Below are positions 1 through 64,000 of a stretch of DNA of 64,000 nt, piece by piece. The notes beneath the pieces were generated by a model that searched no databases, was not told the origin of the DNA, and saw only the letters and a list, made by a program, of their open reading frames with translations. The stretch is from an uncultured Colwellia sp. (GTDB lineage Bacteria > Pseudomonadota > Gammaproteobacteria > Enterobacterales > Alteromonadaceae), in NCBI GenBank assembly GCA_913058245.1, contig CAJXQJ010000001.1, positions 62,001 through 126,000 on the forward strand. Reading direction: 5' to 3'. A program made the translations under genes and the position numbers. Positions within the stretch are counted from its first letter, which is position 1, and each line of letters starts with the position of its first letter.

Positions 1-75
1 TGTGTTTTGTTGATGGTTGGAACAAAAATTGTAATGTGTCAGTAACGATAATTTTTAATATGGCGAAGTAGGGTA

Positions 76-1410
76 ATGACACATTCATTAAAGTCAGTCA
101 GTGTCGACAATGCAAGTACGACAATGAATAGCGACAATTCCGCAGTGTCTGGTGCTGGGATGGACCGTAAGGTCATACGTAAAAAATCGAAGATAAAGCC
201 AGTTTTATTGGCTGTCGCTATCATCGGTGTAATTGGCGCAGTCGGGTGGCAATTTAGCAATAAGCTAAGTGGTAAATCGCTGAGTGTTGATAGCAACCGT
301 ATTGTTGTGTCTAGCGTGGTATCGGGGACATTTGAAGATTTTATTCCTGTACGTGGTCGCATAGCACCAGCAAAAACAGTGTTTCTTGATGCGATTGAAG
401 GTGGTCGTGTTGAGCGTATTTTAGTTGAAGATGGCACACAATTGAGTGCGGGAAGTTTAATTGTTGAGCTCTCTAACGCTAGTTTGCAATTAAATGTTTT
501 AGGTAATGAAGCACGTGTTGCTGAGCAATTGAATAATATGCGTTCCATTGAGCTTAGTCTTGAGCAAAACCGTTTACGTCATAAAAGTAATATTATTGAT
601 ATTGAATACCAAATTAAGTTATTGACTCGCCAACTTGCTCGTGAGCAAGAGTTAGTGACAAGTGGCGCGGTTAGCCAGTCAGCATTTGATGACACTAAAG
701 ATACACTTAATTGGTACCAGCAGCGTCTTTTAGTTACCCAAGAAAGCCAAGCTTCAGATACTCGCATGCAAGAAGAGCAACTGAAATTCTTAAAAGCTAC
801 TAGCCAGCGTTTGGAGAGTAATTTAGAAATATCTCGACAAAATTTAGACAACATGAATGTCAAAGCCCCTGTAAACGGCAAACTGTCAGGCTTTAATATT
901 GAAATAGGGCAGAGTATTGGTCGCGGTGAACGATTAGGACAAATTGATACGCCGAACGACTACAAAGTTACTGCATATATTGATGAATTCTACTTAGGCC
1001 GCGTTGATATTGGCCAACGAGCAATGTTCAAAGAATACGAGTTAATTATTAAGAAAATTTACCCACAAGTACAAAATGGCCAGTTTGAAGTTGATTTTGT
1101 CTTTGCAGGTGAACAGCCATCAGGTATTCGCCGTGGTCAAACGATACAAACAAAGCTTACGTTAGGCGATGAAAGCAAAGCGGTATTAATTCCTAATGGT
1201 GCTTTTTATCAAGATACCGGTGGTAATTGGATATTTGTTGTAACCGAAAGTGGCGCTGAAGCTGTACGTCGCCCAGTGCGCTTGGGGCGAAGAAACAATC
1301 AGTTTATTGAGGTTATTGACGGCTTAGATGTAGGGGAACAAGTTGTTACTAGCCCATATAGTAGTTACCAAGATATGCAACGATTAAAACTTAACACTAG
1401 TACAAATTAA
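76..1410 (+). CDS. HlyD/MacA-type membrane fusion protein of an ABC exporter
   Basis: This is a periplasmic adaptor that would link an inner-membrane ABC transporter to an outer-membrane channel. The 444-residue protein has a basic cytoplasmic N-terminus, one membrane anchor at about residues 40-62, a lipoyl-like half motif near 115-140, a long coiled coil (about 150-260), the returning lipoyl half (VKAPVNGKLSG) and beta-barrel domains after it. The next two genes on the same strand encode the matching ATPase and permease, 66 bp downstream and onward, so the three form one operon. Start taken at ATG 76; a second in-frame ATG at 160 begins MDRKVIRKKSK and is possible. The substrate cannot be read from the sequence. 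Confidence 0.88.
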   Translation: MTHSLKSVSVDNASTTMNSDNSAVSGAGMDRKVIRKKSKIKPVLLAVAIIGVIGAVGWQFSNKLSGKSLSVDSNRIVVSSVVSGTFEDFIPVRGRIAPAKTVFLDAIEGGRVERILVEDGTQLSAGSLIVELSNASLQLNVLGNEARVAEQLNNMRSIELSLEQNRLRHKSNIIDIEYQIKLLTRQLAREQELVTSGAVSQSAFDDTKDTLNWYQQRLLVTQESQASDTRMQEEQLKFLKATSQRLESNLEISRQNLDNMNVKAPVNGKLSGFNIEIGQSIGRGERLGQIDTPNDYKVTAYIDEFYLGRVDIGQRAMFKEYELIIKKIYPQVQNGQFEVDFVFAGEQPSGIRRGQTIQTKLTLGDESKAVLIPNGAFYQDTGGNWIFVVTESGAEAVRRPVRLGRRNNQFIEVIDGLDVGEQVVTSPYSSYQDMQRLKLNTSTN

Positions 1411-1476
1411 TTAGTTAAAAATTAATGGCACAAAATAGCCAGCTACCAATTAAATTTATAAAAACAGGACTTTATT

Positions 1477-2157
1477 ATGTTGAAACTTCACAACCTATCA
1501 CGCGTTTACCAAACTGATGATGTAGAGACCATGGCATTAAATAATGTGAATATTGAAATAGCTCAAGGAGAGTTCGTCGCCATTATGGGGCCTTCAGGCT
1601 GTGGTAAATCTACGCTATTAAACACAATTGGCATGTTAGATACGCCAAGTAGTGGCGAATACTGGTTTAATGGTGAAGATGTTGCTGGCTTCTCTGAGGC
1701 GCAGCTTGCAGTGATAAGAAAACAGAGTATTGGTTTTATTTTTCAAAACTTTAACTTAATTGATGAATTAACCGTTGCTGAAAATATCGAGCTGGCTTTG
1801 CTCTACCACGATATTCCTGCCAGTGAACGTAAACAGCGCGTTTCAACGGTTATGGACAAAGTGGGTATTGCGCATCGTGCTAAGCATATGCCAAGTCAAT
1901 TATCGGGCGGTCAGCAACAAAGGGTGGCTGTAGCGCGTGCGGTAGTGGGAGATCAGAAAATGATCTTAGCAGATGAGCCAACCGGCAACTTAGATAGCGC
2001 GCATGGTCAAGAGGTTATGGAAATGCTGCAAGCCTTAAACGACGAGGGCACCACTATTGTAATGGTAACGCATAGTCCTGCGCATGCAGATTATGCAAAA
2101 CGGACAATTAACCTGTTTGATGGTCACGTTGTGACTGAAAACATTAAGGCCGCTTAG
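1477..2157 (+). CDS. ABC transporter ATP-binding protein (LolD/MacB type)
   Basis: This is the ATPase subunit of the exporter. The 226-residue protein has a Walker A motif (GPSGCGKST, about residues 38-46), a Q-loop (FIFQNFNL), the ABC signature (LSGGQQQRVA), Walker B (MILADEPTGNLD) and the switch histidine (VTHS). The pattern is that of the LolD/MacB/FtsE class that pairs with FtsX-like permeases. It follows the HlyD gene and precedes the permease by 8 bp. An AGGAGG ribosome site overlaps its 3' end and serves the permease. This class usually performs mechanotransmission rather than classical transport across the membrane; that role is known for the family and inferred here. Confidence 0.93.
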   Translation: MLKLHNLSRVYQTDDVETMALNNVNIEIAQGEFVAIMGPSGCGKSTLLNTIGMLDTPSSGEYWFNGEDVAGFSEAQLAVIRKQSIGFIFQNFNLIDELTVAENIELALLYHDIPASERKQRVSTVMDKVGIAHRAKHMPSQLSGGQQQRVAVARAVVGDQKMILADEPTGNLDSAHGQEVMEMLQALNDEGTTIVMVTHSPAHADYAKRTINLFDGHVVTENIKAA

Positions 2158-2165
2158 GAGGCATT

Positions 2166-4691
2166 ATGTTTAAGAATTACCTAATTACCGCATGGCGTAA
2201 TATCATCAAAAACGGTGTTTTTTCAGCAATCAATATTTTTGGTTTATCCATTGCTTTGATGAGTTGTATTTTAATTATGCTGTTTGTCAAAGAGGAAACC
2301 GGCTTTGATAAATGGTTAAAAGACAGCGACAGATTAGTGCGTATACACACCGCTTATACTATGCCAAATCAGGCGCCATTTTTGACTGTGCGTTCGGCAG
2401 GGCGAATGATGGAAGCCATTCGTGATTACGCTAAAAACGAAATAGAAACTGGTGTACGTTTAATACAATGGTCTTTAACCGTTCGTAAAGACGACAACGC
2501 TTTTGACGAAGCCATTACCTTAGCTGATGGCAGTTTCTTTGATGTTTTTGATCTGCCATTTGTACATGGTTCGAGAGCTAAGTCGTTTAATCAACCTATG
2601 AACTTGTTAGTCACTGAAGAATTTGCCAAGAAATATTTTGGTCGCACCGACGTGATCGGCGAAACCTTAACGGTTTGCTGTGTTGGTCGTAATCCTGCTA
2701 GTGACGTGAGAATTACCGGCGTACTAAAAGATTTACCCGATGAGACACATTTAAATATTAATATGCTGTTTTATCTACAACCGGCGTTATTTCCACCAAA
2801 TAATAATATATTAGATACTTGGACCAGTGTGAATGTTTATACCTACTTCAAGCTAAATGCAGGAATAACTCCTATACAACTGCAAGATCGTATTGATTAT
2901 TGGATGAACAATGAAAGTCCGCTAATTAAAACGTCTAGAAATTTGTTAGGAGAACAAGGTAAAGGCAAGCAAGTAACTGATTTTTCTCGCCAACGTGTTA
3001 TGAAAGTTACTGACTTACACCTTAATGCTAAAAAGCATGCCGGAAATATGGGCGATATGACGCCGATGGGCGATCAGGAAATGATTAATACCTTTACTGT
3101 CGTTGCTTTTCTCGTGCTAATGATTGCTTGTATTAATTTTATGAACCTTTCGACCGCAAAGGCCAGTAAGCGAGCTAAAGAGGTTGCAATGCGCAAAGTC
3201 TTAGGCGCAAGCCGTTTGCAAGTGGCGATACAGTTTTTAAGTGAAGCAATAGTGATTGTTTTTGTTGCGCTATTATTTGCTATTGCGGCGTCAGAATTAG
3301 TGCTGCCTATATATAATGATATTTTAGGTAAACAATTGGCTCTAAGGCTGTTTAATGAACCTGATTTATTATTGTCGCTTATTGTTGTTGCTACCATTGT
3401 TGGCATTGGTGCTGGAATTTATCCTGCAATATACCTTTCACGATTTCTACCGGGCCACATATTAAAATCAAGTAAAAGTGGTGAATCTGGGAATTCAGCT
3501 AAATTACGCAGTGTGTTAGTCATATTTCAATTTACAACTTCAATTGTGTTAGTTATTGCTACGTTAGTTGTTTATGGACAAACGCTTTATTCAAACTCTG
3601 TCGATGTTGGTTACCAAAGTGCCAATAAGTTAGTGTTAAATATTCGTTCTGCGCAAGATAATTTGCCAAGTTTAAAACAAGAATTATTAAATATTCCAGA
3701 GGTTAGCTCAGTTACATTCTCATCAGAAGCACCAACGCAAGACAATGAAAATAATAATTTATTTACTTTATCTGGCTCGGATGAGAGCGGTAATAAAGTC
3801 GAACCTGTATTATTGAATTATCATAATATGGGCTACGGATTCTTTGAGGCGTATGACGTTAAACCACTAGCGGGTCGATTATTTGATGAAAACTTTGGCA
3901 GTGATCAAATAACACCTGTTGCACATGATGCAACTGAACATGGTCAAGCGAGCGTTATTTTGAACGCAAGTGCGTTGAGTAAGTTCGGTTTCAAAACGCC
4001 AGAGGCTATTATTGGAAAAACACTAACGCTAGGTAGACAAGATTTAACCGTTATTGGCGTGGTGCCTGACATTCACTTTAGATCCATTAAATTTGGTATT
4101 CGTGCAACAGCCTTTATGCTCAACCCAAGTCGCTTTCGAGTCGCCAACATTGGGCTTAATTCCGGTGTCATTGATTCTAAAGAATTATCACAGTTAATTA
4201 GTAAAATAGAGCAAGTGTGGAAGACTAATGTACCTTTACAGCCTATTGATTTACAGTTTTTGTCAGAGATGATGCAAGCGCAATATCAAGATGAATTAAC
4301 AACGGCACAGTTATTCTTAGCATTCTCTGTATTAGCAATTATTATTGCGTGTTTAGGTTTATATGGACTGTCAGCCTTTACGGTTGAGCGTCGTACGAAA
4401 GAGATAGGTATTCGTAAAGTGATGGGAGCAAGTGTTAAAGACATAGTTAAATTGTTGATTTGGCAGTTTTCAAAACCTGTAGTTTTGGCAAATATCATTG
4501 CTTGGCCTATCGCAGCTTATGGCATGTTAAGTTGGCTCGAGACGTTTCCGTATCGAATTGACCAAATTTGGTTGTTACCTATTTGCTTCACCGTTGGCAC
4601 ATTGTCACTATTTATTGCTTGGTTCACCGTTGGTACTAATGCAGCCAAAGTCGCACGCAAAAATCCAATAAGCTCATTACGTTATGAGTAA
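2166..4691 (+). CDS. FtsX/MacB-like ABC transporter permease
   Basis: This is the membrane subunit of the exporter. The 841-residue protein has an N-terminal transmembrane segment (about 20-40) followed by a MacB-type periplasmic domain, then three membrane segments (about 310-425) with the AMRKVLGAS motif. A second MacB_PCD-like region and a second FtsX block near the C-terminus (TKEIGIRKVMGAS, about 745-755) follow. This duplicated FtsX layout is typical of the roughly 800-residue permeases found with HlyD and LolD-like partners. The start ATG lies 5 nt after AGGAGG. No downstream outer-membrane TolC gene is present; a bidirectional terminator follows at 4743. Confidence 0.9.
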   Translation: MFKNYLITAWRNIIKNGVFSAINIFGLSIALMSCILIMLFVKEETGFDKWLKDSDRLVRIHTAYTMPNQAPFLTVRSAGRMMEAIRDYAKNEIETGVRLIQWSLTVRKDDNAFDEAITLADGSFFDVFDLPFVHGSRAKSFNQPMNLLVTEEFAKKYFGRTDVIGETLTVCCVGRNPASDVRITGVLKDLPDETHLNINMLFYLQPALFPPNNNILDTWTSVNVYTYFKLNAGITPIQLQDRIDYWMNNESPLIKTSRNLLGEQGKGKQVTDFSRQRVMKVTDLHLNAKKHAGNMGDMTPMGDQEMINTFTVVAFLVLMIACINFMNLSTAKASKRAKEVAMRKVLGASRLQVAIQFLSEAIVIVFVALLFAIAASELVLPIYNDILGKQLALRLFNEPDLLLSLIVVATIVGIGAGIYPAIYLSRFLPGHILKSSKSGESGNSAKLRSVLVIFQFTTSIVLVIATLVVYGQTLYSNSVDVGYQSANKLVLNIRSAQDNLPSLKQELLNIPEVSSVTFSSEAPTQDNENNNLFTLSGSDESGNKVEPVLLNYHNMGYGFFEAYDVKPLAGRLFDENFGSDQITPVAHDATEHGQASVILNASALSKFGFKTPEAIIGKTLTLGRQDLTVIGVVPDIHFRSIKFGIRATAFMLNPSRFRVANIGLNSGVIDSKELSQLISKIEQVWKTNVPLQPIDLQFLSEMMQAQYQDELTTAQLFLAFSVLAIIIACLGLYGLSAFTVERRTKEIGIRKVMGASVKDIVKLLIWQFSKPVVLANIIAWPIAAYGMLSWLETFPYRIDQIWLLPICFTVGTLSLFIAWFTVGTNAAKVARKNPISSLRYE

Positions 4692-4742
4692 TAGAATTAA
4701 CGTGATAACTACTTTAATACTAAATTTATAGGTAAATAAGTA

Positions 4743-4778
4743 TAAAAAAACGCTGCTCTAATCAGGCAGCGTTTTTTA
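4743..4778. terminator. Bidirectional rho-independent terminator between the exporter operon and metK
   Basis: An A-run, a stem of AACGCTGC pairing with GCAGCGTT around a short loop, and a T-run give a symmetrical terminator. It lies between convergent genes, the permease on the plus strand and metK on the minus strand, so it can serve both. Confidence 0.85.
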
Positions 4779-4807
4779 TATCTAAAAAGCTCAGGCTTTA
4801 TGCTGGC

Positions 4808-5995
4808 TTATAAGTTAGCAGCTTGGCGCAATGCATCAGCTTTATCGGTTTTTTCCCAGCTAAATGCCGTGAATGTATCGTCGCCTACTGTCATTTCAAA
4901 AGGTTCGCGGCCAAAGTGACCATATGCGGCTGTTTGTTGATACATAGGGTGTAATAGATCAAGCATTTTTGTGATGCCATATGGACGTAAGTCAAAATGT
5001 TCACGCACAAGTTCAACTAAGCGCTCTTCAGATACTTTACCTGTTCCAAACGTATCAACAGAAATCGAAGTCGGCTCAGCAACACCAATAGCGTAAGATA
5101 CTTGAATTTCACAACGGTCTGCTAAACCAGCAGCTACAATGTTTTTAGCAACATAACGGCCAGCATATGCTGCGCTGCGATCAACCTTTGATGGATCTTT
5201 ACCTGAGAAGGCGCCGCCACCATGACGCGCCATACCGCCATAAGTATCAACGATAATTTTACGACCCGTTAAACCACAGTCACCTACTGGACCACCAATA
5301 ACAAAACGGCCTGTTGGGTTAATGTGGTATTTAGTTTCTTTAGTTAATAACTCTTCAGGTAAAACATGCTTAATTATGTTTTCCATTACCGCATTAACTA
5401 AATCTTCTTGTTTGATATCAGGGTTATGCTGAGTAGAAAGTACTACAGTATCAATTGCTACAGGCTTATTATCTTCATAGATAAACGTTACTTGAGATTT
5501 AGCATCTGGACGTAACCAAGGTAATACCCCTGATTTACGTGCTTCAGCTTGGCGCTCAACTAAACGGTGCGAATAGTATAATGGAGCAGGCATTAAGGTT
5601 GGTGTTTCGTTAGTTGCGTAACCAAACATTAAGCCTTGGTCACCAGCGCCTTGTTCTTCAGGGCTAGTGCGGTCAACACCTTGAGCGATTTCTGGTGATT
5701 GTTGGCCAATTAAGTTCATAATGCCACAGGTTTCACCATCAAAACCAACATCAGATGAGGTGTAACCAATATTACTAATAACTTTACGGGTTAGTTTTTC
5801 TAAATCAACCCAAGCGTTAGTCGATACTTCACCTGAAATAATGGCAACGCCGGTTTTTACCATAGTTTCACAAGCAACGCGTGCGTTCTTGTCTTTTGCG
5901 ATAATCGCATCTAATACCGCATCAGAAATTTGATCGGCAATTTTATCCGGATGACCTTCTGAAACTGACTCAGAAGTAAAAAGGTGTGTAGACAT
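4808..5995 (-). CDS. metK: S-adenosylmethionine synthetase
   Basis: The enzyme makes S-adenosylmethionine from methionine and ATP in the cytoplasm. The 395-residue protein begins [20 protein letters not shown] and has the family motifs [12 protein letters not shown] (about 125-136) and [19 protein letters not shown] (about 265-285). Its length is close to the usual 380-400. It is transcribed toward the shared terminator at 4743. Tandem MetJ-like boxes lie about 95 bp upstream of its start (6082-6105), which fits repression by methionine status in gammaproteobacteria. Confidence 0.98.
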
Positions 5996-6081
5996 AAACC
6001 CTCTGTATAAATGAACTGAAAAACAAGACCTGTTTTAATAGTGACATTCTAACCGTTTAGTTAACTATTTCCTAGAGTTTT

Positions 6082-6105
6082 TTACGCCTAGATGGCTAAA
6101 CGTCT
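6082..6105. promoter_or_regulatory. Probable MetJ operator upstream of metK
   Basis: Three consecutive 8-mers resemble the MetJ box AGACGTCT: TTACGCCT (5/8), AGATGGCT (6/8) and AAACGTCT (7/8). MetJ binds tandem boxes and represses metK in gammaproteobacteria. The position upstream of metK supports the call; no MetJ gene is in the window, and the boxes are imperfect. Confidence 0.5.
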
Positions 6106-6171
6106 TTGAGCTGAGTCAATTTAATTGCAAATCGCCTAGTATTTTTAAGGCTTGTTAGCAATATTGACGGT

Positions 6172-7026
6172 TTATAAAAATTTATTGACGAGAAGAGGGC
6201 GTTGCCAAATATGTGAAAAAAGCTGCTGTTGAGCAGAGCAATTTTTAGAGCTATAAAAATGTGCAGTACCTAGCTCTTTGTTGTTATTAAGCATTTGATT
6301 TGAATTAAGCCGTCTTTGCAACTGTTCTGTTACCGGCAGCGCGGTTTCCATTATCATGATATTTTGACCACAAATGTCACTGATCATAGGTTTTACTAAT
6401 GGGTAGTGGGTGCACCCTAGGACAATGGTATCAACGCCTTTATTAAGTAAGGGCAGTAAATAGCTTGAAAGTAACTCTTTACAGTTTGGTGAATCTTTTT
6501 GATCTTGCTCGATCAGTTCAACTAAACCTGGGCAAGGTTGAATATAAACATCACTATTATTTCTATACTGGTTTACTAATGATAAGAAGCGTTGGCTTTC
6601 AGATGTTGCTTTAGTGACTAAAATAGCTACTTTTTTATTTTTACTTAAGTTTGCCGCTGGTTTAATCGCAGGCTCTACGCCGATTACTGGAATACTTATA
6701 TTTTCACGAAGCTTATCAATGGCACTAACAGTTGCTGTGTTGCACGCGACAACAATTGCCTTGGTATTTTTTTCAATAAACCAATTTGCAATTTCGTTAA
6801 CGCGTTGTTGAATAAATTGTGTGGATTTTTCACCATAAGGCGCATGCAAAGTGTCTGCTACATAAATAAGGTTTTCATTGTGCAGCTGATGAGCAATACA
6901 TTGCATAATAGATAAACCACCAATACCGGAATCAAAAACTCCAATGGGTCGTTCGTCGCTAGTATGTTGGTTATTCAATTGACTATTTGTCGATGTTTGA
7001 ACACTTAGTTTACAGTCTGTGGGCAT
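6172..7026 (-). CDS. murI: Glutamate racemase
   Basis: The enzyme converts L- to D-glutamate for peptidoglycan. The 284-residue protein shows the family signatures IGVFDSGIGGLS (about 28-39), VACNTATV with the first catalytic cysteine (about 93-100) and LGCTHYPL with the second cysteine (about 204-211). The N-terminal 25 residues before the first beta strand are rich in Ser, Thr, Asn and Gln and are poorly conserved in this family, so the true start could be slightly internal. It lies upstream of metK on the same strand with 176 bp between them, which contain the MetJ-like boxes. Confidence 0.95.
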   Translation of the reverse strand: MPTDCKLSVQTSTNSQLNNQHTSDERPIGVFDSGIGGLSIMQCIAHQLHNENLIYVADTLHAPYGEKSTQFIQQRVNEIANWFIEKNTKAIVVACNTATVSAIDKLRENISIPVIGVEPAIKPAANLSKNKKVAILVTKATSESQRFLSLVNQYRNNSDVYIQPCPGLVELIEQDQKDSPNCKELLSSYLLPLLNKGVDTIVLGCTHYPLVKPMISDICGQNIMIMETALPVTEQLQRRLNSNQMLNNNKELGTAHFYSSKNCSAQQQLFSHIWQRPLLVNKFL

Positions 7027-7198
7027 TACGTCTATGCAGCTTTACATAAGAAAAAGTTAACTAAGTTAAGTATATTATTAACAGGCAAAGTAGGTCTATT
7101 AATTAATGGCGAAGTTAAGCAAAGAATTATTAAATGGTTTGTAAAGTATTTAGTTTATATATATCCTGAGTGCTGAAATAAAGGTAAAAGGATAACCA

Positions 7199-8506
7199 AT
7201 GAAAAGCGATGTTTCATTAGCACGAATTAAAGAATTTCCGTTATTAATGTGGATTTTATTATTTGGTTCGTTCATTACTCGCGGCAGTTATTATATGGTG
7301 TGGCCGTTTTTAGCTGTAATTCTCTATGAAAAATTTGCTTTGTCAGCTACCAATGTTGGACTGATCCTTTCAAGTGCTGCCATTATTTCTGTTTTAGTGA
7401 GCTTTGTCGGAAGTGCGCTATCTGATCGAATTGGGCGTCGACCATTAATGTACCTTAGCGGTACCTTGTACATCATTTCTTTTTCCTTATTAGCACAAGT
7501 GAATTCTATTGCTGGTTACGCTGTCGTTATAACTTTATGCTCAGTTGCTACTGCACTCTGGCGGCCGTTAACTTCCGCATTAATTGGCGATATTATTAAA
7601 GATAAAAATACTCGCGAACTTGCCATGCAATCATTATATTTTGTCGTTAATGTCGGCTGCGCAGTAGGGCCGATGTTAGGGCTATGGTTAGGTTTAACGG
7701 GAGAGCAATCAAGTTTTTATATAACTGCTGGTGCTTTTGCATTCCTACTCGTTATTTTATGGTGGGGTTTTCATCGACATAGTAAACAGGATTTAGCAAA
7801 ATTAACTAAAGAAGTTGCTACTGAAGCTACAAGTTCATCGGCAGTACAAGAGGCAACTAACACACCAGTGGCAAGTGGAAGCGACAACAAAATTATTAAA
7901 GTATTGACTGCGGATAAGTTATTGCAGTGCTTAATTTTGGCTAATATTTTATGCATGTTTATCTATGCACAAATGGACAGCTCGCTTATACAGTATTTAA
8001 CGCGCGCGAAAGTTCCTGATTTGCTAGAGCTTATTTCTGCGATGATCTTTACTAATGCAGTCGTTATTATTTCAACTCAATTTTTACTACTAAAATTAAT
8101 GGCAAGTTTGTCGTTGGTTAGCCGAATCCATGTAGGTTTAGTTTTACTGATGTGCTCACAAATATGGTTAGCGGTGAACCCGTTGACACTTTTTTGGGGC
8201 TGGATAGGCGCTATTGTTGTTATGAGTTTAGCGGAAACTATTTTATTTCCGACCATGAATGTGCATATTGACCGATTGGCTCCAGATCATTTACGTGGCG
8301 CATACTTTGGGGCTGCGTCGTTTTATGAGTTTGGCTTTGCAATTGCGCCATTAGGTGGTGGTATTATCCTCGATCAATTTGGTGGCTCATGGTTGTTTTT
8401 TATAACTGCAGCCTTAACGCTACTTGTTATTTACCTTTACAGTATCTTGGACAAATTACCAAGGCCAGATTTCACTCAAGGTAAGCAACAAGCTAGTATA
8501 AGTTAA
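7199..8506 (+). CDS. MFS efflux transporter (MdtH-like)
   Basis: This is an inner-membrane secondary transporter, probably a proton-driven exporter. The 435-residue protein has about 12 hydrophobic segments in two halves joined by a cytoplasmic loop at about 195-235 rich in Ala, Thr and Ser. Between helices 2 and 3 it has the MFS signature-like GSALSDRIGRRPLMYLSG (about 72-89). The overall pattern resembles the MdtH/drug:H+ antiporter group; the substrate is not evident. It is transcribed away from murI and stands alone. A GGATAACC stretch before the ATG gives a modest ribosome site. Confidence 0.85.
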   Translation: MKSDVSLARIKEFPLLMWILLFGSFITRGSYYMVWPFLAVILYEKFALSATNVGLILSSAAIISVLVSFVGSALSDRIGRRPLMYLSGTLYIISFSLLAQVNSIAGYAVVITLCSVATALWRPLTSALIGDIIKDKNTRELAMQSLYFVVNVGCAVGPMLGLWLGLTGEQSSFYITAGAFAFLLVILWWGFHRHSKQDLAKLTKEVATEATSSSAVQEATNTPVASGSDNKIIKVLTADKLLQCLILANILCMFIYAQMDSSLIQYLTRAKVPDLLELISAMIFTNAVVIISTQFLLLKLMASLSLVSRIHVGLVLLMCSQIWLAVNPLTLFWGWIGAIVVMSLAETILFPTMNVHIDRLAPDHLRGAYFGAASFYEFGFAIAPLGGGIILDQFGGSWLFFITAALTLLVIYLYSILDKLPRPDFTQGKQQASIS

Positions 8507-8568
8507 TGTTATTGATACTTTTAATAAGCGAAAAGAGTGAGGGGAAGTTATTACTTCGAAAAAGTTAG

Positions 8569-8645
8569 TGACTTCCAGAATGCCGCAGCTCACGGTTGTC
8601 CAGAACACCGGGTGATTTTCTAGAGAGTGCGCGGAAATATCGTTG
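8569..8645 (-). repeat. Partial second copy of the 6S RNA 3' region
   Basis: This stretch repeats the 3' third of the adjacent 6S RNA gene in the same orientation. On the plus strand both copies share GTGACTTCCAGAATGCCGCA, then GCTCAC, and then ACACCGGGTG and GCGGAAATAT with small differences in between. The conserved 6S 5' half and central bubble are absent, so it is a fragment rather than a second full gene. It lies immediately downstream of ssrS and could extend the primary transcript. Confidence 0.75.
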
Positions 8646-8670
8646 ATATTATTACGAATAAAAGGGAGGT

Positions 8671-8850
8671 GACTTCCAGAATGCCGCAGCTCACAATAGT
8701 CCTGAACACCGGGTGTTCAGGGCGGAAATATCATGCTAACCGTAGGCTTCCCGATACGAGCCGGGCTTGCACAATAGCTAATAGTCAAAATCCTTAGGTA
8801 AAACTTATCGGCTCAGGGACGTAGTTCGCAAACGAACACTCCAGAAGACA
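8671..8850 (-). ncRNA. ssrS: 6S RNA
   Basis: The minus strand carries the 6S signature GTCCCTGAGCCGATA in the 5' half and a matching 3' half ending GCTGCGGCATTCTGGAAG. The ends form an 11-bp closing stem: CTTCTGGAGTG at 8837-8847 pairs with CATTCTGGAAG at 8673-8683, with several G-U pairs. It lies downstream of zapA on the same strand, the usual place for ssrS in gammaproteobacteria. 6S RNA binds sigma70 RNA polymerase and lowers transcription in stationary phase. The ygfA (fau) gene that often follows is absent here. Confidence 0.92.
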
Positions 8851-8991
8851 AATTCATTATAGCTAATAATTCTGGTGGTATTAAGTATTTTATTACTTGT
8901 AAGACCTGAATGCTTAATGCTTGAACGATTTGAAGTTTCTTTAAACAAGCAAGGAAAGTAAATACTTAAATTTTGAACAACTAGAAACTAA

Positions 8992-9297
8992 TTACGCAGT
9001 TTTAGTGGGGTTAACTGCCTGTTCAATTGTATTTTGCAGCAATTCAATTTTGCTTTGCATTTCTTCACGTTCTTGAGCAAGTTCAGTACGTGCTTGAATT
9101 AAATCATTGGCAAGATTGAGAGACATCATCACTAATGCTTGTTCAGGTGTTTTAGCTGAATGGCTTTTTTTCGCATCATGCTCTAAGCGTTTATTAATTT
9201 CATCAGCAGCTTGTAATAACGCCGATTCATGGCCAGCAGGACAAGCGATTTTTAATCGTTTGTTGGCAACATTTATTGTTACTGTGTGTTGGCTCAT
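8992..9297 (-). CDS. zapA: Cell division protein ZapA
   Basis: ZapA is a small cytoplasmic protein that bundles FtsZ filaments at midcell. From ATG 9297 the protein is 101 residues, the usual length. It opens MSQHTVTINVANKRLKIACP, followed by GHESALLQAADEIN and a C-terminal coiled coil (about 60-95). The frame extends upstream to a TTG at 9348, but the extra 17 residues do not look like ZapA. It is divergent from ygfB and upstream of 6S RNA, the conserved arrangement in this class. Confidence 0.93.
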   Translation of the reverse strand: MSQHTVTINVANKRLKIACPAGHESALLQAADEINKRLEHDAKKSHSAKTPEQALVMMSLNLANDLIQARTELAQEREEMQSKIELLQNTIEQAVNPTKTA

Positions 9298-9549
9298 TAT
9301 CTTGTTTTTCTCAAAGCAGTCATTTAGTTCATTGAGTAAACTACTCAATATAATTTTGCTGTTGGCAGCTAATTAGTGCTAATTAACTCTAATAAAAGTA
9401 AATAATTACTAAAACTTAGTCTGCCATAAGGAGGAACTATAACGGCGAGTGTTGCACTATGCAAGTGATCTCTATGGTTTTTTCTGGAATCAAAGCAAGG
9501 CCAGTGTTACGATAGCCGCTAATATACCCTCGATTGAATTTATATTTTT

Positions 9550-10119
9550 ATGGCTGACAACTCCTCTTTAGATTTTTCCTCTGCACAAGCTGTTTTAACT
9601 AGTGAAAGTGTTGAAGCGCATGCGGCAGAAATTCATGGTGTTCTTACTGGTTTGATTTCTGCTGGCTTTGAGTTTGAAAGTAATGATTACATTGCTATGG
9701 TCAACGACATGTTAAATAACGCAGAAGGTTTGCCTGCTGCAGTTAAAAGTTTAGTTAAAGATATTTATAGTGATATTTGGCAACAAATTTTGGATGAATC
9801 ATATAGTTTTCAACTGATGCTACCTGACGATGATGACTCAATTGTTGAACGTGGTCATGCATTAGGTAAGTGGGTGCAAGGATTTAACTTGGGCTTTGGT
9901 TTACAGCAAACTAAAAATACAACTTTCTCTGATGACGTTAAAGAAGTACTGACTGATTTTGGTGAAATTGCTAATTTATCTGATGAAATGGAAGAAGACG
10001 AAGATACAGAGCAAGCTTATTTTGAAATCGCAGAATACGTCAGAATATCTGCCTTATTGTGCTTTACTGAGTTAGGTACACCACCAGCATCGAAAGATAA
10101 AGAAGCAACATTGCACTAG
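9550..10119 (+). CDS. ygfB: UPF0149 family protein YgfB
   Basis: This is a 189-residue acidic cytoplasmic protein of the UPF0149/YecA-like family. Family features visible are the N-terminal AAEIHGVLTGLISAG (about 25-39), WVQGFNLGFGL (about 108-118) and an acidic C-terminal helix region with EYVRISALL. It heads the ygfB-pepP-ubiH-ubiI cluster, as in Escherichia coli and many relatives. The biochemical role is not established; in Pseudomonas the homologue affects gene regulation, and nothing here adds to that. Confidence 0.92.
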   Translation: MADNSSLDFSSAQAVLTSESVEAHAAEIHGVLTGLISAGFEFESNDYIAMVNDMLNNAEGLPAAVKSLVKDIYSDIWQQILDESYSFQLMLPDDDDSIVERGHALGKWVQGFNLGFGLQQTKNTTFSDDVKEVLTDFGEIANLSDEMEEDEDTEQAYFEIAEYVRISALLCFTELGTPPASKDKEATLH

Positions 10120-10179
10120 TTTTTAACTCGAATAAGTAATTATGTTATTCAACAATTATCTAACCTGAAATTGACATCA

Positions 10180-11523
10180 ATGATCAAAAACACCTTATTA
10201 CCTGCTGCAGAGTTTTGCCAGCGTCGAAGCGACTTTATTCAGCAAATGCCCGTGAACAGCATCGCTATTATCTCGGCAGGTAAAGAAGTTACACGAAGTA
10301 ACGATACAGAATACCCATTTTGCCAAAGTAAGAACTTTTATTTTCTTACCGGCTTTAATGAGCCAGATGCTATTTTGGCCTTGGTAAAAAATGCTAATGG
10401 GCAAGCGCAAAGTATTTTATTCTCACGCGAAAAAGATGCTTTGCAAGAGATATGGCATGGCCGACGTGTTGGGCAAATTGCCGCTGTAACAGACTATCAG
10501 GTTGATTTATGTTTTAGTCTCTTAGAAGTAGATGAGCAACTTTTGCCGTTAATTGAAGGTAAAGATGCGGTGCTTATCTGTCAGCAAGGAGAGCCAGCAT
10601 TCGAACAGCAAGTTATGTCTTGGTTAGCTGATATAAGAAAGGCTGTGCGTACTGGTGCAAAAGTGCCTAAATCTTTATTAGATTGCAGCGATATTATTCA
10701 TGAGATGCGTTTGCATAAATCAAGCGCTGAACTCAATATCATGCGACAAGTGAATGTTATTAGCGGTGCTGCACATCAACGAGCAATGCAGAAAACAATC
10801 GCTGGTAAATTTGAATATCAAATAGAAGCGGAATTATTACACGAGTTTGCGCGCAATGGTGCACGTCACCCCGCTTATAGCTCGATTGTTGCTGGCGGTG
10901 ATAACGCCAATATTCTTCATTACACCGATAATGATGAAGCATTAAATGATGGCGACTTATTACTAATTGATGCCGGCGGCGAGCTAGCAGGCTATGCTGC
11001 TGATATTACGCGAACATTTCCGGTTAATGGTAAGTTTAGTCATGAACAGGCCATCATTTATCAATTAGTGCTTGATAGTCAAAACTTAGCCATAGCAGCG
11101 ATTAAACCCGAGCAAACGTTTGCTGAATTAAATCGTATTGTTTGTAATTTCTTAACTCAAGGTTTATACGACTTAGGCATTCTCAAAGGCGATTTAGAAG
11201 TATTATTGGCGCAACGTGCTTGTAAGAAATATTTTATTCATGGTTTAGGACACTGGCTCGGGCTTGATGTACATGATGTTGGTGATTATCACGCCAATGC
11301 GCAACGAGAACAATGTCGTCCATTTGCCGCTAATATGGTGATGACCATTGAGCCTGGCATTTATATTCCACTAAATGATAAAAGTGTTGATGAAAAATGG
11401 CGCGGTATTGGTGTTCGTATTGAAGATAATGTTGCGGTTACTGAAACAGGCTATGAAAACCTAACTGTTAATGCACCCAAAACCATCGTCGAAATTGAAC
11501 AATTGATGGCTAATACCAAATGA
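10180..11523 (+). CDS. pepP: Xaa-Pro aminopeptidase
   Basis: This cytoplasmic metallopeptidase removes N-terminal residues next to proline. The protein of about 447 residues has an aminopeptidase P N-terminal domain and a C-terminal pita-bread domain. The metal ligands are visible in LLIDAGGELAGYAADITRTF (two Asp), HGLGHWLGLDVHDVG (His), MTIEPGIYI (Glu) and GVRIEDNVAV (Glu). ATG at 10180 is preferred; an in-frame TTG at 10171 would add three residues. It follows ygfB by 60 bp and precedes ubiH, probably as one transcription unit. Confidence 0.95.
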   Translation: MIKNTLLPAAEFCQRRSDFIQQMPVNSIAIISAGKEVTRSNDTEYPFCQSKNFYFLTGFNEPDAILALVKNANGQAQSILFSREKDALQEIWHGRRVGQIAAVTDYQVDLCFSLLEVDEQLLPLIEGKDAVLICQQGEPAFEQQVMSWLADIRKAVRTGAKVPKSLLDCSDIIHEMRLHKSSAELNIMRQVNVISGAAHQRAMQKTIAGKFEYQIEAELLHEFARNGARHPAYSSIVAGGDNANILHYTDNDEALNDGDLLLIDAGGELAGYAADITRTFPVNGKFSHEQAIIYQLVLDSQNLAIAAIKPEQTFAELNRIVCNFLTQGLYDLGILKGDLEVLLAQRACKKYFIHGLGHWLGLDVHDVGDYHANAQREQCRPFAANMVMTIEPGIYIPLNDKSVDEKWRGIGVRIEDNVAVTETGYENLTVNAPKTIVEIEQLMANTK

Positions 11524-11617
11524 ATACTGTAAAGCATTGATTAAACACAAAGTGATAACCAACTTAACAGGGTAAACTTTGTGTCACCACCGTAATAAGT
11601 AAAAGAATAGGTTAACG

Positions 11618-12910
11618 ATGAATAACAGTGAGCATAGCTCAAATAGCGACCAAACCAATAAACCAGAGCATGAACATTTTGATGTGGTTATTTCTGGTGG
11701 TGGCTTATCAGGTGCCTTAATGGCATTAAGCCTTTCTGCACTCGTTAACCATCAACAGTCTTCTTTGCGTATTGCAATTGTTGAAGCTAATCCGGTATTA
11801 ACGGATCCATCAAAGAGTTTTGATGATCGCGTTTTGGCGTTATCCCATGGTAGTGCAGAATATTTAAAAAGCGTTGGCGCTTGGCAATATTTACAAGCCC
11901 ATGCTGAGCCAATTAATAATATTCATATTTCAGACCGTGGTCATTACGGAAAAGCTCGACTTTATGCAGAGCATCACCAAGTTGATGCTTTAGGTTATGT
12001 TGCTGAAATGTCTTTTATTGGCAATGCGCTATTAAAAGCTTTGGCCCCTAAACAAAACATAACTTGGTTTGCTCCCGACAGTATTAGCGATATTCAATGG
12101 CAAAGTGAACAAGTTAATATTGAATTAAATTCGGGTAAACAGTTAAGCGCAGCATTGTTGTTAGCGTGTGACGGCGCTCATTCTGCTTGTCGAACATTTG
12201 CTAATATTGGCTCAACCAGTGCTGATTATCAGCAATCTGCATTAATTGCCAATGTTGGAACTGCAAAGCATCATCAAAACATTGCCTATGAGCGTTTTAC
12301 AGAAACTGGCCCAATTGCTATGTTGCCGCTTTCAACGCTGACAAATTCAAACGCAGCTCAAGCAAGTAAAGTAAGTCAGGATAGCACTTCGGGTCGATGT
12401 TCTTTAGTGTGGACGTTAACACCAGAACTTGCTGAACAGATGTCGAATTTGGCTGACGATGAATTTGCTAAGCAACTAGAAAACGCCTTTGGCCATTGGT
12501 TGGGTAACATTACGCAAGTGGGCAAGCGCGTTGTATACCCTTTAAAATTATTACAAGCCAAAGAGCAGGTTTATCACCGTATGGCGTTAATTGGTAATGC
12601 ATCACATACCATTCATCCAATTGCTGGGCAGGGGTTTAATCTAGGTTTACGAGACGTTAGTGACATGACGCAGGTAATTGCTCAAGCGTTAGCAAATAAG
12701 CATGATATTGGCGCTTTTCAACATTTAATGGCCTATGCACAAGCGCGTAAGCAAGATCAAAAACACGTGATCACCTTAACCGACTCTTTAGTGACTTTGT
12801 TTTCAAATGAACTACCGCCTTTAGTAGCAGGGCGAAATATTGGTTTGAAAGTTTTAAACTACTTACCCAGCTTAAAAAATGCCTTGGTTAAGAAAACTAT
12901 GGGCTATTAA
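11618..12910 (+). CDS. ubiH: 2-octaprenyl-6-methoxyphenol hydroxylase (UbiH)
   Basis: This FAD-dependent monooxygenase of ubiquinone biosynthesis is membrane-associated. The 430-residue protein has the Rossmann FAD motif VVISGGGLSGALMALSL (about 24-40), a DDRVLALSHGS motif (about 69-79) and the second FAD motif GNASHTIHPIAGQGFNLGLRD (near 325-345). The polar 20-residue N-terminal extension is unusual but has no obvious function. Position after pepP and before a paralogue supports UbiH; assignment of the exact ring position rests on that synteny. Confidence 0.92.
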   Translation: MNNSEHSSNSDQTNKPEHEHFDVVISGGGLSGALMALSLSALVNHQQSSLRIAIVEANPVLTDPSKSFDDRVLALSHGSAEYLKSVGAWQYLQAHAEPINNIHISDRGHYGKARLYAEHHQVDALGYVAEMSFIGNALLKALAPKQNITWFAPDSISDIQWQSEQVNIELNSGKQLSAALLLACDGAHSACRTFANIGSTSADYQQSALIANVGTAKHHQNIAYERFTETGPIAMLPLSTLTNSNAAQASKVSQDSTSGRCSLVWTLTPELAEQMSNLADDEFAKQLENAFGHWLGNITQVGKRVVYPLKLLQAKEQVYHRMALIGNASHTIHPIAGQGFNLGLRDVSDMTQVIAQALANKHDIGAFQHLMAYAQARKQDQKHVITLTDSLVTLFSNELPPLVAGRNIGLKVLNYLPSLKNALVKKTMGY

Positions 12911-12976
12911 TTAGAAAGATTAGCAATTTGGTAATAGTGGTTGCGCTATTCGTTATTTAAATAAATGTGAAACATA

Positions 12977-14254
12977 ATGCAAAAATTTGATTTATTAATT
13001 GTTGGTGGTGGCATGGTGGGCTTAACGCTTGCACTTGCAGTTCGCCAGCAAACAGAGCTGAACGTTGCCATTGTTGATAATACACCGGTAGACGAACTTA
13101 GTAATGAACCAGAAGTTAGAGTTAGCGCAATTAATGCCGCAAGTCAGCAAATGTTCACTAACCTTGAAGTTTGGCAAGACATTATCGCTCAGCGTGCTCA
13201 GCCATATTTTGACATGCACATATGGGATAAAGCGGGCTATGGACAATTAGATTTTTCACTATCAGATGTTAGTCACTCCACGATTGCCAATGCGCAAGAA
13301 CAGTTAGGCTATATCATTGAAAATAAGGCTATCCGCAATGCTTTATGGCATAAAGCTCAACAAGACAGTGGTATAACATTTTTTACTGATAATAAATTGC
13401 AGCAACTAAGCGTTGGTGATAACGAAGTGTTTGCTTCCTTTGAAGCGAATCAGGCTGGCGGGAGTGCGGCTATGCCAATAATCGCTAAGCTAGTGGTGGG
13501 GGCAGATGGCGCAAACTCATGGGTACGTCAGCAAATGCAAGTACCATTAACATTTCGTGATTATGATCACCATGCCATTGTTGCTACGGTGAAATGCTTA
13601 CAAGGTCATCAAAATACAGCGTGGCAGGTATTTTTAGAGACAGGTCCGTTAGCGTTATTACCTTTATTTCAAGACGATTTATGCTCAATAGTTTGGTCAA
13701 CTAGCTCAGAAGAGGCTGAACGACTAACAGCGTTGCCAGCAGAAGAGTTTGCTAAAGAAATTACCGCCGCCAGTGATGGAAAGTTAGGGCAAGTGACTTT
13801 AGCAAGTGAACGTTTTACTCATCCATTAACCATGCGATTCGCGCAAGAATTTGTTAAAGATCGCATTGTTTTGGTGGGCGACGCGGCTCATACCATTCAT
13901 CCATTAGCAGGACAAGGCGTTAATTTAGGGTTACTTGACGCAGCAGCGTTGGCACAAACCATTGCTCAACAGCTGATAAAAGCGCAAGAAAGCGGGGATG
14001 TTGATAACAACAGTTGGTGCAACAATAAACCCTTGCAGCAATATGCTCGCTGGCGAAAAAGTGAAGCAGCTGAAATGATTGCCGCTATGGAAGCCATAAA
14101 GCAAGCATTTACGCCACAACAAGGGGCTGTAAAATTAATTCGTGGTTTAGGTATGTCGTTACTGAATAATATCAAACCGGCTAAAACACTCATGGTAAAC
14201 CAAGCCTTAGGCTTTAAAGGTGAATTACCAAACTTAGCTAAGCCACGCCAATAA
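12977..14254 (+). CDS. ubiI: UbiI/VisC-type ubiquinone hydroxylase
   Basis: This is the second FAD-dependent aromatic hydroxylase of the ubiquinone pathway. The 425-residue protein has LLIVGGGMVGLTLALAV (about 6-22), VRVSAINAAS (about 47-56) and GDAAHTIHPLAGQGVNLGLLD (near 300-320). It shares the fold and length of the preceding gene, from which it is separated by 66 bp. The ygfB-pepP-ubiH order makes UbiI (VisC), the C5 hydroxylase, the likely identity; UbiF-type C6 activity cannot be excluded from sequence alone. Confidence 0.88.
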   Translation: MQKFDLLIVGGGMVGLTLALAVRQQTELNVAIVDNTPVDELSNEPEVRVSAINAASQQMFTNLEVWQDIIAQRAQPYFDMHIWDKAGYGQLDFSLSDVSHSTIANAQEQLGYIIENKAIRNALWHKAQQDSGITFFTDNKLQQLSVGDNEVFASFEANQAGGSAAMPIIAKLVVGADGANSWVRQQMQVPLTFRDYDHHAIVATVKCLQGHQNTAWQVFLETGPLALLPLFQDDLCSIVWSTSSEEAERLTALPAEEFAKEITAASDGKLGQVTLASERFTHPLTMRFAQEFVKDRIVLVGDAAHTIHPLAGQGVNLGLLDAAALAQTIAQQLIKAQESGDVDNNSWCNNKPLQQYARWRKSEAAEMIAAMEAIKQAFTPQQGAVKLIRGLGMSLLNNIKPAKTLMVNQALGFKGELPNLAKPRQ

Positions 14255-14663
14255 ACTTTATATTGCTGAATTACTTGCTTTTATTGACCGTTCAGTCAAG
14301 AAAAGCCTCTATTTCTTCAACCAGTTAATACAAAGTTAGCTGGTTGTTCACATCGATAATTTTATTATTTCTGCTTATTTAAAATTTTAATTTGCTAGTG
14401 AGGATATTTACAACCTTGCTGTGGAATTATATTTTTTAAAGGTGTGCTTTTGAAAATATAATTTGGAATATTTTTATTTGTCCATTTTAAATTTTTTAAA
14501 AGCCGTTTTATCTGTTGAATCAACAGCTCCGCACAGTTATAATCTTGGCCACTTTTTGTAAATCTTCCGTCTTTATCCTAGTTTTACTTGATAAGTAAAT
14601 TGCTGTGCTGACATATAGCGCACGAAAACTGAGATGAAACAACTAACGTAAGTGGAACGTACG
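14255..14663 (+). promoter_or_regulatory. Leader region of the glycine-cleavage operon; no riboswitch seen
   Basis: This 409-bp AT-rich gap separates ubiI from gcvT and must hold the gcv promoter. It was read for a glycine riboswitch (tandem GGAGAG/ACCGCCGAAGG-like aptamers) and none was found. A short hairpin of ACCAGTTAATACAAAGTTAGCTGGT type occurs near 14318-14344. No protein-coding ORF is supported. Confidence 0.45.
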
Positions 14664-15752
14664 ATGACAAATAAAACAGTATTACATGCTAAGCATATTG
14701 AAGCTGGCGCCAAAATGGTTGATTTCTACGGCTGGGATATGCCAATCAACTATGGTTCTCAAATCGAAGAGCATCATGCGGTACGTACCGACGCGGGTAT
14801 GTTTGACGTTTCACACATGACCATTGTTGACGTTAAAGGAGCAGATGCAGAAGCTTTTCTACGTAAACTAGTAATTAACGACGTTGCCAAGCTTGATGTT
14901 GCAGGCAAAGCACTTTATACCGGCATGTGTAATCTTGAAGGCGGTGTAATTGATGATTTAATCGTTTACTTCTTTACTAAAACTGATTACCGCTTAGTGG
15001 TTAACTCAGCCACACGTGAAAAAGATTTAGCTTGGATCGCTGAACAGTCAGCTGATTTTGACGTTACTGTGACTGAACGTCCAGAATTTGCCATGATTGC
15101 CGTACAAGGCCCACAAGCAAAAGCGAAAGTAGCGACATTATTAAATGCAGAACAAACTGCCGCTGTTGATGGCATGAAGCCATTCTTTTCAGCACAAGCA
15201 GGCGACTTATTCATTGCAACAACAGGTTATACAGGTGAAAACGGTTATGAAATCGCTTTACCTGCTGAGCAAGCTGCTGACCTATGGCAACAATTACTAG
15301 ACGCTGGCGTTAAACCATGTGGTTTAGGTGCTCGTGATACTTTACGTTTAGAAGCCGGTATGAACCTTTACGGTTTAGACATGGACGAAAGCGTTTCACC
15401 ACTTGCAGCTAACATGGCGTGGACTATTAGCTGGGAACCTGAAGATCGTAACTTTAACGGTCGTGAAGTTTTAGCTGCACAACGTGCTGCTGGCGACCAA
15501 CCTAAACTTGTTGGTTTAGTACTTGAAGAAAAAGGCGTATTACGCTCTGGTCTTAAAGTGGTTACTGCTGACGGTGAAGGTGTTATTACCTCAGGTACTT
15601 TCTCACCAACATTAGGCCACAGTATCGCTATGGCACGTGTGCCGCGTAGCGTTAAAGTAGGTGACACAGTTGAAGTTGAAATGCGTAAAAAGCTAGTTAA
15701 AGTTCAAGTAATTAGACCAAGCTTCGTGCGTAACGGTAAGAAAGTATTTTAA
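14664..15752 (+). CDS. gcvT: Glycine cleavage system T protein (aminomethyltransferase)
   Basis: The T protein transfers the methylene group from the aminomethyl-lipoyl H protein to tetrahydrofolate and releases ammonia. From ATG 14664 it has 362 residues, the normal length. Recognisable segments are [21 protein letters not shown] near the N-terminus, VFDVSHM-like [17 protein letters not shown] (about 190-200) and the folate-site region [17 protein letters not shown] (about 223-239). A GTG at 14652 in frame would add four residues; ATG is preferred because [12 protein letters not shown] matches the family N-terminus. It is the first gene of gcvT-gcvH-gcvP. Confidence 0.96.
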
Positions 15753-15809
15753 AAATGTTGATCTAGCTTTTAAGTTAGTAAACTAAGTTAATAATGCGCA
15801 ATATTTAAG

Positions 15810-15852
15810 CTATAGTATGATTGACTGGCACAGGCCGAGCTTCATACTATAG
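15810..15852 (+). repeat. Perfect 11-bp inverted repeat between gcvT and gcvH
   Basis: CTATAGTATGA at 15810-15820 is matched exactly by TCATACTATAG at 15842-15852 around a GC-richer 21-nt loop. No T-run follows, so it is not an ordinary terminator. In mRNA it would form a stem 48 nt before the gcvH start and could stabilise or process the transcript; a protein operator is also possible. Confidence 0.6.
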
Positions 15853-15899
15853 AACGTAAAGTTAAAACAAATTTAAAAATAAAGATTAGGAACAAAACA

Positions 15900-16289
15900 A
15901 TGAGCAACATTCCTTCAGAATTAAAATATGCAACATCACACGAGTGGGTACGTAGCGAAGGTAACGGTGTCGTTACTATCGGTATTACTGAACACGCTCA
16001 AGACCTTTTAGGTGACATGGTATTTGTTGAATTACCAGATGTTGGCGACACAGTAAGCACAGGCGATGACGTTGCTGTTGCAGAGTCAGTAAAAGCTGCT
16101 TCTGACATTTATGCACCAGTAACAGGTGAAGTTGTTGAAGTGAATGAAGACCTTGAAGACTCACCAGAGTTAGTAAACTCTGACGCATTCGGTGACGGTT
16201 GGTTATTCAAACTGAAAATTGAAGACGAAGGTGAGTTAGAAAACTTACTTGACGCTGAAGGTTACGAAAACTCAATTGACGAAGATTAA
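15900..16289 (+). CDS. gcvH: Glycine cleavage system H protein
   Basis: This is the lipoyl-carrier protein that shuttles the aminomethyl group between the P and T proteins. The 129-residue acidic protein begins [18 protein letters not shown] and holds the lipoylation site [17 protein letters not shown], with the lysine at about residue 65. Length and motifs are standard. It lies 147 bp after gcvT and 90 bp before gcvP, each gap carrying a hairpin. AGGAAC before the ATG gives a ribosome site. Confidence 0.98.
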
Positions 16290-16309
16290 TCGTTAATTAA
16301 CAAAGATTA

Positions 16310-16343
16310 AAAGCCCTGAGCATTGCATCAGGGCTTTCTTTTT
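16310..16343 (+). terminator. Intra-operon terminator/attenuator between gcvH and gcvP
   Basis: AAAGCCCTGA pairs with TCAGGGCTTT around a short loop and is followed by a T-rich tail. It has the form of a rho-independent terminator and lies 37 bp before gcvP. It may set a lower level of the large P protein relative to T and H, or gcvP may have its own promoter. Confidence 0.75.
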
Positions 16344-16379
16344 ATTAAATACTCTCAATTTTAATAGTGAAGCTGTTCT

Positions 16380-19295
16380 ATGACTACTCAATCAAATGAC
16401 TCTTTATCTTTAGCTGAATTAGAGCAAAGACAAGATTTTATTCGTCGTCACATTGGTCCGAATGACGAGCAAACGCAAGCCATGTTAACGGATATTGGTG
16501 CTGACTCTGTTGATGCACTTATTGATGAAATCGTACCAAGTGATATTCGTTTAGCTGATTTACCTGCTATCGAAGAAAGCAAAACAGAAGTTCAGGCATT
16601 AGCTGATTTAAAAGCAGTAGCAAATCTAAATAAAGTTAACGATACCCACATCGGTTTAGGTTACTACGGCACACTAACACCAAACGTTATTTTACGTAAC
16701 GTGTTAGAAAATCCAGGCTGGTACACGGCATATACGCCATACCAACCAGAAATTGCGCAAGGTCGTTTAGAGTCATTATTGAACTACCAGCAAATGTGTT
16801 TAGATCTAACCGGTTTAGACCTAGCGTCAGCGTCACTATTAGATGAAGGTACCGCAGCAGCAGAAGCAATGGCCTTAGCTAAGCGTGTATCTAAAAATAA
16901 GAAATCAAACTTATTCTTTATTTCTAGCGACGTATACCCACAAACTATCGACGTTGTTAAACAACGTGCCGAAATGTTTGGTTTTGAGCTTGTTATCGCG
17001 CCAGCTGACGAAGTAGTTGATCACGACGTATTTGGTGCCTTATTACAATACCCAAGTGCTAGCGGTGAAGTACGTGATATTTCAGCGCTTATTGCTAAAG
17101 TACACGAGAAAAAAGGTATTGTAGCAGTAGCGGCTGACATTATGAGCTTAGTGCTATTAAAAGCACCGGGCGAATTAGGTGCTGATGCAGTTATCGGTTC
17201 AAGCCAACGTTTTGGTGTTCCTATGGGATACGGCGGACCACACGCAGCATTCTTTACTACGTCTGACAAATACAAACGTTCATTACCAGGCCGTATTATT
17301 GGTGTATCTAAAGATACTCGCGATAACCCAGCACTGCGTATGGCAATGCAAACACGTGAACAACATATTCGTCGTGAAAAAGCCAACTCAAACATTTGTA
17401 CAGCACAAGTATTATTAGCGAACATGGCAGCGTTTTACGCGGTTTACCATGGTCCTAAAGGCTTAAAAGTTATTGCTGAGCGTATTCACCGCTTTACTGA
17501 CATTTTATGTTTAGGTACAGCAAGCAAAGGCTTAACGGCAATTCACCAGCACTACTTTGACACATTAACGTTCAACGTTGCTTCTCTTGAAGGTAATAGC
17601 AAAGAAGAAATTGTTGCTCGTGCATTAGCTAACAACGTTAACCTACGTACCGACGTTGACGGCCAAGTAGGTGTTTCATTAGATGAAACCACCACTCGTG
17701 AAAGCATCGACCGTTTATTTAACATCTTATTAGGTGAAGGACACGGCTTAGACGTTGCGGCACTTGATCAGCAAATACTTGATTGTGGTCATTCGTCAAT
17801 TCCTGCTGAATTACAACGTGAGTCAGCAATTTTAACGCACCCAGTATTTAACTCGTATCACAGTGAAACTGAGATGCTACGTTACATCAAAAAGCTTGAA
17901 AACAAAGATTTAGCATTGAACCACTCAATGATCTCTTTGGGCTCTTGTACCATGAAGCTAAATGCAACTGCACAAATGATCCCTGTATCATGGCCTGAAT
18001 TTGCTAACATGCACCCGTTTGCGCCTGTTGACCAAGCTCAAGGTTACAAGCAGATGATTGATGAGTTAGGCGACTGGTTAGTTGAATTAACTGGTTACGA
18101 CAACATTTCAATGCAACCAAACTCAGGTGCGCAAGGTGAATATGCTGGCCTTATCGCTATTCACAAATACCACGAAAGCCGTGGCGACGCACACCGTAAC
18201 ATTTGTTTAATTCCAGCTTCTGCACACGGCACTAACCCAGCGTCAGCGCAAATGGTTGGTATGAAAGTGGTTGTGGTTGACTGTGATAAAGAAGGTAACG
18301 TTGACATGGACGACTTACGTGCGAAAGCAAGTGAGTTAGCCGACAACCTTTCTTGTATTATGATCACATACCCGTCAACTCACGGTGTATACGAAACAAC
18401 AATTGCAGAAATTTGTAATATCATTCATGAACACGGCGGCCAAGTTTACCTTGACGGTGCAAACATGAATGCACAAGTGGGCGTAACATCACCAGGTTTC
18501 ATTGGTGCTGACGTTTCTCACTTAAACTTACATAAAACATTCGCTATTCCACATGGCGGCGGTGGCCCAGGTATGGGACCTATAGGCGTTAAATCGCACT
18601 TAGCACCATTCTTACCTGATCATTCATTGATTAACATCACTGAAGACAACAAAGGTAATGGCGCGGTATCAGCAGCACCATACGGTAGTGCCGGTATTCT
18701 TTGTATCTCTTACCTATACGTTGCCTTATTAGGTAAAAAAGGTGTAACAGATTCAACCAAATACGCGATTACTAATGCCAACTACTTAGCGACTAAGTTA
18801 AGCCAACATTACCCAATTTTATATGCAGGTAAAAATGGCCGTGTTGCTCACGAATGTATTATCGACTTACGCCCAATTAAAGCCGAGTCAGGTATTACTG
18901 AAGTGGATATGGCAAAACGCTTAATGGACTATGGTTTCCATGCGCCAACGATGTCGTTCCCAGTAGCGGGTACGTTCATGATTGAGCCAACGGAATCTGA
19001 ATCAAAAGTTGAACTTGACCGTTTCATTGAAGCGATGATTTGTATTCGTGACGAAGTGCGTAAAGTAGAATCTGGCGAGTGGTCAAGCGACGACAACCCA
19101 TTACACAATGCACCACATACTATGGCTGACATTACCGGCGAGTGGAACAGAGCGTATTCTATTAAAGAAGCGGTTTACCCAGTAGCTGCAGTGGCAGAAA
19201 ACAAATTCTGGCCAACAGTTAACCGTATTGATGATGTATACGGGGACCGTAACTTGATTTGTTCTTGTCCGAGTGTGGATACGTATAAAGACTAG
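16380..19295 (+). CDS. gcvP: Glycine dehydrogenase (decarboxylating), P protein
   Basis: This PLP enzyme decarboxylates glycine and loads the aminomethyl group on GcvH. The 971-residue protein is the fused single-chain P protein. Its N-terminal half has RRHIGPND (about 19-26), [14 protein letters not shown] and [14 protein letters not shown]. Its catalytic C-terminal half has the PLP lysine in [20 protein letters not shown] (about 720-740). The last codons ([11 protein letters not shown]) are also the apparent attachment signal for the Tn7-like elements. Element 1 begins 10 bp after the stop codon, and a diverged copy of this 3' end occurs at 28003-28084. Confidence 0.98.
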
Positions 19296-19300
19296 TTTTT

Positions 19301-19305
19301 TTAAA
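19301..19305. repeat. Target-site duplication, left (TTAAA), element 1
   Basis: TTAAA immediately precedes the TG terminus of element 1 and is repeated directly after its other terminus at 26182-26186. A 5-bp duplication is the hallmark of Tn7-like transposition. Confidence 0.85.
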
Positions 19306-19372
19306 TGGGGGTATGTAATTAAGTTGGTTAACGATTTAATTAAGATGGTTAACTTAGATAAGTTGGTTAATT
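19306..19372 (+). repeat. Left end of element 1 with three TnsB-type sites
   Basis: Three copies of a 12-14 bp motif lie at about 19319-19332 (TTAAGTTGGTTAAC), 19340-19353 (TTAAGATGGTTAAC) and 19359-19372 (ATAAGTTGGTTAAT), spaced 20-22 bp. The array matches the left end of element 2 in order, spacing and sequence, which identifies the same end type. Confidence 0.85.
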
Positions 19373-19390
19373 TCCCATTATAATAATTTT

Positions 19391-19421
19391 AAAGGCGAAC
19401 CAGAAGTGGTTCGCCTTTTTT
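19391..19421 (+). terminator. Terminator carried inside the left end of element 1
   Basis: AAAGGCGAACC pairs with GGTTCGCCTTT around AGAAGT and is followed by a T-run. The same hairpin occurs at 26202-26234, where the original gcvP downstream DNA resumes, and at 28183-28216 inside element 2. It would terminate gcvP transcripts that enter the element. Confidence 0.9.
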
Positions 19422-19814
19422 ATTTCTCTTACTCGTACTTTCTAACTAAAGTTGAAAGCCTGACATATGCACGATGAGTTTGAAGGTCATAGTCCTTTAC
19501 GATTTTTTTTAGATATTAATTAGTATGTTTACTTAACTTTTCAGCAAAAAAATAAAACCACACGTTAGTACGAATAATGAACAATACTTTCTTTTTCTAG
19601 AGTTTTAGTTAATAATGATTGTGCTTGTTTTTTATACAGCGAAGGATTGTGATGAAATACTTTAGGGAGCAATGTTTACTAAATAAATCAAGCGTTATTT
19701 GGTTATCTACATGCCTTTGTAACTCACCTATCACTACCCCTTCAATTAATAAAAATTGCAAGCATAATCTTTTTAAGAACTCGAACCCGTTTTTTAACTT
19801 AGGCATGACCAAGT
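19422..19814. other. Left subterminal non-coding region of element 1
   Basis: This 393-bp AT-rich stretch precedes the cargo operon and probably holds its promoter. A 57-codon ORF from ATG 19652 overlaps the next gene, but its translation shows no recognisable feature and I do not support it. No further end repeats were found. Confidence 0.5.
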
Positions 19815-20291
19815 ATGACTATTAAAAGCTTATCTGTTCAAGAAATCAATGATATGAGGAGATCAAAAGTTAGACCTTATGTCACCTATTTGTTAATTAC
19901 TATTTACGCTTTAACTACATCATTCGCAATTATATGGCTATTGTTAAATGGACAATCTGATAACGCGCTAGCGTTGCTATCCGGTCTTTCTGCCGTATCT
20001 ACAGGGGTCGTTGGCTTTTGGTTCGGCACTAGAGGAAATGTTAGTAATAATATTACTAAGCCCAGCATCATATCTAAACCATCTCCACAGGTATCAAAAA
20101 CACCAATAGAAAAGGTTACAGCCTTATTAACTTTTCATAAAAAAACTTTGAATGATCTTATTCCAATATTGGATGTAAATTTAGAAAGTGAAGTCAAAGA
20201 GTTATTGATCAATTGCACAAAACTTACAGAAAAGCAGAGAGTGGATATTGCGGCATTACTGAAATCATCAGTTAAGAATATTTTTGGATAA
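19815..20291 (+). CDS. Hypothetical membrane protein with FWFG motif
   Basis: I do not recognise a characterised family. The 158-residue protein has a short polar N-terminus and two membrane segments (about 22-44 and 50-72). The second ends in the motif VVGFWFGTRG that is common in small phage- and island-borne membrane proteins. A soluble C-terminal region (about 80-158) is predicted to be helical and would face the cytoplasm. It is the first gene of the element 1 operon, 35 bp before the lipoprotein gene. A similar GFWFG motif recurs in the protein at 22034. Confidence 0.7.
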   Translation: MTIKSLSVQEINDMRRSKVRPYVTYLLITIYALTTSFAIIWLLLNGQSDNALALLSGLSAVSTGVVGFWFGTRGNVSNNITKPSIISKPSPQVSKTPIEKVTALLTFHKKTLNDLIPILDVNLESEVKELLINCTKLTEKQRVDIAALLKSSVKNIFG

Positions 20292-20326
20292 TTAAAACAA
20301 ACTGTCATGTGAAATCGGGTAACAAT

Positions 20327-21787
20327 ATGGACATAAAAACTAAGAAATCACTTTTTATTATTATAACAAGTATAACTTTGCTTGGTGGGTGTGCTGATTT
20401 GACGCATTTTAATGATAAGGAAACTTTAGAAACTAATGACGCTGTATTTATAGATGCTAAGCAAAGAGCCGTTTTTAACGTTACAAAATTTAAGTTTGAT
20501 GATAGCGGAGTTAAGAGAGTTGAATGGAGTGGAATTTGTGCAGAGCCAGCCCCAGATGCAATTTCTTCTTTGGCAGCCACTTTAGGTGTGGATTTGAGTG
20601 TCGCAGATAAAGGTACGTTAGGCGTATCTCAATCACTCAGTGAAGCAGTTGGGAATATAGGTATAAGAACAGCAGCTATACAGGCATTAAGGGATATGAT
20701 GTACAGGAATTGTGAAGCATATGCCTTGGGAGGTATTTCCGATATGGGTATCGAAACTTTGCAGCGTAGATTTCAAAGTACGATGGTAGCAATCCTTGCA
20801 ATCGAGCAATTAACTGGTGCCGTTAAAGCACCGTCTGTAGTTTTGACTGGTACTTCTTCGGCAGGCTCATCCGATGCAATTTTGAAACTAACAAATGATG
20901 CAAAAACTACTTTGTCTGCTCTGAATAATGCAACAGATGATGAAGCTAAAGCCAAGACTCTGTATGAAGAAAAGAAAAAAGCAAATGATGATACTTCCCA
21001 AAAAATAGCTGATGGTCAAACTGCGGTTGATACTATAAACGCCAAGAATCCTCCTTCGACTGATGCTGCTGATGTAGCTGCTCTTGCAGAACATAAAAAG
21101 CTTGAAGAGAATTTAGTTGTTCAAAAGAAAGAGATGGAGGATGCAGAAAAAGCCTATAAGGAAAGCCAAGAAGTAACCAAGAAAAGTAAACAGGCTTATG
21201 ATGCAATTGAATCTTCGAGAGTTGCAGCCGTTACTGGTGGAGGAAAAACAAGCACTTTTGGCAAAATTGAATCGATTACGAAACCTGAACCCTTGTCGGA
21301 TGCTGCTATCCAGACTGTATCAAGTACAGTTTTAAGTATAGTTAAAGCGTCCATGGCAGTAGATTATGAAAAAGAAGTTTGTACTACACTTGTAGGGCAA
21401 TACCCGAATGAAGAAGCAAAAGAGAAGTCTCCTTTATGGGCATGTACAAACTTGCTATTAATTTCTCCTGATAAAGCTAAATCAGATGAGTCTAGAAATA
21501 CATTACTTGGTGTAATGGTTGGAGACCCTAAAGCTATAAAAGCATTTTCACAAAGCAACCTCATGTCGAGTAAAGTGAGTGAGATTCTATTAAAAGTCGC
21601 ACCATCTAAGCAGTTATCTAAATCATTGTGGAATACATTAGTTGATGATTCAAATTTGGAAAACTCAGTAGAAACATCGTTAAAAACATTAGCCGATTAT
21701 CAATCAGTTAAGGGCATGCTGGATTATTACGCTGTATCGAGTAGTAAGTACTCAATTATTGATAAATTGCATAGCAATCTAAAATAA
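20327..21787 (+). CDS. Large coiled-coil lipoprotein, unknown function
   Basis: From ATG 20327 the protein has 486 residues and opens with a lipoprotein signal (FIIITSITLLGGCADL) whose Cys follows the lipobox LLGG. The body has an Ala/Lys/Glu-rich coiled coil (about 195-300) flanked by helical domains, and it ends without a membrane anchor. It should sit on the periplasmic face of a membrane. An upstream ATG at 20309 would add six residues ahead of the signal and is less likely. Neighbours on both sides are small membrane proteins, suggesting an envelope complex. No homologous family is recognised. Confidence 0.75.
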   Translation: MDIKTKKSLFIIITSITLLGGCADLTHFNDKETLETNDAVFIDAKQRAVFNVTKFKFDDSGVKRVEWSGICAEPAPDAISSLAATLGVDLSVADKGTLGVSQSLSEAVGNIGIRTAAIQALRDMMYRNCEAYALGGISDMGIETLQRRFQSTMVAILAIEQLTGAVKAPSVVLTGTSSAGSSDAILKLTNDAKTTLSALNNATDDEAKAKTLYEEKKKANDDTSQKIADGQTAVDTINAKNPPSTDAADVAALAEHKKLEENLVVQKKEMEDAEKAYKESQEVTKKSKQAYDAIESSRVAAVTGGGKTSTFGKIESITKPEPLSDAAIQTVSSTVLSIVKASMAVDYEKEVCTTLVGQYPNEEAKEKSPLWACTNLLLISPDKAKSDESRNTLLGVMVGDPKAIKAFSQSNLMSSKVSEILLKVAPSKQLSKSLWNTLVDDSNLENSVETSLKTLADYQSVKGMLDYYAVSSSKYSIIDKLHSNLK

Positions 21788-21800
21788 CAAGGAGTCAAAA

Positions 21801-21989
21801 ATGGAGACAATGGTTATTAAGGTCGTAAACAGTGGTGCAGAAGAAGAGGTTGCAGTAGCTGAGTTATTAGGTGGCGGTTTTACTATTACTTACCAAAATA
21901 GGTCTAGCCTCACAGCTATTGATGCCACAAAAGTTGGCGGAGATGAGACCATTTATAATGACACATGTGTTGTTATTGGAGTTAAATAG
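21801..21989 (+). CDS. Small hypothetical protein (62 aa)
   Basis: This 62-residue soluble protein (METMVIKVVNSG...) follows the lipoprotein gene by 13 bp and has a good AAGGAG site before its ATG. The sequence is beta-rich with Gly-Gly-Gly and a hydrophobic end (CVVIGVK). No family is recognised. Operon position and ribosome site support translation. Confidence 0.6.
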   Translation: METMVIKVVNSGAEEEVAVAELLGGGFTITYQNRSSLTAIDATKVGGDETIYNDTCVVIGVK

Positions 21990-22033
21990 TTAGATTTTTT
22001 ATTCAACTAAAAAATATATAAGGAAGTTGAAAA

Positions 22034-22666
22034 GTGGAAGTTACTCAATTAGAAAAATGGAGCAGCTTGGATAAAGCTAAATTACTTGTCTCTTCTCTAG
22101 TTCCTTTGCTTATTCTATGTATTGGATTTTGGTTTGGTCACCTTGAATCTGAAAGGGCAAATAGTTCAAGGGTGGCAGCATTAAAGTTTGAACAATATGA
22201 AATATTGGGTAAAGAAGTAAATTCTATTTTTTCATATCTTTATTATGTTGGTAATTGGAAGGAAATGACCCCGGTTGAAGTCCTACAAAGCAAACGAACA
22301 GCCGATACCATTTTTTATACTTATGAAAGTATGTTTTCAGATGAGTTCAAGGCTGTTTATCATGATTTCATGAAATTATCTTTTAAAACTAGAAATGGTT
22401 GGGGGAAAGATGCAAAGATTAAAAGTAACTTTAGATATAGAGTTGGGTTATTTTCTTTTTTTGTACCTGGAAATGAAGGGGAGCTTACTAAAGTTGAGTG
22501 GAATAATGATTGGGAACAGCTATTTGAGACAGATTACATTACAAGAGTTGTGGAATTAGATCCAACAGACAATTTGATTCACGGAACCCCCCAACAGCAC
22601 GGAAAAGATTTAGCAAAAACATATAACTCATTTAAAAAACAAATTGCAATAGAGCTAAAATTTTAA
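22034..22666 (+). CDS. Single-pass membrane protein, unknown (210 aa)
   Basis: The 210-residue protein has one clear membrane segment at about 15-35 that ends GFWFGHLESERANSSR. The rest is a soluble domain rich in aromatic residues. The start codon is GTG or an adjacent codon in context AAGGAAGTTGAAAAGTGGAAG; GTG at 22034 is used here. The membrane segment and FWFG motif echo the first gene of this operon. The layout resembles small phage-inhibition proteins only in a general sense, and no function is claimed. Confidence 0.65.
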   Translation: MEVTQLEKWSSLDKAKLLVSSLVPLLILCIGFWFGHLESERANSSRVAALKFEQYEILGKEVNSIFSYLYYVGNWKEMTPVEVLQSKRTADTIFYTYESMFSDEFKAVYHDFMKLSFKTRNGWGKDAKIKSNFRYRVGLFSFFVPGNEGELTKVEWNNDWEQLFETDYITRVVELDPTDNLIHGTPQQHGKDLAKTYNSFKKQIAIELKF

Positions 22667-22701
22667 GTGCTTAAAGAATAATACTCTATATTGGAGGTTT
22701 T

Positions 22702-23097
22702 ATGGATAATTTGTTAAGCGGATTATCGCTTATGTTCTTTGAATTACAAATTGTAAATCAAAACAATAATGAAAATCCTGTTTTAGTTTTCTCTATTGCC
22801 TGCTCTATAGTTGGTGCTATTGCCGTATTGCTTGATTTGACATTTTACGTGCTTAGAGGGCGCTCGTTATTTGATTTAAACCATGGGAAGTTAACTGTTG
22901 TTTTTTTGATTGCTTGGTCTTTTGGTGCACTTGTTATTGGTTGGGTAGGGCAGTTAGCTAGTATATTTGTAGTGAGTGTATCAGCAACGGTTCTTGTTGG
23001 GTTTACTTGGCCATTAATTATAACGAAGTATTTAAAAACAAAAGCTGATGAAGAGTACGCGAGTGAACCAGAGCAAGAAATAGCGGAGGAAGAGTAA
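22702..23097 (+). CDS. Three-helix membrane protein, unknown (131 aa)
   Basis: The 131-residue protein has three to four hydrophobic stretches (about 27-50, 60-85 and 88-110) and a short acidic tail ending EQEIAEEE. A GGAGG site lies 6 nt before the ATG. It ends 1 bp before the next gene, indicating translational coupling. No family is recognised. Confidence 0.65.
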   Translation: MDNLLSGLSLMFFELQIVNQNNNENPVLVFSIACSIVGAIAVLLDLTFYVLRGRSLFDLNHGKLTVVFLIAWSFGALVIGWVGQLASIFVVSVSATVLVGFTWPLIITKYLKTKADEEYASEPEQEIAEEE

Positions 23098-23098
23098 A

Positions 23099-23494
23099 AT
23101 GGCCTTTTATTCACAACTATTCGATAAAAGCTCTGATTTTAGAAGTGAATCAGAAATTAAAAACTTAGTAAAAAAGTCTAAAAATTATAAAAATGAAGAT
23201 GTAGCTAATTCGAAAATACTTAACTTTTTCAATACATCTAAACAAAGAAGCTACCTCGTTACGACTGATGAAATGGTGTATTGCATTGTTGATGATTCTC
23301 GTAAAAATGAAGCAAAGATAAACTGGTCAATGGGTAAAGAGTTATTTGCTAGCCAATCAATTACCTTAAAGGATAAAACAGTACGTACAGGCTTAGTCAA
23401 CTTTGGAGAAAAACATAAGAACTGGTTATATACTAAATCAATATTTAACAATGAAGACAATATGAAAAACTCAATTTCAAAATTATTGAGTTGA
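23099..23494 (+). CDS. Hypothetical soluble protein (131 aa), possible PH-like fold
   Basis: The 131-residue protein has a charged helical N-terminus (about 1-45) and then alternating hydrophobic strands (RSYLVTTDEMVYCIVDD, about 50-66) that vaguely resemble small bacterial PH-like domains. This resemblance is weak inference. It starts 1 bp after the preceding membrane protein's stop, with GGAGG in the upstream coding end, so the two are coupled. Confidence 0.6.
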   Translation: MAFYSQLFDKSSDFRSESEIKNLVKKSKNYKNEDVANSKILNFFNTSKQRSYLVTTDEMVYCIVDDSRKNEAKINWSMGKELFASQSITLKDKTVRTGLVNFGEKHKNWLYTKSIFNNEDNMKNSISKLLS

Positions 23495-23594
23495 AAATTA
23501 TATTACTAATTAAACGTTAGACGGGACTTCTATATAGTTTGAATGAATAAGGTTAATAAGAAGTTCACTGTACACATTAGGAACGTTTATCAGA

Positions 23595-24611
23595 ATGTCG
23601 AATGATAGCTTATGGTATAAAACTATAAATTTTGAACTTGATATTGAACCAGAAATATCCACTCAGGATGTTTTTCCTGAACTAGAGTCAATCATTATAG
23701 AAAATGAGCAAGTGAATCTAGATAAGTCAATTCAAGGTAGCTGGAAGAATATTTTAATAGTAGAAGATGATGAATACCTAGCTAAGGATTATGGGAACCA
23801 ACTCGAAGCATTTGGCTTTAGAGTTTCATATGCATTCAATGCCGATGAAGCTGTTAAGTTAGTATATTATTATGGATCATATATCAGCGTTATTGTTCTA
23901 GATATTCGAATGGATAAAGGGAAGTACCTTAGTGATTTTAGTACTTCTAATGGCCTGAAAACAGGAATATCACTCTCTAAGGAAATTAGAGAATATGTCC
24001 CTCAAGCACTTATAGCTGCGTTATCTATGTCAAAAGATTATTTAGATCAAGCATGGTTTATTGCGAATGATAGACATTTTTTTTGTAGAAAAGATAGTTT
24101 TCCTCCAGATGTTTTTGCAAAGTTTATTTATGAATTGGTCTCAGTAGTGAAAACAGATGGGGTATTATCTGGTAAGGATTCAAGTGTTTCAGATCTAATT
24201 GGTCAAAACGATGAAGTTTCTGATAATAGAAATATTGAAATTAATTTGCAAAAGGAGGTAGTAATGGGTAATAAATATGTATCTCATGGACCAGTCGGTG
24301 CTATGGGAGAAAACGCTACAGCACATGATTTTACCATTAATCAAATTTGGGAAGATAACAAATCGAATATAAATTTAACTAAATTATCTGAAGAATTGGT
24401 CATCTTAAGAGAAGCATTAGCTGCCGATGCAACCGATAATGATTTTATTGATATAGGTAACATTGTTAGCGCAGAACAAGAAGCTAAAAAAGAAAACGGG
24501 TCTAAAGCGATTGAGTTCTTAAAAAAAACATCAAAAAAGACACTTGAAATAGCTGAGAAAATTGGAGTAGGTGTAGCAGTGGCAGCAATAAAGGCTACCA
24601 CGGGGCTATAA
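23595..24611 (+). CDS. Response-regulator receiver protein with a C-terminal conflict-associated domain
   Basis: The 338-residue protein has a short acidic N-terminus, then a receiver domain (about 50-175): IVEDDEYLAKDYG supplies the acidic pocket, VIVLDIRMD gives the phospho-acceptor Asp near residue 102, and the Lys is in LSMSKD. A linker (about 180-223) leads to a 115-residue C-terminal domain (HGPVGAMGENATAHDFTINQ... to IGVGVAVAAIKATTGL). From memory, similar tails occur on various bacterial conflict proteins; I cannot name the domain. There is no DNA-binding domain or partner kinase nearby. An AGGAGG and in-frame ATG at residue 224 would let the C-terminal domain be made alone. Confidence 0.8.
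   Translation: MSNDSLWYKTINFELDIEPEISTQDVFPELESIIIENEQVNLDKSIQGSWKNILIVEDDEYLAKDYGNQLEAFGFRVSYAFNADEAVKLVYYYGSYISVIVLDIRMDKGKYLSDFSTSNGLKTGISLSKEIREYVPQALIAALSMSKDYLDQAWFIANDRHFFCRKDSFPPDVFAKFIYELVSVVKTDGVLSGKDSSVSDLIGQNDEVSDNRNIEINLQKEVVMGNKYVSHGPVGAMGENATAHDFTINQIWEDNKSNINLTKLSEELVILREALAADATDNDFIDIGNIVSAEQEAKKENGSKAIEFLKKTSKKTLEIAEKIGVGVAVAAIKATTGL
24264..24611 (+). CDS. Internal translation product: C-terminal domain alone (115 aa)
   Basis: Inside the receiver-fusion gene, AAAGGAGGT at 24251-24259 lies 5 nt before an in-frame ATG at 24264. The resulting 115-residue protein would be exactly the C-terminal domain, starting just before its first conserved motif (HGPVGAMGENA). This is a stronger ribosome site than the one for the full-length gene. 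Separate translation of a domain from an internal start is known for Cas11-type subunits; applying that here is inference. Confidence 0.5.
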   Translation: MGNKYVSHGPVGAMGENATAHDFTINQIWEDNKSNINLTKLSEELVILREALAADATDNDFIDIGNIVSAEQEAKKENGSKAIEFLKKTSKKTLEIAEKIGVGVAVAAIKATTGL

Positions 24612-24946
24612 AATTGGTTATGAAAAATTTACTTAATTATAGTTTTTAATTACTTCTCTATAAATTTTAATTGAATTAACCAACTTAAATGTTTTAGGTA
24701 TTGAAAATCTAGTCTACTTTTCACCAACTAACACTGTATCTATGGAGCAAATTTGATTGGTGTAATTAAGCTTGTGATCAGTGGCAATCTATTTATAACG
24801 GACTATACTTCTACGTCATTTAAAATGCTTTAAAGAGAAAGGAGGAAGCAAAGTATTAAGAATACAACAATAAAGCCGTTGTATCCGAATTTAGACGTGG
24901 GACATCGGCATATGGATTATAGCCAAAACTAAAAAGGAATACTCAA
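24612..24946. repeat. Relic of a second right end inside element 1
   Basis: The gap between the operon and the protease gene contains, at about 24661-24690, an AAATTTTAAT stretch followed by ATTAACCAACTTAAAT. This closely resembles 26142-26170 at the true right end (AAATTTTAAT then ATTAACCAACTTAATT). The terminal 11 bp expected beyond it are not conserved. It suggests that an earlier, shorter element ended here and that the protease was added between the old and new right ends. No ORF is supported. Confidence 0.55.
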
Positions 24947-25867
24947 ATGTCTATTAAGATTCAAAACATGGGCTGGCTTCGCGACCTACCTGACTTTCGT
25001 GATCATAATATTGACACCGATACTACTCCAGTATCTCTCCAGGCACTAGGACAGGATAGATCTATTAAAGAAATGTCTAATGAGCTTGGTATATCCGACG
25101 CTGCGTTTGATGCACCACGTAGAAGAGATTTGACAAGGTGGTGTTCACCGATTGAAGATCAAGAAGATATTGGCTCTTGCACTGCAAATGCAGGAGTTGC
25201 ATTGATCGAATATTTTGAAAGGCGAGCTTTTGGTCGTCATATTGATGCATCGCGCTTATTTCTGTACAAAGCAACGCGTAATTTGATGCATTGGCAAGGT
25301 GATACAGGAGCATATTTGCGCACAACAATGGCTGCGATGAAGTTATTTGGAGTGCCACCCGAAAGTCATTGGCCTTATGATACGGCAAATTATAACGAAG
25401 AGCCTTCTTCGTTTTGTTATTCTTTCGCGCAAAACTATCAAGCGCTGCGTTATTATCGTTTAGATCCTAACGGTATTGATCGAAATAAGTTATTGCAGCG
25501 CATAAAAATGAATATATCTAGAGCCTTACCAGCAATGTTTGGCTTTACAGTTTATCAGTCAATAGCACAGGCTAATCAAGATCAAGGAAATATTCCATTC
25601 CCATCCGCTGGTGAAAATGTTCGCGGAGGTCACGCAATAGTTGCGGTTGGCTATGATGATGATAGAGAGATTGTTAATACGTTTAGCAATAACAATGATT
25701 CGACAACGGGAGCATTATTGATACGAAACTCATGGGGCGAAGGTTGGGGTGAGGAAGGATATGGTTGGCTTCCTTATGAATATGTACTACAGGGGCTAGC
25801 TGTAGATTGGTGGTCTTTGTTACGTAATGAATGGGTAGATACCAAGCAGTTTGGAGTAAACGAATAG
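24947..25867 (+). CDS. Papain-family (C1) cysteine protease
   Basis: The 306-residue protein has the papain catalytic layout: the Gln-Cys region in IEDQEDIGSCTANAG (Cys near 78), His in GGHAIVAVGYDDD (near 228) and Asn in IRNSWGEGWGEEGYGWLPY (near 261). No signal peptide or membrane segment is visible, so it is probably cytoplasmic or secreted by another route. The first 60 residues may be a short prodomain or a recognition region. An AAAGGAAT site precedes the ATG. It is the only gene between the relic and true right ends of element 1. Bacterial C1 proteases of this short form occur in scattered islands, and the target is unknown. Confidence 0.85.
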   Translation: MSIKIQNMGWLRDLPDFRDHNIDTDTTPVSLQALGQDRSIKEMSNELGISDAAFDAPRRRDLTRWCSPIEDQEDIGSCTANAGVALIEYFERRAFGRHIDASRLFLYKATRNLMHWQGDTGAYLRTTMAAMKLFGVPPESHWPYDTANYNEEPSSFCYSFAQNYQALRYYRLDPNGIDRNKLLQRIKMNISRALPAMFGFTVYQSIAQANQDQGNIPFPSAGENVRGGHAIVAVGYDDDREIVNTFSNNNDSTTGALLIRNSWGEGWGEEGYGWLPYEYVLQGLAVDWWSLLRNEWVDTKQFGVNE

Positions 25868-26096
25868 TTGCCCTTAATTGGTGAAGCCACTTGATGTGGC
25901 TCATTGAATAAAAAAATATGACTCATCAGTCGTAAATTAATTTATAGTGATTAAAGTTTAGCTTCAAGGAGTTAACTCAGATTGCAGGAGTGAGTTGTCA
26001 AACGAGAAACTATTGTTCTTAGAGGCTTTTTAAGTAGATTGAAAATAATATGTTTCTTTTCGATTATATTTAGGAAATTCACCTTCTGCTCTAAAG
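25868..26096. other. Non-coding stretch before the right end of element 1
   Basis: A 229-bp AT-rich region with a GCCACTT/GATGTGGC-type hairpin just after the protease stop, possibly its terminator. No gene or further repeat is seen. Confidence 0.4.
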
Positions 26097-26181
26097 TTAT
26101 TAACCAACTTAAATACGAGGACTTTTATTATTCAACCTTAAATTTTAATGGATGATTAACCAACTTAATTACACGTACTCA
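26097..26181 (-). repeat. Right end of element 1
   Basis: Inverted TnsB-type sites lie at about 26097-26112 (ATTAACCAACTTAAAT), a weaker one near 26132-26142 (CAACCTTAAAT) and the terminal one at 26154-26170 (ATTAACCAACTTAATT). The terminus ACACGTACTCA follows at 26171-26181. Its reverse complement mirrors the left terminus, and TTAAA follows directly. Confidence 0.85.
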
Positions 26182-26186
26182 TTAAA
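26182..26186. repeat. Target-site duplication, right (TTAAA), element 1
   Basis: TTAAA follows the CA terminus and matches 19301-19305. Downstream the sequence continues as apparent native gcvP flank with the terminator at 26202. Confidence 0.85.
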
Positions 26187-26201
26187 TTGTAGATTTGAAA
26201 T

Positions 26202-26234
26202 AAAAGGCGAACCAGAAGTGGTTCGCCTTTTTTT
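26202..26234 (+). terminator. Original gcvP terminator, displaced by element 1
   Basis: AAAAGGCGAACC pairs with GGTTCGCCTTTT around AGAAGT, with a long T-run. Removing element 1 and one TTAAA would place this hairpin about 25 bp after the gcvP stop codon region, so it is the likely native terminator. Confidence 0.85.
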
Positions 26235-26324
26235 GTATCCAATACTTATTAACTCAAATGTGTGGCGATATGATTTAACTAGAGATTTTGTTAGAGATAA
26301 AATTTAATGAATTAACGAGGTCAA

Positions 26325-26574
26325 ATGCCAAAGAAAACATTAACAGCAGAATTTAAACGTGAATGTGTAGAGTTCGTCATTGTTCACGGTTATGAACATA
26401 AAGATGTAGCCACAGCGATGAATGCCGGATTATCGTCAATCCAGCGTTGAATTAGCCAATATAGAAGAGAGCAACAAGGTGTTACGCCTAAAGCCAGTAC
26501 ATTAACATCTGCGCAAATCCCTATTCAGGAATTAGAAAAACAGGTTAAACAACTAAAAAAGTCTCCAAGTTTAT
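26325..26574 (+). pseudogene. Decayed IS3-family orfA (transposase HTH subunit)
   Basis: Reading from ATG 26325 gives MPKKTLTAEFKRECVEFVI and continues through SSIQR, the helix-turn-helix region of IS3/IS911-type OrfA. An in-frame TGA at 26448-26450 stands where the family has TGG (Trp). After it the frame continues ISQYRREQQGVTPKASTLTS and QELEKQVKQLKKSP, the usual leucine-zipper part. OrfB and the inverted repeats are absent, so this is a dead fragment. Confidence 0.8.
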
Positions 26575-26832
26575 TTGACGTTACATTTACTGTAGGTTCA
26601 AGACTCACGCTCAATGGTAAAGCCTTTAGTCTGCTTGTTCTTTCACATTACATCATATGAACTATATCTGTGATTTAGATCCTGTACCAGAGTTGTAGAT
26701 TAGAGCAATGCTGAAATATCAGTGAAAAATCAGTGAAAAGTCATCGAAAAGTCAGGTGTTTTTAACTTTGTTCCATTAGATTCCGTTTACCCCTTCGCTG
26801 CATAGCGTTTTTTTACTCTTAAGGATTTAATA
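26575..26832. other. Non-coding stretch after the IS3 remnant
   Basis: No gene is seen. Near 26717-26757 there is a short imperfect tandem repeat of the type CAGTGAAAAATCAGTGAAAA. The end of the stretch should hold the promoter of the esterase gene. Confidence 0.4.
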
Positions 26833-27960
26833 ATGATTACCTCTATTAGAGCCACTTTTATTTTTGTACTTTTATTTGTTTCCAGTTTTTTGGCCCATGC
26901 TGCTAATAAAGAGCCTGTAGTTTCTCTTGGCGAAAGCTCGTCGATTCATTCGAAAGCACTTGATAAAGAAGTCCCTTTATCTATTCATTTGCCAGAAAAT
27001 TATGATAGTTCGAAAAATAACTATCCTGTTATCTATATGATGGGATCTGATTTTAAAGCGCGCTTTGCATTATTAGCTTCTACCCTTGATGTTATGGCGG
27101 ACAGGCAAATACCACCGATGATTTTAATAGGGGTAGATTTGCCAGATGGCAACTTTGTTTTGGTGCCAAACAGGCAAACCGCCGATACTAAATCGCCGGA
27201 TACTTACTTAGCGTTTGTGCAAAATGAACTTATCCCGCACGTTGACGCTACGTACCGTACCGCGCCATTTAGAATGTTATTTGGTGCTTCCAATAGTGGA
27301 TTTTTTAGCACTTATGCGCTACTGAAAAAACCAGAATTGTTTAACAGCTACATGGCAAGCAGTCCAATGTATGCTTGGGCTCCAGAAGTGCTTAAATCGC
27401 AGATCGAGCAAGGGCCGTTGAAAAAGCTAGGTGAAAAACGCTATCTTCATATTATTTATAGTGATGATGACTTTGTCGAGGTGACGGAGTCTGTGCCTGA
27501 TTTTACTGATACCTTAAACAAACATAAACCGCAGAAACTAAGTTATCATGTTACCAAGTTGGTTAATGAAGGGCATGTACCAGCGACTGATTTTACTTCG
27601 CTGTTAATGGCACAATATCCAAACTTTAATGCCCATGAAACCCTCGACTCCGTAGAAAAAATACAAAGTCATTTTGCTAAATTGTCGAAAAGCTATGGCT
27701 ATACAATGCTCCCGTCAATGTCTATGGTATTTGATCTGGGTACAGACCTCGTACGAGCCAAAGATTTCGCTGCGGCAAAAAAAACATTCCATTATGCGTT
27801 AAAAATTTATCCTGAAAGTAAGCGGGCACATTTTGGAATGGGGTATCTACATCGAGCGAAGGGCAATATAGAGGATGCAAAAATAATGTTTAAAAAGGCG
27901 CTGGCCATAGACCCTGATTATGGGTTGGCAAAAAGGTTCTTGGAAAGGTTAGAGAGTTAA
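26833..27960 (+). CDS. Secreted alpha/beta-hydrolase esterase with C-terminal TPR
   Basis: The 375-residue protein has a signal peptide (about 1-23, ending FLAHAANK) and an alpha/beta-hydrolase domain of the IroE/esterase-D type (COG2819-like). The nucleophile serine lies in the GASNSGFFS elbow (about 157-165) and an acidic residue in YSDDDFVEV. Residues 295-375 contain two tetratricopeptide repeats (ALKIYPESKRAHFGMGYLHR and ALAIDPDYGLAKRFLE). It should act in the periplasm on an ester substrate that is not evident. It lies between the two elements and is followed by a strong hairpin, so it may be older island cargo. Confidence 0.82.
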   Translation: MITSIRATFIFVLLFVSSFLAHAANKEPVVSLGESSSIHSKALDKEVPLSIHLPENYDSSKNNYPVIYMMGSDFKARFALLASTLDVMADRQIPPMILIGVDLPDGNFVLVPNRQTADTKSPDTYLAFVQNELIPHVDATYRTAPFRMLFGASNSGFFSTYALLKKPELFNSYMASSPMYAWAPEVLKSQIEQGPLKKLGEKRYLHIIYSDDDFVEVTESVPDFTDTLNKHKPQKLSYHVTKLVNEGHVPATDFTSLLMAQYPNFNAHETLDSVEKIQSHFAKLSKSYGYTMLPSMSMVFDLGTDLVRAKDFAAAKKTFHYALKIYPESKRAHFGMGYLHRAKGNIEDAKIMFKKALAIDPDYGLAKRFLERLES

Positions 27961-27969
27961 GTTATTTGA

Positions 27970-28004
27970 GGTCAGAGTAAAGAGGATAAAAGTTTACTCT
28001 GACC
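27970..28004 (+). terminator. Hairpin after the esterase gene
   Basis: GGTCAGAGTAAA at 27970-27981 is matched exactly by TTTACTCTGACC at 27993-28004, an 11-nt loop between. It lies 9 bp after the stop codon. There is no long T-run, so it may end transcription only weakly or protect the 3' end of the message. Confidence 0.6.
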
Positions 28005-28084
28005 ATCGGTTAATTGTATCGATGATGTATACGGGGACCGTAATTTGATTTGCTCTTGTCCGAGTGTAGCACTTGTAAAGGTTA
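28003..28084 (+). pseudogene. Remnant of the gcvP 3' end (second attachment site)
   Basis: This stretch aligns without gaps to gcvP 19212-19293. Over 28007-28067 I count 55 of 61 identical bases, and most differences are at third codon positions. The translation [19 protein letters not shown] matches the gcvP C-terminus except Arg to Cys. No upstream gcvP sequence is present. Element 2 begins 30 bp after the shared GAGTGT, against 29 bp for element 1 at the real gene, so the fragment appears to have served as the attachment site of element 2. Confidence 0.88.
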
Positions 28085-28092
28085 GTAACTAC

Positions 28093-28097
28093 TTGAT
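28093..28097. repeat. Target-site duplication, left (TTGAT), element 2
   Basis: TTGAT directly precedes the TGAGG terminus and is repeated directly after the other terminus at 53765-53769. Confidence 0.88.
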
Positions 28098-28166
28098 TGA
28101 GGATCATTAATTAAGTTGGTTAACGATTTAATGAAGATGGTTATTTTAATGAAGTTGGTTAATTAA
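28098..28166 (+). repeat. Left end of element 2
   Basis: Three TnsB-type sites lie at about 28110-28123 (TTAAGTTGGTTAAC), 28131-28143 (ATGAAGATGGTTA) and 28150-28163 (TGAAGTTGGTTAAT). Order and spacing match the left end of element 1. Confidence 0.85.
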
Positions 28167-28182
28167 GCCTAACAGCAGTTTT

Positions 28183-28216
28183 AAAAGGCGAACCAGAAAT
28201 GGTTCGCCTTTTTTGT
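28183..28216 (+). terminator. gcvP-type terminator carried inside the left end of element 2
   Basis: AAAAGGCGAACC pairs with GGTTCGCCTTTT around AGAAAT with a T-run. It sits at almost the same distance from the element edge (85 bp) as the equivalent hairpin in element 1 (85 bp), and differs from it by one loop base. Confidence 0.88.
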
Positions 28217-28365
28217 TGTGCGTTTTTGATGCAGAGGAGTGTTTAATATGAAGAAGTTATACATTAATTTGTATTAGTTTTTTGTTTATTCTAAACGCTA
28301 TTTTAAGTCGCGAAGCGGACGATAGTTCTAACACTCTTCTGGATGAAAGTAAGCAAGATTGACTC
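28217..28365. other. Non-coding spacer between the left end and gajB
   Basis: 149 bp with no supported gene. It lies downstream of gajB, which is transcribed toward it. No clear terminator hairpin was identified for gajB. Confidence 0.4.
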
Positions 28366-29742
28366 TTAATCGTGATAGACAAAGCCTAATTCACCTATCG
28401 AATCCCTGACTGCCACCATATCTTCTTTTGCAAGTAAATCATGATCTAATGCTAAGACCAACCTCTTCTTGGCACGAGTAAGAGCGACATAGACTTTTTT
28501 CCATTCTTTATTAAAGCGTTTTGCTTTGCTAATACCATTTTGGGTTAAGTATTTCAGGGTATTAGAGCTAAGTATGATTACACACGTATCAGCATCCAAT
28601 CCTTTTATAGATTCGATACTTTGGACTTTAAATTGAACGTCATTTTTTGTGCAAGAATTGCACAGCTCATATAATTGGGCGAAATGCTGCTTATTAAGCG
28701 TCAATGAATGCCGAGTAATGAGGTTACCTATGGCTCGGTTATTATCTTCTTTGACTATATCGTCCATAAAGTCAGAAAGAGCGGCTTTAACAAACAAACC
28801 TTTGTCTTTCTTGTGGTTAGAATCACGAATCATTTCCTCGATCTCTCGTGGAAATGCGTGTTTGTATTTAGATGAAGTTGTATAGCGACCATTTTTTTTG
28901 TCGATACAAACAAGTTGATTTGTATCGATGTAGCTCGTTAGTAGCTCGTCGTATCTGCCATCAGTCGATTCTATGTACATGAGTTCACCGACCTCTTCTG
29001 ATAGTGACTCTTGTTGCTGATCTTCATAACAGAAACTGTTTGATAGCCTTAAGATCTCTGAAGGTACTCGTTTGGTTTTATTGTTTATTGGTAGTATGGT
29101 TGTGTATTCATTTGGAGCTATTTTTTTTATAAAAGTATCAAGATCTTGGGGGAACTTGATTGCTTGTTTTGGATCTCCGATCATGTACACGTAAATATTA
29201 TTGCTGCCTAGCACTTCGAAAAAGCTGAGAGCATCGTTATCTAAGTCTTGGACCTCGTCGATGAATACCTTATCAAAGCAACTCTCTAAAATAGCCAATA
29301 ATCTGCGAACTTTTGCTTTCTTCAATTTGTTGTTGTACTTACTGTTGGTTTCATCAACTATTTGTTTAGAAATGCTGTAGACACTCTCTGCATGAATTAC
29401 GTTCTTATCCTTTAAACGTTTTATGTGCCAGTTTTTGAACCTAACATTACTTGGTAACATCATTATTGATGTGTCGTTATACACATCACCTAGAGTGAAT
29501 GATGAGAATGGGTAGATGATTTCGTTCAACAGGAAACTATGTACGGTCTGTATACAGAGGTTCGGCGGAATAAAGCCATGTTGTTTGATTATCTCTTGTT
29601 CTATCTTCGCTGTTGCTGAGTTTGTGTATGTCAGTGCAAATGTATTTTTGTGACCAGTACAAGCTTTGATATGAGCTATCAAAGTCTTTGCTAAGCCATA
29701 AGTTTTTCCCGCACCAGCTCCAGCAATCTGGACTTCAATCAT
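28366..29742 (-). CDS. gajB: Gabija GajB: UvrD/Rep-like superfamily 1 helicase
   Basis: This is the helicase subunit of the Gabija anti-phage system. The 458-residue protein has Walker A QIAGAGAGKTYG (about 5-16), motif Ia-like TYTNSATAKIE, Walker B FIDEVQDLDND (about 158-168), GDPKQAI (motif III) and the C-terminal motif VI VALTRAKKRL (about 422-431). The length suits GajB (about 490 in the reference system), shorter than true UvrD. It overlaps the upstream gajA by 4 nt. In Gabija, GajB works with GajA to sense and cut phage DNA when nucleotides are depleted; that role is from the known system. Confidence 0.88.
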   Translation of the reverse strand: MIEVQIAGAGAGKTYGLAKTLIAHIKACTGHKNTFALTYTNSATAKIEQEIIKQHGFIPPNLCIQTVHSFLLNEIIYPFSSFTLGDVYNDTSIMMLPSNVRFKNWHIKRLKDKNVIHAESVYSISKQIVDETNSKYNNKLKKAKVRRLLAILESCFDKVFIDEVQDLDNDALSFFEVLGSNNIYVYMIGDPKQAIKFPQDLDTFIKKIAPNEYTTILPINNKTKRVPSEILRLSNSFCYEDQQQESLSEEVGELMYIESTDGRYDELLTSYIDTNQLVCIDKKNGRYTTSSKYKHAFPREIEEMIRDSNHKKDKGLFVKAALSDFMDDIVKEDNNRAIGNLITRHSLTLNKQHFAQLYELCNSCTKNDVQFKVQSIESIKGLDADTCVIILSSNTLKYLTQNGISKAKRFNKEWKKVYVALTRAKKRLVLALDHDLLAKEDMVAVRDSIGELGFVYHD

Positions 29743-31436
29743 GACAGAGCCTCGATAACCTCTGCGATGTGGGCTGGTAACTTGATATCTAATGGGTTCT
29801 TTTCCTCAACCATCGCATCACATACATCCAGCATTCTTGCTGTTTTACCATTAATCATGTGATCGGACACTTCTTTAAGATTACCTTCCATATCAAATAA
29901 GCCATTTAGCAAGGCTAGGTTGTCTTCTGCTTCTACTAAATCAATTTCAAGAGTGTAATTTGTCGTTGTTCTTACAGTGACATTCTCGTGGGCTGCATCA
30001 TAAGCATCATGTCTGGCTTTAGCTGCTTCTGAATTGTCATAATCACGGATAACACCAATTTTCTTGCTCTGGTTATCTTTGTTCAAGGTGAGCCATATAT
30101 CTAAGAAAGTGGTGTAACCACGCTGACCAATTGGAATAATATCAATATCGTTAAGTGCTGGTTGTTTTGATAAATATGTGCTGATCAGCATTTCTTCAGT
30201 AGGCCCCTCTACGAGAATGACTTTGTTTGCGAACAGAAGCTTTAATATGTCGAAATTAGGTCTCTTTCTTAGGTAGTCAACTAGCTTAGTTGGTGCATCG
30301 GACAGACTAATTGCTTTTTCGCCAGTGAAAGCTAGAACATTTGAGATTTGCAGTTTGTTAATGATCGACGGGTTATGGGAAGAAATGATAGTTTGCACAA
30401 GCGAACCACTGTTGCTTGAGCTTTTCTCTATAAAATCTCTTACTAAACGAAGGTTATTAACGCTCAAGTGTGCTTCTGGTTCTTCTATACAGCATAAGTT
30501 GAATGTATCACCACATGACTTGTAGTAAGCAAACAGAATGAGTATGTAAATAAGGTTTCGTTGCCCCAAGCCTTTTTGGTACAGAAATTCATTACCGTAT
30601 TTCAAAGTGATATTCGATAAGATGTTCTTCAAGTTAGGCAGGTTAGGAGTACACTCAAGCTGCTCGATAATACTGTCGTAGTTTTCAAAATCTTCATTAG
30701 TTCCAATGACTTTGTCGAATGTTTCGGTCTTTTCAATAGCATTAAAGAACTCAGAGTATGCTGTGTTGATCTGACCTTTATCATCATCGTCTAGTGTATT
30801 CATAAGCAGCTTTGTGAAAATACTATTGGACTTCATTGAACTGCTTTCTGAGAAGTCATCTCGCTCGGCATTGATACTATGGACACTGACGTGTTTTAAA
30901 TCACTGTATGCAATAGACTTTTCGTTGTTCACAGATATGACTTGGTAGTCGTATAGCTCAACGGGGAGAGTAAACCAGTTAATATCATCAAGAGTCTTAC
31001 CAGCGAGCGATTTCTTCACGACCTCAAGCAAGTCTTTGTCGTCTTTAGGCTTAAAGTCATATCTTATTTGGTAACTTTCTTCATCGCCATCAGCAACAAT
31101 CCACTTAGCTAGCAGCGCTGTTTCATAAGCGTCTTTCGGATCAGCGAACTCCACGGTTACTGACACCTTAGGGACCTTCTGAAGTTGATTATCTTCAGCA
31201 TCGCCATTGACGACTGACGTTAGAAAATCAATAACGGCATCTTTGTTGATGTCAGAAACACTCAAACGCTTCTGGTTGAAGTCTATTTGATTGCCGCTTA
31301 ACGGTAATGAAAGTGCGGTGAAAAAGTTCGTCTTACCTGTATCGTTTTCACCAATGACAACTGTTAGCTGTTGAAGTTGAGCTTCGAAAGAGCGAAAGCT
31401 ACGGTAGTTGTTGATTGTTACCTTTCTGATATACAT
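29739..31436 (-). CDS. gajA: Gabija GajA: OLD-family ATPase-TOPRIM endonuclease
   Basis: This is the nuclease subunit of Gabija. From ATG 31436 the protein has 565 residues, close to reference GajA. The N-terminal ABC-type ATPase shows FRSFEAQLQQLTVVIGENDT with Walker A GENDTGKTNFF (about 29-39), an ABC-like signature region, and Walker B CIEEPEAHLS (about 312-321). The C-terminal TOPRIM domain shows VILVEGPTEE (about 405-414) and the acidic VIRDYDNSEAA. An in-frame ATG at 31448 is possible, but GGAAA spaced before 31436 and the N-terminus MYIRKVTINNYRSF favour the latter. It is the first gene of a two-gene operon, with an 11-G tract in its upstream region. Confidence 0.88.
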   Translation of the reverse strand: MYIRKVTINNYRSFRSFEAQLQQLTVVIGENDTGKTNFFTALSLPLSGNQIDFNQKRLSVSDINKDAVIDFLTSVVNGDAEDNQLQKVPKVSVTVEFADPKDAYETALLAKWIVADGDEESYQIRYDFKPKDDKDLLEVVKKSLAGKTLDDINWFTLPVELYDYQVISVNNEKSIAYSDLKHVSVHSINAERDDFSESSSMKSNSIFTKLLMNTLDDDDKGQINTAYSEFFNAIEKTETFDKVIGTNEDFENYDSIIEQLECTPNLPNLKNILSNITLKYGNEFLYQKGLGQRNLIYILILFAYYKSCGDTFNLCCIEEPEAHLSVNNLRLVRDFIEKSSSNSGSLVQTIISSHNPSIINKLQISNVLAFTGEKAISLSDAPTKLVDYLRKRPNFDILKLLFANKVILVEGPTEEMLISTYLSKQPALNDIDIIPIGQRGYTTFLDIWLTLNKDNQSKKIGVIRDYDNSEAAKARHDAYDAAHENVTVRTTTNYTLEIDLVEAEDNLALLNGLFDMEGNLKEVSDHMINGKTARMLDVCDAMVEEKNPLDIKLPAHIAEVIEALS

Positions 31437-32456
31437 AAGAATTTCCATATAAAAACATACAAGCGTTAGTAAGGCTAATGTATCACAGAAAGTAAAATGA
31501 AATAAAAAACAAACTGTATATTGCTGTGACTATTTGAACAAATATCGGGGGGGGGGGATCTTACATTTGTGCCAGTATCATTAATGGTGTTAACCCCTGT
31601 TAAATATTTGTTGTTTTAGCTGCGGTCTACGGCTCTTAAACTATATCTAGATTACAGTCAAAGCTAACTTCATGTTTATTGTCAGTGCCGTTCAGAGGTT
31701 CCCGACACCTAGCCGATTGTCCTGAATATTTGAGAGTCATAGTGTTTTATATTGAATTTGATAGAAATAAATTTTTCTACTGTAAATTTTTAAAAACAAG
31801 TGCTCCTTATATAATTGAGGACAATAAAAAATATATATTACCGAGATTATTTCTTCTCACCGATCGCTTTAATCTACATGGTTATCTTCTCATTTCAGAG
31901 AAATGAGGTATACCGACGCTAAAGCGTCGAAGGTATCCAGTAGCCACTTTTACCTCCTAATAAATCAGTCAAAGTGATAGATCTACACATTGCTAATTCC
32001 CCCTTATAAAGCTCAACTAGTCGAATGTTAGTGCGTAGCAAAAACTGTGAAATCTAAGCATTTTTGAAAATATAATCACTTTTTTAAAATTATTTTCATT
32101 ATATTTTTATAAAAATAATTACTACTTACCTCTAATTTAATAATGACACTGTAGATCGTTAATTAAATAGTAATTACCTACCCAAACATTCTTTCTAAAC
32201 CCTATCAATTAGTTAACAGTTCTTTGTGAAAATCTTGATTTTTTATGAAAAACTGATTGTTTACTTACTATGTTAATAAGTAATGTTAATGTCAAAATAT
32301 CTAATAAAATCAATGGGTTGATCGTATTTTTTCTTAGTGTTATAAGTCTTTTTATATTCACGTTATGAGATTCTAAATATGAAAAATTTTATTCAAACAT
32401 TAACTTTTTATCACCTTTTATCTGAAGCCTCAGTAAACAATTAAGAGGTGAGATAA
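31437..32456. promoter_or_regulatory. Divergent promoter region between gajA and tnsA, with an 11-G tract
   Basis: This 1-kb AT-rich region separates gajAB (minus) from the tns operon (plus) and should hold both promoters. It contains an uninterrupted run of 11 G at 31547-31557, about 110 bp upstream of gajA, and a hairpin near 31929-31942 (GACGCTAAAGCGTC). A 75-codon plus-strand ORF at 31679-31906 has no recognisable feature and is not supported. A GAGGTGAGATAA segment before 32457 gives the tnsA ribosome site. Confidence 0.55.
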
Positions 32457-33272
32457 ATGAGAGTAAAAATAAATAAAGCTACAGGGAGTATAAGAAAGTG
32501 GATTGATTTTATGGCAAAGGGAGAGTTTCAACCGATCATAAAAGTTTGGAGTGGTCCCAAAGGAACTAGAAGACACTTCTTTAGAGGCGTTAAAGCAGAC
32601 CGTAATCATCACTTTTTATCTGATGGTGAGTATCGTGCAGGTATCTATTACGAATCCCTTCCGCATATTATCGATTATTTTGAACAGTTCCCACTATGGG
32701 ACATTGAGCGAGCAATTAAAATAGCGAATGAAATGGGCGGTAAATACCCTCAAGATAGTGATGGTGAGGCTTACATCATGTCTACAGATTTATTATGCCG
32801 AGAATACGATCCAATCCAAAGGAAAGTGATTCAAATAGCTCGTTCATATAAACCAATGGATTCACTTGATTTTAAATCAAAACATCCGATTTCCGTACAT
32901 CGTACTTTGTTCAAGCTTGAATTGGAGCGTAGGTACTACGAGGAACTAGGGATTTTATATCGGCTCATAACTGATGCTCATATCTCTAAAATTTGTGCCC
33001 ATAACCTAAAAGCACATCGAGAGTCTGCAAAATACAAAAATGAATTTATTGAGCATGAAGAACGGTTTTTATATGAATTCGTAAATTTATGTTTAGTTAA
33101 TGAAAGTGATGAAGTAAAAGTTAACCTGGAAAAGCTAACATCCAAATTAATGCTGTCTTACTCTGATTTATATGCTTTGTTCCAATGGGGAATTTGGACT
33201 CATCAAATACCAGCAAATCTTGAAGTTAAAATAAATCCATATAGACCTCTTATCCTTAAAGAGGTCGCATAG
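32457..33272 (+). CDS. tnsA: Tn7-like transposase subunit TnsA (endonuclease)
   Basis: TnsA cuts the 5' ends of the element and, with TnsB, allows cut-and-paste transposition. The 271-residue protein has the restriction-enzyme-like core with E66 (AGIYYESLPH), D111 (STDLLCREYD) and K132 (ARSYKP). These are almost at the positions of E63, D114 and K132 of Tn7 TnsA. The C-terminal part (about 170-271) resembles the winged-helix region. It is the first gene of tnsABC-tniQ-tnsD, 1 bp before tnsB. Confidence 0.88.
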   Translation: MRVKINKATGSIRKWIDFMAKGEFQPIIKVWSGPKGTRRHFFRGVKADRNHHFLSDGEYRAGIYYESLPHIIDYFEQFPLWDIERAIKIANEMGGKYPQDSDGEAYIMSTDLLCREYDPIQRKVIQIARSYKPMDSLDFKSKHPISVHRTLFKLELERRYYEELGILYRLITDAHISKICAHNLKAHRESAKYKNEFIEHEERFLYEFVNLCLVNESDEVKVNLEKLTSKLMLSYSDLYALFQWGIWTHQIPANLEVKINPYRPLILKEVA

Positions 33273-33273
33273 T

Positions 33274-35535
33274 ATGTTTCATAAACACACCATTATTCAT
33301 ACAGAAAAAAACTCAATAAATTTATTGGTTGTTGATGTTAACTATCAACATGGAAAAATTGCTTATTTTGATCTGAATCAGCAGCCTAAAGCCCGTAAAT
33401 CATTATCTAAAGATCCAAAACGTTCACCGGTAAGACCTAGCCGGGTACAAAGTAAGCCATTGTGTGCAAGCATAGACGAATTCAATCGCCATATTTCTAA
33501 ATATGATTATTTAGTAGAAAAAACTGAGTACCAAAATGGTCTTTATATACCTAAGCAATTACCGAAATTAGAGCGAGAACGAATAATATCTGAAAGAAAG
33601 CAAGACACTAAAGACCGTTATGATCTAATCGCTCCTATTGTTGAAGATGATGAAAAACGTTACGAGTACCTCTATACCAATTTAGCATCGCATCATATCA
33701 AAACATTAAGTTTATCAACTGGTGTCAATGCGGTTCATATTGCACGTTTATTGTCTCAGTACTTCTATAGAGGTGCATGTTTAGAGGCGATGTACCCAAA
33801 CTATCGATATTGTGGCTGTAATTATCAGCCTATTTCTGATTTTTCGGAAAACTCACCGAAGCGAGGAAGGCATGCAACATCTACAGCATACCGTAATAGA
33901 TTGCCCGAAGATGAAAAGAATATTGAAGAGTTCCTTAGACGATTGGGTAAGAAGATGTTTAATCGTATTGATTACACCCAAATGTATCGCCTTTATGATT
34001 TTTACTATCAAAGTGTAGAGGTCAGTATTAAGGGGGATGATGGTGTAAAAACATCAAGGAAAGTACCTAAAGCTCAGTCTGACTCGATTTCTTATCAAAT
34101 GTTTTATTACTACATTAAATTGTTAGAGAAAAATCAATTGTTTTCATGGAGTAAAAATGGAGAAAGGCATTTTTTACGTGAATATGAAAGCCGCTTTGGT
34201 CGTGCTCGTGATGGGGTTTATGGGCCTTCTTTTAGGTATGAAATAGATGCCACGCTTGAAGATGTCTATTTAATTTTTCCATATTTTCTTGATCAGAAAT
34301 TTACTTCCGGTAGACCCACAACTTATAGAGTTTCATGCGTTTACTCAGGCATGGTTGTCGGTATTCATGTGGGAATAGGAGGGCCAAACTGGCAAGGCGT
34401 TTTACAAGCAATATACAACGCATGTACTGACAAGGTTAAATTTTGTGCATTGTATGGCATCACCATTAATTTTGAACAATGGCCTTGTGACGTTGTATGT
34501 TCTGAGTTGACTATCGATAACGGTGTTGAGTACCCATCTAAAAACATGGCTACTTTTTTAGATGCAAAATTGGGAGTGGATTGTATCAATTATACCGCTA
34601 TTTACTCTGGTAAAAGCAAAGGAGGCGTTGAAGGCGGCTTTCAAGTAGATAAACGAGAAGTCGTGCAATTTATGCCCGGCTATGTTGAAAGAATGCCTGA
34701 GAAAGGAGATGTGCATGCATCTCAATTTGCTAGATATACCTACCGCGAATTTGTTCAGCTACTTATTGCTCAAACTCTCATCAGAAACAATGAAGTCTTC
34801 AAGAATAACATACATGACCAAGTAATGTCTGAGCAAGGAGTAGCGTCTACCTCGTTGGCTGTTTGGAACTTTGGCATGAAACACTATATGAACAATGGTA
34901 GAGGTAAAAGGTTTCCTGAAAGCCAGTTAATGTTTGCATTACTTCCGTCAGGCCAGGCTACAACTAACTCGCGTGGAATTATATTTAAAGGGCTAAATTA
35001 CTCTTGCTCTTTTGCTGCCTCAAAAGGCTGGTTAACAGATAGCAAAAAACGAACTGTTAAAAGACTAGATGTTCGCTACTTTGATGGCGACACCAATCAA
35101 ATTTGGTATCAATTTGAAGATAAAATCTATACCGCACAGTTGAATGATCATTCAGGTGTATATGAGAACCGTAGCTGGTTTGATGCACTTCACCGGTTAC
35201 AGCTTTATGACAAAGAACGTGTGCTGCAAGCAGAAAAAGAGCGAGAGGCAAGGTTTAAACAACAAGAGCTTACATCTGATATTTCCCAACAAGCAAAAGA
35301 GCGTCTTAAGAACTCAAAGCCAGGGAAAAGTAAATCTCCTAAAAAAGGCATCAGCACGTTGAAATACTTAGAAAAGAAATTCCAAGATCATAAAACTTCT
35401 TCACTTCTAAGAACAGTGCTTGGCAAGCCTAATGAGTCAGGAAGCTATGACCTAACACCACCAAACAATACAAATGCATATAACCAATCACAACAAAATA
35501 CACTGAATAAAATGTACGGAGAACATCATGGTTAA
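33274..35535 (+). CDS. tnsB: Tn7-like transposase subunit TnsB (DDE transposase)
   Basis: TnsB binds the repeated end sites and carries out 3' strand cleavage and joining. The 753-residue protein has N-terminal DNA-binding regions, then an RNase H-like core with DDE residues near D325 (RYEIDATLEDVY), D415 (ELTIDNGVEY) and E453 (GGVEGGFQVDK). The C-terminus (about 645-753) is basic and proline/serine-rich, the part that contacts TnsC in Tn7. It ends 8 bp inside tnsC, so the two are translationally coupled. Confidence 0.93.
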   Translation: MFHKHTIIHTEKNSINLLVVDVNYQHGKIAYFDLNQQPKARKSLSKDPKRSPVRPSRVQSKPLCASIDEFNRHISKYDYLVEKTEYQNGLYIPKQLPKLERERIISERKQDTKDRYDLIAPIVEDDEKRYEYLYTNLASHHIKTLSLSTGVNAVHIARLLSQYFYRGACLEAMYPNYRYCGCNYQPISDFSENSPKRGRHATSTAYRNRLPEDEKNIEEFLRRLGKKMFNRIDYTQMYRLYDFYYQSVEVSIKGDDGVKTSRKVPKAQSDSISYQMFYYYIKLLEKNQLFSWSKNGERHFLREYESRFGRARDGVYGPSFRYEIDATLEDVYLIFPYFLDQKFTSGRPTTYRVSCVYSGMVVGIHVGIGGPNWQGVLQAIYNACTDKVKFCALYGITINFEQWPCDVVCSELTIDNGVEYPSKNMATFLDAKLGVDCINYTAIYSGKSKGGVEGGFQVDKREVVQFMPGYVERMPEKGDVHASQFARYTYREFVQLLIAQTLIRNNEVFKNNIHDQVMSEQGVASTSLAVWNFGMKHYMNNGRGKRFPESQLMFALLPSGQATTNSRGIIFKGLNYSCSFAASKGWLTDSKKRTVKRLDVRYFDGDTNQIWYQFEDKIYTAQLNDHSGVYENRSWFDALHRLQLYDKERVLQAEKEREARFKQQELTSDISQQAKERLKNSKPGKSKSPKKGISTLKYLEKKFQDHKTSSLLRTVLGKPNESGSYDLTPPNNTNAYNQSQQNTLNKMYGEHHG

Positions 35536-36943
35536 TCGAATAGAAGCTGACTATAGAGAATTTTCAATTCCTACATTTCAAGGAAACCCATTAATTTCAG
35601 CTATCAGAAAGGCAACTACATTAGAAGATTTCACTAAAAAGTTGTCATATCAGCCGGAATTTCAAGAAGGGTTTGATGATTTTGAGCGAGAGTTGCAAGT
35701 TGAATTAATTGATTCAACGTACATTGTTCCACTCGAACTTTATGCTCTTTACAAGGCAATTGTGAAGAACATTCTCATTGGTTATAAACATAGAAACCCT
35801 GTTTCTAGAGACATGAAGCATGAACAACATTTAGTTAGCGTTCAAGAAGGTTATCACTTTCCGGTCGAAAAGAACTTATCTAAATGTATTTCAATTCTTG
35901 GTCATTCAGGCACAGGAAAAACGTTATCAATTAGAAGTTGTTTTTCATTTTTACCTCAGGTCATTGAGCATAGTATATACCAAGATGAGCCAGTCAAATT
36001 CGATCAAATTGTCTATATAGAGTTTCAAGCACCTGTGACAAAAACTACAAGGGGCTTCGTCCTATCGTTCTTTCTAGCGATAGATAGTGTGATAGATACT
36101 TTCTATTATGAAGAATGGAAAGGTAAAAGTACTTCGGTGCCATTATTGATTCAAGAAGCAAAAAAGGTAGCGTTAAATCATCATGTTGGTATAGCTTTCA
36201 TCGATGAAATACAGCGCTGTGCATACAGCAAAGATAAGGCTGAAAAAGCTGATTTTGCGACACTAGAGTTTATTGACGACTTTTTTAATTCTGTCGGTAT
36301 TCCAATGATTGTTGCGGGAACTTTTAAAGCGAAACCACTATTTGATGTCACAATGAGTACAACACGCCGTTTAAGTTCAGCTCGAAGCTTCAAATATTTA
36401 TGTATTCCAAATGATTTATTTTTACTAGAAAAGGGGGAGTTATCATTTTGGTCAATATTCATTGATAAGCTTTATTACCCAGAGTTACTCGAAGGTGATT
36501 TTTCATTTGATATCGCATTTAAAGAAAAAGTCTATGAATTAACTATTGGCTTGCCGGCTCTCACGATACGACTTTTTCGCTTAGCCTATGAACATGCAAT
36601 AGATACTGGAATAGAGAGTCTATCTGTAGAGCTATTAGAAGAAGTGTTTCACCTGCAATTTGAGCTACTTCAACCAGCAATTAAAGCATTACGAGATGGA
36701 GAAAGCGGGGGATACGAGGACTTGCTGCCATCAGGAGCGTTTAAGACCAAAGAAGAGTTCCTTATCGGAGAAGTGATCGATAAAGCGATTAAGGAAGATG
36801 AAAAGCAACAAAGTGGTGAAGACGATGATGGTTTAGTTGTTGAGTTTGAAGCTGTCACTCAGGATGTTATACCTGCCATCGATTTAAGGAATTTAAGCAG
36901 CTTATCAACAGATGAATTAACTGACATTTTGGGAGATAAATAG
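35528..36943 (+). CDS. tnsC: Tn7-like AAA+ regulator TnsC
   Basis: TnsC is an AAA+ ATPase that assembles on target DNA and connects TniQ/TnsD to the transposase. The 471-residue protein has Walker A GHSGTGKT (about 125-132) and Walker B AFIDEIQR (about 223-230), followed by a sensor region (VAGTFKAKPLF). The acidic C-terminus (about 420-471) is typical of a partner-binding tail. It overlaps tnsB by 8 bp and ends 2 bp before tniQ. Confidence 0.93.
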   Translation: MVNRIEADYREFSIPTFQGNPLISAIRKATTLEDFTKKLSYQPEFQEGFDDFERELQVELIDSTYIVPLELYALYKAIVKNILIGYKHRNPVSRDMKHEQHLVSVQEGYHFPVEKNLSKCISILGHSGTGKTLSIRSCFSFLPQVIEHSIYQDEPVKFDQIVYIEFQAPVTKTTRGFVLSFFLAIDSVIDTFYYEEWKGKSTSVPLLIQEAKKVALNHHVGIAFIDEIQRCAYSKDKAEKADFATLEFIDDFFNSVGIPMIVAGTFKAKPLFDVTMSTTRRLSSARSFKYLCIPNDLFLLEKGELSFWSIFIDKLYYPELLEGDFSFDIAFKEKVYELTIGLPALTIRLFRLAYEHAIDTGIESLSVELLEEVFHLQFELLQPAIKALRDGESGGYEDLLPSGAFKTKEEFLIGEVIDKAIKEDEKQQSGEDDDGLVVEFEAVTQDVIPAIDLRNLSSLSTDELTDILGDK

Positions 36944-36945
36944 AC

Positions 36946-37908
36946 ATGAGATCTATCCCTGTTTTAACGAATGTTTTGTTGATGCCTAACGAGCATGTAT
37001 TGGGACCACTTGCTCGACAACATTTATATTCATCGTATAAGCGGTTTGTAGACTCTCTCAAGTTTATTACTAATGATAGACAGGCTTTGCAGGTTAGTAG
37101 TATTTGGCGTAATGCATACAAAGATATATATCGTTATTGGGGGGATGGAGAAGGACTGGATAAGTTCGCGAAGCGGCATACTCTTGTAAATTATTATCAG
37201 CCTTTTCATACACTGTCATTTAACGAAATTATATCAAGTAGCGCAGAGCTAAGGCCTCCGTCTTCTCGTGTTGTTGGTTACACCGATAATTGGCGCTTCT
37301 GTATTGATTGTGCGATTGAAGATGTCGAAATTAATGCAACACCTCATTTTCATATTAATCATCAAATACCAGGTATAACCCAGTGCCTAAAGCACAATAC
37401 CCCTCTTAAAACAGGTTGTTTAAGTTGCGGGAATGAATGGCTTAATTTATTGAAAATCATCATGCCTTCATCATCAGGGGTATGTGATAAATGCCAAGGT
37501 AATCTTCTTACTATTAATTCGTATCAGGATGATGATACCCATTGGCTTCAAACAACGAGTTTGCAATTGTTTGAAGGAGTTTATTCGGATATTAATTTAG
37601 AGTCTGTTCAAAAAGCGTATCGAAAATGGATAGGCATTGGCTCTCGCCAGGGAGTGCTAAATTTGAAAGAACGGAAAATTGTACGAGATGCACAGAAGCA
37701 TTTAGATAACCATTTCTCTCTTGAATTTTATCGACTGTTTTTTACTAATGCAGATTTAAAGTCTAAACAAAGGCGAGTGCCTGTTTTGAACCTTTATGAA
37801 GCAGCATTTAACGAAGGGAAATTTATCCATCCTTTAGTTCATCTCGTATTAATTCGTTGTCTTTTTGGCTCTGTCGAAAACTTTGTTGAGAATGAAATGC
37901 ATGAATAA
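36946..37908 (+). CDS. tniQ: TniQ-family protein (short)
   Basis: TniQ proteins choose the target. The 320-residue protein has the TniQ fold with two Cys/His clusters: FCIDCAIEDVEINATPHFHI with IPGITQCLKHN, then GCLSCGNEW and GVCDKCQGN. It has no long C-terminal DNA-binding extension, unlike the next gene. It follows tnsC by 2 bp and overlaps the start of tnsD. In Tn6022-type elements the equivalent is TniD. A short TniQ next to a long TnsD also occurs in CRISPR-associated elements, but no Cas genes are here. Confidence 0.85.
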   Translation: MRSIPVLTNVLLMPNEHVLGPLARQHLYSSYKRFVDSLKFITNDRQALQVSSIWRNAYKDIYRYWGDGEGLDKFAKRHTLVNYYQPFHTLSFNEIISSSAELRPPSSRVVGYTDNWRFCIDCAIEDVEINATPHFHINHQIPGITQCLKHNTPLKTGCLSCGNEWLNLLKIIMPSSSGVCDKCQGNLLTINSYQDDDTHWLQTTSLQLFEGVYSDINLESVQKAYRKWIGIGSRQGVLNLKERKIVRDAQKHLDNHFSLEFYRLFFTNADLKSKQRRVPVLNLYEAAFNEGKFIHPLVHLVLIRCLFGSVENFVENEMHE

Positions 37909-39352
37909 GCTTCATCGTTTTTCATTTGTACCCAATCCAGCTTCGGATGAAACGGTTTATAGTTGGATAAGCCGATATCATTTAATGTCTGGGTATGACT
38001 CTTTTCGCAATACCACATTAGCATTGCTAGGTGTTCATGAAGAAAGGGCAACAAACGAATTTCCATGTTTTATACCTAGTTTATCTCAGATGACGAAAGT
38101 CGCGGTAAATGACATTATTAAACAAATGACCCCGTATCATTACTTTGCTCCATTTTTAGATGCGGCAACTAGAAAGTCTTTTTTTAAATGCTTGGAAAAA
38201 GGTTGTACTTCAAACTTACAGTCTTCTTTAGGGATGGTGGCTAACAGAATAACCCCAGGTCAGTTTTTGTATTGTTGTTGTGATTGTATTGCTGAAGATA
38301 CAGATAAATTTGGCTTTCCATACTGGCATGTTGAGCACCAACTAACAGGTGTGTCTGTGTGCAGTAAACACCATCAATTATTACACCCTGTTTATCGTGT
38401 AACTAGAAAGGTGCCAATTTTACCAGAAGCAATACCTGAGCCTGACTCTCGACCGCAAGATGACAGACTAGCTAATTTAATTTCAACAGAGCTGAGTTCT
38501 CATGTGTCGCTAAATACCGATAACATTCTTATTGCTTATAAAGCGAGGCTCAACTCCATGGGCTTTATAACTGTATGCGGTAGGTTACGTTTGAAGTTAT
38601 TAAGAGAGGCTTTAAAAGATTATTTGAATAAGTTAACGCCAGGCTTATTGGTTTGTGAGTTATTAAAAAAGCAGCTAATTAAGCATCGGTATCCTGAGTG
38701 CTTGTTTTATGCTCCGAATGCATCACATCATCCAATTAAGCACTTAATAATGATTGATTATTTGTTTGGCAGCTGGCGTAAGTTTTCTGAATTAGTGAAT
38801 TCTAATCTTGCTGAAAGTATGGCTCCTCAGCCTGTTCATGTAACACAGCCAATAATGTTAAGTGCAGAGGCAATAACTAAGATAAGTAACGGAATAAGCT
38901 TACGAAAAGTCAGCGTGGACGAAGGCCTGAGTGTTACAACACTTAAGATATTAGCTCACAGAGAAGGTTTAGATATAAACCTGAGACCAAGCAAAATTTT
39001 CAAATATATGGAGCGTAGCATTTGGCTTAAGTTAATGGTTGGGAATACTACTTCAAGTATTGCTGATGAATTTTCTATTTCAGTTGGCGCTGTAGAAGTG
39101 ATTTTAAGAAAGTTTCCTGATTTAGTTGTATTGAGAAAACGTATTCGAGTTTATAAACAACAAATAAGGCACAGGAAAGCCCTGTTGGGCTTTTTAAACG
39201 AGAACACCAATCCTTCGAGAGGATTAGTTCAAAAAACGATTAGAGCGTCTTATACGTGGCTATTTAAACATGATAAAGAGTGGCTCTACCAAAACCTTCC
39301 TGCTGAAATACCAAGAGAGCAAAGATATGCCTGTAAGAGCAGTAAACTTTAA
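37892..39352 (+). CDS. tnsD: TnsD-like TniQ protein, probable gcvP-site recognition factor
   Basis: This is the longer TniQ homologue, about 486 residues from ATG 37892 (ATG 37901 is also possible). The N-terminus shows FSFVPNPASDETVYSWISRYH, the TniQ opening, followed by FLYCCCDCIAEDTDKFGFPYWHVEHQ and TGVSVCSKHHQLLHPVY as zinc-ligand regions. A C-terminal extension (about 300-486) has helix-turn-helix-like segments, as in sequence-specific TnsD proteins. The start overlaps tniQ. It is the best candidate to bind the gcvP 3' end, which is inferred from insertion sites and not shown. Confidence 0.85.
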   Translation: MKCMNKLHRFSFVPNPASDETVYSWISRYHLMSGYDSFRNTTLALLGVHEERATNEFPCFIPSLSQMTKVAVNDIIKQMTPYHYFAPFLDAATRKSFFKCLEKGCTSNLQSSLGMVANRITPGQFLYCCCDCIAEDTDKFGFPYWHVEHQLTGVSVCSKHHQLLHPVYRVTRKVPILPEAIPEPDSRPQDDRLANLISTELSSHVSLNTDNILIAYKARLNSMGFITVCGRLRLKLLREALKDYLNKLTPGLLVCELLKKQLIKHRYPECLFYAPNASHHPIKHLIMIDYLFGSWRKFSELVNSNLAESMAPQPVHVTQPIMLSAEAITKISNGISLRKVSVDEGLSVTTLKILAHREGLDINLRPSKIFKYMERSIWLKLMVGNTTSSIADEFSISVGAVEVILRKFPDLVVLRKRIRVYKQQIRHRKALLGFLNENTNPSRGLVQKTIRASYTWLFKHDKEWLYQNLPAEIPREQRYACKSSKL

Positions 39353-39758
39353 ACCTTCCAGAAAAACTAAGTTGAAATTGAGAAAATTAGCAAAGCGTTA
39401 TGAAGTTTCTATAAATATTGAAGAAAGTGAAAATGAAAAAGTATATGTAAGGGTCATGAAAATACTCCAATCAGACTACGCGATGAATTTTCAAATTAGT
39501 GACAGAAGTTCATTATACGAAGAAATCGAAGAAAAGGTTGGTGAGGTTATTATGTGTTACAGAATGAAGTTACCAATAGTTTTGTTTAATGAACTAAATA
39601 AACAATTTAAGCAAAAACACTCATTAATTGCTCGGTGGTACAGGAGACCTAAGGCACCTTTGGAAGGGAAGCGCCCAATTGATGTGTTAAAAGAAGATGG
39701 CGGCCTTGATAAAGTCATGGGCATGCTAGAACGTATGAAAACCGGCGACTTTTCTTAA
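39327..39758 (+). CDS. MbcA/ParS/Xre-type (DUF2384) protein
   Basis: The 143-residue protein starts MPVRAVNFKPSRKTK (ATG 39327, chosen over an upstream in-frame start because AGAGAGC precedes it). The C-terminal 45 residues (ARWYRRPKAPLEGKRPIDVL and then GGLDKVMGMLERMKTG) match the toxin-binding domain of MbcA/ParS/Xre antitoxins. No RES or MbcT toxin gene lies beside it. It overlaps the end of tnsD and precedes a phosphatase-like gene by 3 bp. It may be an element maintenance or regulatory factor, equivalent in position to the small orf after tniE in Tn6022-type elements. Confidence 0.7.
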   Translation: MPVRAVNFKPSRKTKLKLRKLAKRYEVSINIEESENEKVYVRVMKILQSDYAMNFQISDRSSLYEEIEEKVGEVIMCYRMKLPIVLFNELNKQFKQKHSLIARWYRRPKAPLEGKRPIDVLKEDGGLDKVMGMLERMKTGDFS

Positions 39759-39761
39759 TCT

Positions 39762-40097
39762 ATGCGTATTTTATTTCTCTGCACTGCGAACTTGCACCGC
39801 TCTAGAACGGCTGAAGATTACTTTAAATCTAAGTATAATCGTCACGAATTTAAATCAGCTGGTCTTAGTGATAAGTATTGTAAGAAATATGGCACAACGC
39901 TTTGTACTACCACGTTACTGGATTGGGCAGATAAAGTGTTTGTAATGGAAGATATGCATGTAGAGAGAATCGCTATTTATGCAGGTGAAAATTATCTTGG
40001 TAAACTTGAAATACTTAACATTGAAGACGTGTACAAATACATGCAAAAGGAATTAATTGAAAAGCTTAAAAAGTTAGAACATACAATACTTAGATAA
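39762..40097 (+). CDS. Low-molecular-weight tyrosine phosphatase-like protein
   Basis: The 111-residue protein begins MRILFLCTANLHRSRTAED with the phosphatase loop C7-X5-R13. It is shorter than classical LMW phosphatases (about 150) and resembles the small COG4551 group, with an ILNIEDVYKYMQ region supplying an acidic residue. It is 3 bp after the DUF2384 gene, so the two are co-transcribed with the tns operon. The substrate is unknown; a role in regulating transposition or cargo is speculation. Confidence 0.8.
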   Translation: MRILFLCTANLHRSRTAEDYFKSKYNRHEFKSAGLSDKYCKKYGTTLCTTTLLDWADKVFVMEDMHVERIAIYAGENYLGKLEILNIEDVYKYMQKELIEKLKKLEHTILR

Positions 40098-40415
40098 TAG
40101 AGAATAGTTGTTTGGGGAGATAAAATAGAGCAAGGAGTTTAAGTTGGCTACGCGTTTATTTATTCTAAGTATTGAAGAGCGTTTAATCTTTTGCTAATTT
40201 ATATTCAAGCTTTATCACAGGCGGTTACGTCTGATAATAGTATTTATGCATGATACCCGTGACGGGAAATTGCAAGGCTGGCAGCCTTTCTATTAGATAC
40301 AAACCCTTTAGGTTGTATGGTGATATTAAATTGGCGGTAATCGAGTACGATACCGGGTTCGCAGCATATAGAGGTCCCTACTGGCCTGCGGCATTAATTT
40401 ATATCGAATATAACT
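40098..40415. other. Non-coding spacer after the transposition operon
   Basis: 318 bp without a supported gene; a short ORF in it overlaps the next gene and is a shadow. A small AGGCTGGCAGCCT palindrome lies near 40274-40286. The end should contain the promoter of the nuclease gene at 40416. Confidence 0.4.
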
Positions 40416-40811
40416 ATGCCTGTAAAAAACTCAACTCCAGCAAACCAATCTTTAAAACATTACAAAAGCCTTTCATATGAAACACTAGCAGCAAGCTGGC
40501 TGCTCAATGATGGTTGGGATGTTTTTCTTCCCATGATAGATCATGGTTTAAAAACCGATTTTGTTATCTCTGATGGCGATGATTTTTATCGCATCCAAGT
40601 TAAATCAATTGAAACCAATGATGAAGAAATTCTAGTAGAAAATAAATGGGGTGACGCAAAAATTGACTACATCATTTATTTTTCAAGAGTTGGTAATTGG
40701 GGTTATATCACGCCACCTTTCAGGCAAATACGAAAACGATTGAATGCCAAAGGCCACGTTAGGTTTCATCAACACCCTAAAAACTTCACTAAAGCGTTTA
40801 AATTGATATGA
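40416..40811 (+). CDS. Small PD-(D/E)XK-like nuclease
   Basis: The 131-residue protein has the order expected of a minimal PD-(D/E)XK nuclease: an N-terminal helix with Glu (YETLAASWLLNDGWDVFLPM), Asp in HGLKTDFVISDGD and QVKS in YRIQVKSIET (about residues 67-71). A following aromatic region (DYIIYFSRVGNWGYITPP) completes the fold. It stands alone on the plus strand, convergent with the WYL regulator. A Holliday-junction-resolvase or restriction role is possible. Confidence 0.72.
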   Translation: MPVKNSTPANQSLKHYKSLSYETLAASWLLNDGWDVFLPMIDHGLKTDFVISDGDDFYRIQVKSIETNDEEILVENKWGDAKIDYIIYFSRVGNWGYITPPFRQIRKRLNAKGHVRFHQHPKNFTKAFKLI

Positions 40812-40869
40812 TGTTGATAAATGAATAGTTAGTTGTATCAACTGTTAGCTAATACAACTAACTAAAAAA

Positions 40870-41742
40870 TTAATCATTAAATCCATCAAAATTAGGAGCT
40901 AGGTGGAGACCTTCTACTCCGTATAATGCCAAGCGATTTTTAAGTTTTAATCTAAAGTAATGTTCTTCAACGATAGGATCTTTTGAGCAATCAACATATA
41001 ACTTTTGAAGTAAGTAACCAACTGATGATGCTCGTACTCGTTTGTGAAGAATCCCATCAGTCATGTTGAATTCATTTAAAACGCCACTTGAATCTTTTAA
41101 GCTAGGGTGAGGAATAATTTCTAAATCGACTTGACGATTCCATTGAACATCTTCGTTCTGAAGCTCTTTAGGCAATACTGGTTCTTCAATAGTATGAGCA
41201 ATTTTAAATCTAGAAATTACAAAATCGGCAAATCTACCCTTTGTTCTATCATAAGCCCTTAAGTGCCATCTTGAACCATTAAACATGTAAGAGTGTGGAA
41301 TTAGTATTTTTTCACTTGCACCACTTGAGTTGGAGAAATACTCACATTTAATAGGAGCTCGTTGAAGAATTCCTTTAGTTATTGTTGTAACAACCTCAAT
41401 ATCAGGTTCATCAATAATATCGATCACTTCACTCGATATATAAGACTTTGTATTAGCTTGAATTTCATTTCCTGTAAGTTGTGCTAAAACCTCTGAAGAT
41501 TTGAATTTGAATAGCTCTTTCCAATCCTCACTTAAGAAATAGTTTTTTGAATTTGATGAATCAGAGATGTTGTTTGGCATCAGATTTTTATATTCAGCAA
41601 TATCTCTACTTGCAGCCGCAGTTCCTATCCCAAACTTCTTAATAAGATCAGCTCTGGTAAAGCTACCTAGAAATCTTAGGCAAAACTCTATGTACCTTAA
41701 TCGGCTTACTTGTTGTGAAGGTAAATGTTTGAGATCAATCAT
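40870..41742 (-). CDS. BrxR/CapW-type WYL-domain transcription regulator
   Basis: The 290-residue protein has an N-terminal winged helix (LRYIEFCLRFLGSFTRADLI and GIGTAAASRDIAEYKNL, about 13-55), a WYL domain (NGSRWHLRAYDRTKGRFADF, about 155-175) and a C-terminal WCX extension. This is the architecture of BrxR/CapW regulators that repress phage-defence operons until a signal is sensed. It is divergent from the DUF2188/helicase operon, as expected for a regulator of that operon. Confidence 0.88.
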   Translation of the reverse strand: MIDLKHLPSQQVSRLRYIEFCLRFLGSFTRADLIKKFGIGTAAASRDIAEYKNLMPNNISDSSNSKNYFLSEDWKELFKFKSSEVLAQLTGNEIQANTKSYISSEVIDIIDEPDIEVVTTITKGILQRAPIKCEYFSNSSGASEKILIPHSYMFNGSRWHLRAYDRTKGRFADFVISRFKIAHTIEEPVLPKELQNEDVQWNRQVDLEIIPHPSLKDSSGVLNEFNMTDGILHKRVRASSVGYLLQKLYVDCSKDPIVEEHYFRLKLKNRLALYGVEGLHLAPNFDGFND

Positions 41743-41797
41743 CTTTAAGCGTCGTTTATTTATAATAAGGTTTGTATAGCATAGATTTCAATTGAGT

Positions 41798-41841
41798 ACA
41801 AATATGGCACTGTAATCATACCTGTAAGATTCTATATTTGT
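41798..41841. promoter_or_regulatory. Candidate WYL-regulator operator
   Basis: ACAAATAT at 41798-41805 is matched by ATATTTGT at 41834-41841 in the divergent intergenic region. BrxR/CapW proteins bind inverted repeats in this position; the assignment is inference because the arms are short and AT-rich. Confidence 0.35.
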
Positions 41842-41970
41842 TTTATAATTGGATCTTGACTGTATCATAAGTATACGGTAGATTGTTATTTGAACTGAAA
41901 AGGGTGTTAAATGAACACCCTAATATGTTTGTTATATAGGTTTATTAAATTGTTTATTAAGGGGTAGAAA

Positions 41971-42195
41971 ATGTCAGGAAAAAATCAACATGTAGTACCA
42001 CATGACTCTGGTTGGGCTGTTAAAGGCGCTGGTAACTCTAAAGCTACATCAGTTCACAGCACGCAGGCAGAAGCGGCAGCACAGGCTCGCTCTATCGCAC
42101 AGAATCAAGGTTCAGAAATGCTAATACATGGTAAGAACGGTCAAATCAGAGAGAAAAATAGTTACGGTAATGATCCATATCCACCGAAAGGCTAA
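41971..42195 (+). CDS. DUF2188-type small protein
   Basis: The 74-residue protein (NQHVVPHDSGWAVKGAGNSK..., then AEAAAQARSIAQNQGSEMLI and HGKNGQIREKNSYGND) matches the DUF2188 pattern, a short domain with a single repeat unit. It has a GGGGTAG ribosome site. It is the first gene rightward of the divergent WYL promoter, 101 bp before the helicase. DUF2188 proteins are common near mobile and defence loci and their function is not established. Confidence 0.8.
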   Translation: MSGKNQHVVPHDSGWAVKGAGNSKATSVHSTQAEAAAQARSIAQNQGSEMLIHGKNGQIREKNSYGNDPYPPKG

Positions 42196-42296
42196 GTGTT
42201 TTAGTGGCTTTAAATGTAATTACTGCTGGTAGGCAAAACTACGGTATTTCTTATTATGTAATGTAATTTGAAGATTAATAGTATTAGAGGTTATTC

Positions 42297-45200
42297 ATGA
42301 AATGGACTAATGGAAAAAAAGAGCAGCTATTTGTTATTGCTAAGGTGCATGATAAAAAGTTAATAGCTTTGAAGGAAGTAAATGAGTCAAGTGAGGTAAT
42401 ACATTGTATTGCTGAACAAGTTGATGAAGAACCTCGTGCTGTTTTATTCATGTTAGCTAAAATGGGATTTTTTAAGGCTAATAACCGTACTAGTTATAGA
42501 GATGGTGTTTTTTATAAAAGAGATGCTAACGTTTCTATTGAGCAGTTTAGTATTCATCCACAATTTGAAAAATTATCTACAGAAAGAGCAACTCAACTTG
42601 AGTTGGCACTAACCGAATTGATCAAAATCAATAGTCCACTGCAAGATTGCTTATCTCTATTAAGTGTGCAATTCGAGGTAAGTGAACTGAATATAAAGTA
42701 TGAATTAGTTAGGGCAGGTCTTCTAGTTCATGATGGTGCTAAAGGGTATCAATTTTCAGACAGAACATACCTTCAAGAAGACGAACCTATAGCTGTTTCC
42801 GTTGGTAAGTTACAACCCGAAAATAAACTGAAAGATGCAGTTAATAAATATAGGGCTCATGCATCCCAATTGTATAATGTAACTAACCACAATAGGCCTT
42901 GTTTGATTCAATCAAATGATGGTACTGGCTTTGGTAAATCCTACGGTGTTATTTCCGAGTACATCGATTATTCCATTAAGCCAAATATTAGCGGTCAATT
43001 TACAAATCTTGTTTTTGTTAGTCCACAAAAATCACAATTTGATTTTGATTCAAGCTTAGTTAGTAAAGCACACAACGCCGGTATTGAGTTTGTCGCGTTT
43101 CTTTCTATGTTAGATCTGACAGATCTCGATTTTGAGAGTTGGGTTAGCTCACCAAATGGCGAAAAAATAAAAAATAGTGTTCTTTACACAACGTGGATTA
43201 AGAAGAAAACCAAGTATAAATCATTAGAAAAAGGGTTAACTAGGCTTGCACAGTCAGTAAGAACAGTTGAATCACTTCAAAACCGTATTAATACGGAGGT
43301 AAAAACCTATGAAGCGGATAATGCAGAGCTTATAAGTGACTTGAAGAAGCAACTTGAAGAACAGCGCAGAAATATGGAAAAAACGTTGTTTGATTTATCT
43401 TTGGCCTGCTTAAATTATAATTCTTCCCCCGTGGATTTAGAGGCTTTGTTTGAGTCTAATACTGAATTAGACATGCTTCGAACTGCAATTATTAAACACT
43501 GTATTCCGTTTTCTGTAGCAATGGTTAAACCTTGTATCATGCTTGCTACAACTAACAAGTTTGATCTTAATATTCGGTTGCCTCAAAAAAATCATCAAGG
43601 ACTGTTTTCCTTTAAATCAATGCCATTTGATTGCATTGTTGGTGGAAAAAAGCATCTGACGGATTCTAATATTAGAACCGGTATTCACCTGTCTGATAAA
43701 CATGAGAAAAGAGTCGAGTTTTTAAAAGAGGACTTTTTCGAGGCTGATGATTCTAATTACTTCCGTGATAAAGGAATAGGCTTTACAGTTGTCATCGATG
43801 AATTACATGATGCACACAAGCTTTTCTCTGATTCTGCAACGACTACTTTAATTACCCCAGACATTCAGCTAGCCCATGTATTTGCCGGTGTTTATCGAAT
43901 ATATATGCAAGCAACGGAAACCGTTGAAAGTGATATTGAATACACGCCATTTTACGCTGATAAGTTAGCTTTTATAGAAAAGATTAAAGATAACCTTTCT
44001 AAATATTGTGATTTATCGGCGGGTCTCAATTTGAAATCAGTCTTAACTACATTTGCAGGAAATATTGATTTTGTTCAGATAAGGCATGGTGATGCAGAGC
44101 AAATAATTAATCTAACAAGAAATGCTTTTTGTTTTACCCCTAAGCGTTATTTTAATGAAGATGGCCTAAAAAGAATTAAAGTTCGATTAGCTCATGGTAC
44201 GGGTACATGCCAGCTTTATTATACTACCGATGAATCTGATAACACTTTATCGCTGCATGATGTTTATCAAGTAACTATGGCGGTTTTAGCAGCAGCAGCT
44301 AAAGAGTTCAAATCATCATCTGAATTTGTTAAGTCACTGAAACAAGGCGGAGATAGTAGCCAAAACTACCCGTTATACAAATTCATGAAGAAAGCCAGAA
44401 CGGTAGCATCTGAAGTTGAAAGCATGTTTGATCGCCCTGATGAGAGTGAGGAAATTCAGATTGATCATTTTTATACATACTTTCACCCAAAAACGGTGTT
44501 TTCTTTAATCCCACAAAAGTTACTTGAATTTAGAGAGCCGTCATTAGAAAAGCTCACTTATGTAAATTTTTCTTTGAACTTAATTAAAGAGCAACCCGAA
44601 GTTTCAATTCTACGGATGCTGCACAATACACAAAATGCAGTAATAGCGCTAAGTGCTACAAGTGGCATAAATAAAAATATTGTTGGTCAATATAACCAAC
44701 CTTTTTTGAGAAAATACTGTTGTGAAGGTACTAATAACCTAGGCGTAGAAATTGTTGTTAGAGATTCAAATTCAAAAGATACACTCGTTAATTTAAGAGA
44801 AACAAGAGCTGAATTGAGGAAAGTTCAGTTTCACGTGTTTGATGAAAACCGTGAAGTTATAGATGAACGTGTACTCACAGATGATTTTAAGGCTACTTTT
44901 GAGCTCTGGTATCGCAAGTTAAAAGATTACAGCTATAAGCAAGATAAATACAAAACGATTGAATTTAAAAGGCAATTATCAGCCTGGTTACTTTGTGCAT
45001 ATGATGGAAAACATACACTATCTTTAGCGTTATCGGGTAACTTTTTAGGATCCTTAAAAAAATATGTAATGGCAATAAGGGCAGGAAAAGCTGCTAAACC
45101 TGAAGGATTTAGAGGGTTAGATAAAAAGGGAAGAATATTCCAATTTACTCCTTTCCAAGGTAAACCTGTAATTCAAACTGTGCTTTTTAATGCTGAGCTT

Positions 45201-46787
45201 AATAAAGAGGTTGATGTTAGAAAGTTTGTTCAAGTTGATTCAAACAATTTGAAGTTGGCGTTTATGTCTACCTACAAAGGTGCCGGCACAGGGTTAAACT
45301 ATTTTGTTGAATACCTCAATGAACCGGGGAGTAGATTCGAGGTTGATTTTGAGCGACTGGTGTTAGTTAACTCTCCTTTCTGGAGCCAAGTTATAAAAGA
45401 TAGTGCAACCGGCGAAAAAACGCTTTATTCGTTAGCTAATTGTCTATCAATAATGAAGCGCATTTCAGATACTTCTGAAGACAAAGCACTTAGCGAGTTT
45501 GAGGTAAATCTCGTTCATGGTAAAGATTACCGATTCTTGAATTATGAACATGAACTTGAGTTACTGAAAGCTATTATGCAAGCCATTGGTCGCATTGAAA
45601 GAAAAGATGCGAATATGCTTAGTGAAATATATATGGCATCTGATATTGCTGATATAGCGGCTGTTCAATTTTCGAGGTTATCTAAAGACCCTAAAAATGA
45701 CATTTTTTTCGAAAGTATGTCGTTACTAAATCATCGCTTTAAAACTGAATGTCACGAAAGAAGCCTTGAGGTCGGATTCAAAACAGAGTCTGAGAGAGAG
45801 GCGTTTGAATTAGAGGTCAAATCATCAGGAGAGCTTTTGAATGAATTTTTTGAAGTAACAGTCCCCGAGATTATTGAAGACGCCCGAAGAGGTGATGATG
45901 ATTCTATGGAGTTTAATGAATTATTAAGAAAGATAACGTCTGTCAGTAACCCAGAAAAGTACATTCAACAATTACAAGCATCTCAAATAGCAAAAAGTGA
46001 TAAATTGGTCGCCGCAGCAATTGATAAAATGTACATACGGTTAGACGGAAATAAGCAGAGTTTAAAGCTCTGTTACAGCGATAAATCCCCAGAAGTATTG
46101 ACTGATATAGTCAATGGCGATCGCCTATATCGTCCAGAAAAAATGATATCTTTAGACTACACCAGTAAAATGGAATTCACTCAAGATAACCTTGTCACAA
46201 CGCTCGTTCGTGAAAGTGCATCAATATCCTTAGGTGCTTTCCAAAAGTATTTACCTCATCCTAAATTTATCAAATTGATTAAAGGTAATGTAGGAGAACA
46301 CTTATTTTCTATGCTCCTAGATAAACTTAACGTTACTCCGCTATCTACTCAGGAAGTTATTAAAAGGGTTGGAAAAAGAGCGTATGAGCTTTTTGACTTT
46401 TATGTAGAAGTCGAGGGAATGCTGTTATGCATTGATGTTAAAAATTGGTCATCTAGTTTAGATAAAGCAGTGCTTTCCAAAAGTACTCATAAAAAAGCAC
46501 TATCAAAGGTTAATACTATCTCAGGCTACGTTGGTGGTAAGTATGATGAAGTTCATTACATGTATGTAAATGGTCGCTTGGAGAATAACTCATTGAACCA
46601 TGAGCAAGAGGTTGATAGCAGCGGAAAACTTTACTATTTGAACCTTTTTAAAGAAGAATCTAGCTATAAACCAAAACACAGAAGAAATGGGGATGGTGAG
46701 ATCACGCCATATTTTGAAGGTAGCCAACTTAAACAAAGAGTTGCACTCAACAGTGTTGTATCAACCTTACTACAAGGAAATGTGTAA
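42297..46787 (+). CDS. Very large SF2 helicase with C-terminal PD-(D/E)XK nuclease (DdmD-like candidate)
   Basis: The 1496-residue protein has Walker A DGTGFGKSYG (about 207-216), a coiled-coil insert (about 310-370), Walker B VVIDELHDAH (about 498-507), a SAT-like motif (IALSATSGI) and SF2 motif VI QAIGRIERKD (about 1095-1104). Its C-terminus has nuclease residues near E1334 (VGEHLF), D1366 (LFDFYVEV) and D1380-V-K1382 (IDVKNW). Helicase plus C-terminal nuclease followed by a partner of about 680 residues overlapping by 1 bp resembles DdmDE plasmid-defence operons, where DdmD is about 1190 residues. The match is architectural; I could not align sequences. Confidence 0.78.
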   Translation: MKWTNGKKEQLFVIAKVHDKKLIALKEVNESSEVIHCIAEQVDEEPRAVLFMLAKMGFFKANNRTSYRDGVFYKRDANVSIEQFSIHPQFEKLSTERATQLELALTELIKINSPLQDCLSLLSVQFEVSELNIKYELVRAGLLVHDGAKGYQFSDRTYLQEDEPIAVSVGKLQPENKLKDAVNKYRAHASQLYNVTNHNRPCLIQSNDGTGFGKSYGVISEYIDYSIKPNISGQFTNLVFVSPQKSQFDFDSSLVSKAHNAGIEFVAFLSMLDLTDLDFESWVSSPNGEKIKNSVLYTTWIKKKTKYKSLEKGLTRLAQSVRTVESLQNRINTEVKTYEADNAELISDLKKQLEEQRRNMEKTLFDLSLACLNYNSSPVDLEALFESNTELDMLRTAIIKHCIPFSVAMVKPCIMLATTNKFDLNIRLPQKNHQGLFSFKSMPFDCIVGGKKHLTDSNIRTGIHLSDKHEKRVEFLKEDFFEADDSNYFRDKGIGFTVVIDELHDAHKLFSDSATTTLITPDIQLAHVFAGVYRIYMQATETVESDIEYTPFYADKLAFIEKIKDNLSKYCDLSAGLNLKSVLTTFAGNIDFVQIRHGDAEQIINLTRNAFCFTPKRYFNEDGLKRIKVRLAHGTGTCQLYYTTDESDNTLSLHDVYQVTMAVLAAAAKEFKSSSEFVKSLKQGGDSSQNYPLYKFMKKARTVASEVESMFDRPDESEEIQIDHFYTYFHPKTVFSLIPQKLLEFREPSLEKLTYVNFSLNLIKEQPEVSILRMLHNTQNAVIALSATSGINKNIVGQYNQPFLRKYCCEGTNNLGVEIVVRDSNSKDTLVNLRETRAELRKVQFHVFDENREVIDERVLTDDFKATFELWYRKLKDYSYKQDKYKTIEFKRQLSAWLLCAYDGKHTLSLALSGNFLGSLKKYVMAIRAGKAAKPEGFRGLDKKGRIFQFTPFQGKPVIQTVLFNAELNKEVDVRKFVQVDSNNLKLAFMSTYKGAGTGLNYFVEYLNEPGSRFEVDFERLVLVNSPFWSQVIKDSATGEKTLYSLANCLSIMKRISDTSEDKALSEFEVNLVHGKDYRFLNYEHELELLKAIMQAIGRIERKDANMLSEIYMASDIADIAAVQFSRLSKDPKNDIFFESMSLLNHRFKTECHERSLEVGFKTESEREAFELEVKSSGELLNEFFEVTVPEIIEDARRGDDDSMEFNELLRKITSVSNPEKYIQQLQASQIAKSDKLVAAAIDKMYIRLDGNKQSLKLCYSDKSPEVLTDIVNGDRLYRPEKMISLDYTSKMEFTQDNLVTTLVRESASISLGAFQKYLPHPKFIKLIKGNVGEHLFSMLLDKLNVTPLSTQEVIKRVGKRAYELFDFYVEVEGMLLCIDVKNWSSSLDKAVLSKSTHKKALSKVNTISGYVGGKYDEVHYMYVNGRLENNSLNHEQEVDSSGKLYYLNLFKEESSYKPKHRRNGDGEITPYFEGSQLKQRVALNSVVSTLLQGNV

Positions 46788-48823
46788 TGAGTTATCAAAG
46801 TACTCTTCTTGCCAATAATATGCCGGCAGCGACTACTAATATTATCGATGTTAACGGTGAACTCAACGATCTTATAACGGCACTATTTCAATCGCTTAAT
46901 AGTGATTTATACATAGGCTGTAAGTCTAAATCCTTCGTTAAAGAGGAAAAGAGCCAAGCTGAGTTTGAGCAAAGGATTCATCGGGAGATAAAAATATCAA
47001 TCCGTAGAGAATTAGAACTATCTAAGGATAAAAATGTTCAATATGAGATGGTAAAGCTATATAACAATGGCTCATATGAAGTATATTTTTTCTATTTAAC
47101 TCATATTTTACCTAACTACGATGTATTGGTTGAGGAATTATCTCAACTAAGTAAGCCACAAAAAGAGCGTTTGATATCTGGACTAATTAGCTTGCAGCTT
47201 AAGACTGAGTTTATGGAGCAAGCCAAGGATAAATATGAGTTTTCTCCAAGCTTTTACAACGCAGAGCTTTACTTAAGCGTGCAAAGGTCTGGTCGAGAAA
47301 AAAAGAATGGAACGGCATATTTTGAGGTGCTTAAGCCTGAAATTTATTTTTCGCCCACTCAAGAATTGTGTTTTGAGTTGAAGAAGAAGGTGTTTAAAAC
47401 TCAAAGGTTGGAAGCTGTAACAGCAGATCTAGATGAGACAAAAGCGTTATTTAAAAACAAAGAGTTTTCCTATCAGGCAAGTAGAGATATCAGCGCCACG
47501 AAATTCTCCAAACGCAAGTTTATGTCTTTTGGTGAAAAGTATCCTGCTTCAGTTAATTATGCACAAAACCTTATCTCTGACATATTGCAAGGCATATTAA
47601 ATAGAATAGATATAGCATTCGAACCACGCATCTTTAATGCAACGCATGTAACTGATCAATTTTTAGAGTCTGAAAAAGAGCATCCCTCAAACATTGTTCT
47701 AATAGATAATTTAGGGCGTGATTTTGACCCGGTGAAAAAAGATAAAGCTTTATCTCAGCTTCATTCAGAGTTCGAGGAAACAGGTCTGTCAGTTGTTAAG
47801 CCTTCATTAGCAATTGAAGATATGTCACCGGATGTAAGTTATATCGTATTAAATGAAGGGGATGGAAATTCTAGTATCACTTTATCTTGTGAGCCAGATA
47901 GAGTGTTTACTGGCTTTTGGGATGCTTATTGTAATACAAATTTTTCGCAAAAGCAGAACCTTGATTATTATACACGATTAAAAATTGATAAATTTGAATC
48001 ACAAACGCAGGTTGTTATACAGGGGCTAAATTTTTCTGAATCGGATAAAGAATCGATAGTAAAAGGTGATGAAGAACGCTATGCGATATCCCCCTATAAG
48101 TTAGAAAGAATTAAATCTGAACTGTGGTTAAAACAGAGTGTCTTCATTAATCAGCAATTTACAGACATTAACTTGCCTAGTGCAAGCTTAAAGCTTGTTT
48201 ATGTAAGAAAAACGGCAAGAAGAAAAAATAACTTTTTTGCATCAGTTGTTGAAGTGACGATAAAAGACAATGTATTAAAAATAACAAATAACCAGGTGAT
48301 TAAATCTGAAGCTAGATTGAAATTAGAGTGTTCTTTTTTTGGTGAACGTAACTTTCACAACGGTAGTTTCTATTTATACGATGAAGATAATGATGTTTTA
48401 CTTACGTCATATAGCACAATACGTGTGCCTCAAGTTATTGGTAACACCTTAGTTGATTCCATTTCAGTTGCGGAAAGTGATGAGCGAACAGTAAATCGAC
48501 AAAGCAGTATTGAAAGTTCTGTGTTGCCCTATTATTTGTTGCCTAAAGAGCGCAAGCAGTATCATCATGTTTACCTGCAAGAAGCTGGCGTTGATTTATT
48601 CTACTTTGTAGCCCAAAAGCAAAGACCTAATCAAGATATTGCAAAGCAAAATCGTATCTATAACTTACTCACTTTCAATAGTAATGGTGATTTGTTAAAT
48701 GCTTTAGAACAATCCGTGACACATTTGTTTTTTAATTCGTTCACTGAAGATATTTTAAAAATAAATGAAGTGAGTAAAAGTTCACTATTTGAAAAAATTG
48801 CCAAGCTATATATAGAAAACTAG
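46787..48823 (+). CDS. Helicase partner, unknown (DdmE/Argonaute-like candidate)
   Basis: The 678-residue protein starts on the last base of the helicase stop (TAATG), so the pair is tightly coupled. I recognise no clear catalytic motif. A central part (NIVLIDNLGRDFDPVKKDK... to SYIVLNEGDGN, about 300-365) alternates strands and helices as in a MID-like Rossmann fold, and the C-terminal 250 residues could be a diverged PIWI-like domain lacking the DEDX tetrad. Length fits DdmE (about 690). This identity is a hypothesis from size, order and rough pattern; a novel helicase accessory protein is equally open. Confidence 0.55.
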   Translation: MSYQSTLLANNMPAATTNIIDVNGELNDLITALFQSLNSDLYIGCKSKSFVKEEKSQAEFEQRIHREIKISIRRELELSKDKNVQYEMVKLYNNGSYEVYFFYLTHILPNYDVLVEELSQLSKPQKERLISGLISLQLKTEFMEQAKDKYEFSPSFYNAELYLSVQRSGREKKNGTAYFEVLKPEIYFSPTQELCFELKKKVFKTQRLEAVTADLDETKALFKNKEFSYQASRDISATKFSKRKFMSFGEKYPASVNYAQNLISDILQGILNRIDIAFEPRIFNATHVTDQFLESEKEHPSNIVLIDNLGRDFDPVKKDKALSQLHSEFEETGLSVVKPSLAIEDMSPDVSYIVLNEGDGNSSITLSCEPDRVFTGFWDAYCNTNFSQKQNLDYYTRLKIDKFESQTQVVIQGLNFSESDKESIVKGDEERYAISPYKLERIKSELWLKQSVFINQQFTDINLPSASLKLVYVRKTARRKNNFFASVVEVTIKDNVLKITNNQVIKSEARLKLECSFFGERNFHNGSFYLYDEDNDVLLTSYSTIRVPQVIGNTLVDSISVAESDERTVNRQSSIESSVLPYYLLPKERKQYHHVYLQEAGVDLFYFVAQKQRPNQDIAKQNRIYNLLTFNSNGDLLNALEQSVTHLFFNSFTEDILKINEVSKSSLFEKIAKLYIEN

Positions 48824-48994
48824 CTGGTGTTATATTGACTTAATTGTTTAAGTCACACGGTAACCAAGGCATCTATATAGTGAAAAAATATTAACAGCTA
48901 TTTATAGGATGGTTGCATAAGTTGCAACCACAATTGTAACATCTTTAAAAAGGTTACTTACTTCCTTTTTTAGGCAATTATAGGCAGTACATTA

Positions 48995-50686
48995 ATGTGG
49001 TTTAATTTGAAATCAGGTCCATCATCAGCTCTTACTTACTTGCTCTCAAACCCCTTAGAATTTAATGCTGCTGAATATGTGAAAATCACATTCAAAGGCG
49101 TGGAAGCTAGTCATGAAATCAAGCAGCTATTTGAGCTTGCTGAGCATTTTGAAGAAATAAAGAAAGGCTTGTTTACACTATTACCTAAAGCTCTTTATCA
49201 ATTAGAAGTTGAGTCAAAAGCTTTTGGGAAAAGTTGCATCGATAACTCGAAAAAAATTGTAAATACCGACGTATCCGTTTATGGGGTTACAGATAGATCT
49301 GAGAAGTTAAATATACAACTAGATAGAATAATCGAACATTTTGAAATATCCAAAAGAGGACATGAAGAGCCTTACAGTAGTGAATTATTAGAATTAATTA
49401 AGTTTTACTGGTTAAGTGAAAATATCTATTTGGTGTTCACCGGAATAAGCTCAGTGATGTTTAAAAATGGAATATGTCATTTTTATCCAAAGTCACAAAG
49501 AGCGAAGAGCAATCTCTTAGGAACTTGGGTAGCTAATCATTTTGAATCAATGAGTAATATGAGTAACCTGGCGTATTTCGATTTTGTACCCGATGGTGAT
49601 CTAAATTCGATTAGCGTTAAGTCTATTTTGGGGCTTATAGCTACAAATTTTAGAGATAAATTTTTCTCAATATCTACTGGCATGCCAAGTGAAAAATTCT
49701 CTCAACTTCCCATATACAATATGATTCATAATTACTGCTTAATTATCACTGTGTTGTATTGGAGCAGATTAAAATTGAATAAGTCGGATGTATCAACTGA
49801 TGATTTAGAAAACTTTGGTATCGATATAGATAAATTAGAACAACTAGATAAGCTGATGAAATCGATGAATGCTCTAGATAGGGTTTTCTCCTTAGAATAT
49901 GGAAAAGTAACTTTACTGACTGAGTCAATATCATATCAGTCAAGATTTATTGTCAAAAGTGCATTTAATGAACTTTCAGATAGAGATATTGGTATTTTTA
50001 ACAATTTATCAGGCAAGGAGTTCGAGCTATCTATTTGGGGTAAGAAAGATAATTACAAAGATAAATATGACTTCATTGAAGGATTGACATATCAGGAAAA
50101 ATTGCATGGTGATGAAAAGTTAGATGTTGATTTGATTATTAGAGATAAACGAAGAGGTAAATATTTTTTTATTCAAATAAAGTACATTTTAGCAGGAGGT
50201 CTTGCTTATTTATCAGGTGACCATTGGTATTCAACTAAAACTAAAAAGAGTATAAAGAAAGCCGTTCGTCAGTTGAATTCAGCAAAGGAATTACATAAAA
50301 AGTCTCTTTTAAATGAACACTTAGAATCTTTAGGGGTGACGGATTGCACATTTTCAAATACAGAATATTTAATTGTCCACAATATTTGCAATTTAGACTT
50401 CCAGGTGGATGAGTCAAATATTGCTATGTATGAATGGAATACCTTCCGAAATTTGCTTGATGATGGTCGTTGTGATGTAGGAAATACCAGAGACATCAGT
50501 AATAAAGAGTGGCGTTATCATTCAGCCCTCTCTCTAGAAGTGCCCCAAAGTGTTATTGATACTTTAATTCATTGTAGTCCTGCTTTTGTTGTACCAGGAG
50601 CGGATAAAATCAAAGATACTTTCGATATTATTACTACAGTATCTTTTGAATCGTTCAAGTTTGAGTCGAAGGGGCTAGGGCTTTAG
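48995..50686 (+). CDS. Large protein with PD-(D/E)XK-like nuclease domain, unknown
   Basis: The 563-residue protein has an all-helical N-terminal region (about 1-330) with no recognised family. It is followed by a nuclease-like segment: D377-V-D379 in DEKLDVDLII and Q394-I-K396 in FFIQIKY, with a Glu upstream in FIEGLTYQEK. The rest (about 400-563) is alpha/beta. A 171-bp gap separates it from the helicase partner, so it may be part of the WYL-regulated unit or a separate gene. A single-gene nuclease effector is plausible. Confidence 0.65.
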   Translation: MWFNLKSGPSSALTYLLSNPLEFNAAEYVKITFKGVEASHEIKQLFELAEHFEEIKKGLFTLLPKALYQLEVESKAFGKSCIDNSKKIVNTDVSVYGVTDRSEKLNIQLDRIIEHFEISKRGHEEPYSSELLELIKFYWLSENIYLVFTGISSVMFKNGICHFYPKSQRAKSNLLGTWVANHFESMSNMSNLAYFDFVPDGDLNSISVKSILGLIATNFRDKFFSISTGMPSEKFSQLPIYNMIHNYCLIITVLYWSRLKLNKSDVSTDDLENFGIDIDKLEQLDKLMKSMNALDRVFSLEYGKVTLLTESISYQSRFIVKSAFNELSDRDIGIFNNLSGKEFELSIWGKKDNYKDKYDFIEGLTYQEKLHGDEKLDVDLIIRDKRRGKYFFIQIKYILAGGLAYLSGDHWYSTKTKKSIKKAVRQLNSAKELHKKSLLNEHLESLGVTDCTFSNTEYLIVHNICNLDFQVDESNIAMYEWNTFRNLLDDGRCDVGNTRDISNKEWRYHSALSLEVPQSVIDTLIHCSPAFVVPGADKIKDTFDIITTVSFESFKFESKGLGL

Positions 50687-50902
50687 AAAAGGCATTATTA
50701 AATTGGTTGCTATATAATATCAGAATTATCAAACTAACCTTTTTATCTACTTATTAGTATTTTAAAGGATGTGTAAAGCTATTGTTTTATAAAAGAATTT
50801 TTTATAGACTAATGGTGGTGGGTTTAATCAATTCTTAAAGATAAGTTCACCAGGTAATTCATGTTATAACCATAAAAATAGCGCCCCCTCAAGGAGAGTT
50901 TA
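50687..50902. other. Promoter spacer before the STAND ATPase
   Basis: 216 AT-rich bases with no ORF. AAGGAG at about 50891-50896 serves the GTG start at 50903. Confidence 0.45.
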
Positions 50903-53593
50903 GTGTTCCAAATTGATATAAATAAAGCGCTTAAACAGTTCTTTTCTTTCATCATTGCATACTTCAGACCTTCACTTGCAAAAGTAGTTATTTGGCCTCT
51001 ACTAGTTACAGGGTTAGGTTTTCTAAATCCTCCATTATGGATTGAAATAATAAATTGGATATTAGCTAATCAATCCATTTTCCCTCAATATCAGGTACCA
51101 CTTTCAGAACCAAACGGAGTTTGGGGCTGGTCGTTAATATTATTAAGTGTCTTTGTTTATGTTGTTGAAACAGTTGCTCAAGTCGTTAAAAGTAAAAATG
51201 AAAATAATGGTGAGCTCGCAAAAGAAGTTAAAAATCTACCGATAAAGGCTGCTGATAAAGTCGTCGATAAATTAATGGAAGAATTTGACTTACCTATTAT
51301 AAAACAATCACACAAAGTTGCGCCTCTTTGTGAGCATCATGTGCATGACACTCTTACTCACGGTGTATTAGAAAAACATTTCGAAAGTGGAAAAAGTATT
51401 GGTATTTTATCTGGTACTAGTGGTTCAGGAAAAACACAAGCTTTGATTGATTATGTTAATAGGTGTACTCAAAAATTTGACAATCAATTATGGATTAATG
51501 GAGATGATTGGATAGATGGGTATACTCTTAGCGATATACATAGAACTCGTGGCGGTAAACCAATCAATGTTGTTGGAACATTTAATTCATCTAAAACCAT
51601 CTTGGTTATTGATAGCATTGAACGTATATTAAATGTTAGTGATTTTAGGGACTTGCAAGAAGGTATTTCCTTAGGTGGAATTGTTATTCTAAGTTCCCAG
51701 TTAAGTGATCCTGACAATAATTTATATATCTCAAAGCCAAATATTCCGAAAAAGCAGGCTATTGAAATACTTGGCGAAAATCCTGAAAATATTAGTGAAG
51801 CATGCGATGAATTTTTAAAGGCATGCAGCTTTTCTCCCTTAGTATTAGCTCTAGCAAGAAAGGTAATTTCAAAAGAAAAGCATAATAATGATAAGTTTTA
51901 TCGAGACGTTTTAGATGTGCCTGTTGACATTATGGATCATAAAGGAGAGTCAATAATAAATAGGATTTTGAAGAAGGTCCCTCCCGCTACACTTAAAGCA
52001 CTAAAGAAAATTGCCAATGCAAAACTGAATTTTCACGATTCCGATTTTTTAGAGTTTTTCATTAAAAAATTAGAACTATGTAACCTTCAAAGCCTGTCTA
52101 TAATCGTTCAATCCAACACTCCTGGTATATTAAGATTGCATGACTTGGTAGCAATTGCGGTAAGAGAACATGAAGAACAAAGTTATATGGTAAATGCGAT
52201 TGCTGATTATGTTGGCATAGCCTCTGGTGAGATGACTCCTAGTATACTTCGGCAAGTTCATTTAGCTAAGAAACAGATTAGAAATGAAGTAGAAAACAAT
52301 CATAATGGAAAGGTAGATTGGTTAACATATAGCCTTCTTCAAATTGAAGATAGTTACAAAAACATCATCCATGATGAGCTATATAACAAAGAATTGACAA
52401 GTGAGTTATCATTAGCAGAAGTCATGTGTATTATTGATTCTAAAGAGTCTTATTCTTACTCAATAGCTCAGGATTCTCGAACTGATTACTACGAAAACTG
52501 TGCTAAAGATTACGAGTCAGCCTTAAATATATATCAATGTGATGAAATCAAAGCAGAATTAATTCATCATAGAGGAAAGGCTTTAAGGCGATGCGGAAAA
52601 CACGAACAGTCATTGGATTGCTTTGAAGAACTGCTTAAGTTAAAGCCAAATTGGCATGCAATTCATGGGCAAATAGCCCACTTAGGAAGTCAGTATGGAG
52701 TTAGTCCACGAGTTAAAAGTGCAGGGAACTTATCCATAAAAGAACTTGTTAAGGATATCTTGTCAGATTCTTCAGTAGTCCCTCTCCGGGTATCATTGGC
52801 TGCAATAGCTAGGATAAGATCTTATAATAGCGTTGGAAGTGAGATCTCGAATAGTCCAGAACAAGTTCAAAAATTAGCTGACTTAATAACGATGTCAAGT
52901 ATGGAAGGGTTAGATCAATTCTACGAGGCATTTGTTTCATTTACTTCTATTTTTAGCTATCACCATAGTGACTGTTGTATAGATTTGGCTGAAAGTATTC
53001 CTGATATGCTTGAACTACCTCCAGAGTTCGTCTCTAAAAAGCAATGGGTAAGTGCTTGTGAAGCATTAGCTAATATTTCTGATGCAGCTACTCGTCAAAG
53101 TAGGGAGATGATTTCTAAGAGGTTGTCTGATGCTAGTTTAAGGTTTGCCGATAAGTTAGCTTCTCGGGCTAAACTTAAATCTTTCGATGCTAGGGCTGTG
53201 GCCAAGTCCTATATTATATCAGCAAAGTATAATGAGGCTCTTAGTGTATTGGCAAAGGTGTCTCTAAAAGAGCAAACATCACATTGGACTTTATATCGGA
53301 AATCGCAGGCTTTATTAGGACTTGGCAAAGGTAGTACACCTCCAGATAGTGAAAAACATTTGACCCAAGCTTTAAGTTGTGCAGAAAGTGCGTTAAAAAA
53401 TGCATTAGAAGATGAAAAAGCTAAAGGTAGAATTTCTATATATTATGAATTGAGGAGTCAGTGTCTTCTTGCAAAAAAAGAATATGAATTAGCAAAAGCA
53501 GATTTAGCTAAGGCGATTGAGCTGTGTAAAGATGATAAATACTTGGAAGACTTAAAAGATCGACTTCAATCTATGGAGTTAGAGGTTGCTTAA
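50903..53593 (+). CDS. Membrane-anchored STAND/AAA-type ATPase with C-terminal TPR
   Basis: The 896-residue protein starts at GTG with a strong AAGGAG site. It has two N-terminal membrane segments (about 28-50 and 72-92), a P-loop ATPase with Walker A GTSGSGKTQ (about 171-179) and Walker B TILVIDSIERIL (about 232-243), a winged-helix-like segment, and a long helical C-terminus with TPR units (KALRRCGKHEQSLDCFEELL, about 560-590, and AKKEYELAKADLAKAIEL near 860-880). This sensor-ATPase-effector plan is that of STAND immune proteins, with the membrane segments as a possible effector. It is the last cargo gene before the right end. Confidence 0.75.
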   Translation: MFQIDINKALKQFFSFIIAYFRPSLAKVVIWPLLVTGLGFLNPPLWIEIINWILANQSIFPQYQVPLSEPNGVWGWSLILLSVFVYVVETVAQVVKSKNENNGELAKEVKNLPIKAADKVVDKLMEEFDLPIIKQSHKVAPLCEHHVHDTLTHGVLEKHFESGKSIGILSGTSGSGKTQALIDYVNRCTQKFDNQLWINGDDWIDGYTLSDIHRTRGGKPINVVGTFNSSKTILVIDSIERILNVSDFRDLQEGISLGGIVILSSQLSDPDNNLYISKPNIPKKQAIEILGENPENISEACDEFLKACSFSPLVLALARKVISKEKHNNDKFYRDVLDVPVDIMDHKGESIINRILKKVPPATLKALKKIANAKLNFHDSDFLEFFIKKLELCNLQSLSIIVQSNTPGILRLHDLVAIAVREHEEQSYMVNAIADYVGIASGEMTPSILRQVHLAKKQIRNEVENNHNGKVDWLTYSLLQIEDSYKNIIHDELYNKELTSELSLAEVMCIIDSKESYSYSIAQDSRTDYYENCAKDYESALNIYQCDEIKAELIHHRGKALRRCGKHEQSLDCFEELLKLKPNWHAIHGQIAHLGSQYGVSPRVKSAGNLSIKELVKDILSDSSVVPLRVSLAAIARIRSYNSVGSEISNSPEQVQKLADLITMSSMEGLDQFYEAFVSFTSIFSYHHSDCCIDLAESIPDMLELPPEFVSKKQWVSACEALANISDAATRQSREMISKRLSDASLRFADKLASRAKLKSFDARAVAKSYIISAKYNEALSVLAKVSLKEQTSHWTLYRKSQALLGLGKGSTPPDSEKHLTQALSCAESALKNALEDEKAKGRISIYYELRSQCLLAKKEYELAKADLAKAIELCKDDKYLEDLKDRLQSMELEVA

Positions 53594-53625
53594 ATAGTCG
53601 TTTTAATACTCTAATTAAGATAACC

Positions 53626-53764
53626 TCCTTAACCCACTTAATTAATAATGATATGTTTATTAAGTTTGTTTTTTTGTTAAGTTAACCAACTTCCTTTAGT
53701 AAATTTTGGTGAAAATACTCAAAAAATCAGTCTGTAAGTTAACCAACTTCATTAATGATCCTCA
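53626..53764 (-). repeat. Right end of element 2
   Basis: Three inverted TnsB-type sites are seen: a weak one near 53630-53647 (CTTAACCCACTTAATT), one at about 53678-53692 (TTAAGTTAACCAACT) and the terminal one at 53736-53750 (TAAGTTAACCAACTT). The last 14 bases ATTAATGATCCTCA mirror the left terminus. Confidence 0.86.
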
Positions 53765-53769
53765 TTGAT
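53765..53769. repeat. Target-site duplication, right (TTGAT), element 2
   Basis: TTGAT follows the terminal CTCA directly and matches 28093-28097. Confidence 0.88.
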
Positions 53770-53778
53770 ATAGAATAA

Positions 53779-53806
53779 TAAAAAGTGAGCTGAGGCTCGC
53801 TTTTTT
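53779..53806. terminator. Bidirectional terminator outside the right end of element 2
   Basis: AAAAGTGAGC pairs with GCTCGCTTTT (one G-U) around TGAG, with T-runs in both directions. Without element 2 it would follow the gcvP 3' remnant by about 25 bp, so it may be that copy's own terminator. It also lies at the 3' end of the minus-strand ATPase gene. Confidence 0.7.
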
Positions 53807-55772
53807 ATGTTGAATGGAATAAATTGTTAACTTTAAAGTATTCGTCCCAATGACACTTCCAATCACTTGATAAAGAAAATACATTTGTGTTGCCAGAAGG
53901 GTGGATTATTAGCCATTTCTCAGCTTTAACTATTGGATTATCACGTAACGCTCTAGATATATTGTTAGGCTTTTTTAGCCTATTTGAATCAGAAAGGTAC
54001 TGATTAAATGTATCAGTAATTTCGGAGCCTGTACTTCTTTCATGCCCTAATTTAGTTCTTATTACTAAACCTGAAAATATAATAGGAATATAAACAGTAT
54101 CTTTAATCTTCAATTGATTGAAATTACTTGGCAGCATATTTAGAAAATCACGATCAATTTCTTTTTCCAATAACAGCCGGTTTCCATTATGTTTAGTGTG
54201 TAGATAAATGTCGTCTGTAGTATTAAATAAAGGTAAAGTCCCTGTCGTATTATATTGCTGTATATCTAAAATTGAGTTGTTAATTGTTCGATAGTCAATT
54301 TTAGGTATTTCAATATATTCACCTTCTTCATATAAAATTCCTTTCGGCTCATCCTTGGTTGAAAGTAAATCGGCGTAGCAGCCGTAATCTAATACATAGA
54401 GGTTGAACCGTTTTCCTTTGTGACTTTTAGCTGAAACACCTTGCTTAACAAGATGAATAATTCGCGAGTCATAAAGAAACTCGAGTAAATCTTCCTTGGC
54501 GTCAGATCTAACTAGGAAGCCTCTAGTATGCTTTTCTGCAATAACCTTATTTATTATCCAGTCTAATAAATGTACCGCTTCTTCATGAGCGTTTATATCT
54601 TTACTTTTATTCGTTGAATACCATTTCCTTGCGGATTGTCTAATTGAAGCAATTGATATTTTCTTACTTTCAGAATGGATAGCTGCATTAGATATTATAT
54701 GGATTGCATCTCTTGGAATTCCTTCAGAGGCTCTTACAAATTCTTCAAAAACAGAATTCTGAGTGAATGTTTCTGTTATAAATTTCTGTGAAGATTCTGA
54801 ACATATATTTTCTTTATCGAGTGCTACGCAGTGCCTATGTACTAGTTCTTTGAAAAAATTCATAGCCTTGATTTTATCATTATCAAAAACCATATATTCA
54901 TCTAAATTAATCGATGTTGATGCGTCGGAAGAAATTTCTAATCCGATATTCAATCCATTATGTGATGTTCTAAATTTAGAACGGTGCTCGATTGACGCTA
55001 TTTTGATTATTAGGCTTGGAATAGCAAAAAGTATTTTTTTTAAAGCATCTGCAATAAAGGGTTGCAGATCTAAAGGAAGTTCACTCCATTCATCTAAAAG
55101 TATCCATATTTTTTTATTAGGTACTAATTTAGTTATTTGTTGAAGTGTTTTGGTGATAGCTCCAAAATGTAGTTTTAATTTCTCTCTGCCAGTAGAAGTG
55201 CTCTTACTGGAAGAAGATTGCGCTTCTATATTCGAGCTGTTAGAGCTTATTTTCAATGATGGCGTTGCCGATAGGCTAACACTATTTGAATTTTTATTTT
55301 CTGAATTGCTACCTACCATCTCCTCAATAGCAACAGCGCCTTCAATAGCAATATTTGTTGAAAGTTCGATAAAGTCATCTAAGTAAGGGATTGTTTTAGA
55401 TATATCACAACTGGGGTTATTACTTGTTTGTTCTAATAGTTCTTGGTGAATTTCGCAAAGAGTATCAGAAAGTAATCTGGTGGCTCGTTCGTTGATATTT
55501 ATGCTTGAGTCTGCATAAATTCCACCTGTTGAACCTAGGCTTCTCATGTCTATTTCAATAACAATTTCGTTATTTTTGGAAACTTTATTCTTTAGGTACT
55601 TTAGTAAATGTGTCTTACCAGTTCCACGCCTCCCATGGATTATCTGATTATCTTCACATTTTAATAAAGTAAAAACGTGATCCAGCTGAACAAATGATTT
55701 GACGAGGTAGTCATCATCCTTTCTTTCCGCTCGTTTAGCTATTTGAAGTAATAACTCATTAATTTTATTCAA
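53805..55772 (-). CDS. Orc/Cdc6-like P-loop ATPase, unknown function
   Basis: The 655-residue protein begins MNKINELLLQIAKRAERKDD, then has Walker A IIHGRRGTGKTHLL (about 44-57), a serine-rich insert (about 155-195) and Walker B KIWILLDEWSELP (about 220-232). The following lid region and a helical domain (about 330-430) are as in AAA+ proteins of the Orc/Cdc6-related STAND group. The C-terminal 200 residues are not recognised. Only 35 bp separate its stop from the element 2 duplication, and its own 5' side faces the hairpin-rich block. It is possibly cargo of an older insertion at the gcvP copy. Confidence 0.7.
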   Translation of the reverse strand: MNKINELLLQIAKRAERKDDDYLVKSFVQLDHVFTLLKCEDNQIIHGRRGTGKTHLLKYLKNKVSKNNEIVIEIDMRSLGSTGGIYADSSININERATRLLSDTLCEIHQELLEQTSNNPSCDISKTIPYLDDFIELSTNIAIEGAVAIEEMVGSNSENKNSNSVSLSATPSLKISSNSSNIEAQSSSSKSTSTGREKLKLHFGAITKTLQQITKLVPNKKIWILLDEWSELPLDLQPFIADALKKILFAIPSLIIKIASIEHRSKFRTSHNGLNIGLEISSDASTSINLDEYMVFDNDKIKAMNFFKELVHRHCVALDKENICSESSQKFITETFTQNSVFEEFVRASEGIPRDAIHIISNAAIHSESKKISIASIRQSARKWYSTNKSKDINAHEEAVHLLDWIINKVIAEKHTRGFLVRSDAKEDLLEFLYDSRIIHLVKQGVSAKSHKGKRFNLYVLDYGCYADLLSTKDEPKGILYEEGEYIEIPKIDYRTINNSILDIQQYNTTGTLPLFNTTDDIYLHTKHNGNRLLLEKEIDRDFLNMLPSNFNQLKIKDTVYIPIIFSGLVIRTKLGHERSTGSEITDTFNQYLSDSNRLKKPNNISRALRDNPIVKAEKWLIIHPSGNTNVFSLSSDWKCHWDEYFKVNNLFHST

Positions 55773-55849
55773 ATTAAATTCCTTTTTTATTCGCTGTTTT
55801 GATTCTATTACTTGAAATCATTTTAGTAAACAGTATTTTTAATTCAGTT

Positions 55850-56040
55850 GTCGCGGTGGCGACGGCACCCAAAGAAGGCTAAACGCCGAGCCCTCTTTGG
55901 AAACTCCCGGCGCTGCTGAAAAATGTATTCTTCATAAAATAATAATGTATCGAGCTAACGCTCAGAACGCACATCCATGTGCTACTTCACTTTGCTGGCA
56001 TCCTGCCAGCAATAGCTGAACATTATTATTTTATTCAGCA
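55850..56040. repeat. Cluster of hairpins enclosed by an inverted repeat
   Basis: Hairpins in order: GTCGC/GCGAC at 55850-55863, CCAAAGAAGG/CCCTCTTTGG (55869-55900, one mismatch), GAGC/GCTC (55952-55963), GCACAT/ATGTGC (55969-55982) and GCTGGCA/TGCCAGC (55994-56010). The last three are enclosed by a long stem: ATAAAATAATAATGT near 55934-55948 with ACATTATTATTTTAT at 56020-56034, extended by GCTGA/TCAGC. The GC-rich stems stand out against AT-rich surroundings. No ORF lies here. Confidence 0.7.
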
Positions 56041-56112
56041 TTTTCCCAAGCAGGATAGGGCGATCGCTACTCTTCCGTGAACCTCTCAATCTAATTATTC
56101 TCGCGACCGAAC

Positions 56113-56381
56113 AACGATCACTAAATTCCCATCTCAGCAATTTAATTAGCAACTAGTATAAGTAGACCTCGAACCGAGACAGGACGTCGAGGGCTGCCGT
56201 TGTTCATGGAAGATAAATCGGCAGGCATCTAGGTTTACGCTAGTTGATGATTAAATGTTTTGCTGAGTAGGGCACAGTGGGGGATGCAAGGGGGAGATCT
56301 GTGTCTATTTCCCCCTTGCGTGTAGTCGGCACCCCGACGCCAAGCAGAGAATCAAATCCCAAGCAGACTTTGGTGATCGTT
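56113..56381. ncRNA. Candidate structured RNA (about 270 nt), orientation unknown
   Basis: An outer 13-bp stem (AACGATCACTAAA at 56113-56125 with TTTGGTGATCGTT at 56369-56381, one G-U) encloses nested pairs. CTCAGCAATTTAATTAGCAA and following bases (56133-56157) pair imperfectly with 56239-56267 (GCTAGTTGATGATTAAAT then TTGCTGAG). Local stems are CCTCGA/TCGAGG (56167-56192), CTGCCG/CGGCAG (56194-56224), GCAAGGGGGA/TCCCCCTTGC (56286-56319) and GTCGG/CCGAC (56325-56338). The nesting is that of a folded RNA. It is not recognised as RNase P, tmRNA, SRP, 6S or a group II intron. Confidence 0.45.
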
Positions 56382-56809
56382 AACCTTCTGTGTTTATCTG
56401 TTGGTATATTTAGGTACTCAAGAACAACGAACTCTAACCCGCCTCAGCGCTGAAATATTAATTTTCACCGACTACAGATGCAGACAAGACATAATTTAAA
56501 TTAGCTTTTTAATAAGCCTTAACTATAGTGATATATGTCACATTATACGACTTAGTTACAAGGAAATTGTAATCGTATTTTTGGCACTAAAGGTTTAAAA
56601 ACGTGAAGCTTGATATATGGATGTATCATTGAACCACATAGGATGTCACTCCCTTGTCTTTCAAATTTCCCATTTATTGCTAACTGAATAGATTCTAACC
56701 ATAAATTGAATGTATATCGTTCTTTGCGCTTTTTAAGGATGTTCATGATTTAGTTGCCAGTATGAACAACTATTCTGATGAAACTTAGAAAACAAGATGG
56801 AGAGTAAAT
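56382..56809. other. Non-coding region upstream of the nucleoside operon
   Basis: 428 bp with the promoter of the operon at 56810 presumably at its right side. A 64-codon minus-strand ORF (56552-56746) has no recognisable feature and is not supported. No further strong hairpins were found. Confidence 0.4.
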
Positions 56810-57820
56810 ATGGACGTTATAATTGATACCGATGTAGATTTTGATGACTACATGGCAATGATTTATTTGTTGCAGCATAAAGAAATCAATGTTCTTGGCA
56901 TTACGGTTACCGGATGCGGAGCAGCTCACCTAAGTAAGGGCGTTGATAACGTCCGTAATATGCTAACCCTGTTTGACGCCGAAACACAAAAAATTCCTGT
57001 ATTTGCCGGCGCAACTTCGCCAATGATTTACAGTAATGTTTTTCCGTATGATGTTAGAAGCGCAGCAAATGCGCACTATGGCGTAACATTTCCGGCAGTA
57101 AATCCTAATCCTTATACGGAAACCGAAGCTTCTCAGTGGATGGCGGAAACGATAAGTTCAGCAGTAAATCCAATCGCTTTTTTGTTGATAGGCGGCGGTA
57201 CTAATTTTGCCAAAGCACTATCGCAACTAAACACTAACTCGTTAAGTAATATCGGGAAAGTCGTTATGATGGGTGGCAACCTACTGCCGGAATACATTAG
57301 CCCTGGTGCACAGGGTAATATTCAAGACACATTAGGAAAAACACCGTATTACACCAATGCTGTTGCTGAGTGGAATATTTTTGTCGACGTACAAGCAGCA
57401 CAACGCGTTTTAAGTAGCGGTTTAGATATAACGCTTGTGGCGCTAAATGCTTGTAACGACGTGCCAATTACTCAAGCATTTGTGAATCAATTAAAAGAAA
57501 TTGATACTTCAGCTGCGACATTTGTTACTCAAATACTTGATAGCCCCACTATTGTTGGTGGCATAGATGCCTATTTAGAATTTTGGGATCCGTTGGCGGC
57601 ATCAGTATTGGTTGATGAAACGCTGGTTTCAACAGAAATATTTGGTATATCTATCGTACAAACCCTCAATGAAGCAAATGATACCTCGGGGAAAATTGAG
57701 GTTGATGCAATTAATGGCTCTCCCGTAAAAATTGCTATTGCCGCTAATCAGAGTGCTGTTTTTGCACAATATTTAACAGCAATGGCTGAAGTTACCAGTA
57801 AAGAGGTGGCTTATGTCTAA
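56810..57820 (+). CDS. Nucleoside hydrolase (IunH-like)
   Basis: The enzyme would cleave the N-glycosidic bond of a ribonucleoside to base and ribose. The 336-residue protein has the calcium-binding motif at the N-terminus in modified form, IDTDVDFDDYMAMIYLL (the family has DTDPGxDDA), a GITVTGCGAAH strand, MMGGNLL (about 158-164) and WNIFVDVQAAQRVL. No signal peptide is seen. It is the first of four genes and overlaps the deaminase by 8 bp. Confidence 0.88.
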   Translation: MDVIIDTDVDFDDYMAMIYLLQHKEINVLGITVTGCGAAHLSKGVDNVRNMLTLFDAETQKIPVFAGATSPMIYSNVFPYDVRSAANAHYGVTFPAVNPNPYTETEASQWMAETISSAVNPIAFLLIGGGTNFAKALSQLNTNSLSNIGKVVMMGGNLLPEYISPGAQGNIQDTLGKTPYYTNAVAEWNIFVDVQAAQRVLSSGLDITLVALNACNDVPITQAFVNQLKEIDTSAATFVTQILDSPTIVGGIDAYLEFWDPLAASVLVDETLVSTEIFGISIVQTLNEANDTSGKIEVDAINGSPVKIAIAANQSAVFAQYLTAMAEVTSKEVAYV

Positions 57821-58604
57821 TTCAGATAATGATGCAAAGTTTTGCTATAGCTATGATAGCAAATATACCGATATGCAAGCAGTTGAAGTGGGGCGACCTT
57901 ATCAAGGAGTACCTGCGCCGATTAACATCGAAGATGCTGCAACTTATATCCAACCTTGGAATGGCTACGACCCTCAATGTACTTTGGACAACAAAGAGCA
58001 ATGCCAATGTTTACCAAGCCAAACATTTAACATCAAATTAAACAGTGAATATAACAATGTTGAAGTTGAATCTGATGAGTGGATGAGCTTAGCCTGTGAA
58101 GCTGCAAAAGAAGGATTAGCAGGTGGTGGTGGCCCATTTGGTGCTGTAATTTTACAAATTGACGATGAAAGTAATGAAGTTATACGGTATTGGAAAAATC
58201 ACAACCATGTTACTAAATGGAACGACCCTACGGCACATGCTGAAGTAACCACCATTCGTGCAGCATGCCAACAACTCGGGGTTTTCGACTTAAGTAAGAT
58301 CAATAAAAAAGACAGTAAGTTGCCCCAGCCAGGGCAAACATCTCATTGTATTATCTATAGCAGCGCGGAGCCTTGCCCTATGTGTTACGCCGCCATTTCG
58401 TGGGCTCGAATGCCACAATTGATTTTTGCTGCAACTCGCTACGACTCAGCAGTTCAAGGTGTCGCTTTTTCCGATGAAGAAATATATGAAGAAATGGCCA
58501 AGCCTTATTCACAAAGAGTAATGATGAAAGTGTACCAATCGAGTACTGAAAACTCGTTGGACGCTTTTAATTTATGGAAGCGAAGCCCTAAAACACCATA
58601 TTAA
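57813..58604 (+). CDS. Nucleoside/guanine deaminase-like zinc enzyme
   Basis: The 263-residue protein belongs to the CMP/dCMP deaminase fold. Zinc ligands are in TAHAEVTTIRAAC (His near 141, catalytic Glu near 143) and SSAEPCPMCYAAI (two Cys near 188 and 191). The layout resembles guanine or tRNA-adenosine-type deaminases; PFGAVIL precedes the active site as in guanine deaminases. An N-terminal extension of about 85 residues contains CTLDNKEQCQCLP, which is unusual for the family. It overlaps the preceding hydrolase and precedes the CxxCH protein. Confidence 0.88.
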   Translation: MSNSDNDAKFCYSYDSKYTDMQAVEVGRPYQGVPAPINIEDAATYIQPWNGYDPQCTLDNKEQCQCLPSQTFNIKLNSEYNNVEVESDEWMSLACEAAKEGLAGGGGPFGAVILQIDDESNEVIRYWKNHNHVTKWNDPTAHAEVTTIRAACQQLGVFDLSKINKKDSKLPQPGQTSHCIIYSSAEPCPMCYAAISWARMPQLIFAATRYDSAVQGVAFSDEEIYEEMAKPYSQRVMMKVYQSSTENSLDAFNLWKRSPKTPY

Positions 58605-58613
58605 GGTAAGGCA

Positions 58614-59789
58614 ATGAATTTAATTAACAAAGTTATATTAGTTTTATTATTAACCTGTGCCAATGTAGGGCAAGTAAAAGCACTGAGTGAGCCAGCCAAA
58701 GCAATTAACTCACCTGATGAATACGCTTGGATGCTTTTTACGCAATTAAACACAGAGGCAAAGGTAAATGCTCGTGCAACGGTTTGGGAAACATGGATTG
58801 AACAAGAAGATATTTATGCCGACCCAACCAAGGCACCCAAATGGAATACCACAACGCAAATAAGGAAAAACTTTAACCAGCACATTCATAATATACTTTT
58901 ACAAAATAACCGCCTACCCAATGATGTTTTTCATGGTAGCCCGGCGCCATTTGTTGCTGATGCAATTCAAGAAGTTCGCGTTAACAAAACCGCATTTGAT
59001 TATATTGTTGATAAAGAACTTTGGTATCAAGAAGGACTGCTAAAATCGGCTATGCTCAATGAGGTTAAATTTCCCATACTGTCGAAAGTTATTAAAACAA
59101 CTTGGGTTGCCATTGAGGAAAAAGATAAGTCACGTTATTACTGGCAAATGAATGGTAAACAATTAGTTGGCATGGTCGCTTGGGGGATTATGACTAAAGA
59201 TCTTCCAATGTGGTATTGGGCAACGTTTGAGCATGTTGATAATGTTGGTCGTAGTGACATTACTGGCTCATTTGATTCATTTGGAGCAATGCCTGCTTAT
59301 CAAGCGCCTAATAAACTGCTTAATCAAGGTTACCCAAGCGGGAAGTTAACACCTGAAGTTATGAAGTTGTTTCAACAACAAGGTTTAGCAAAGGTTTGGC
59401 AAAACTATCGATTAAAAGGAACGCAAACATCTTTCACTGACTCAACAGGCAGAGCCATTATTGTTGGTAACTCAGTGCAAGAAGCAGGTCAAATTAACAC
59501 ATCCTCGTGCATGACATGTCATGCGCGCTCTTCTGTAGCTGAAGGGGTTAAGTTAGCCATTCCGCCTAAACCAGGCTTAGCGCCTAATCAATTTCCGAAT
59601 CCGTTTAAAAGCGCTAAACCGGCACTAGGTTTTGTGGGACCCCCAGATCCTCAATGGTTTTATCAAGCGCATAGTCGAGGCCCAGAAGGGGCATACCAAT
59701 TGTTGTACCCAGTTGATTTTTTATGGCAGTTACCGCTATTGACTAAACAACGTACGGGTTTTAAAGCATCTACTGAAGCTGGAGAATAA
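58614..59789 (+). CDS. Exported CxxCH (c-type haem) protein, unknown
   Basis: The 391-residue protein has a signal peptide (about 1-23, ending GQVKALSE) and one haem-binding motif SSCMTCHARSS (about 297-307). The body has no recognised fold; conserved-looking Trp-rich parts include TWVAIEE and MWYWATFEHVDN. It would be a periplasmic monohaem cytochrome or cytochrome-like protein. Its place between two nucleoside hydrolases and a deaminase suggests a linked oxidation step, but this is inference. It ends 3 bp before the next gene. Confidence 0.72.
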   Translation: MNLINKVILVLLLTCANVGQVKALSEPAKAINSPDEYAWMLFTQLNTEAKVNARATVWETWIEQEDIYADPTKAPKWNTTTQIRKNFNQHIHNILLQNNRLPNDVFHGSPAPFVADAIQEVRVNKTAFDYIVDKELWYQEGLLKSAMLNEVKFPILSKVIKTTWVAIEEKDKSRYYWQMNGKQLVGMVAWGIMTKDLPMWYWATFEHVDNVGRSDITGSFDSFGAMPAYQAPNKLLNQGYPSGKLTPEVMKLFQQQGLAKVWQNYRLKGTQTSFTDSTGRAIIVGNSVQEAGQINTSSCMTCHARSSVAEGVKLAIPPKPGLAPNQFPNPFKSAKPALGFVGPPDPQWFYQAHSRGPEGAYQLLYPVDFLWQLPLLTKQRTGFKASTEAGE

Positions 59790-59792
59790 ACA

Positions 59793-60821
59793 ATGAAAAA
59801 TGTAATTTTTAATCATGATGCGGCAATAGATGAATACATGGCGAGCGTGCTTATCAGCACAATGGCAGATGTTAATTTACTCGGAGTGATAATAACCAAT
59901 GGTGATTGTGTATATGGCCCCGCTATGAGTGCAGCCTACAAAATACAGCAATATATTGGGCAGCCTAATACTCCTTTGTTACTTAGTTCAGACCGCGGTT
60001 GGAATAGCTTTCCGTGGGCGTATCGAGAAGACTGTATTCGCCAAGGCGAAATATCATGCTTGGTGTCAATTCCAAATAATCCTAATTGGCCTTGGTATCC
60101 AAGTAGCGTTGAAAAGCTGATAGAGTTCAACCCTAACACCAATAAAACTACTGAGGAAGGTGTTGCTGGATATCCAGATGGTAATGTTTTTCTAGCAAAT
60201 GCGTTAGATAACGCACTATTAAGTGGGGAAAAAATTACCCTAGTTATTTGTTGCCCTTTAACTATTTTGAAAAGTGTTTTGAGCGAAAAGTTAGAAAGAG
60301 AAAATGCTATTGATGAGCTTATTTGGATGGGGGGCGCCATAGCACCAGTAAAAGGTAATTTAGACCCAAGCACAATTTCGCCAGTAATTGCTAACCCTTG
60401 GGCTGAGTGGAATGCTTTTTGGGATAGTAGTGCTGTTGACTGGGTGTTTAAAAATACCAATATTCCCATTACGGTATTTCCACTAAATGTAACGAATCAA
60501 GCGAAAATTACCACTGAATTTAAAAATGCTTTAGCGGCACAAGCTAACGACTATCCATTATCAACCTTAGCACATCAAAGCTATTCTTTAGTTGATGGAC
60601 AGTCTTTCTATGAAATGTGGGATGTATTAACGGTGAGTTACTTAGCTCGGCCAGACTTGTTTTCTGCGGCTCAAAGCATGGAATTAAGCATAGTTACACA
60701 AGGATTCTATGAAGGAACATTATATCCATCTCAAGAGAATTCTCGTACCGTTAGTGTTATTTTAAATTTGGCGCAACCAGCAGCGTTTTATGATTATGTT
60801 TTAACAGCATTTAGACGTTAG
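59793..60821 (+). CDS. Second nucleoside hydrolase-like protein with altered metal motif
   Basis: The 342-residue protein has the nucleoside hydrolase fold: VIFNHDAAIDEYMASVLI at the N-terminus, LGVIITNGDCVYG, LVICCPLTIL, IDELIWMGGAIAP and WNAFWDSSAVDWVF. The calcium motif is changed from the DTDPGxDD consensus to NHDAAIDE, so Asn replaces the first Asp and Glu the last. It may have shifted substrate or be a non-catalytic partner of the first hydrolase. It is the last of the four-gene cluster and is followed by a terminator. Confidence 0.82.
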   Translation: MKNVIFNHDAAIDEYMASVLISTMADVNLLGVIITNGDCVYGPAMSAAYKIQQYIGQPNTPLLLSSDRGWNSFPWAYREDCIRQGEISCLVSIPNNPNWPWYPSSVEKLIEFNPNTNKTTEEGVAGYPDGNVFLANALDNALLSGEKITLVICCPLTILKSVLSEKLERENAIDELIWMGGAIAPVKGNLDPSTISPVIANPWAEWNAFWDSSAVDWVFKNTNIPITVFPLNVTNQAKITTEFKNALAAQANDYPLSTLAHQSYSLVDGQSFYEMWDVLTVSYLARPDLFSAAQSMELSIVTQGFYEGTLYPSQENSRTVSVILNLAQPAAFYDYVLTAFRR

Positions 60822-60854
60822 ATGTAAGTTTGATTTATTGAGTATTTTTAAAAT

Positions 60855-60881
60855 AAAAGTGAGCTTTCAGCTCACTTTTTT
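60855..60881 (+). terminator. Terminator after the nucleoside operon
   Basis: AAAAGTGAGCT pairs with AGCTCACTTTT around a 3-nt loop, followed by a T-run. The stem is almost the same as that of the terminator at 53779. Confidence 0.85.
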
Positions 60882-60962
60882 ATATTGGCATCACAGCGAT
60901 GGCATAAGTCTGTTAATACTTAGGAAACTTGGTACAATGCCGTTTTTGATTTTAAGTCGCCA

Positions 60963-61289
60963 ATGAATAAAGATAATGAGCCGTTACACGGTGTGAAGCT
61001 TGAACAAATTTTAATTGAGCTTGAAAAGGAAGTTGGTTGGGAAAAGATGGGTGAGTTACTTAATATTCGTTGTTTCCTCAATAAGCCACGCCTTAAATCA
61101 AGCTTGAAATTTCTCCGAACAACCCCTTGGGCACGCAGTAGAGTTGAAATTTTATACCTAAAAACATTTTGTAGTAAGCATAAAGCAACGGGGAATGTGA
61201 TCAGAGGGATTCTTTCTCAGAAAACAACCGTAGCTGAAAAGCCTTCTCGCAAGCCTGCACCTTTTGTTTGGCCGACATTGGACGACTAA
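60963..61289 (+). CDS. VF530-family (DUF2132) DNA-binding protein
   Basis: The 108-residue protein shows the family pattern HGVKLEQILIELEKEVGWEK, LLNIRCFLNKPRLKSSLKFL and RTTPWARSRVEILYL. The family fold is helical and DNA-binding from a solved structure in Vibrio. A basic/proline tail follows. Monocistronic between a terminator and a promoter region for the helicase. Confidence 0.93.
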   Translation: MNKDNEPLHGVKLEQILIELEKEVGWEKMGELLNIRCFLNKPRLKSSLKFLRTTPWARSRVEILYLKTFCSKHKATGNVIRGILSQKTTVAEKPSRKPAPFVWPTLDD

Positions 61290-61512
61290 TAAGTATAATC
61301 GCTGACACAGACGTGATTAAGCACTGTCAAAAGAGTGTCAGGTTAAATTAATACGCTATTCTACCTCCTGCACCCATGCAGTTGAATCCGATGCCAAGCC
61401 GTGAAATGGCTCCAAGTGTTTGCAGTAGGAACAACCATTTTTAATACGCCTTAAATACGTTAGATCATTCTGTTAGAATACTGGGCTATTGACTAAAGAA
61501 TAACAAAGCAAC

Positions 61513-62727
61513 ATGTCTGAATTTAAAATCTTCCCACTTTTAGCGTCAATTGTTGACCGTCTTAGCCTTAAAGGCTACCAACAGCCTACACCGATCCAAA
61601 AAGAATGTATTCCAGCGCTTATTAATGGCAATGATTTGCTAGGTATAGCGCAAACGGGTACAGGTAAAACTGCGGCGTTTTCATTGCCTATTATCGATAA
61701 TTTTGGACGAAATAAAATTGATATCAAAGCTAAGAGTACGCGTTCGCTTATTCTTACACCAACAAGAGAGCTGGCCTCACAAATTGTACAAAACATAGAT
61801 GACTATGCAGATGGCTTAGGGCTTAAAACTAAGGTTGTTTATGGCGGTGTTGGCAGACAAGGCCAAGTTGACGCTATTGCATTAGGGCTCGATATTTTAG
61901 TTGCCACTCCTGGAAGGTTATTAGACTTAATTGAGACTGGCGATATAAATTTTGAGGCGTTAGAAGTTTTTGTGTTAGATGAAGCAGACACAATGCTTGA
62001 TATGGGCTTCTTTAATGATGTTCAAAATATCATATCAAAGCTGCCAAAGCGCCGACAAACGCTATTATTTTCAGCCACTATGCCTGCTGAAATAGAGATA
62101 CTTGCACAAGCAATATTAACCAAGCCAACAAAAATTGAAATTGCGGCACAAACCGTGACTATCGACTTGGTTAATCAAAGCGTGTACCACCTTGAAAAGT
62201 CGAATAAAGTTCCGTTGCTATTTGATATATTGCAAAACTCTGATTTTGAAAAAGTGCTTATTTTTTGTAAAACGAAGTATGGCGCTGACATTATTGTGAA
62301 AGCACTAGAAGAATCGTCCATAACTGCTGCGAGTCTTCATAGTGGGAAAACCCAAGCCATGAGAGAAGAAGCCTTACAAAACTTTAAAGATGCTAGTTTA
62401 AGAGTGTTAGTTGCAACTGATGTTGCGGCACGTGGTATAGATGTTGATAACATTATGTTGGTTATTAACTATAATCTTCCTGAGGATCCAAGAAACTACA
62501 TACACCGTATAGGGCGAACGGCTCGTGCTGGCAAAAGTGGCGTAGCTATTTCGTTTGCAGTAGAAAATGATGTAAGGCAACTTACGAATATTGAAAATAG
62601 CATAGGGCAAGCGATTCCTATTGTAACAGAACAGCCTTTTCATAAAGAGTTTTCAAAAGCGCCTAAGCAAGTAAAGAAAAAGAAACCGGTTAAAAAGACA
62701 AATAGAGCAAGAAAAAAAAGAAAGTAA
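61513..62727 (+). CDS. DEAD-box RNA helicase (RhlE-like)
   Basis: This is a cytoplasmic RNA helicase. The 404-residue protein has all DEAD-box motifs: Q motif (GYQQPTPIQKE), AQTGTGKT (about 47-54), PTRELA, TPGRLLD, VLDEADTMLDMGF, SAT, RGIDV and HRIGRTARAG. The Lys/Arg tail (KKKKPVKKTNRARKKRK) is typical of RhlE/SrmB-type proteins. No other gene shares its transcription unit. The choice of RhlE over other DEAD-box groups is tentative. Confidence 0.95.
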   Translation: MSEFKIFPLLASIVDRLSLKGYQQPTPIQKECIPALINGNDLLGIAQTGTGKTAAFSLPIIDNFGRNKIDIKAKSTRSLILTPTRELASQIVQNIDDYADGLGLKTKVVYGGVGRQGQVDAIALGLDILVATPGRLLDLIETGDINFEALEVFVLDEADTMLDMGFFNDVQNIISKLPKRRQTLLFSATMPAEIEILAQAILTKPTKIEIAAQTVTIDLVNQSVYHLEKSNKVPLLFDILQNSDFEKVLIFCKTKYGADIIVKALEESSITAASLHSGKTQAMREEALQNFKDASLRVLVATDVAARGIDVDNIMLVINYNLPEDPRNYIHRIGRTARAGKSGVAISFAVENDVRQLTNIENSIGQAIPIVTEQPFHKEFSKAPKQVKKKKPVKKTNRARKKRK

Positions 62728-63052
62728 GTACAGGGACGTGTTGCCTGAAGGTGGCAATTAAAAGGTGTTTCTAATGCGTTGTTCGCTATTAACATGGAAT
62801 GACCATACTGCATACTCTCGCTTTGAACAAACATCTTTTGTTTTGAACAAAATTTAACCTCGTAAGGTCAACCCGCCTTAGCATAAACTCGCTAATTAAT
62901 GAGTTTTACTTCAGTGGTTTAGGGATATTTTAGTTAATTACCACGATGGCAACTTCTTCAACAGCCACATAGGTTAATTTATGACTAAACATCATTTTTC
63001 TTAAGTGGCTGTTTTATGGCACTTTTAATTACTGTATATTTTTAACCAATAA
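62728..63052. other. Intergenic region after the DEAD-box gene
   Basis: 325 bp with no supported gene or clear terminator. The genes on either side are convergent. Confidence 0.4.
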
Positions 63053-63430
63053 TTAAAGTGCAGTAGGTTTTCTCTTAGAACGTTCTTTTGATGGTTCAGT
63101 AACCGTTTCCGATGAAGCAGCTAGAGCTTTGCTTTTGGCTCTTTTTTTCTTTTTGGCATTTTTACTCGCTGAAACAACGGTATTAATAAACTCAGCTGAT
63201 TTTTTACTTGGGTTGTAAGCGACCTTAATTGTTTTACCGTTTAACTCGATAATATCACCGCGGCGAATTTTTTTACGCTTTTGAACGGTAACTTTATTAT
63301 TTACTGAAACATTACCGTCACTGATCATGGTTTTAGCTTCGCCGCCACCTCCAACCATATTGGATATTTTAAGTAGTTTATAAAGCTCTATTGGTTCAAC
63401 ACAAATGTCGAAAGTTGAAGGTTCAGACAT
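63053..63430 (-). CDS. S4-domain RNA-binding protein (YbcJ-like)
   Basis: The 125-residue protein has an S4 domain at about 10-72 (PIELYKLLKISNMVGGGGEA, then ISDGNVSVNNKVTVQKRKKI and RRGDIIELNGKTIKV). The C-terminal 40 residues are Lys/Arg/Ala-rich, longer than in the E. coli YbcJ. S4 domains bind structured RNA, often ribosomal. It is transcribed leftward, opposite to the AbgT gene. Confidence 0.9.
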   Translation of the reverse strand: MSEPSTFDICVEPIELYKLLKISNMVGGGGEAKTMISDGNVSVNNKVTVQKRKKIRRGDIIELNGKTIKVAYNPSKKSAEFINTVVSASKNAKKKKRAKSKALAASSETVTEPSKERSKRKPTAL

Positions 63431-63787
63431 GAAATACGCCTAGTCATCTAAAATAATAATATTGCTAAATTCTAACATATATATACCCTCAAGCCACGTG
63501 AATATGCAGAATTACCAGAGTGATTAACAGTGAGCATTAAGGCATTGATTGAATAAAATAGTTGCACTTACAGTTACATTTAGGTTGCTAATCCAGTAAC
63601 TGTTGCTCTAGGCAAAATTATTGATTCAACTTTACTGTTGTTGCTTATCTATTTGTGTTCATTAAAATTTTCTAAGGTACAGTCAACCAACGCTTTACTC
63701 TGGCATTTCGTCTGTATTCAACTGGAGCAACTGAACTGTCTATGATATCTTGCGCTCTATTGTATTTTTAATATGGACTAAATATTT
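63431..63787. other. Divergent promoter region between the S4 gene and the AbgT gene
   Basis: 357 bp, AT-rich, no gene. It should hold promoters for both divergent genes; no operator was identified. Confidence 0.4.
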
Positions 63788-64000
63788 ATGAATTCAGTGG
63801 TTACCGATAACGAGCCTAAAACTAAACAACAAAAAGGTTGGTTTAATCGCTTTTTGGCCACCGTGGAATACTTAGGAAACCTATTACCACACCCAATTAC
63901 CTTATTCGCTATGTTTTGTATTGCCATTATTGTTGGTAGTGGCATAGCTGACTTTTTTGACCTAAGTGTTGTTGACCCGCGTCCAGAAGGCGCGAGAGGA
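63788..64000 (+). CDS. AbgT-family transporter (N-terminal part, truncated by window end)
   Basis: The 71 residues in the window (MNSVVTDNEPKTKQQKGWFN, then RFLATVEYLGNLLPHPITLF and a membrane segment AMFCIAIIVGSGIADFF) match the N-terminus of AbgT transporters, which have a VEYLGNLLPHP motif. The family exports or imports p-aminobenzoyl-glutamate or sulfonamides. The gene runs off the right edge. Confidence 0.85.
   Translation, partial: MNSVVTDNEPKTKQQKGWFNRFLATVEYLGNLLPHPITLFAMFCIAIIVGSGIADFFDLSVVDPRPEGARG

Follow-up and report, generated by a model that had tools for sequence, protein, structure and literature searches.

The window, by which we mean the whole 64,000-nucleotide stretch of DNA from an uncultured Colwellia sp. 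that was analysed, carries the glycine dehydrogenase gene gcvP on its plus strand (16380..19295; Pfam GDC-P 3.4e-192, GcvP2_C 5.8e-59), and behind it two Tn7-like elements. Element 1 (19306..26181; 6,876 bp), recognized by its ends and its target-site duplication, has Tn7-like ends and contains cargo only, and it lies between exact copies of TTAAA (left 19301-19305, right 26182-26186). Farther downstream, a 60-bp remnant of the gcvP 3' end (28008..28067, plus strand), identical to the real gcvP end at 55 of 60 positions and with four of the five changes at third codon positions (counted by eye), provides a second attachment sequence in front of element 2 (28098..53764; 25,667 bp), which is flanked by exact copies of TTGAT (left 28093-28097, right 53765-53769). 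The hexamer GAGTGT ends at 19276 in gcvP and at 28067 in the remnant. The sequence-only reading had element 1 beginning 29 bp beyond this hexamer in gcvP and element 2 beginning 30 bp beyond it in the remnant, with 5-bp duplications and a common type of end in both; the re-derived coordinates give the same starts, both duplications are present in exact copies at both flanks, and the gcvP-side end of each element carries three TnsB-like 13-mers.

In element 1, these repeats, TTAAGTTGGTTAA, begin at 19319, 19340 and 19358 (19319..19370, plus strand), and in element 2 at 28111, 28132 and 28150 (28111..28162, plus strand), the copies having 0-1 mismatches except for the one at 28132, which has 3. 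Inverted copies are present at the far ends of both elements, namely at 26100-26112 and 26156-26168 in element 1, followed by the terminal sequence (26100..26181, minus strand), and at three spaced positions, 53629, 53682 and 53739, in element 2 (53629..53764, minus strand). We call these sites TnsB-like on the basis of their position and repetition in the DNA. The terminal inverted repeat matches at 17 of 22 bases in element 1 and at 21 of 22 (by eye) in element 2. What is more, each gcvP-side end includes a terminator-like hairpin on the plus strand (19392..19417 and 28185..28210), and a further terminator beyond element 1 (26204..26229, plus strand) is read, from a by-eye comparison with the empty sites of G008 and G014, as gcvP's own, displaced by the element.

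Element 2 belongs to the dual tniQ-tnsD Tn7-like transposons and encodes transposition genes of its own, all on the plus strand: tnsA (32457..33272; Pfam Tn7_TnsA-like_N, 2.6e-10), tnsB (33274..35535; without a Pfam match, phmmer 2.7e-41 to Tn7 TnsB, 7pik), tnsC (35528..36943; Pfam AAA_22 2.7e-10, TniB 4.7e-5), a short second selector gene, tniQ (36946..37908; Pfam TniQ 8.4e-6, with 26.9 bits just under the cut-off of 27), and tnsD (37865..39352; Pfam TnsD 3.8e-22, TniQ 4.2e-15), whose product is the proposed gcvP selector. A profile of the TnsDs of 19 relatives matches Tn7 TnsD (8glu) at 5.1e-32, and the predicted structure of the window's TnsD has a low mean pLDDT of 62, with higher values confined to the helical C-terminus (residues 380-480). 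The element thus combines a TnsA-TnsB-TnsC core, a TniQ-domain selector, TnsB-like arrays at both ends and a 5-bp duplication, as Tn7-like elements do, with tniQ and tnsD in tandem downstream of tnsC, as in the dual tniQ-tnsD group. It does not qualify as a CRISPR-associated transposon: no Cas effector was found among its tested ORFs, nor any array-like repeats. Its cargo includes a Gabija pair on the minus strand, a GajB-like helicase (28366..29742; PADLOC GajB 5.3e-210) and a GajA-like ATPase (29739..31448; PADLOC GajA 1e-282). An Rfam scan of 19000-54500 at gathering thresholds gave no match. Element 1 has seven ORFs of at least 100 aa, all on the plus strand, among them one papain-family protease and one ORF that matches a response regulator below threshold (Pfam). 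No match to TnsA, TnsB, TnsC, TniQ or TnsD was detected in it, and consequently it was either moved in trans or has lost its tns genes.

The sequence-only reading had proposed looking for Tn7-like ends near gcvP stop codons in related genomes, and such ends are indeed there. Measured from the codons of the conserved GDRN motif of gcvP, 31 of 33 ends begin 48-54 bp downstream, in a single orientation, 29 of these being in other genomes; the outliers are G391 (83 bp) and G130 (162 bp). Over 30 junctions, a set that leaves out these two outliers and the remnant, start positions scatter less when counted from GDRN (sd 1.49) than from the stop codon (1.95), and the length of the coding tail correlates more strongly with the distance to the stop (r -0.69) than with the distance to GDRN (r 0.29). 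A rule places the start of each end 22 or 26 nt before the core repeat, and the starts are duplication-checked in the named cases only; the end in G105 lacks the TG start. Exact 5-bp duplications were also found in G253, G082, G077, G039 and G006, so that, together with the window, the list reads TTAAA, TTGAT, GGTTG, AGCTG, GTTTG and TTTTT (twice). Because these sequences differ, the insertion point itself is not read as a fixed sequence. In G142 and G054 the duplications are not exactly aligned, and in most elements no far end was located within the stretch read.

Ends of this kind are also commoner at the locus than chance would give. A three-repeat detector was positive at 19 of 77 gcvP ends, taken from relatives drawn regardless of TnsD, as against 2 of 423 other ORF ends, and both of the latter are a gcvP-side element end read on the opposite strand. 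A search with two end sequences, allowing up to 3 mismatches, found 11 places in 11 genomes (the window's own and ten picked for having a gcvP end), every one of them at the gcvP locus; in G052 and G037 it found no place. In the window's own genome, which is 66.9% complete, the end sequence was found only at gcvP, and the insertion at glmS expected of Tn7 proper was not found. A terminator-like hairpin occurs in 48 of 49 ends of the gcvP-side type versus 4 of 100 random stretches, and in the AGAC class it is built from two facing end repeats. By eye, there are at least five classes of gcvP-side ends, and at some loci several elements are stacked behind a single gcvP.

The second line of evidence concerns TnsD. 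In 394 genomes of the order, 22 TnsD matches reach E<=1e-40, and 18 of these share strand and contig with gcvP and lie 7-45 kb behind it, whereas among weaker matches gcvP linkage on the same contig is seen in 2 of 20 (G168 and the tniQ of G130), giving 20 of 42 overall, one of which is that tniQ. A compact end at gcvP with TnsD downstream was seen in five further named strains, and the order of the tns genes is common to relatives wherever the stretches cover the operon. Linked TnsDs occur in seven families of the sampled order, or eight with G073, which has an end at its gcvP. Comparing TnsD clade with site use, as the sequence-only reading had also suggested, bears its proposal out: gcvP-linked TnsDs form clades of 20 and 8 rows, separate from a nine-row clade without gcvP linkage, and such clustering of linkage labels on the tree was equalled in 0 of 500 shuffles. 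Of 23 genomes that have such ends and were searched, 18 lack a detectable TnsD of the gcvP-linked family.

Given the nearly fixed spacing of the ends and the gcvP linkage of TnsD genes, homing by TnsD to this gene is well supported, and gcvP is a likely new landing site for Tn7-like transposons. In particular, we assign a probability of about 0.9 to the reading, drawn from sequence comparison, that gcvP is the chromosomal attachment site, selected by TnsD, of a dual tniQ-tnsD branch of Tn7-like elements in marine and other gammaproteobacteria. The original proposal that the gcvP 3' end acts as a TnsD-type attachment site finds support in position, orientation, duplications and TnsD linkage alike. 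Mechanistically, TnsD, a long TniQ-family protein, would read the conserved coding end of gcvP, for which a stretch of 21 residues (19206..19268, plus strand) is the candidate site, judging by conservation across 101 gcvP ends and by the spacing to element ends. It would then bring in TnsC and TnsAB, and insertion would occur with the compact three-repeat end toward gcvP, approximately 51 bp past the GDRN codons and 5-12 bp after the stop, producing a 5-bp duplication and leaving gcvP intact. A terminator within the element's first ~120 bp may replace the displaced terminator of gcvP, which suggests how an insertion a few bases past a gene can do no harm. Element 1 may have been mobilized in trans, and the short TniQ, a candidate selector for a route other than gcvP, may serve plasmid targets.

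Would the same pattern arise if one old insertion had simply been inherited, or had spread by homologous recombination through gcvP, with no repeated choice of the site? Remnants of the gcvP 3' end behind gcvP do indicate that recombination reshuffles the locus, and certain ends in the genus (G005, G006 and G009) share 26 bp exactly. However, the five or more end classes (by eye), the differing duplications, the insertion points shifted by a few bases, the empty sites in relatives and TnsDs just 22-42% identical to that of the window make such shared ancestry highly improbable. It is also highly improbable that another selector, the short TniQ or a CRISPR guide, picks gcvP while TnsD has a different role. 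A TniQ match does lie beside TnsD at loci where the operon is covered (in G391 it falls inside tnsD), and CRISPR-guided members exist among dual tniQ-tnsD elements, as reported in PMC10293859, but element 2 has neither array-like repeats nor a Cas effector among its tested ORFs, and fixed-distance homing by TnsD is an established pattern, as described for Tn7 (PMC2918618) and for the TnsD of CAST I-D (PMC10293859).

For element 2 alone, the matter is different. Of the claim that the gcvP site was used twice, the two insertions at gcvP sequence stand, but the second of them lies at no more than a 60-bp remnant, and an old, then-intact gcvP end displaced downstream is as likely an origin as insertion at the remnant. 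If anything, we lean towards element 2 having inserted at an intact gcvP, whose end was later displaced by incoming DNA that carried another gcvP end, with or without element 1, and that left the remnant behind. Namely, the right flank of element 2 (TTGATATAGAATAATAAAAAG...) looks by eye like the empty gcvP flank in G040, G004, G015 and others, G040, G041, G066, G142 and G225 have gcvP remnants of differing lengths behind gcvP, and in DT_4 a remnant on a separate contig is followed by an element end. Against this, the 60-bp remnant could be the target itself, as the Tn7 TnsD site is described as only 36 bp (PMC2918618).

Coming back to the proposed TnsD-selected insertion at gcvP, the elements resemble Tn7, as described in PMC2918618, in the TnsA, TnsB, TnsC and TnsD homologues of element 2, in their 5-bp duplications and in inserting in one orientation, at a fixed distance, just past a conserved coding end. 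They differ from it in their target, gcvP rather than glmS, in the distance between stop codon and insertion, 5-12 bp as against about 20 bp in Tn7 (PMC2918618), and in that element 2 has the second short TniQ and no TnsE among its tested ORFs. The tandem tniQ and tnsD are shared with the dual tniQ-tnsD transposons of Faure et al. 2023 (PMC10293859), many of which lack Cascade; the group includes the branch of the TnsD-homing Tn7017, most of which is described there as lacking Cascade. The words "gcv" and "glycine" are absent from the main text of that paper, and no description of a gcvP site was found there. The Tn7017 / type I-F3 CAST (PMC11406308), whose site is at parE, is likewise reported to home behind a housekeeping gene by TniQ/TnsD-type selection; unlike it, element 2 has no Cas effector gene or array-like repeats that we could find. 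As for gcvP, a table on Photorhabdus and Xenorhabdus (PMC3091717) lists it as a protein-gene integration site of their regions of plasticity, with no Tn7-type mechanism found for these islands there, and a Pseudomonas aeruginosa ST-1047 island is reported to lie inside gcvP itself, flanked by IS6100 (PMC12607901). In agreement with the earlier remark that gcvP is missing from the commonly cited sites, the literature found does not name it as a Tn7-type site, although an earlier description is possible. For Tn7-like homing, gcvP is apparently an attachment site not listed so far, and a TnsD with new DNA specificity is predicted, which could be used for site-specific insertion behind gcvP.

A broader reading, which we put forward tentatively and at somewhat below even odds, is that gcvP is a major, long-lived integration hub in gammaproteobacteria, where many TnsD lineages with different TnsB end types repeatedly recognize one and the same gene end. 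Their gcvP-side ends would bring a terminator that re-establishes termination of gcvP transcription, and there would be stacked arrays with many tns-less satellites moved in trans. Here, it is because their end types differ that elements would stack behind one gcvP. How cargo can move when it brings no transposase is a question posed by elements that lack tns genes yet have both ends and a duplication; if the hub reading is true, the helpers would be passing autonomous relatives or plasmid-borne ones, such as that on pAsa4b.

gcvP is not the only site of the TnsD group. In G100, an end of the same design lies behind a gene read as prs, with a stop-bearing tnsD 17 kb downstream, one copy of the group is plasmid-borne, and the TnsD of G215 falls within the gcvP clade, yet there is no end at its gcvP. 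Upstream of TnsD, the detector gave no end over the stretches read in G215, G174, G041, G225, G379, G333 and G164 or on the contigs of G361 and G272, and a looser setting gave the same result for G041, G164 and G215. Among plasmid records, 341 have a TnsD match, and the TnsD of pKP19, one of two examined, lies outside the gcvP clades. A class-wide search with the TnsD profile matched 7 of 369 genomes, four of them outside the order and none of these four linked to gcvP (two have gcvP on another contig, one has only a weak partial match to it and one has none). In one of the four, G778, an array of three repeats stands behind a gene with a product that ends like GlmS, an indication that the way of finding ends used here picks up further attachment genes as well.

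The proposal that the 3' end of gcvP is an attachment site of TnsD-type Tn7-like transposons concerns, in the window, two elements: gcvP (16380-19295) is followed by element 1 (19306-26181, flanked by TTAAA) and, behind a 60-bp gcvP remnant identical to the real gene at 55 of 60 positions, by element 2 (28098-53764, flanked by TTGAT). The sequence-only reading had described these flanks as 5-bp duplications, had placed the element starts 29 bp (element 1) and 30 bp (element 2) after the hexamer GAGTGT, and had assigned both elements the same type of end. All three points hold. Namely, at the gcvP side both elements carry three TTAAGTTGGTTAA-like 13-mers, with 3 mismatches in the second copy of element 2, while at their far ends the copies are inverted and spaced more widely. 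Element 2 encodes, in this order, tnsA, tnsB, tnsC, a short tniQ and a longer tnsD; its TnsB matches that of Tn7 at 2.7e-41, and a profile built from 19 TnsDs matches Tn7 TnsD at 5.1e-32. The window's genome (66.9% complete) holds one full TnsD, the sole other match lying within the neighbouring tniQ. Element 1 contains seven plus-strand ORFs of at least 100 aa; compared with the Tns proteins of the window and of five relatives, it gave no match.

Tn7-like ends had been expected near gcvP stop codons in related genomes, and reading gcvP ends directly did reveal compact ends, i.e. ends with three TnsB-like repeats, directly behind the stop, facing gcvP in every measured junction. In particular, 31 of 33 measured junctions, the window's two included, lie 48-54 bp after the codons of GDRN, a motif near the gcvP C-terminus, the outliers being G391 (83 bp) and Aliagarivorans taiwanensis, G130 (162 bp). 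Over 30 junctions with C-terminal tails of varied length, the distance from GDRN held better than that from the stop. Within a 22-residue stretch compared over 101 gcvP ends, the residues K, W, P, R, L and the two C are invariant; the constancy of DDVYGDRN is no evidence, since the selecting pattern demanded it. A strict three-repeat detector, blind to partial ends and to the AGAC class of repeats, matched at 29 of the 103 gcvP ends that were readable among 105 retrieved and, in the relatives set (98 genomes, the window's included, 81 of them with gcvP), at 19 of 77 gcvP ends. Among 423 other ORF ends it matched at 2, and these two are gcvP-side ends seen from the opposite strand. What is more, when two end sequences were searched in 11 genomes picked for such ends, all 11 places found, stacked copies counted, were at the gcvP locus; neither sequence was found in G052 or G037.

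Across the order (394 genomes, the window included), TnsD was matched at 1e-10 in 39 genomes, with 42 matches in total. Twenty of these, one being the tniQ of G130, share strand and contig with gcvP and are located 7-45 kb downstream of it; such linkage is seen for 18 of 22 matches at 1e-40 or better and for 2 of 20 weaker ones. The four strong matches without it are in G100, G073, G215 and G232; in G073 and G232 an end is present at gcvP, but TnsD is on another contig. The comparison of TnsD phylogeny with site use that the sequence-only reading had called for bears the proposal out: in a 37-row tree the gcvP rows fall into clades of 8 rows (including plasmid pAsa4b and G232) and 20 rows (including G100, G215 and G073). 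The nine other rows form a clade of their own, which on the unrooted tree places the two gcvP clades jointly on the same side. A strict count gives 6 changes of the gcvP label, since G073, G232, pAsa4b, G100 and G215 are labelled apart; the positions of G164 and G168 are unsure owing to long branches.

Some members of the family sit elsewhere. In G100 (L173, reverse-complement position about 2992) a compact end of the same design follows, at a distance of 28 bp by eye, a gene with a product matching a phosphoribosyl synthetase-associated domain; we read this gene as prs, which is possibly a further attachment site of this transposon family. The conjugative Aeromonas salmonicida plasmid pAsa4b shows the gene order and end type of the gcvP elements, with the duplication GATCT; the 37 kb read of its 182 kb contain no gcvP motif. 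This copy would be consistent with a second lifestyle directed at plasmids, and the short TniQ is a candidate for it. Outside the order, G778 (L209, position about 14068) has a three-repeat array upstream of a TnsD-profile match and behind a gene end which we take to be GlmS-like, suggesting a glmS-homing relative.

Was the gcvP end used twice in the window, as had been claimed? The two insertions, 29 and 30 bp past GAGTGT, stand; on our reading, the remnant at the second site would be an old gcvP end that incoming DNA displaced downstream. The sequence to the right of element 2 is similar to the usual flank of an empty gcvP. Remnants of the gcvP 3' end also follow gcvP in G040, G041, G066, G142 and G225, and one is found in DT_4 on a separate contig. 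In four relatives (G253, G039, G006 and G054) the far end of the first element has another compact end close behind it, the two ends being identical in G006 and of different repeat classes in the other three. The TnsD profile was run against 33 relatives. An end at gcvP, whether full or partial (the latter judged by eye), is present in 23 of them, and in 18 of these 23 there is no TnsD match at 1e-10. Elements without tns genes might be satellites. That said, only element 1 and a 3,669-bp element of G006 are shown to combine both ends, a matching duplication and a lack of tns genes, the latter with its duplication inside a T run and inverted repeats matching at 15 of 22 positions, and G002 and G058 look decayed, each retaining a tnsA fragment within the first 20 kb. 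The satellite reading is therefore hypothetical, with decay as a genuine alternative.

A terminator-like hairpin with T's behind it occurs in the first ~120 bp of 48 of 49 gcvP-side or equivalent ends (the exception is Aliagarivorans marinus, G202) versus 4 of 100 random stretches. As the 49 include the plasmid and prs copies, the hairpin is part of the end and not simply gcvP's own, though where the end is partial it may stem from the host. Ends of the AGAC class have it made up of two facing repeat copies. Gay et al. in 1986 reportedly found Tn7 to insert in the glmS terminator.

TnsD homing at a fixed distance, like the dual tniQ-tnsD operon, is already known from the portions available of PMC2918618, PMC10293859 and PMC11406308, and the sites named in that part of the last, a review, are glmS, yhiN, comM, parE, tRNA genes, guaC, yciA, ffs and rsmJ. 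Benler 2021 does not mention gcvP, its sole "glycine" passage concerning merA. According to a table in PMC3091717, regions of genomic plasticity in Photorhabdus and Xenorhabdus use gcvP as a protein-gene site of integration, the passage making no mention of a Tn7-type mechanism; islands at gcvP are therefore not new as such. The Pseudomonas aeruginosa island described in the corresponding part of PMC12607901 is a different case, lying inside gcvP.

A scan of genome contigs gave ten loci in named hosts. Compact ends at gcvP were read in Thalassotalea marina KCTC 42731, Pseudoalteromonas luteoviolacea S2607, Alteromonas sp. ALT199, Alteromonas sp. 1_MG-2023, Photobacterium angustum ATCC 25915 and the MAG DT_4. 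Four loci overlap the order set, namely DT_4 (G055), A. marinus, A. taiwanensis and Shewanella gelidimarina (G232), the last linked only via an end on a different contig; the tenth is the cyanobacterium Oculatella, where gcvP is present.

A second gcvP-like gene (65% identity over the last 104 aa) lies outside the window in the same genome (G000:C1:57090-57404), ~24 kb before gcvP, and G013 and G097 likewise have two each. Inside element 1, an exact inverted copy of the TnsB-like 13-mer (24676-24688), ~1.5 kb before the right end, may be left over from another far end, and a transposase-like fragment (26320-26600) in the stretch from element 1 to the gcvP remnant looks by eye like an IS remnant. 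The end of tnsD is overlapped by an ORF (39270-39758) whose C-terminal domain is of the Xre/MbcA/ParS antitoxin type, and a gene annotated similarly is near tnsD in pAsa4b. The cargo of element 2 includes a Gabija pair and three large ORFs of 1496, 678 and 563 aa (42297-50686) without a Pfam match and with a PADLOC match that is weak at best; they are adjoined by a PD-(D/E)XK-like ORF and a WYL regulator, and the region is possibly an undescribed defence module. Just outside element 2 lies a gene for an ORC-CDC6-like ATPase (53805-55772, minus strand).
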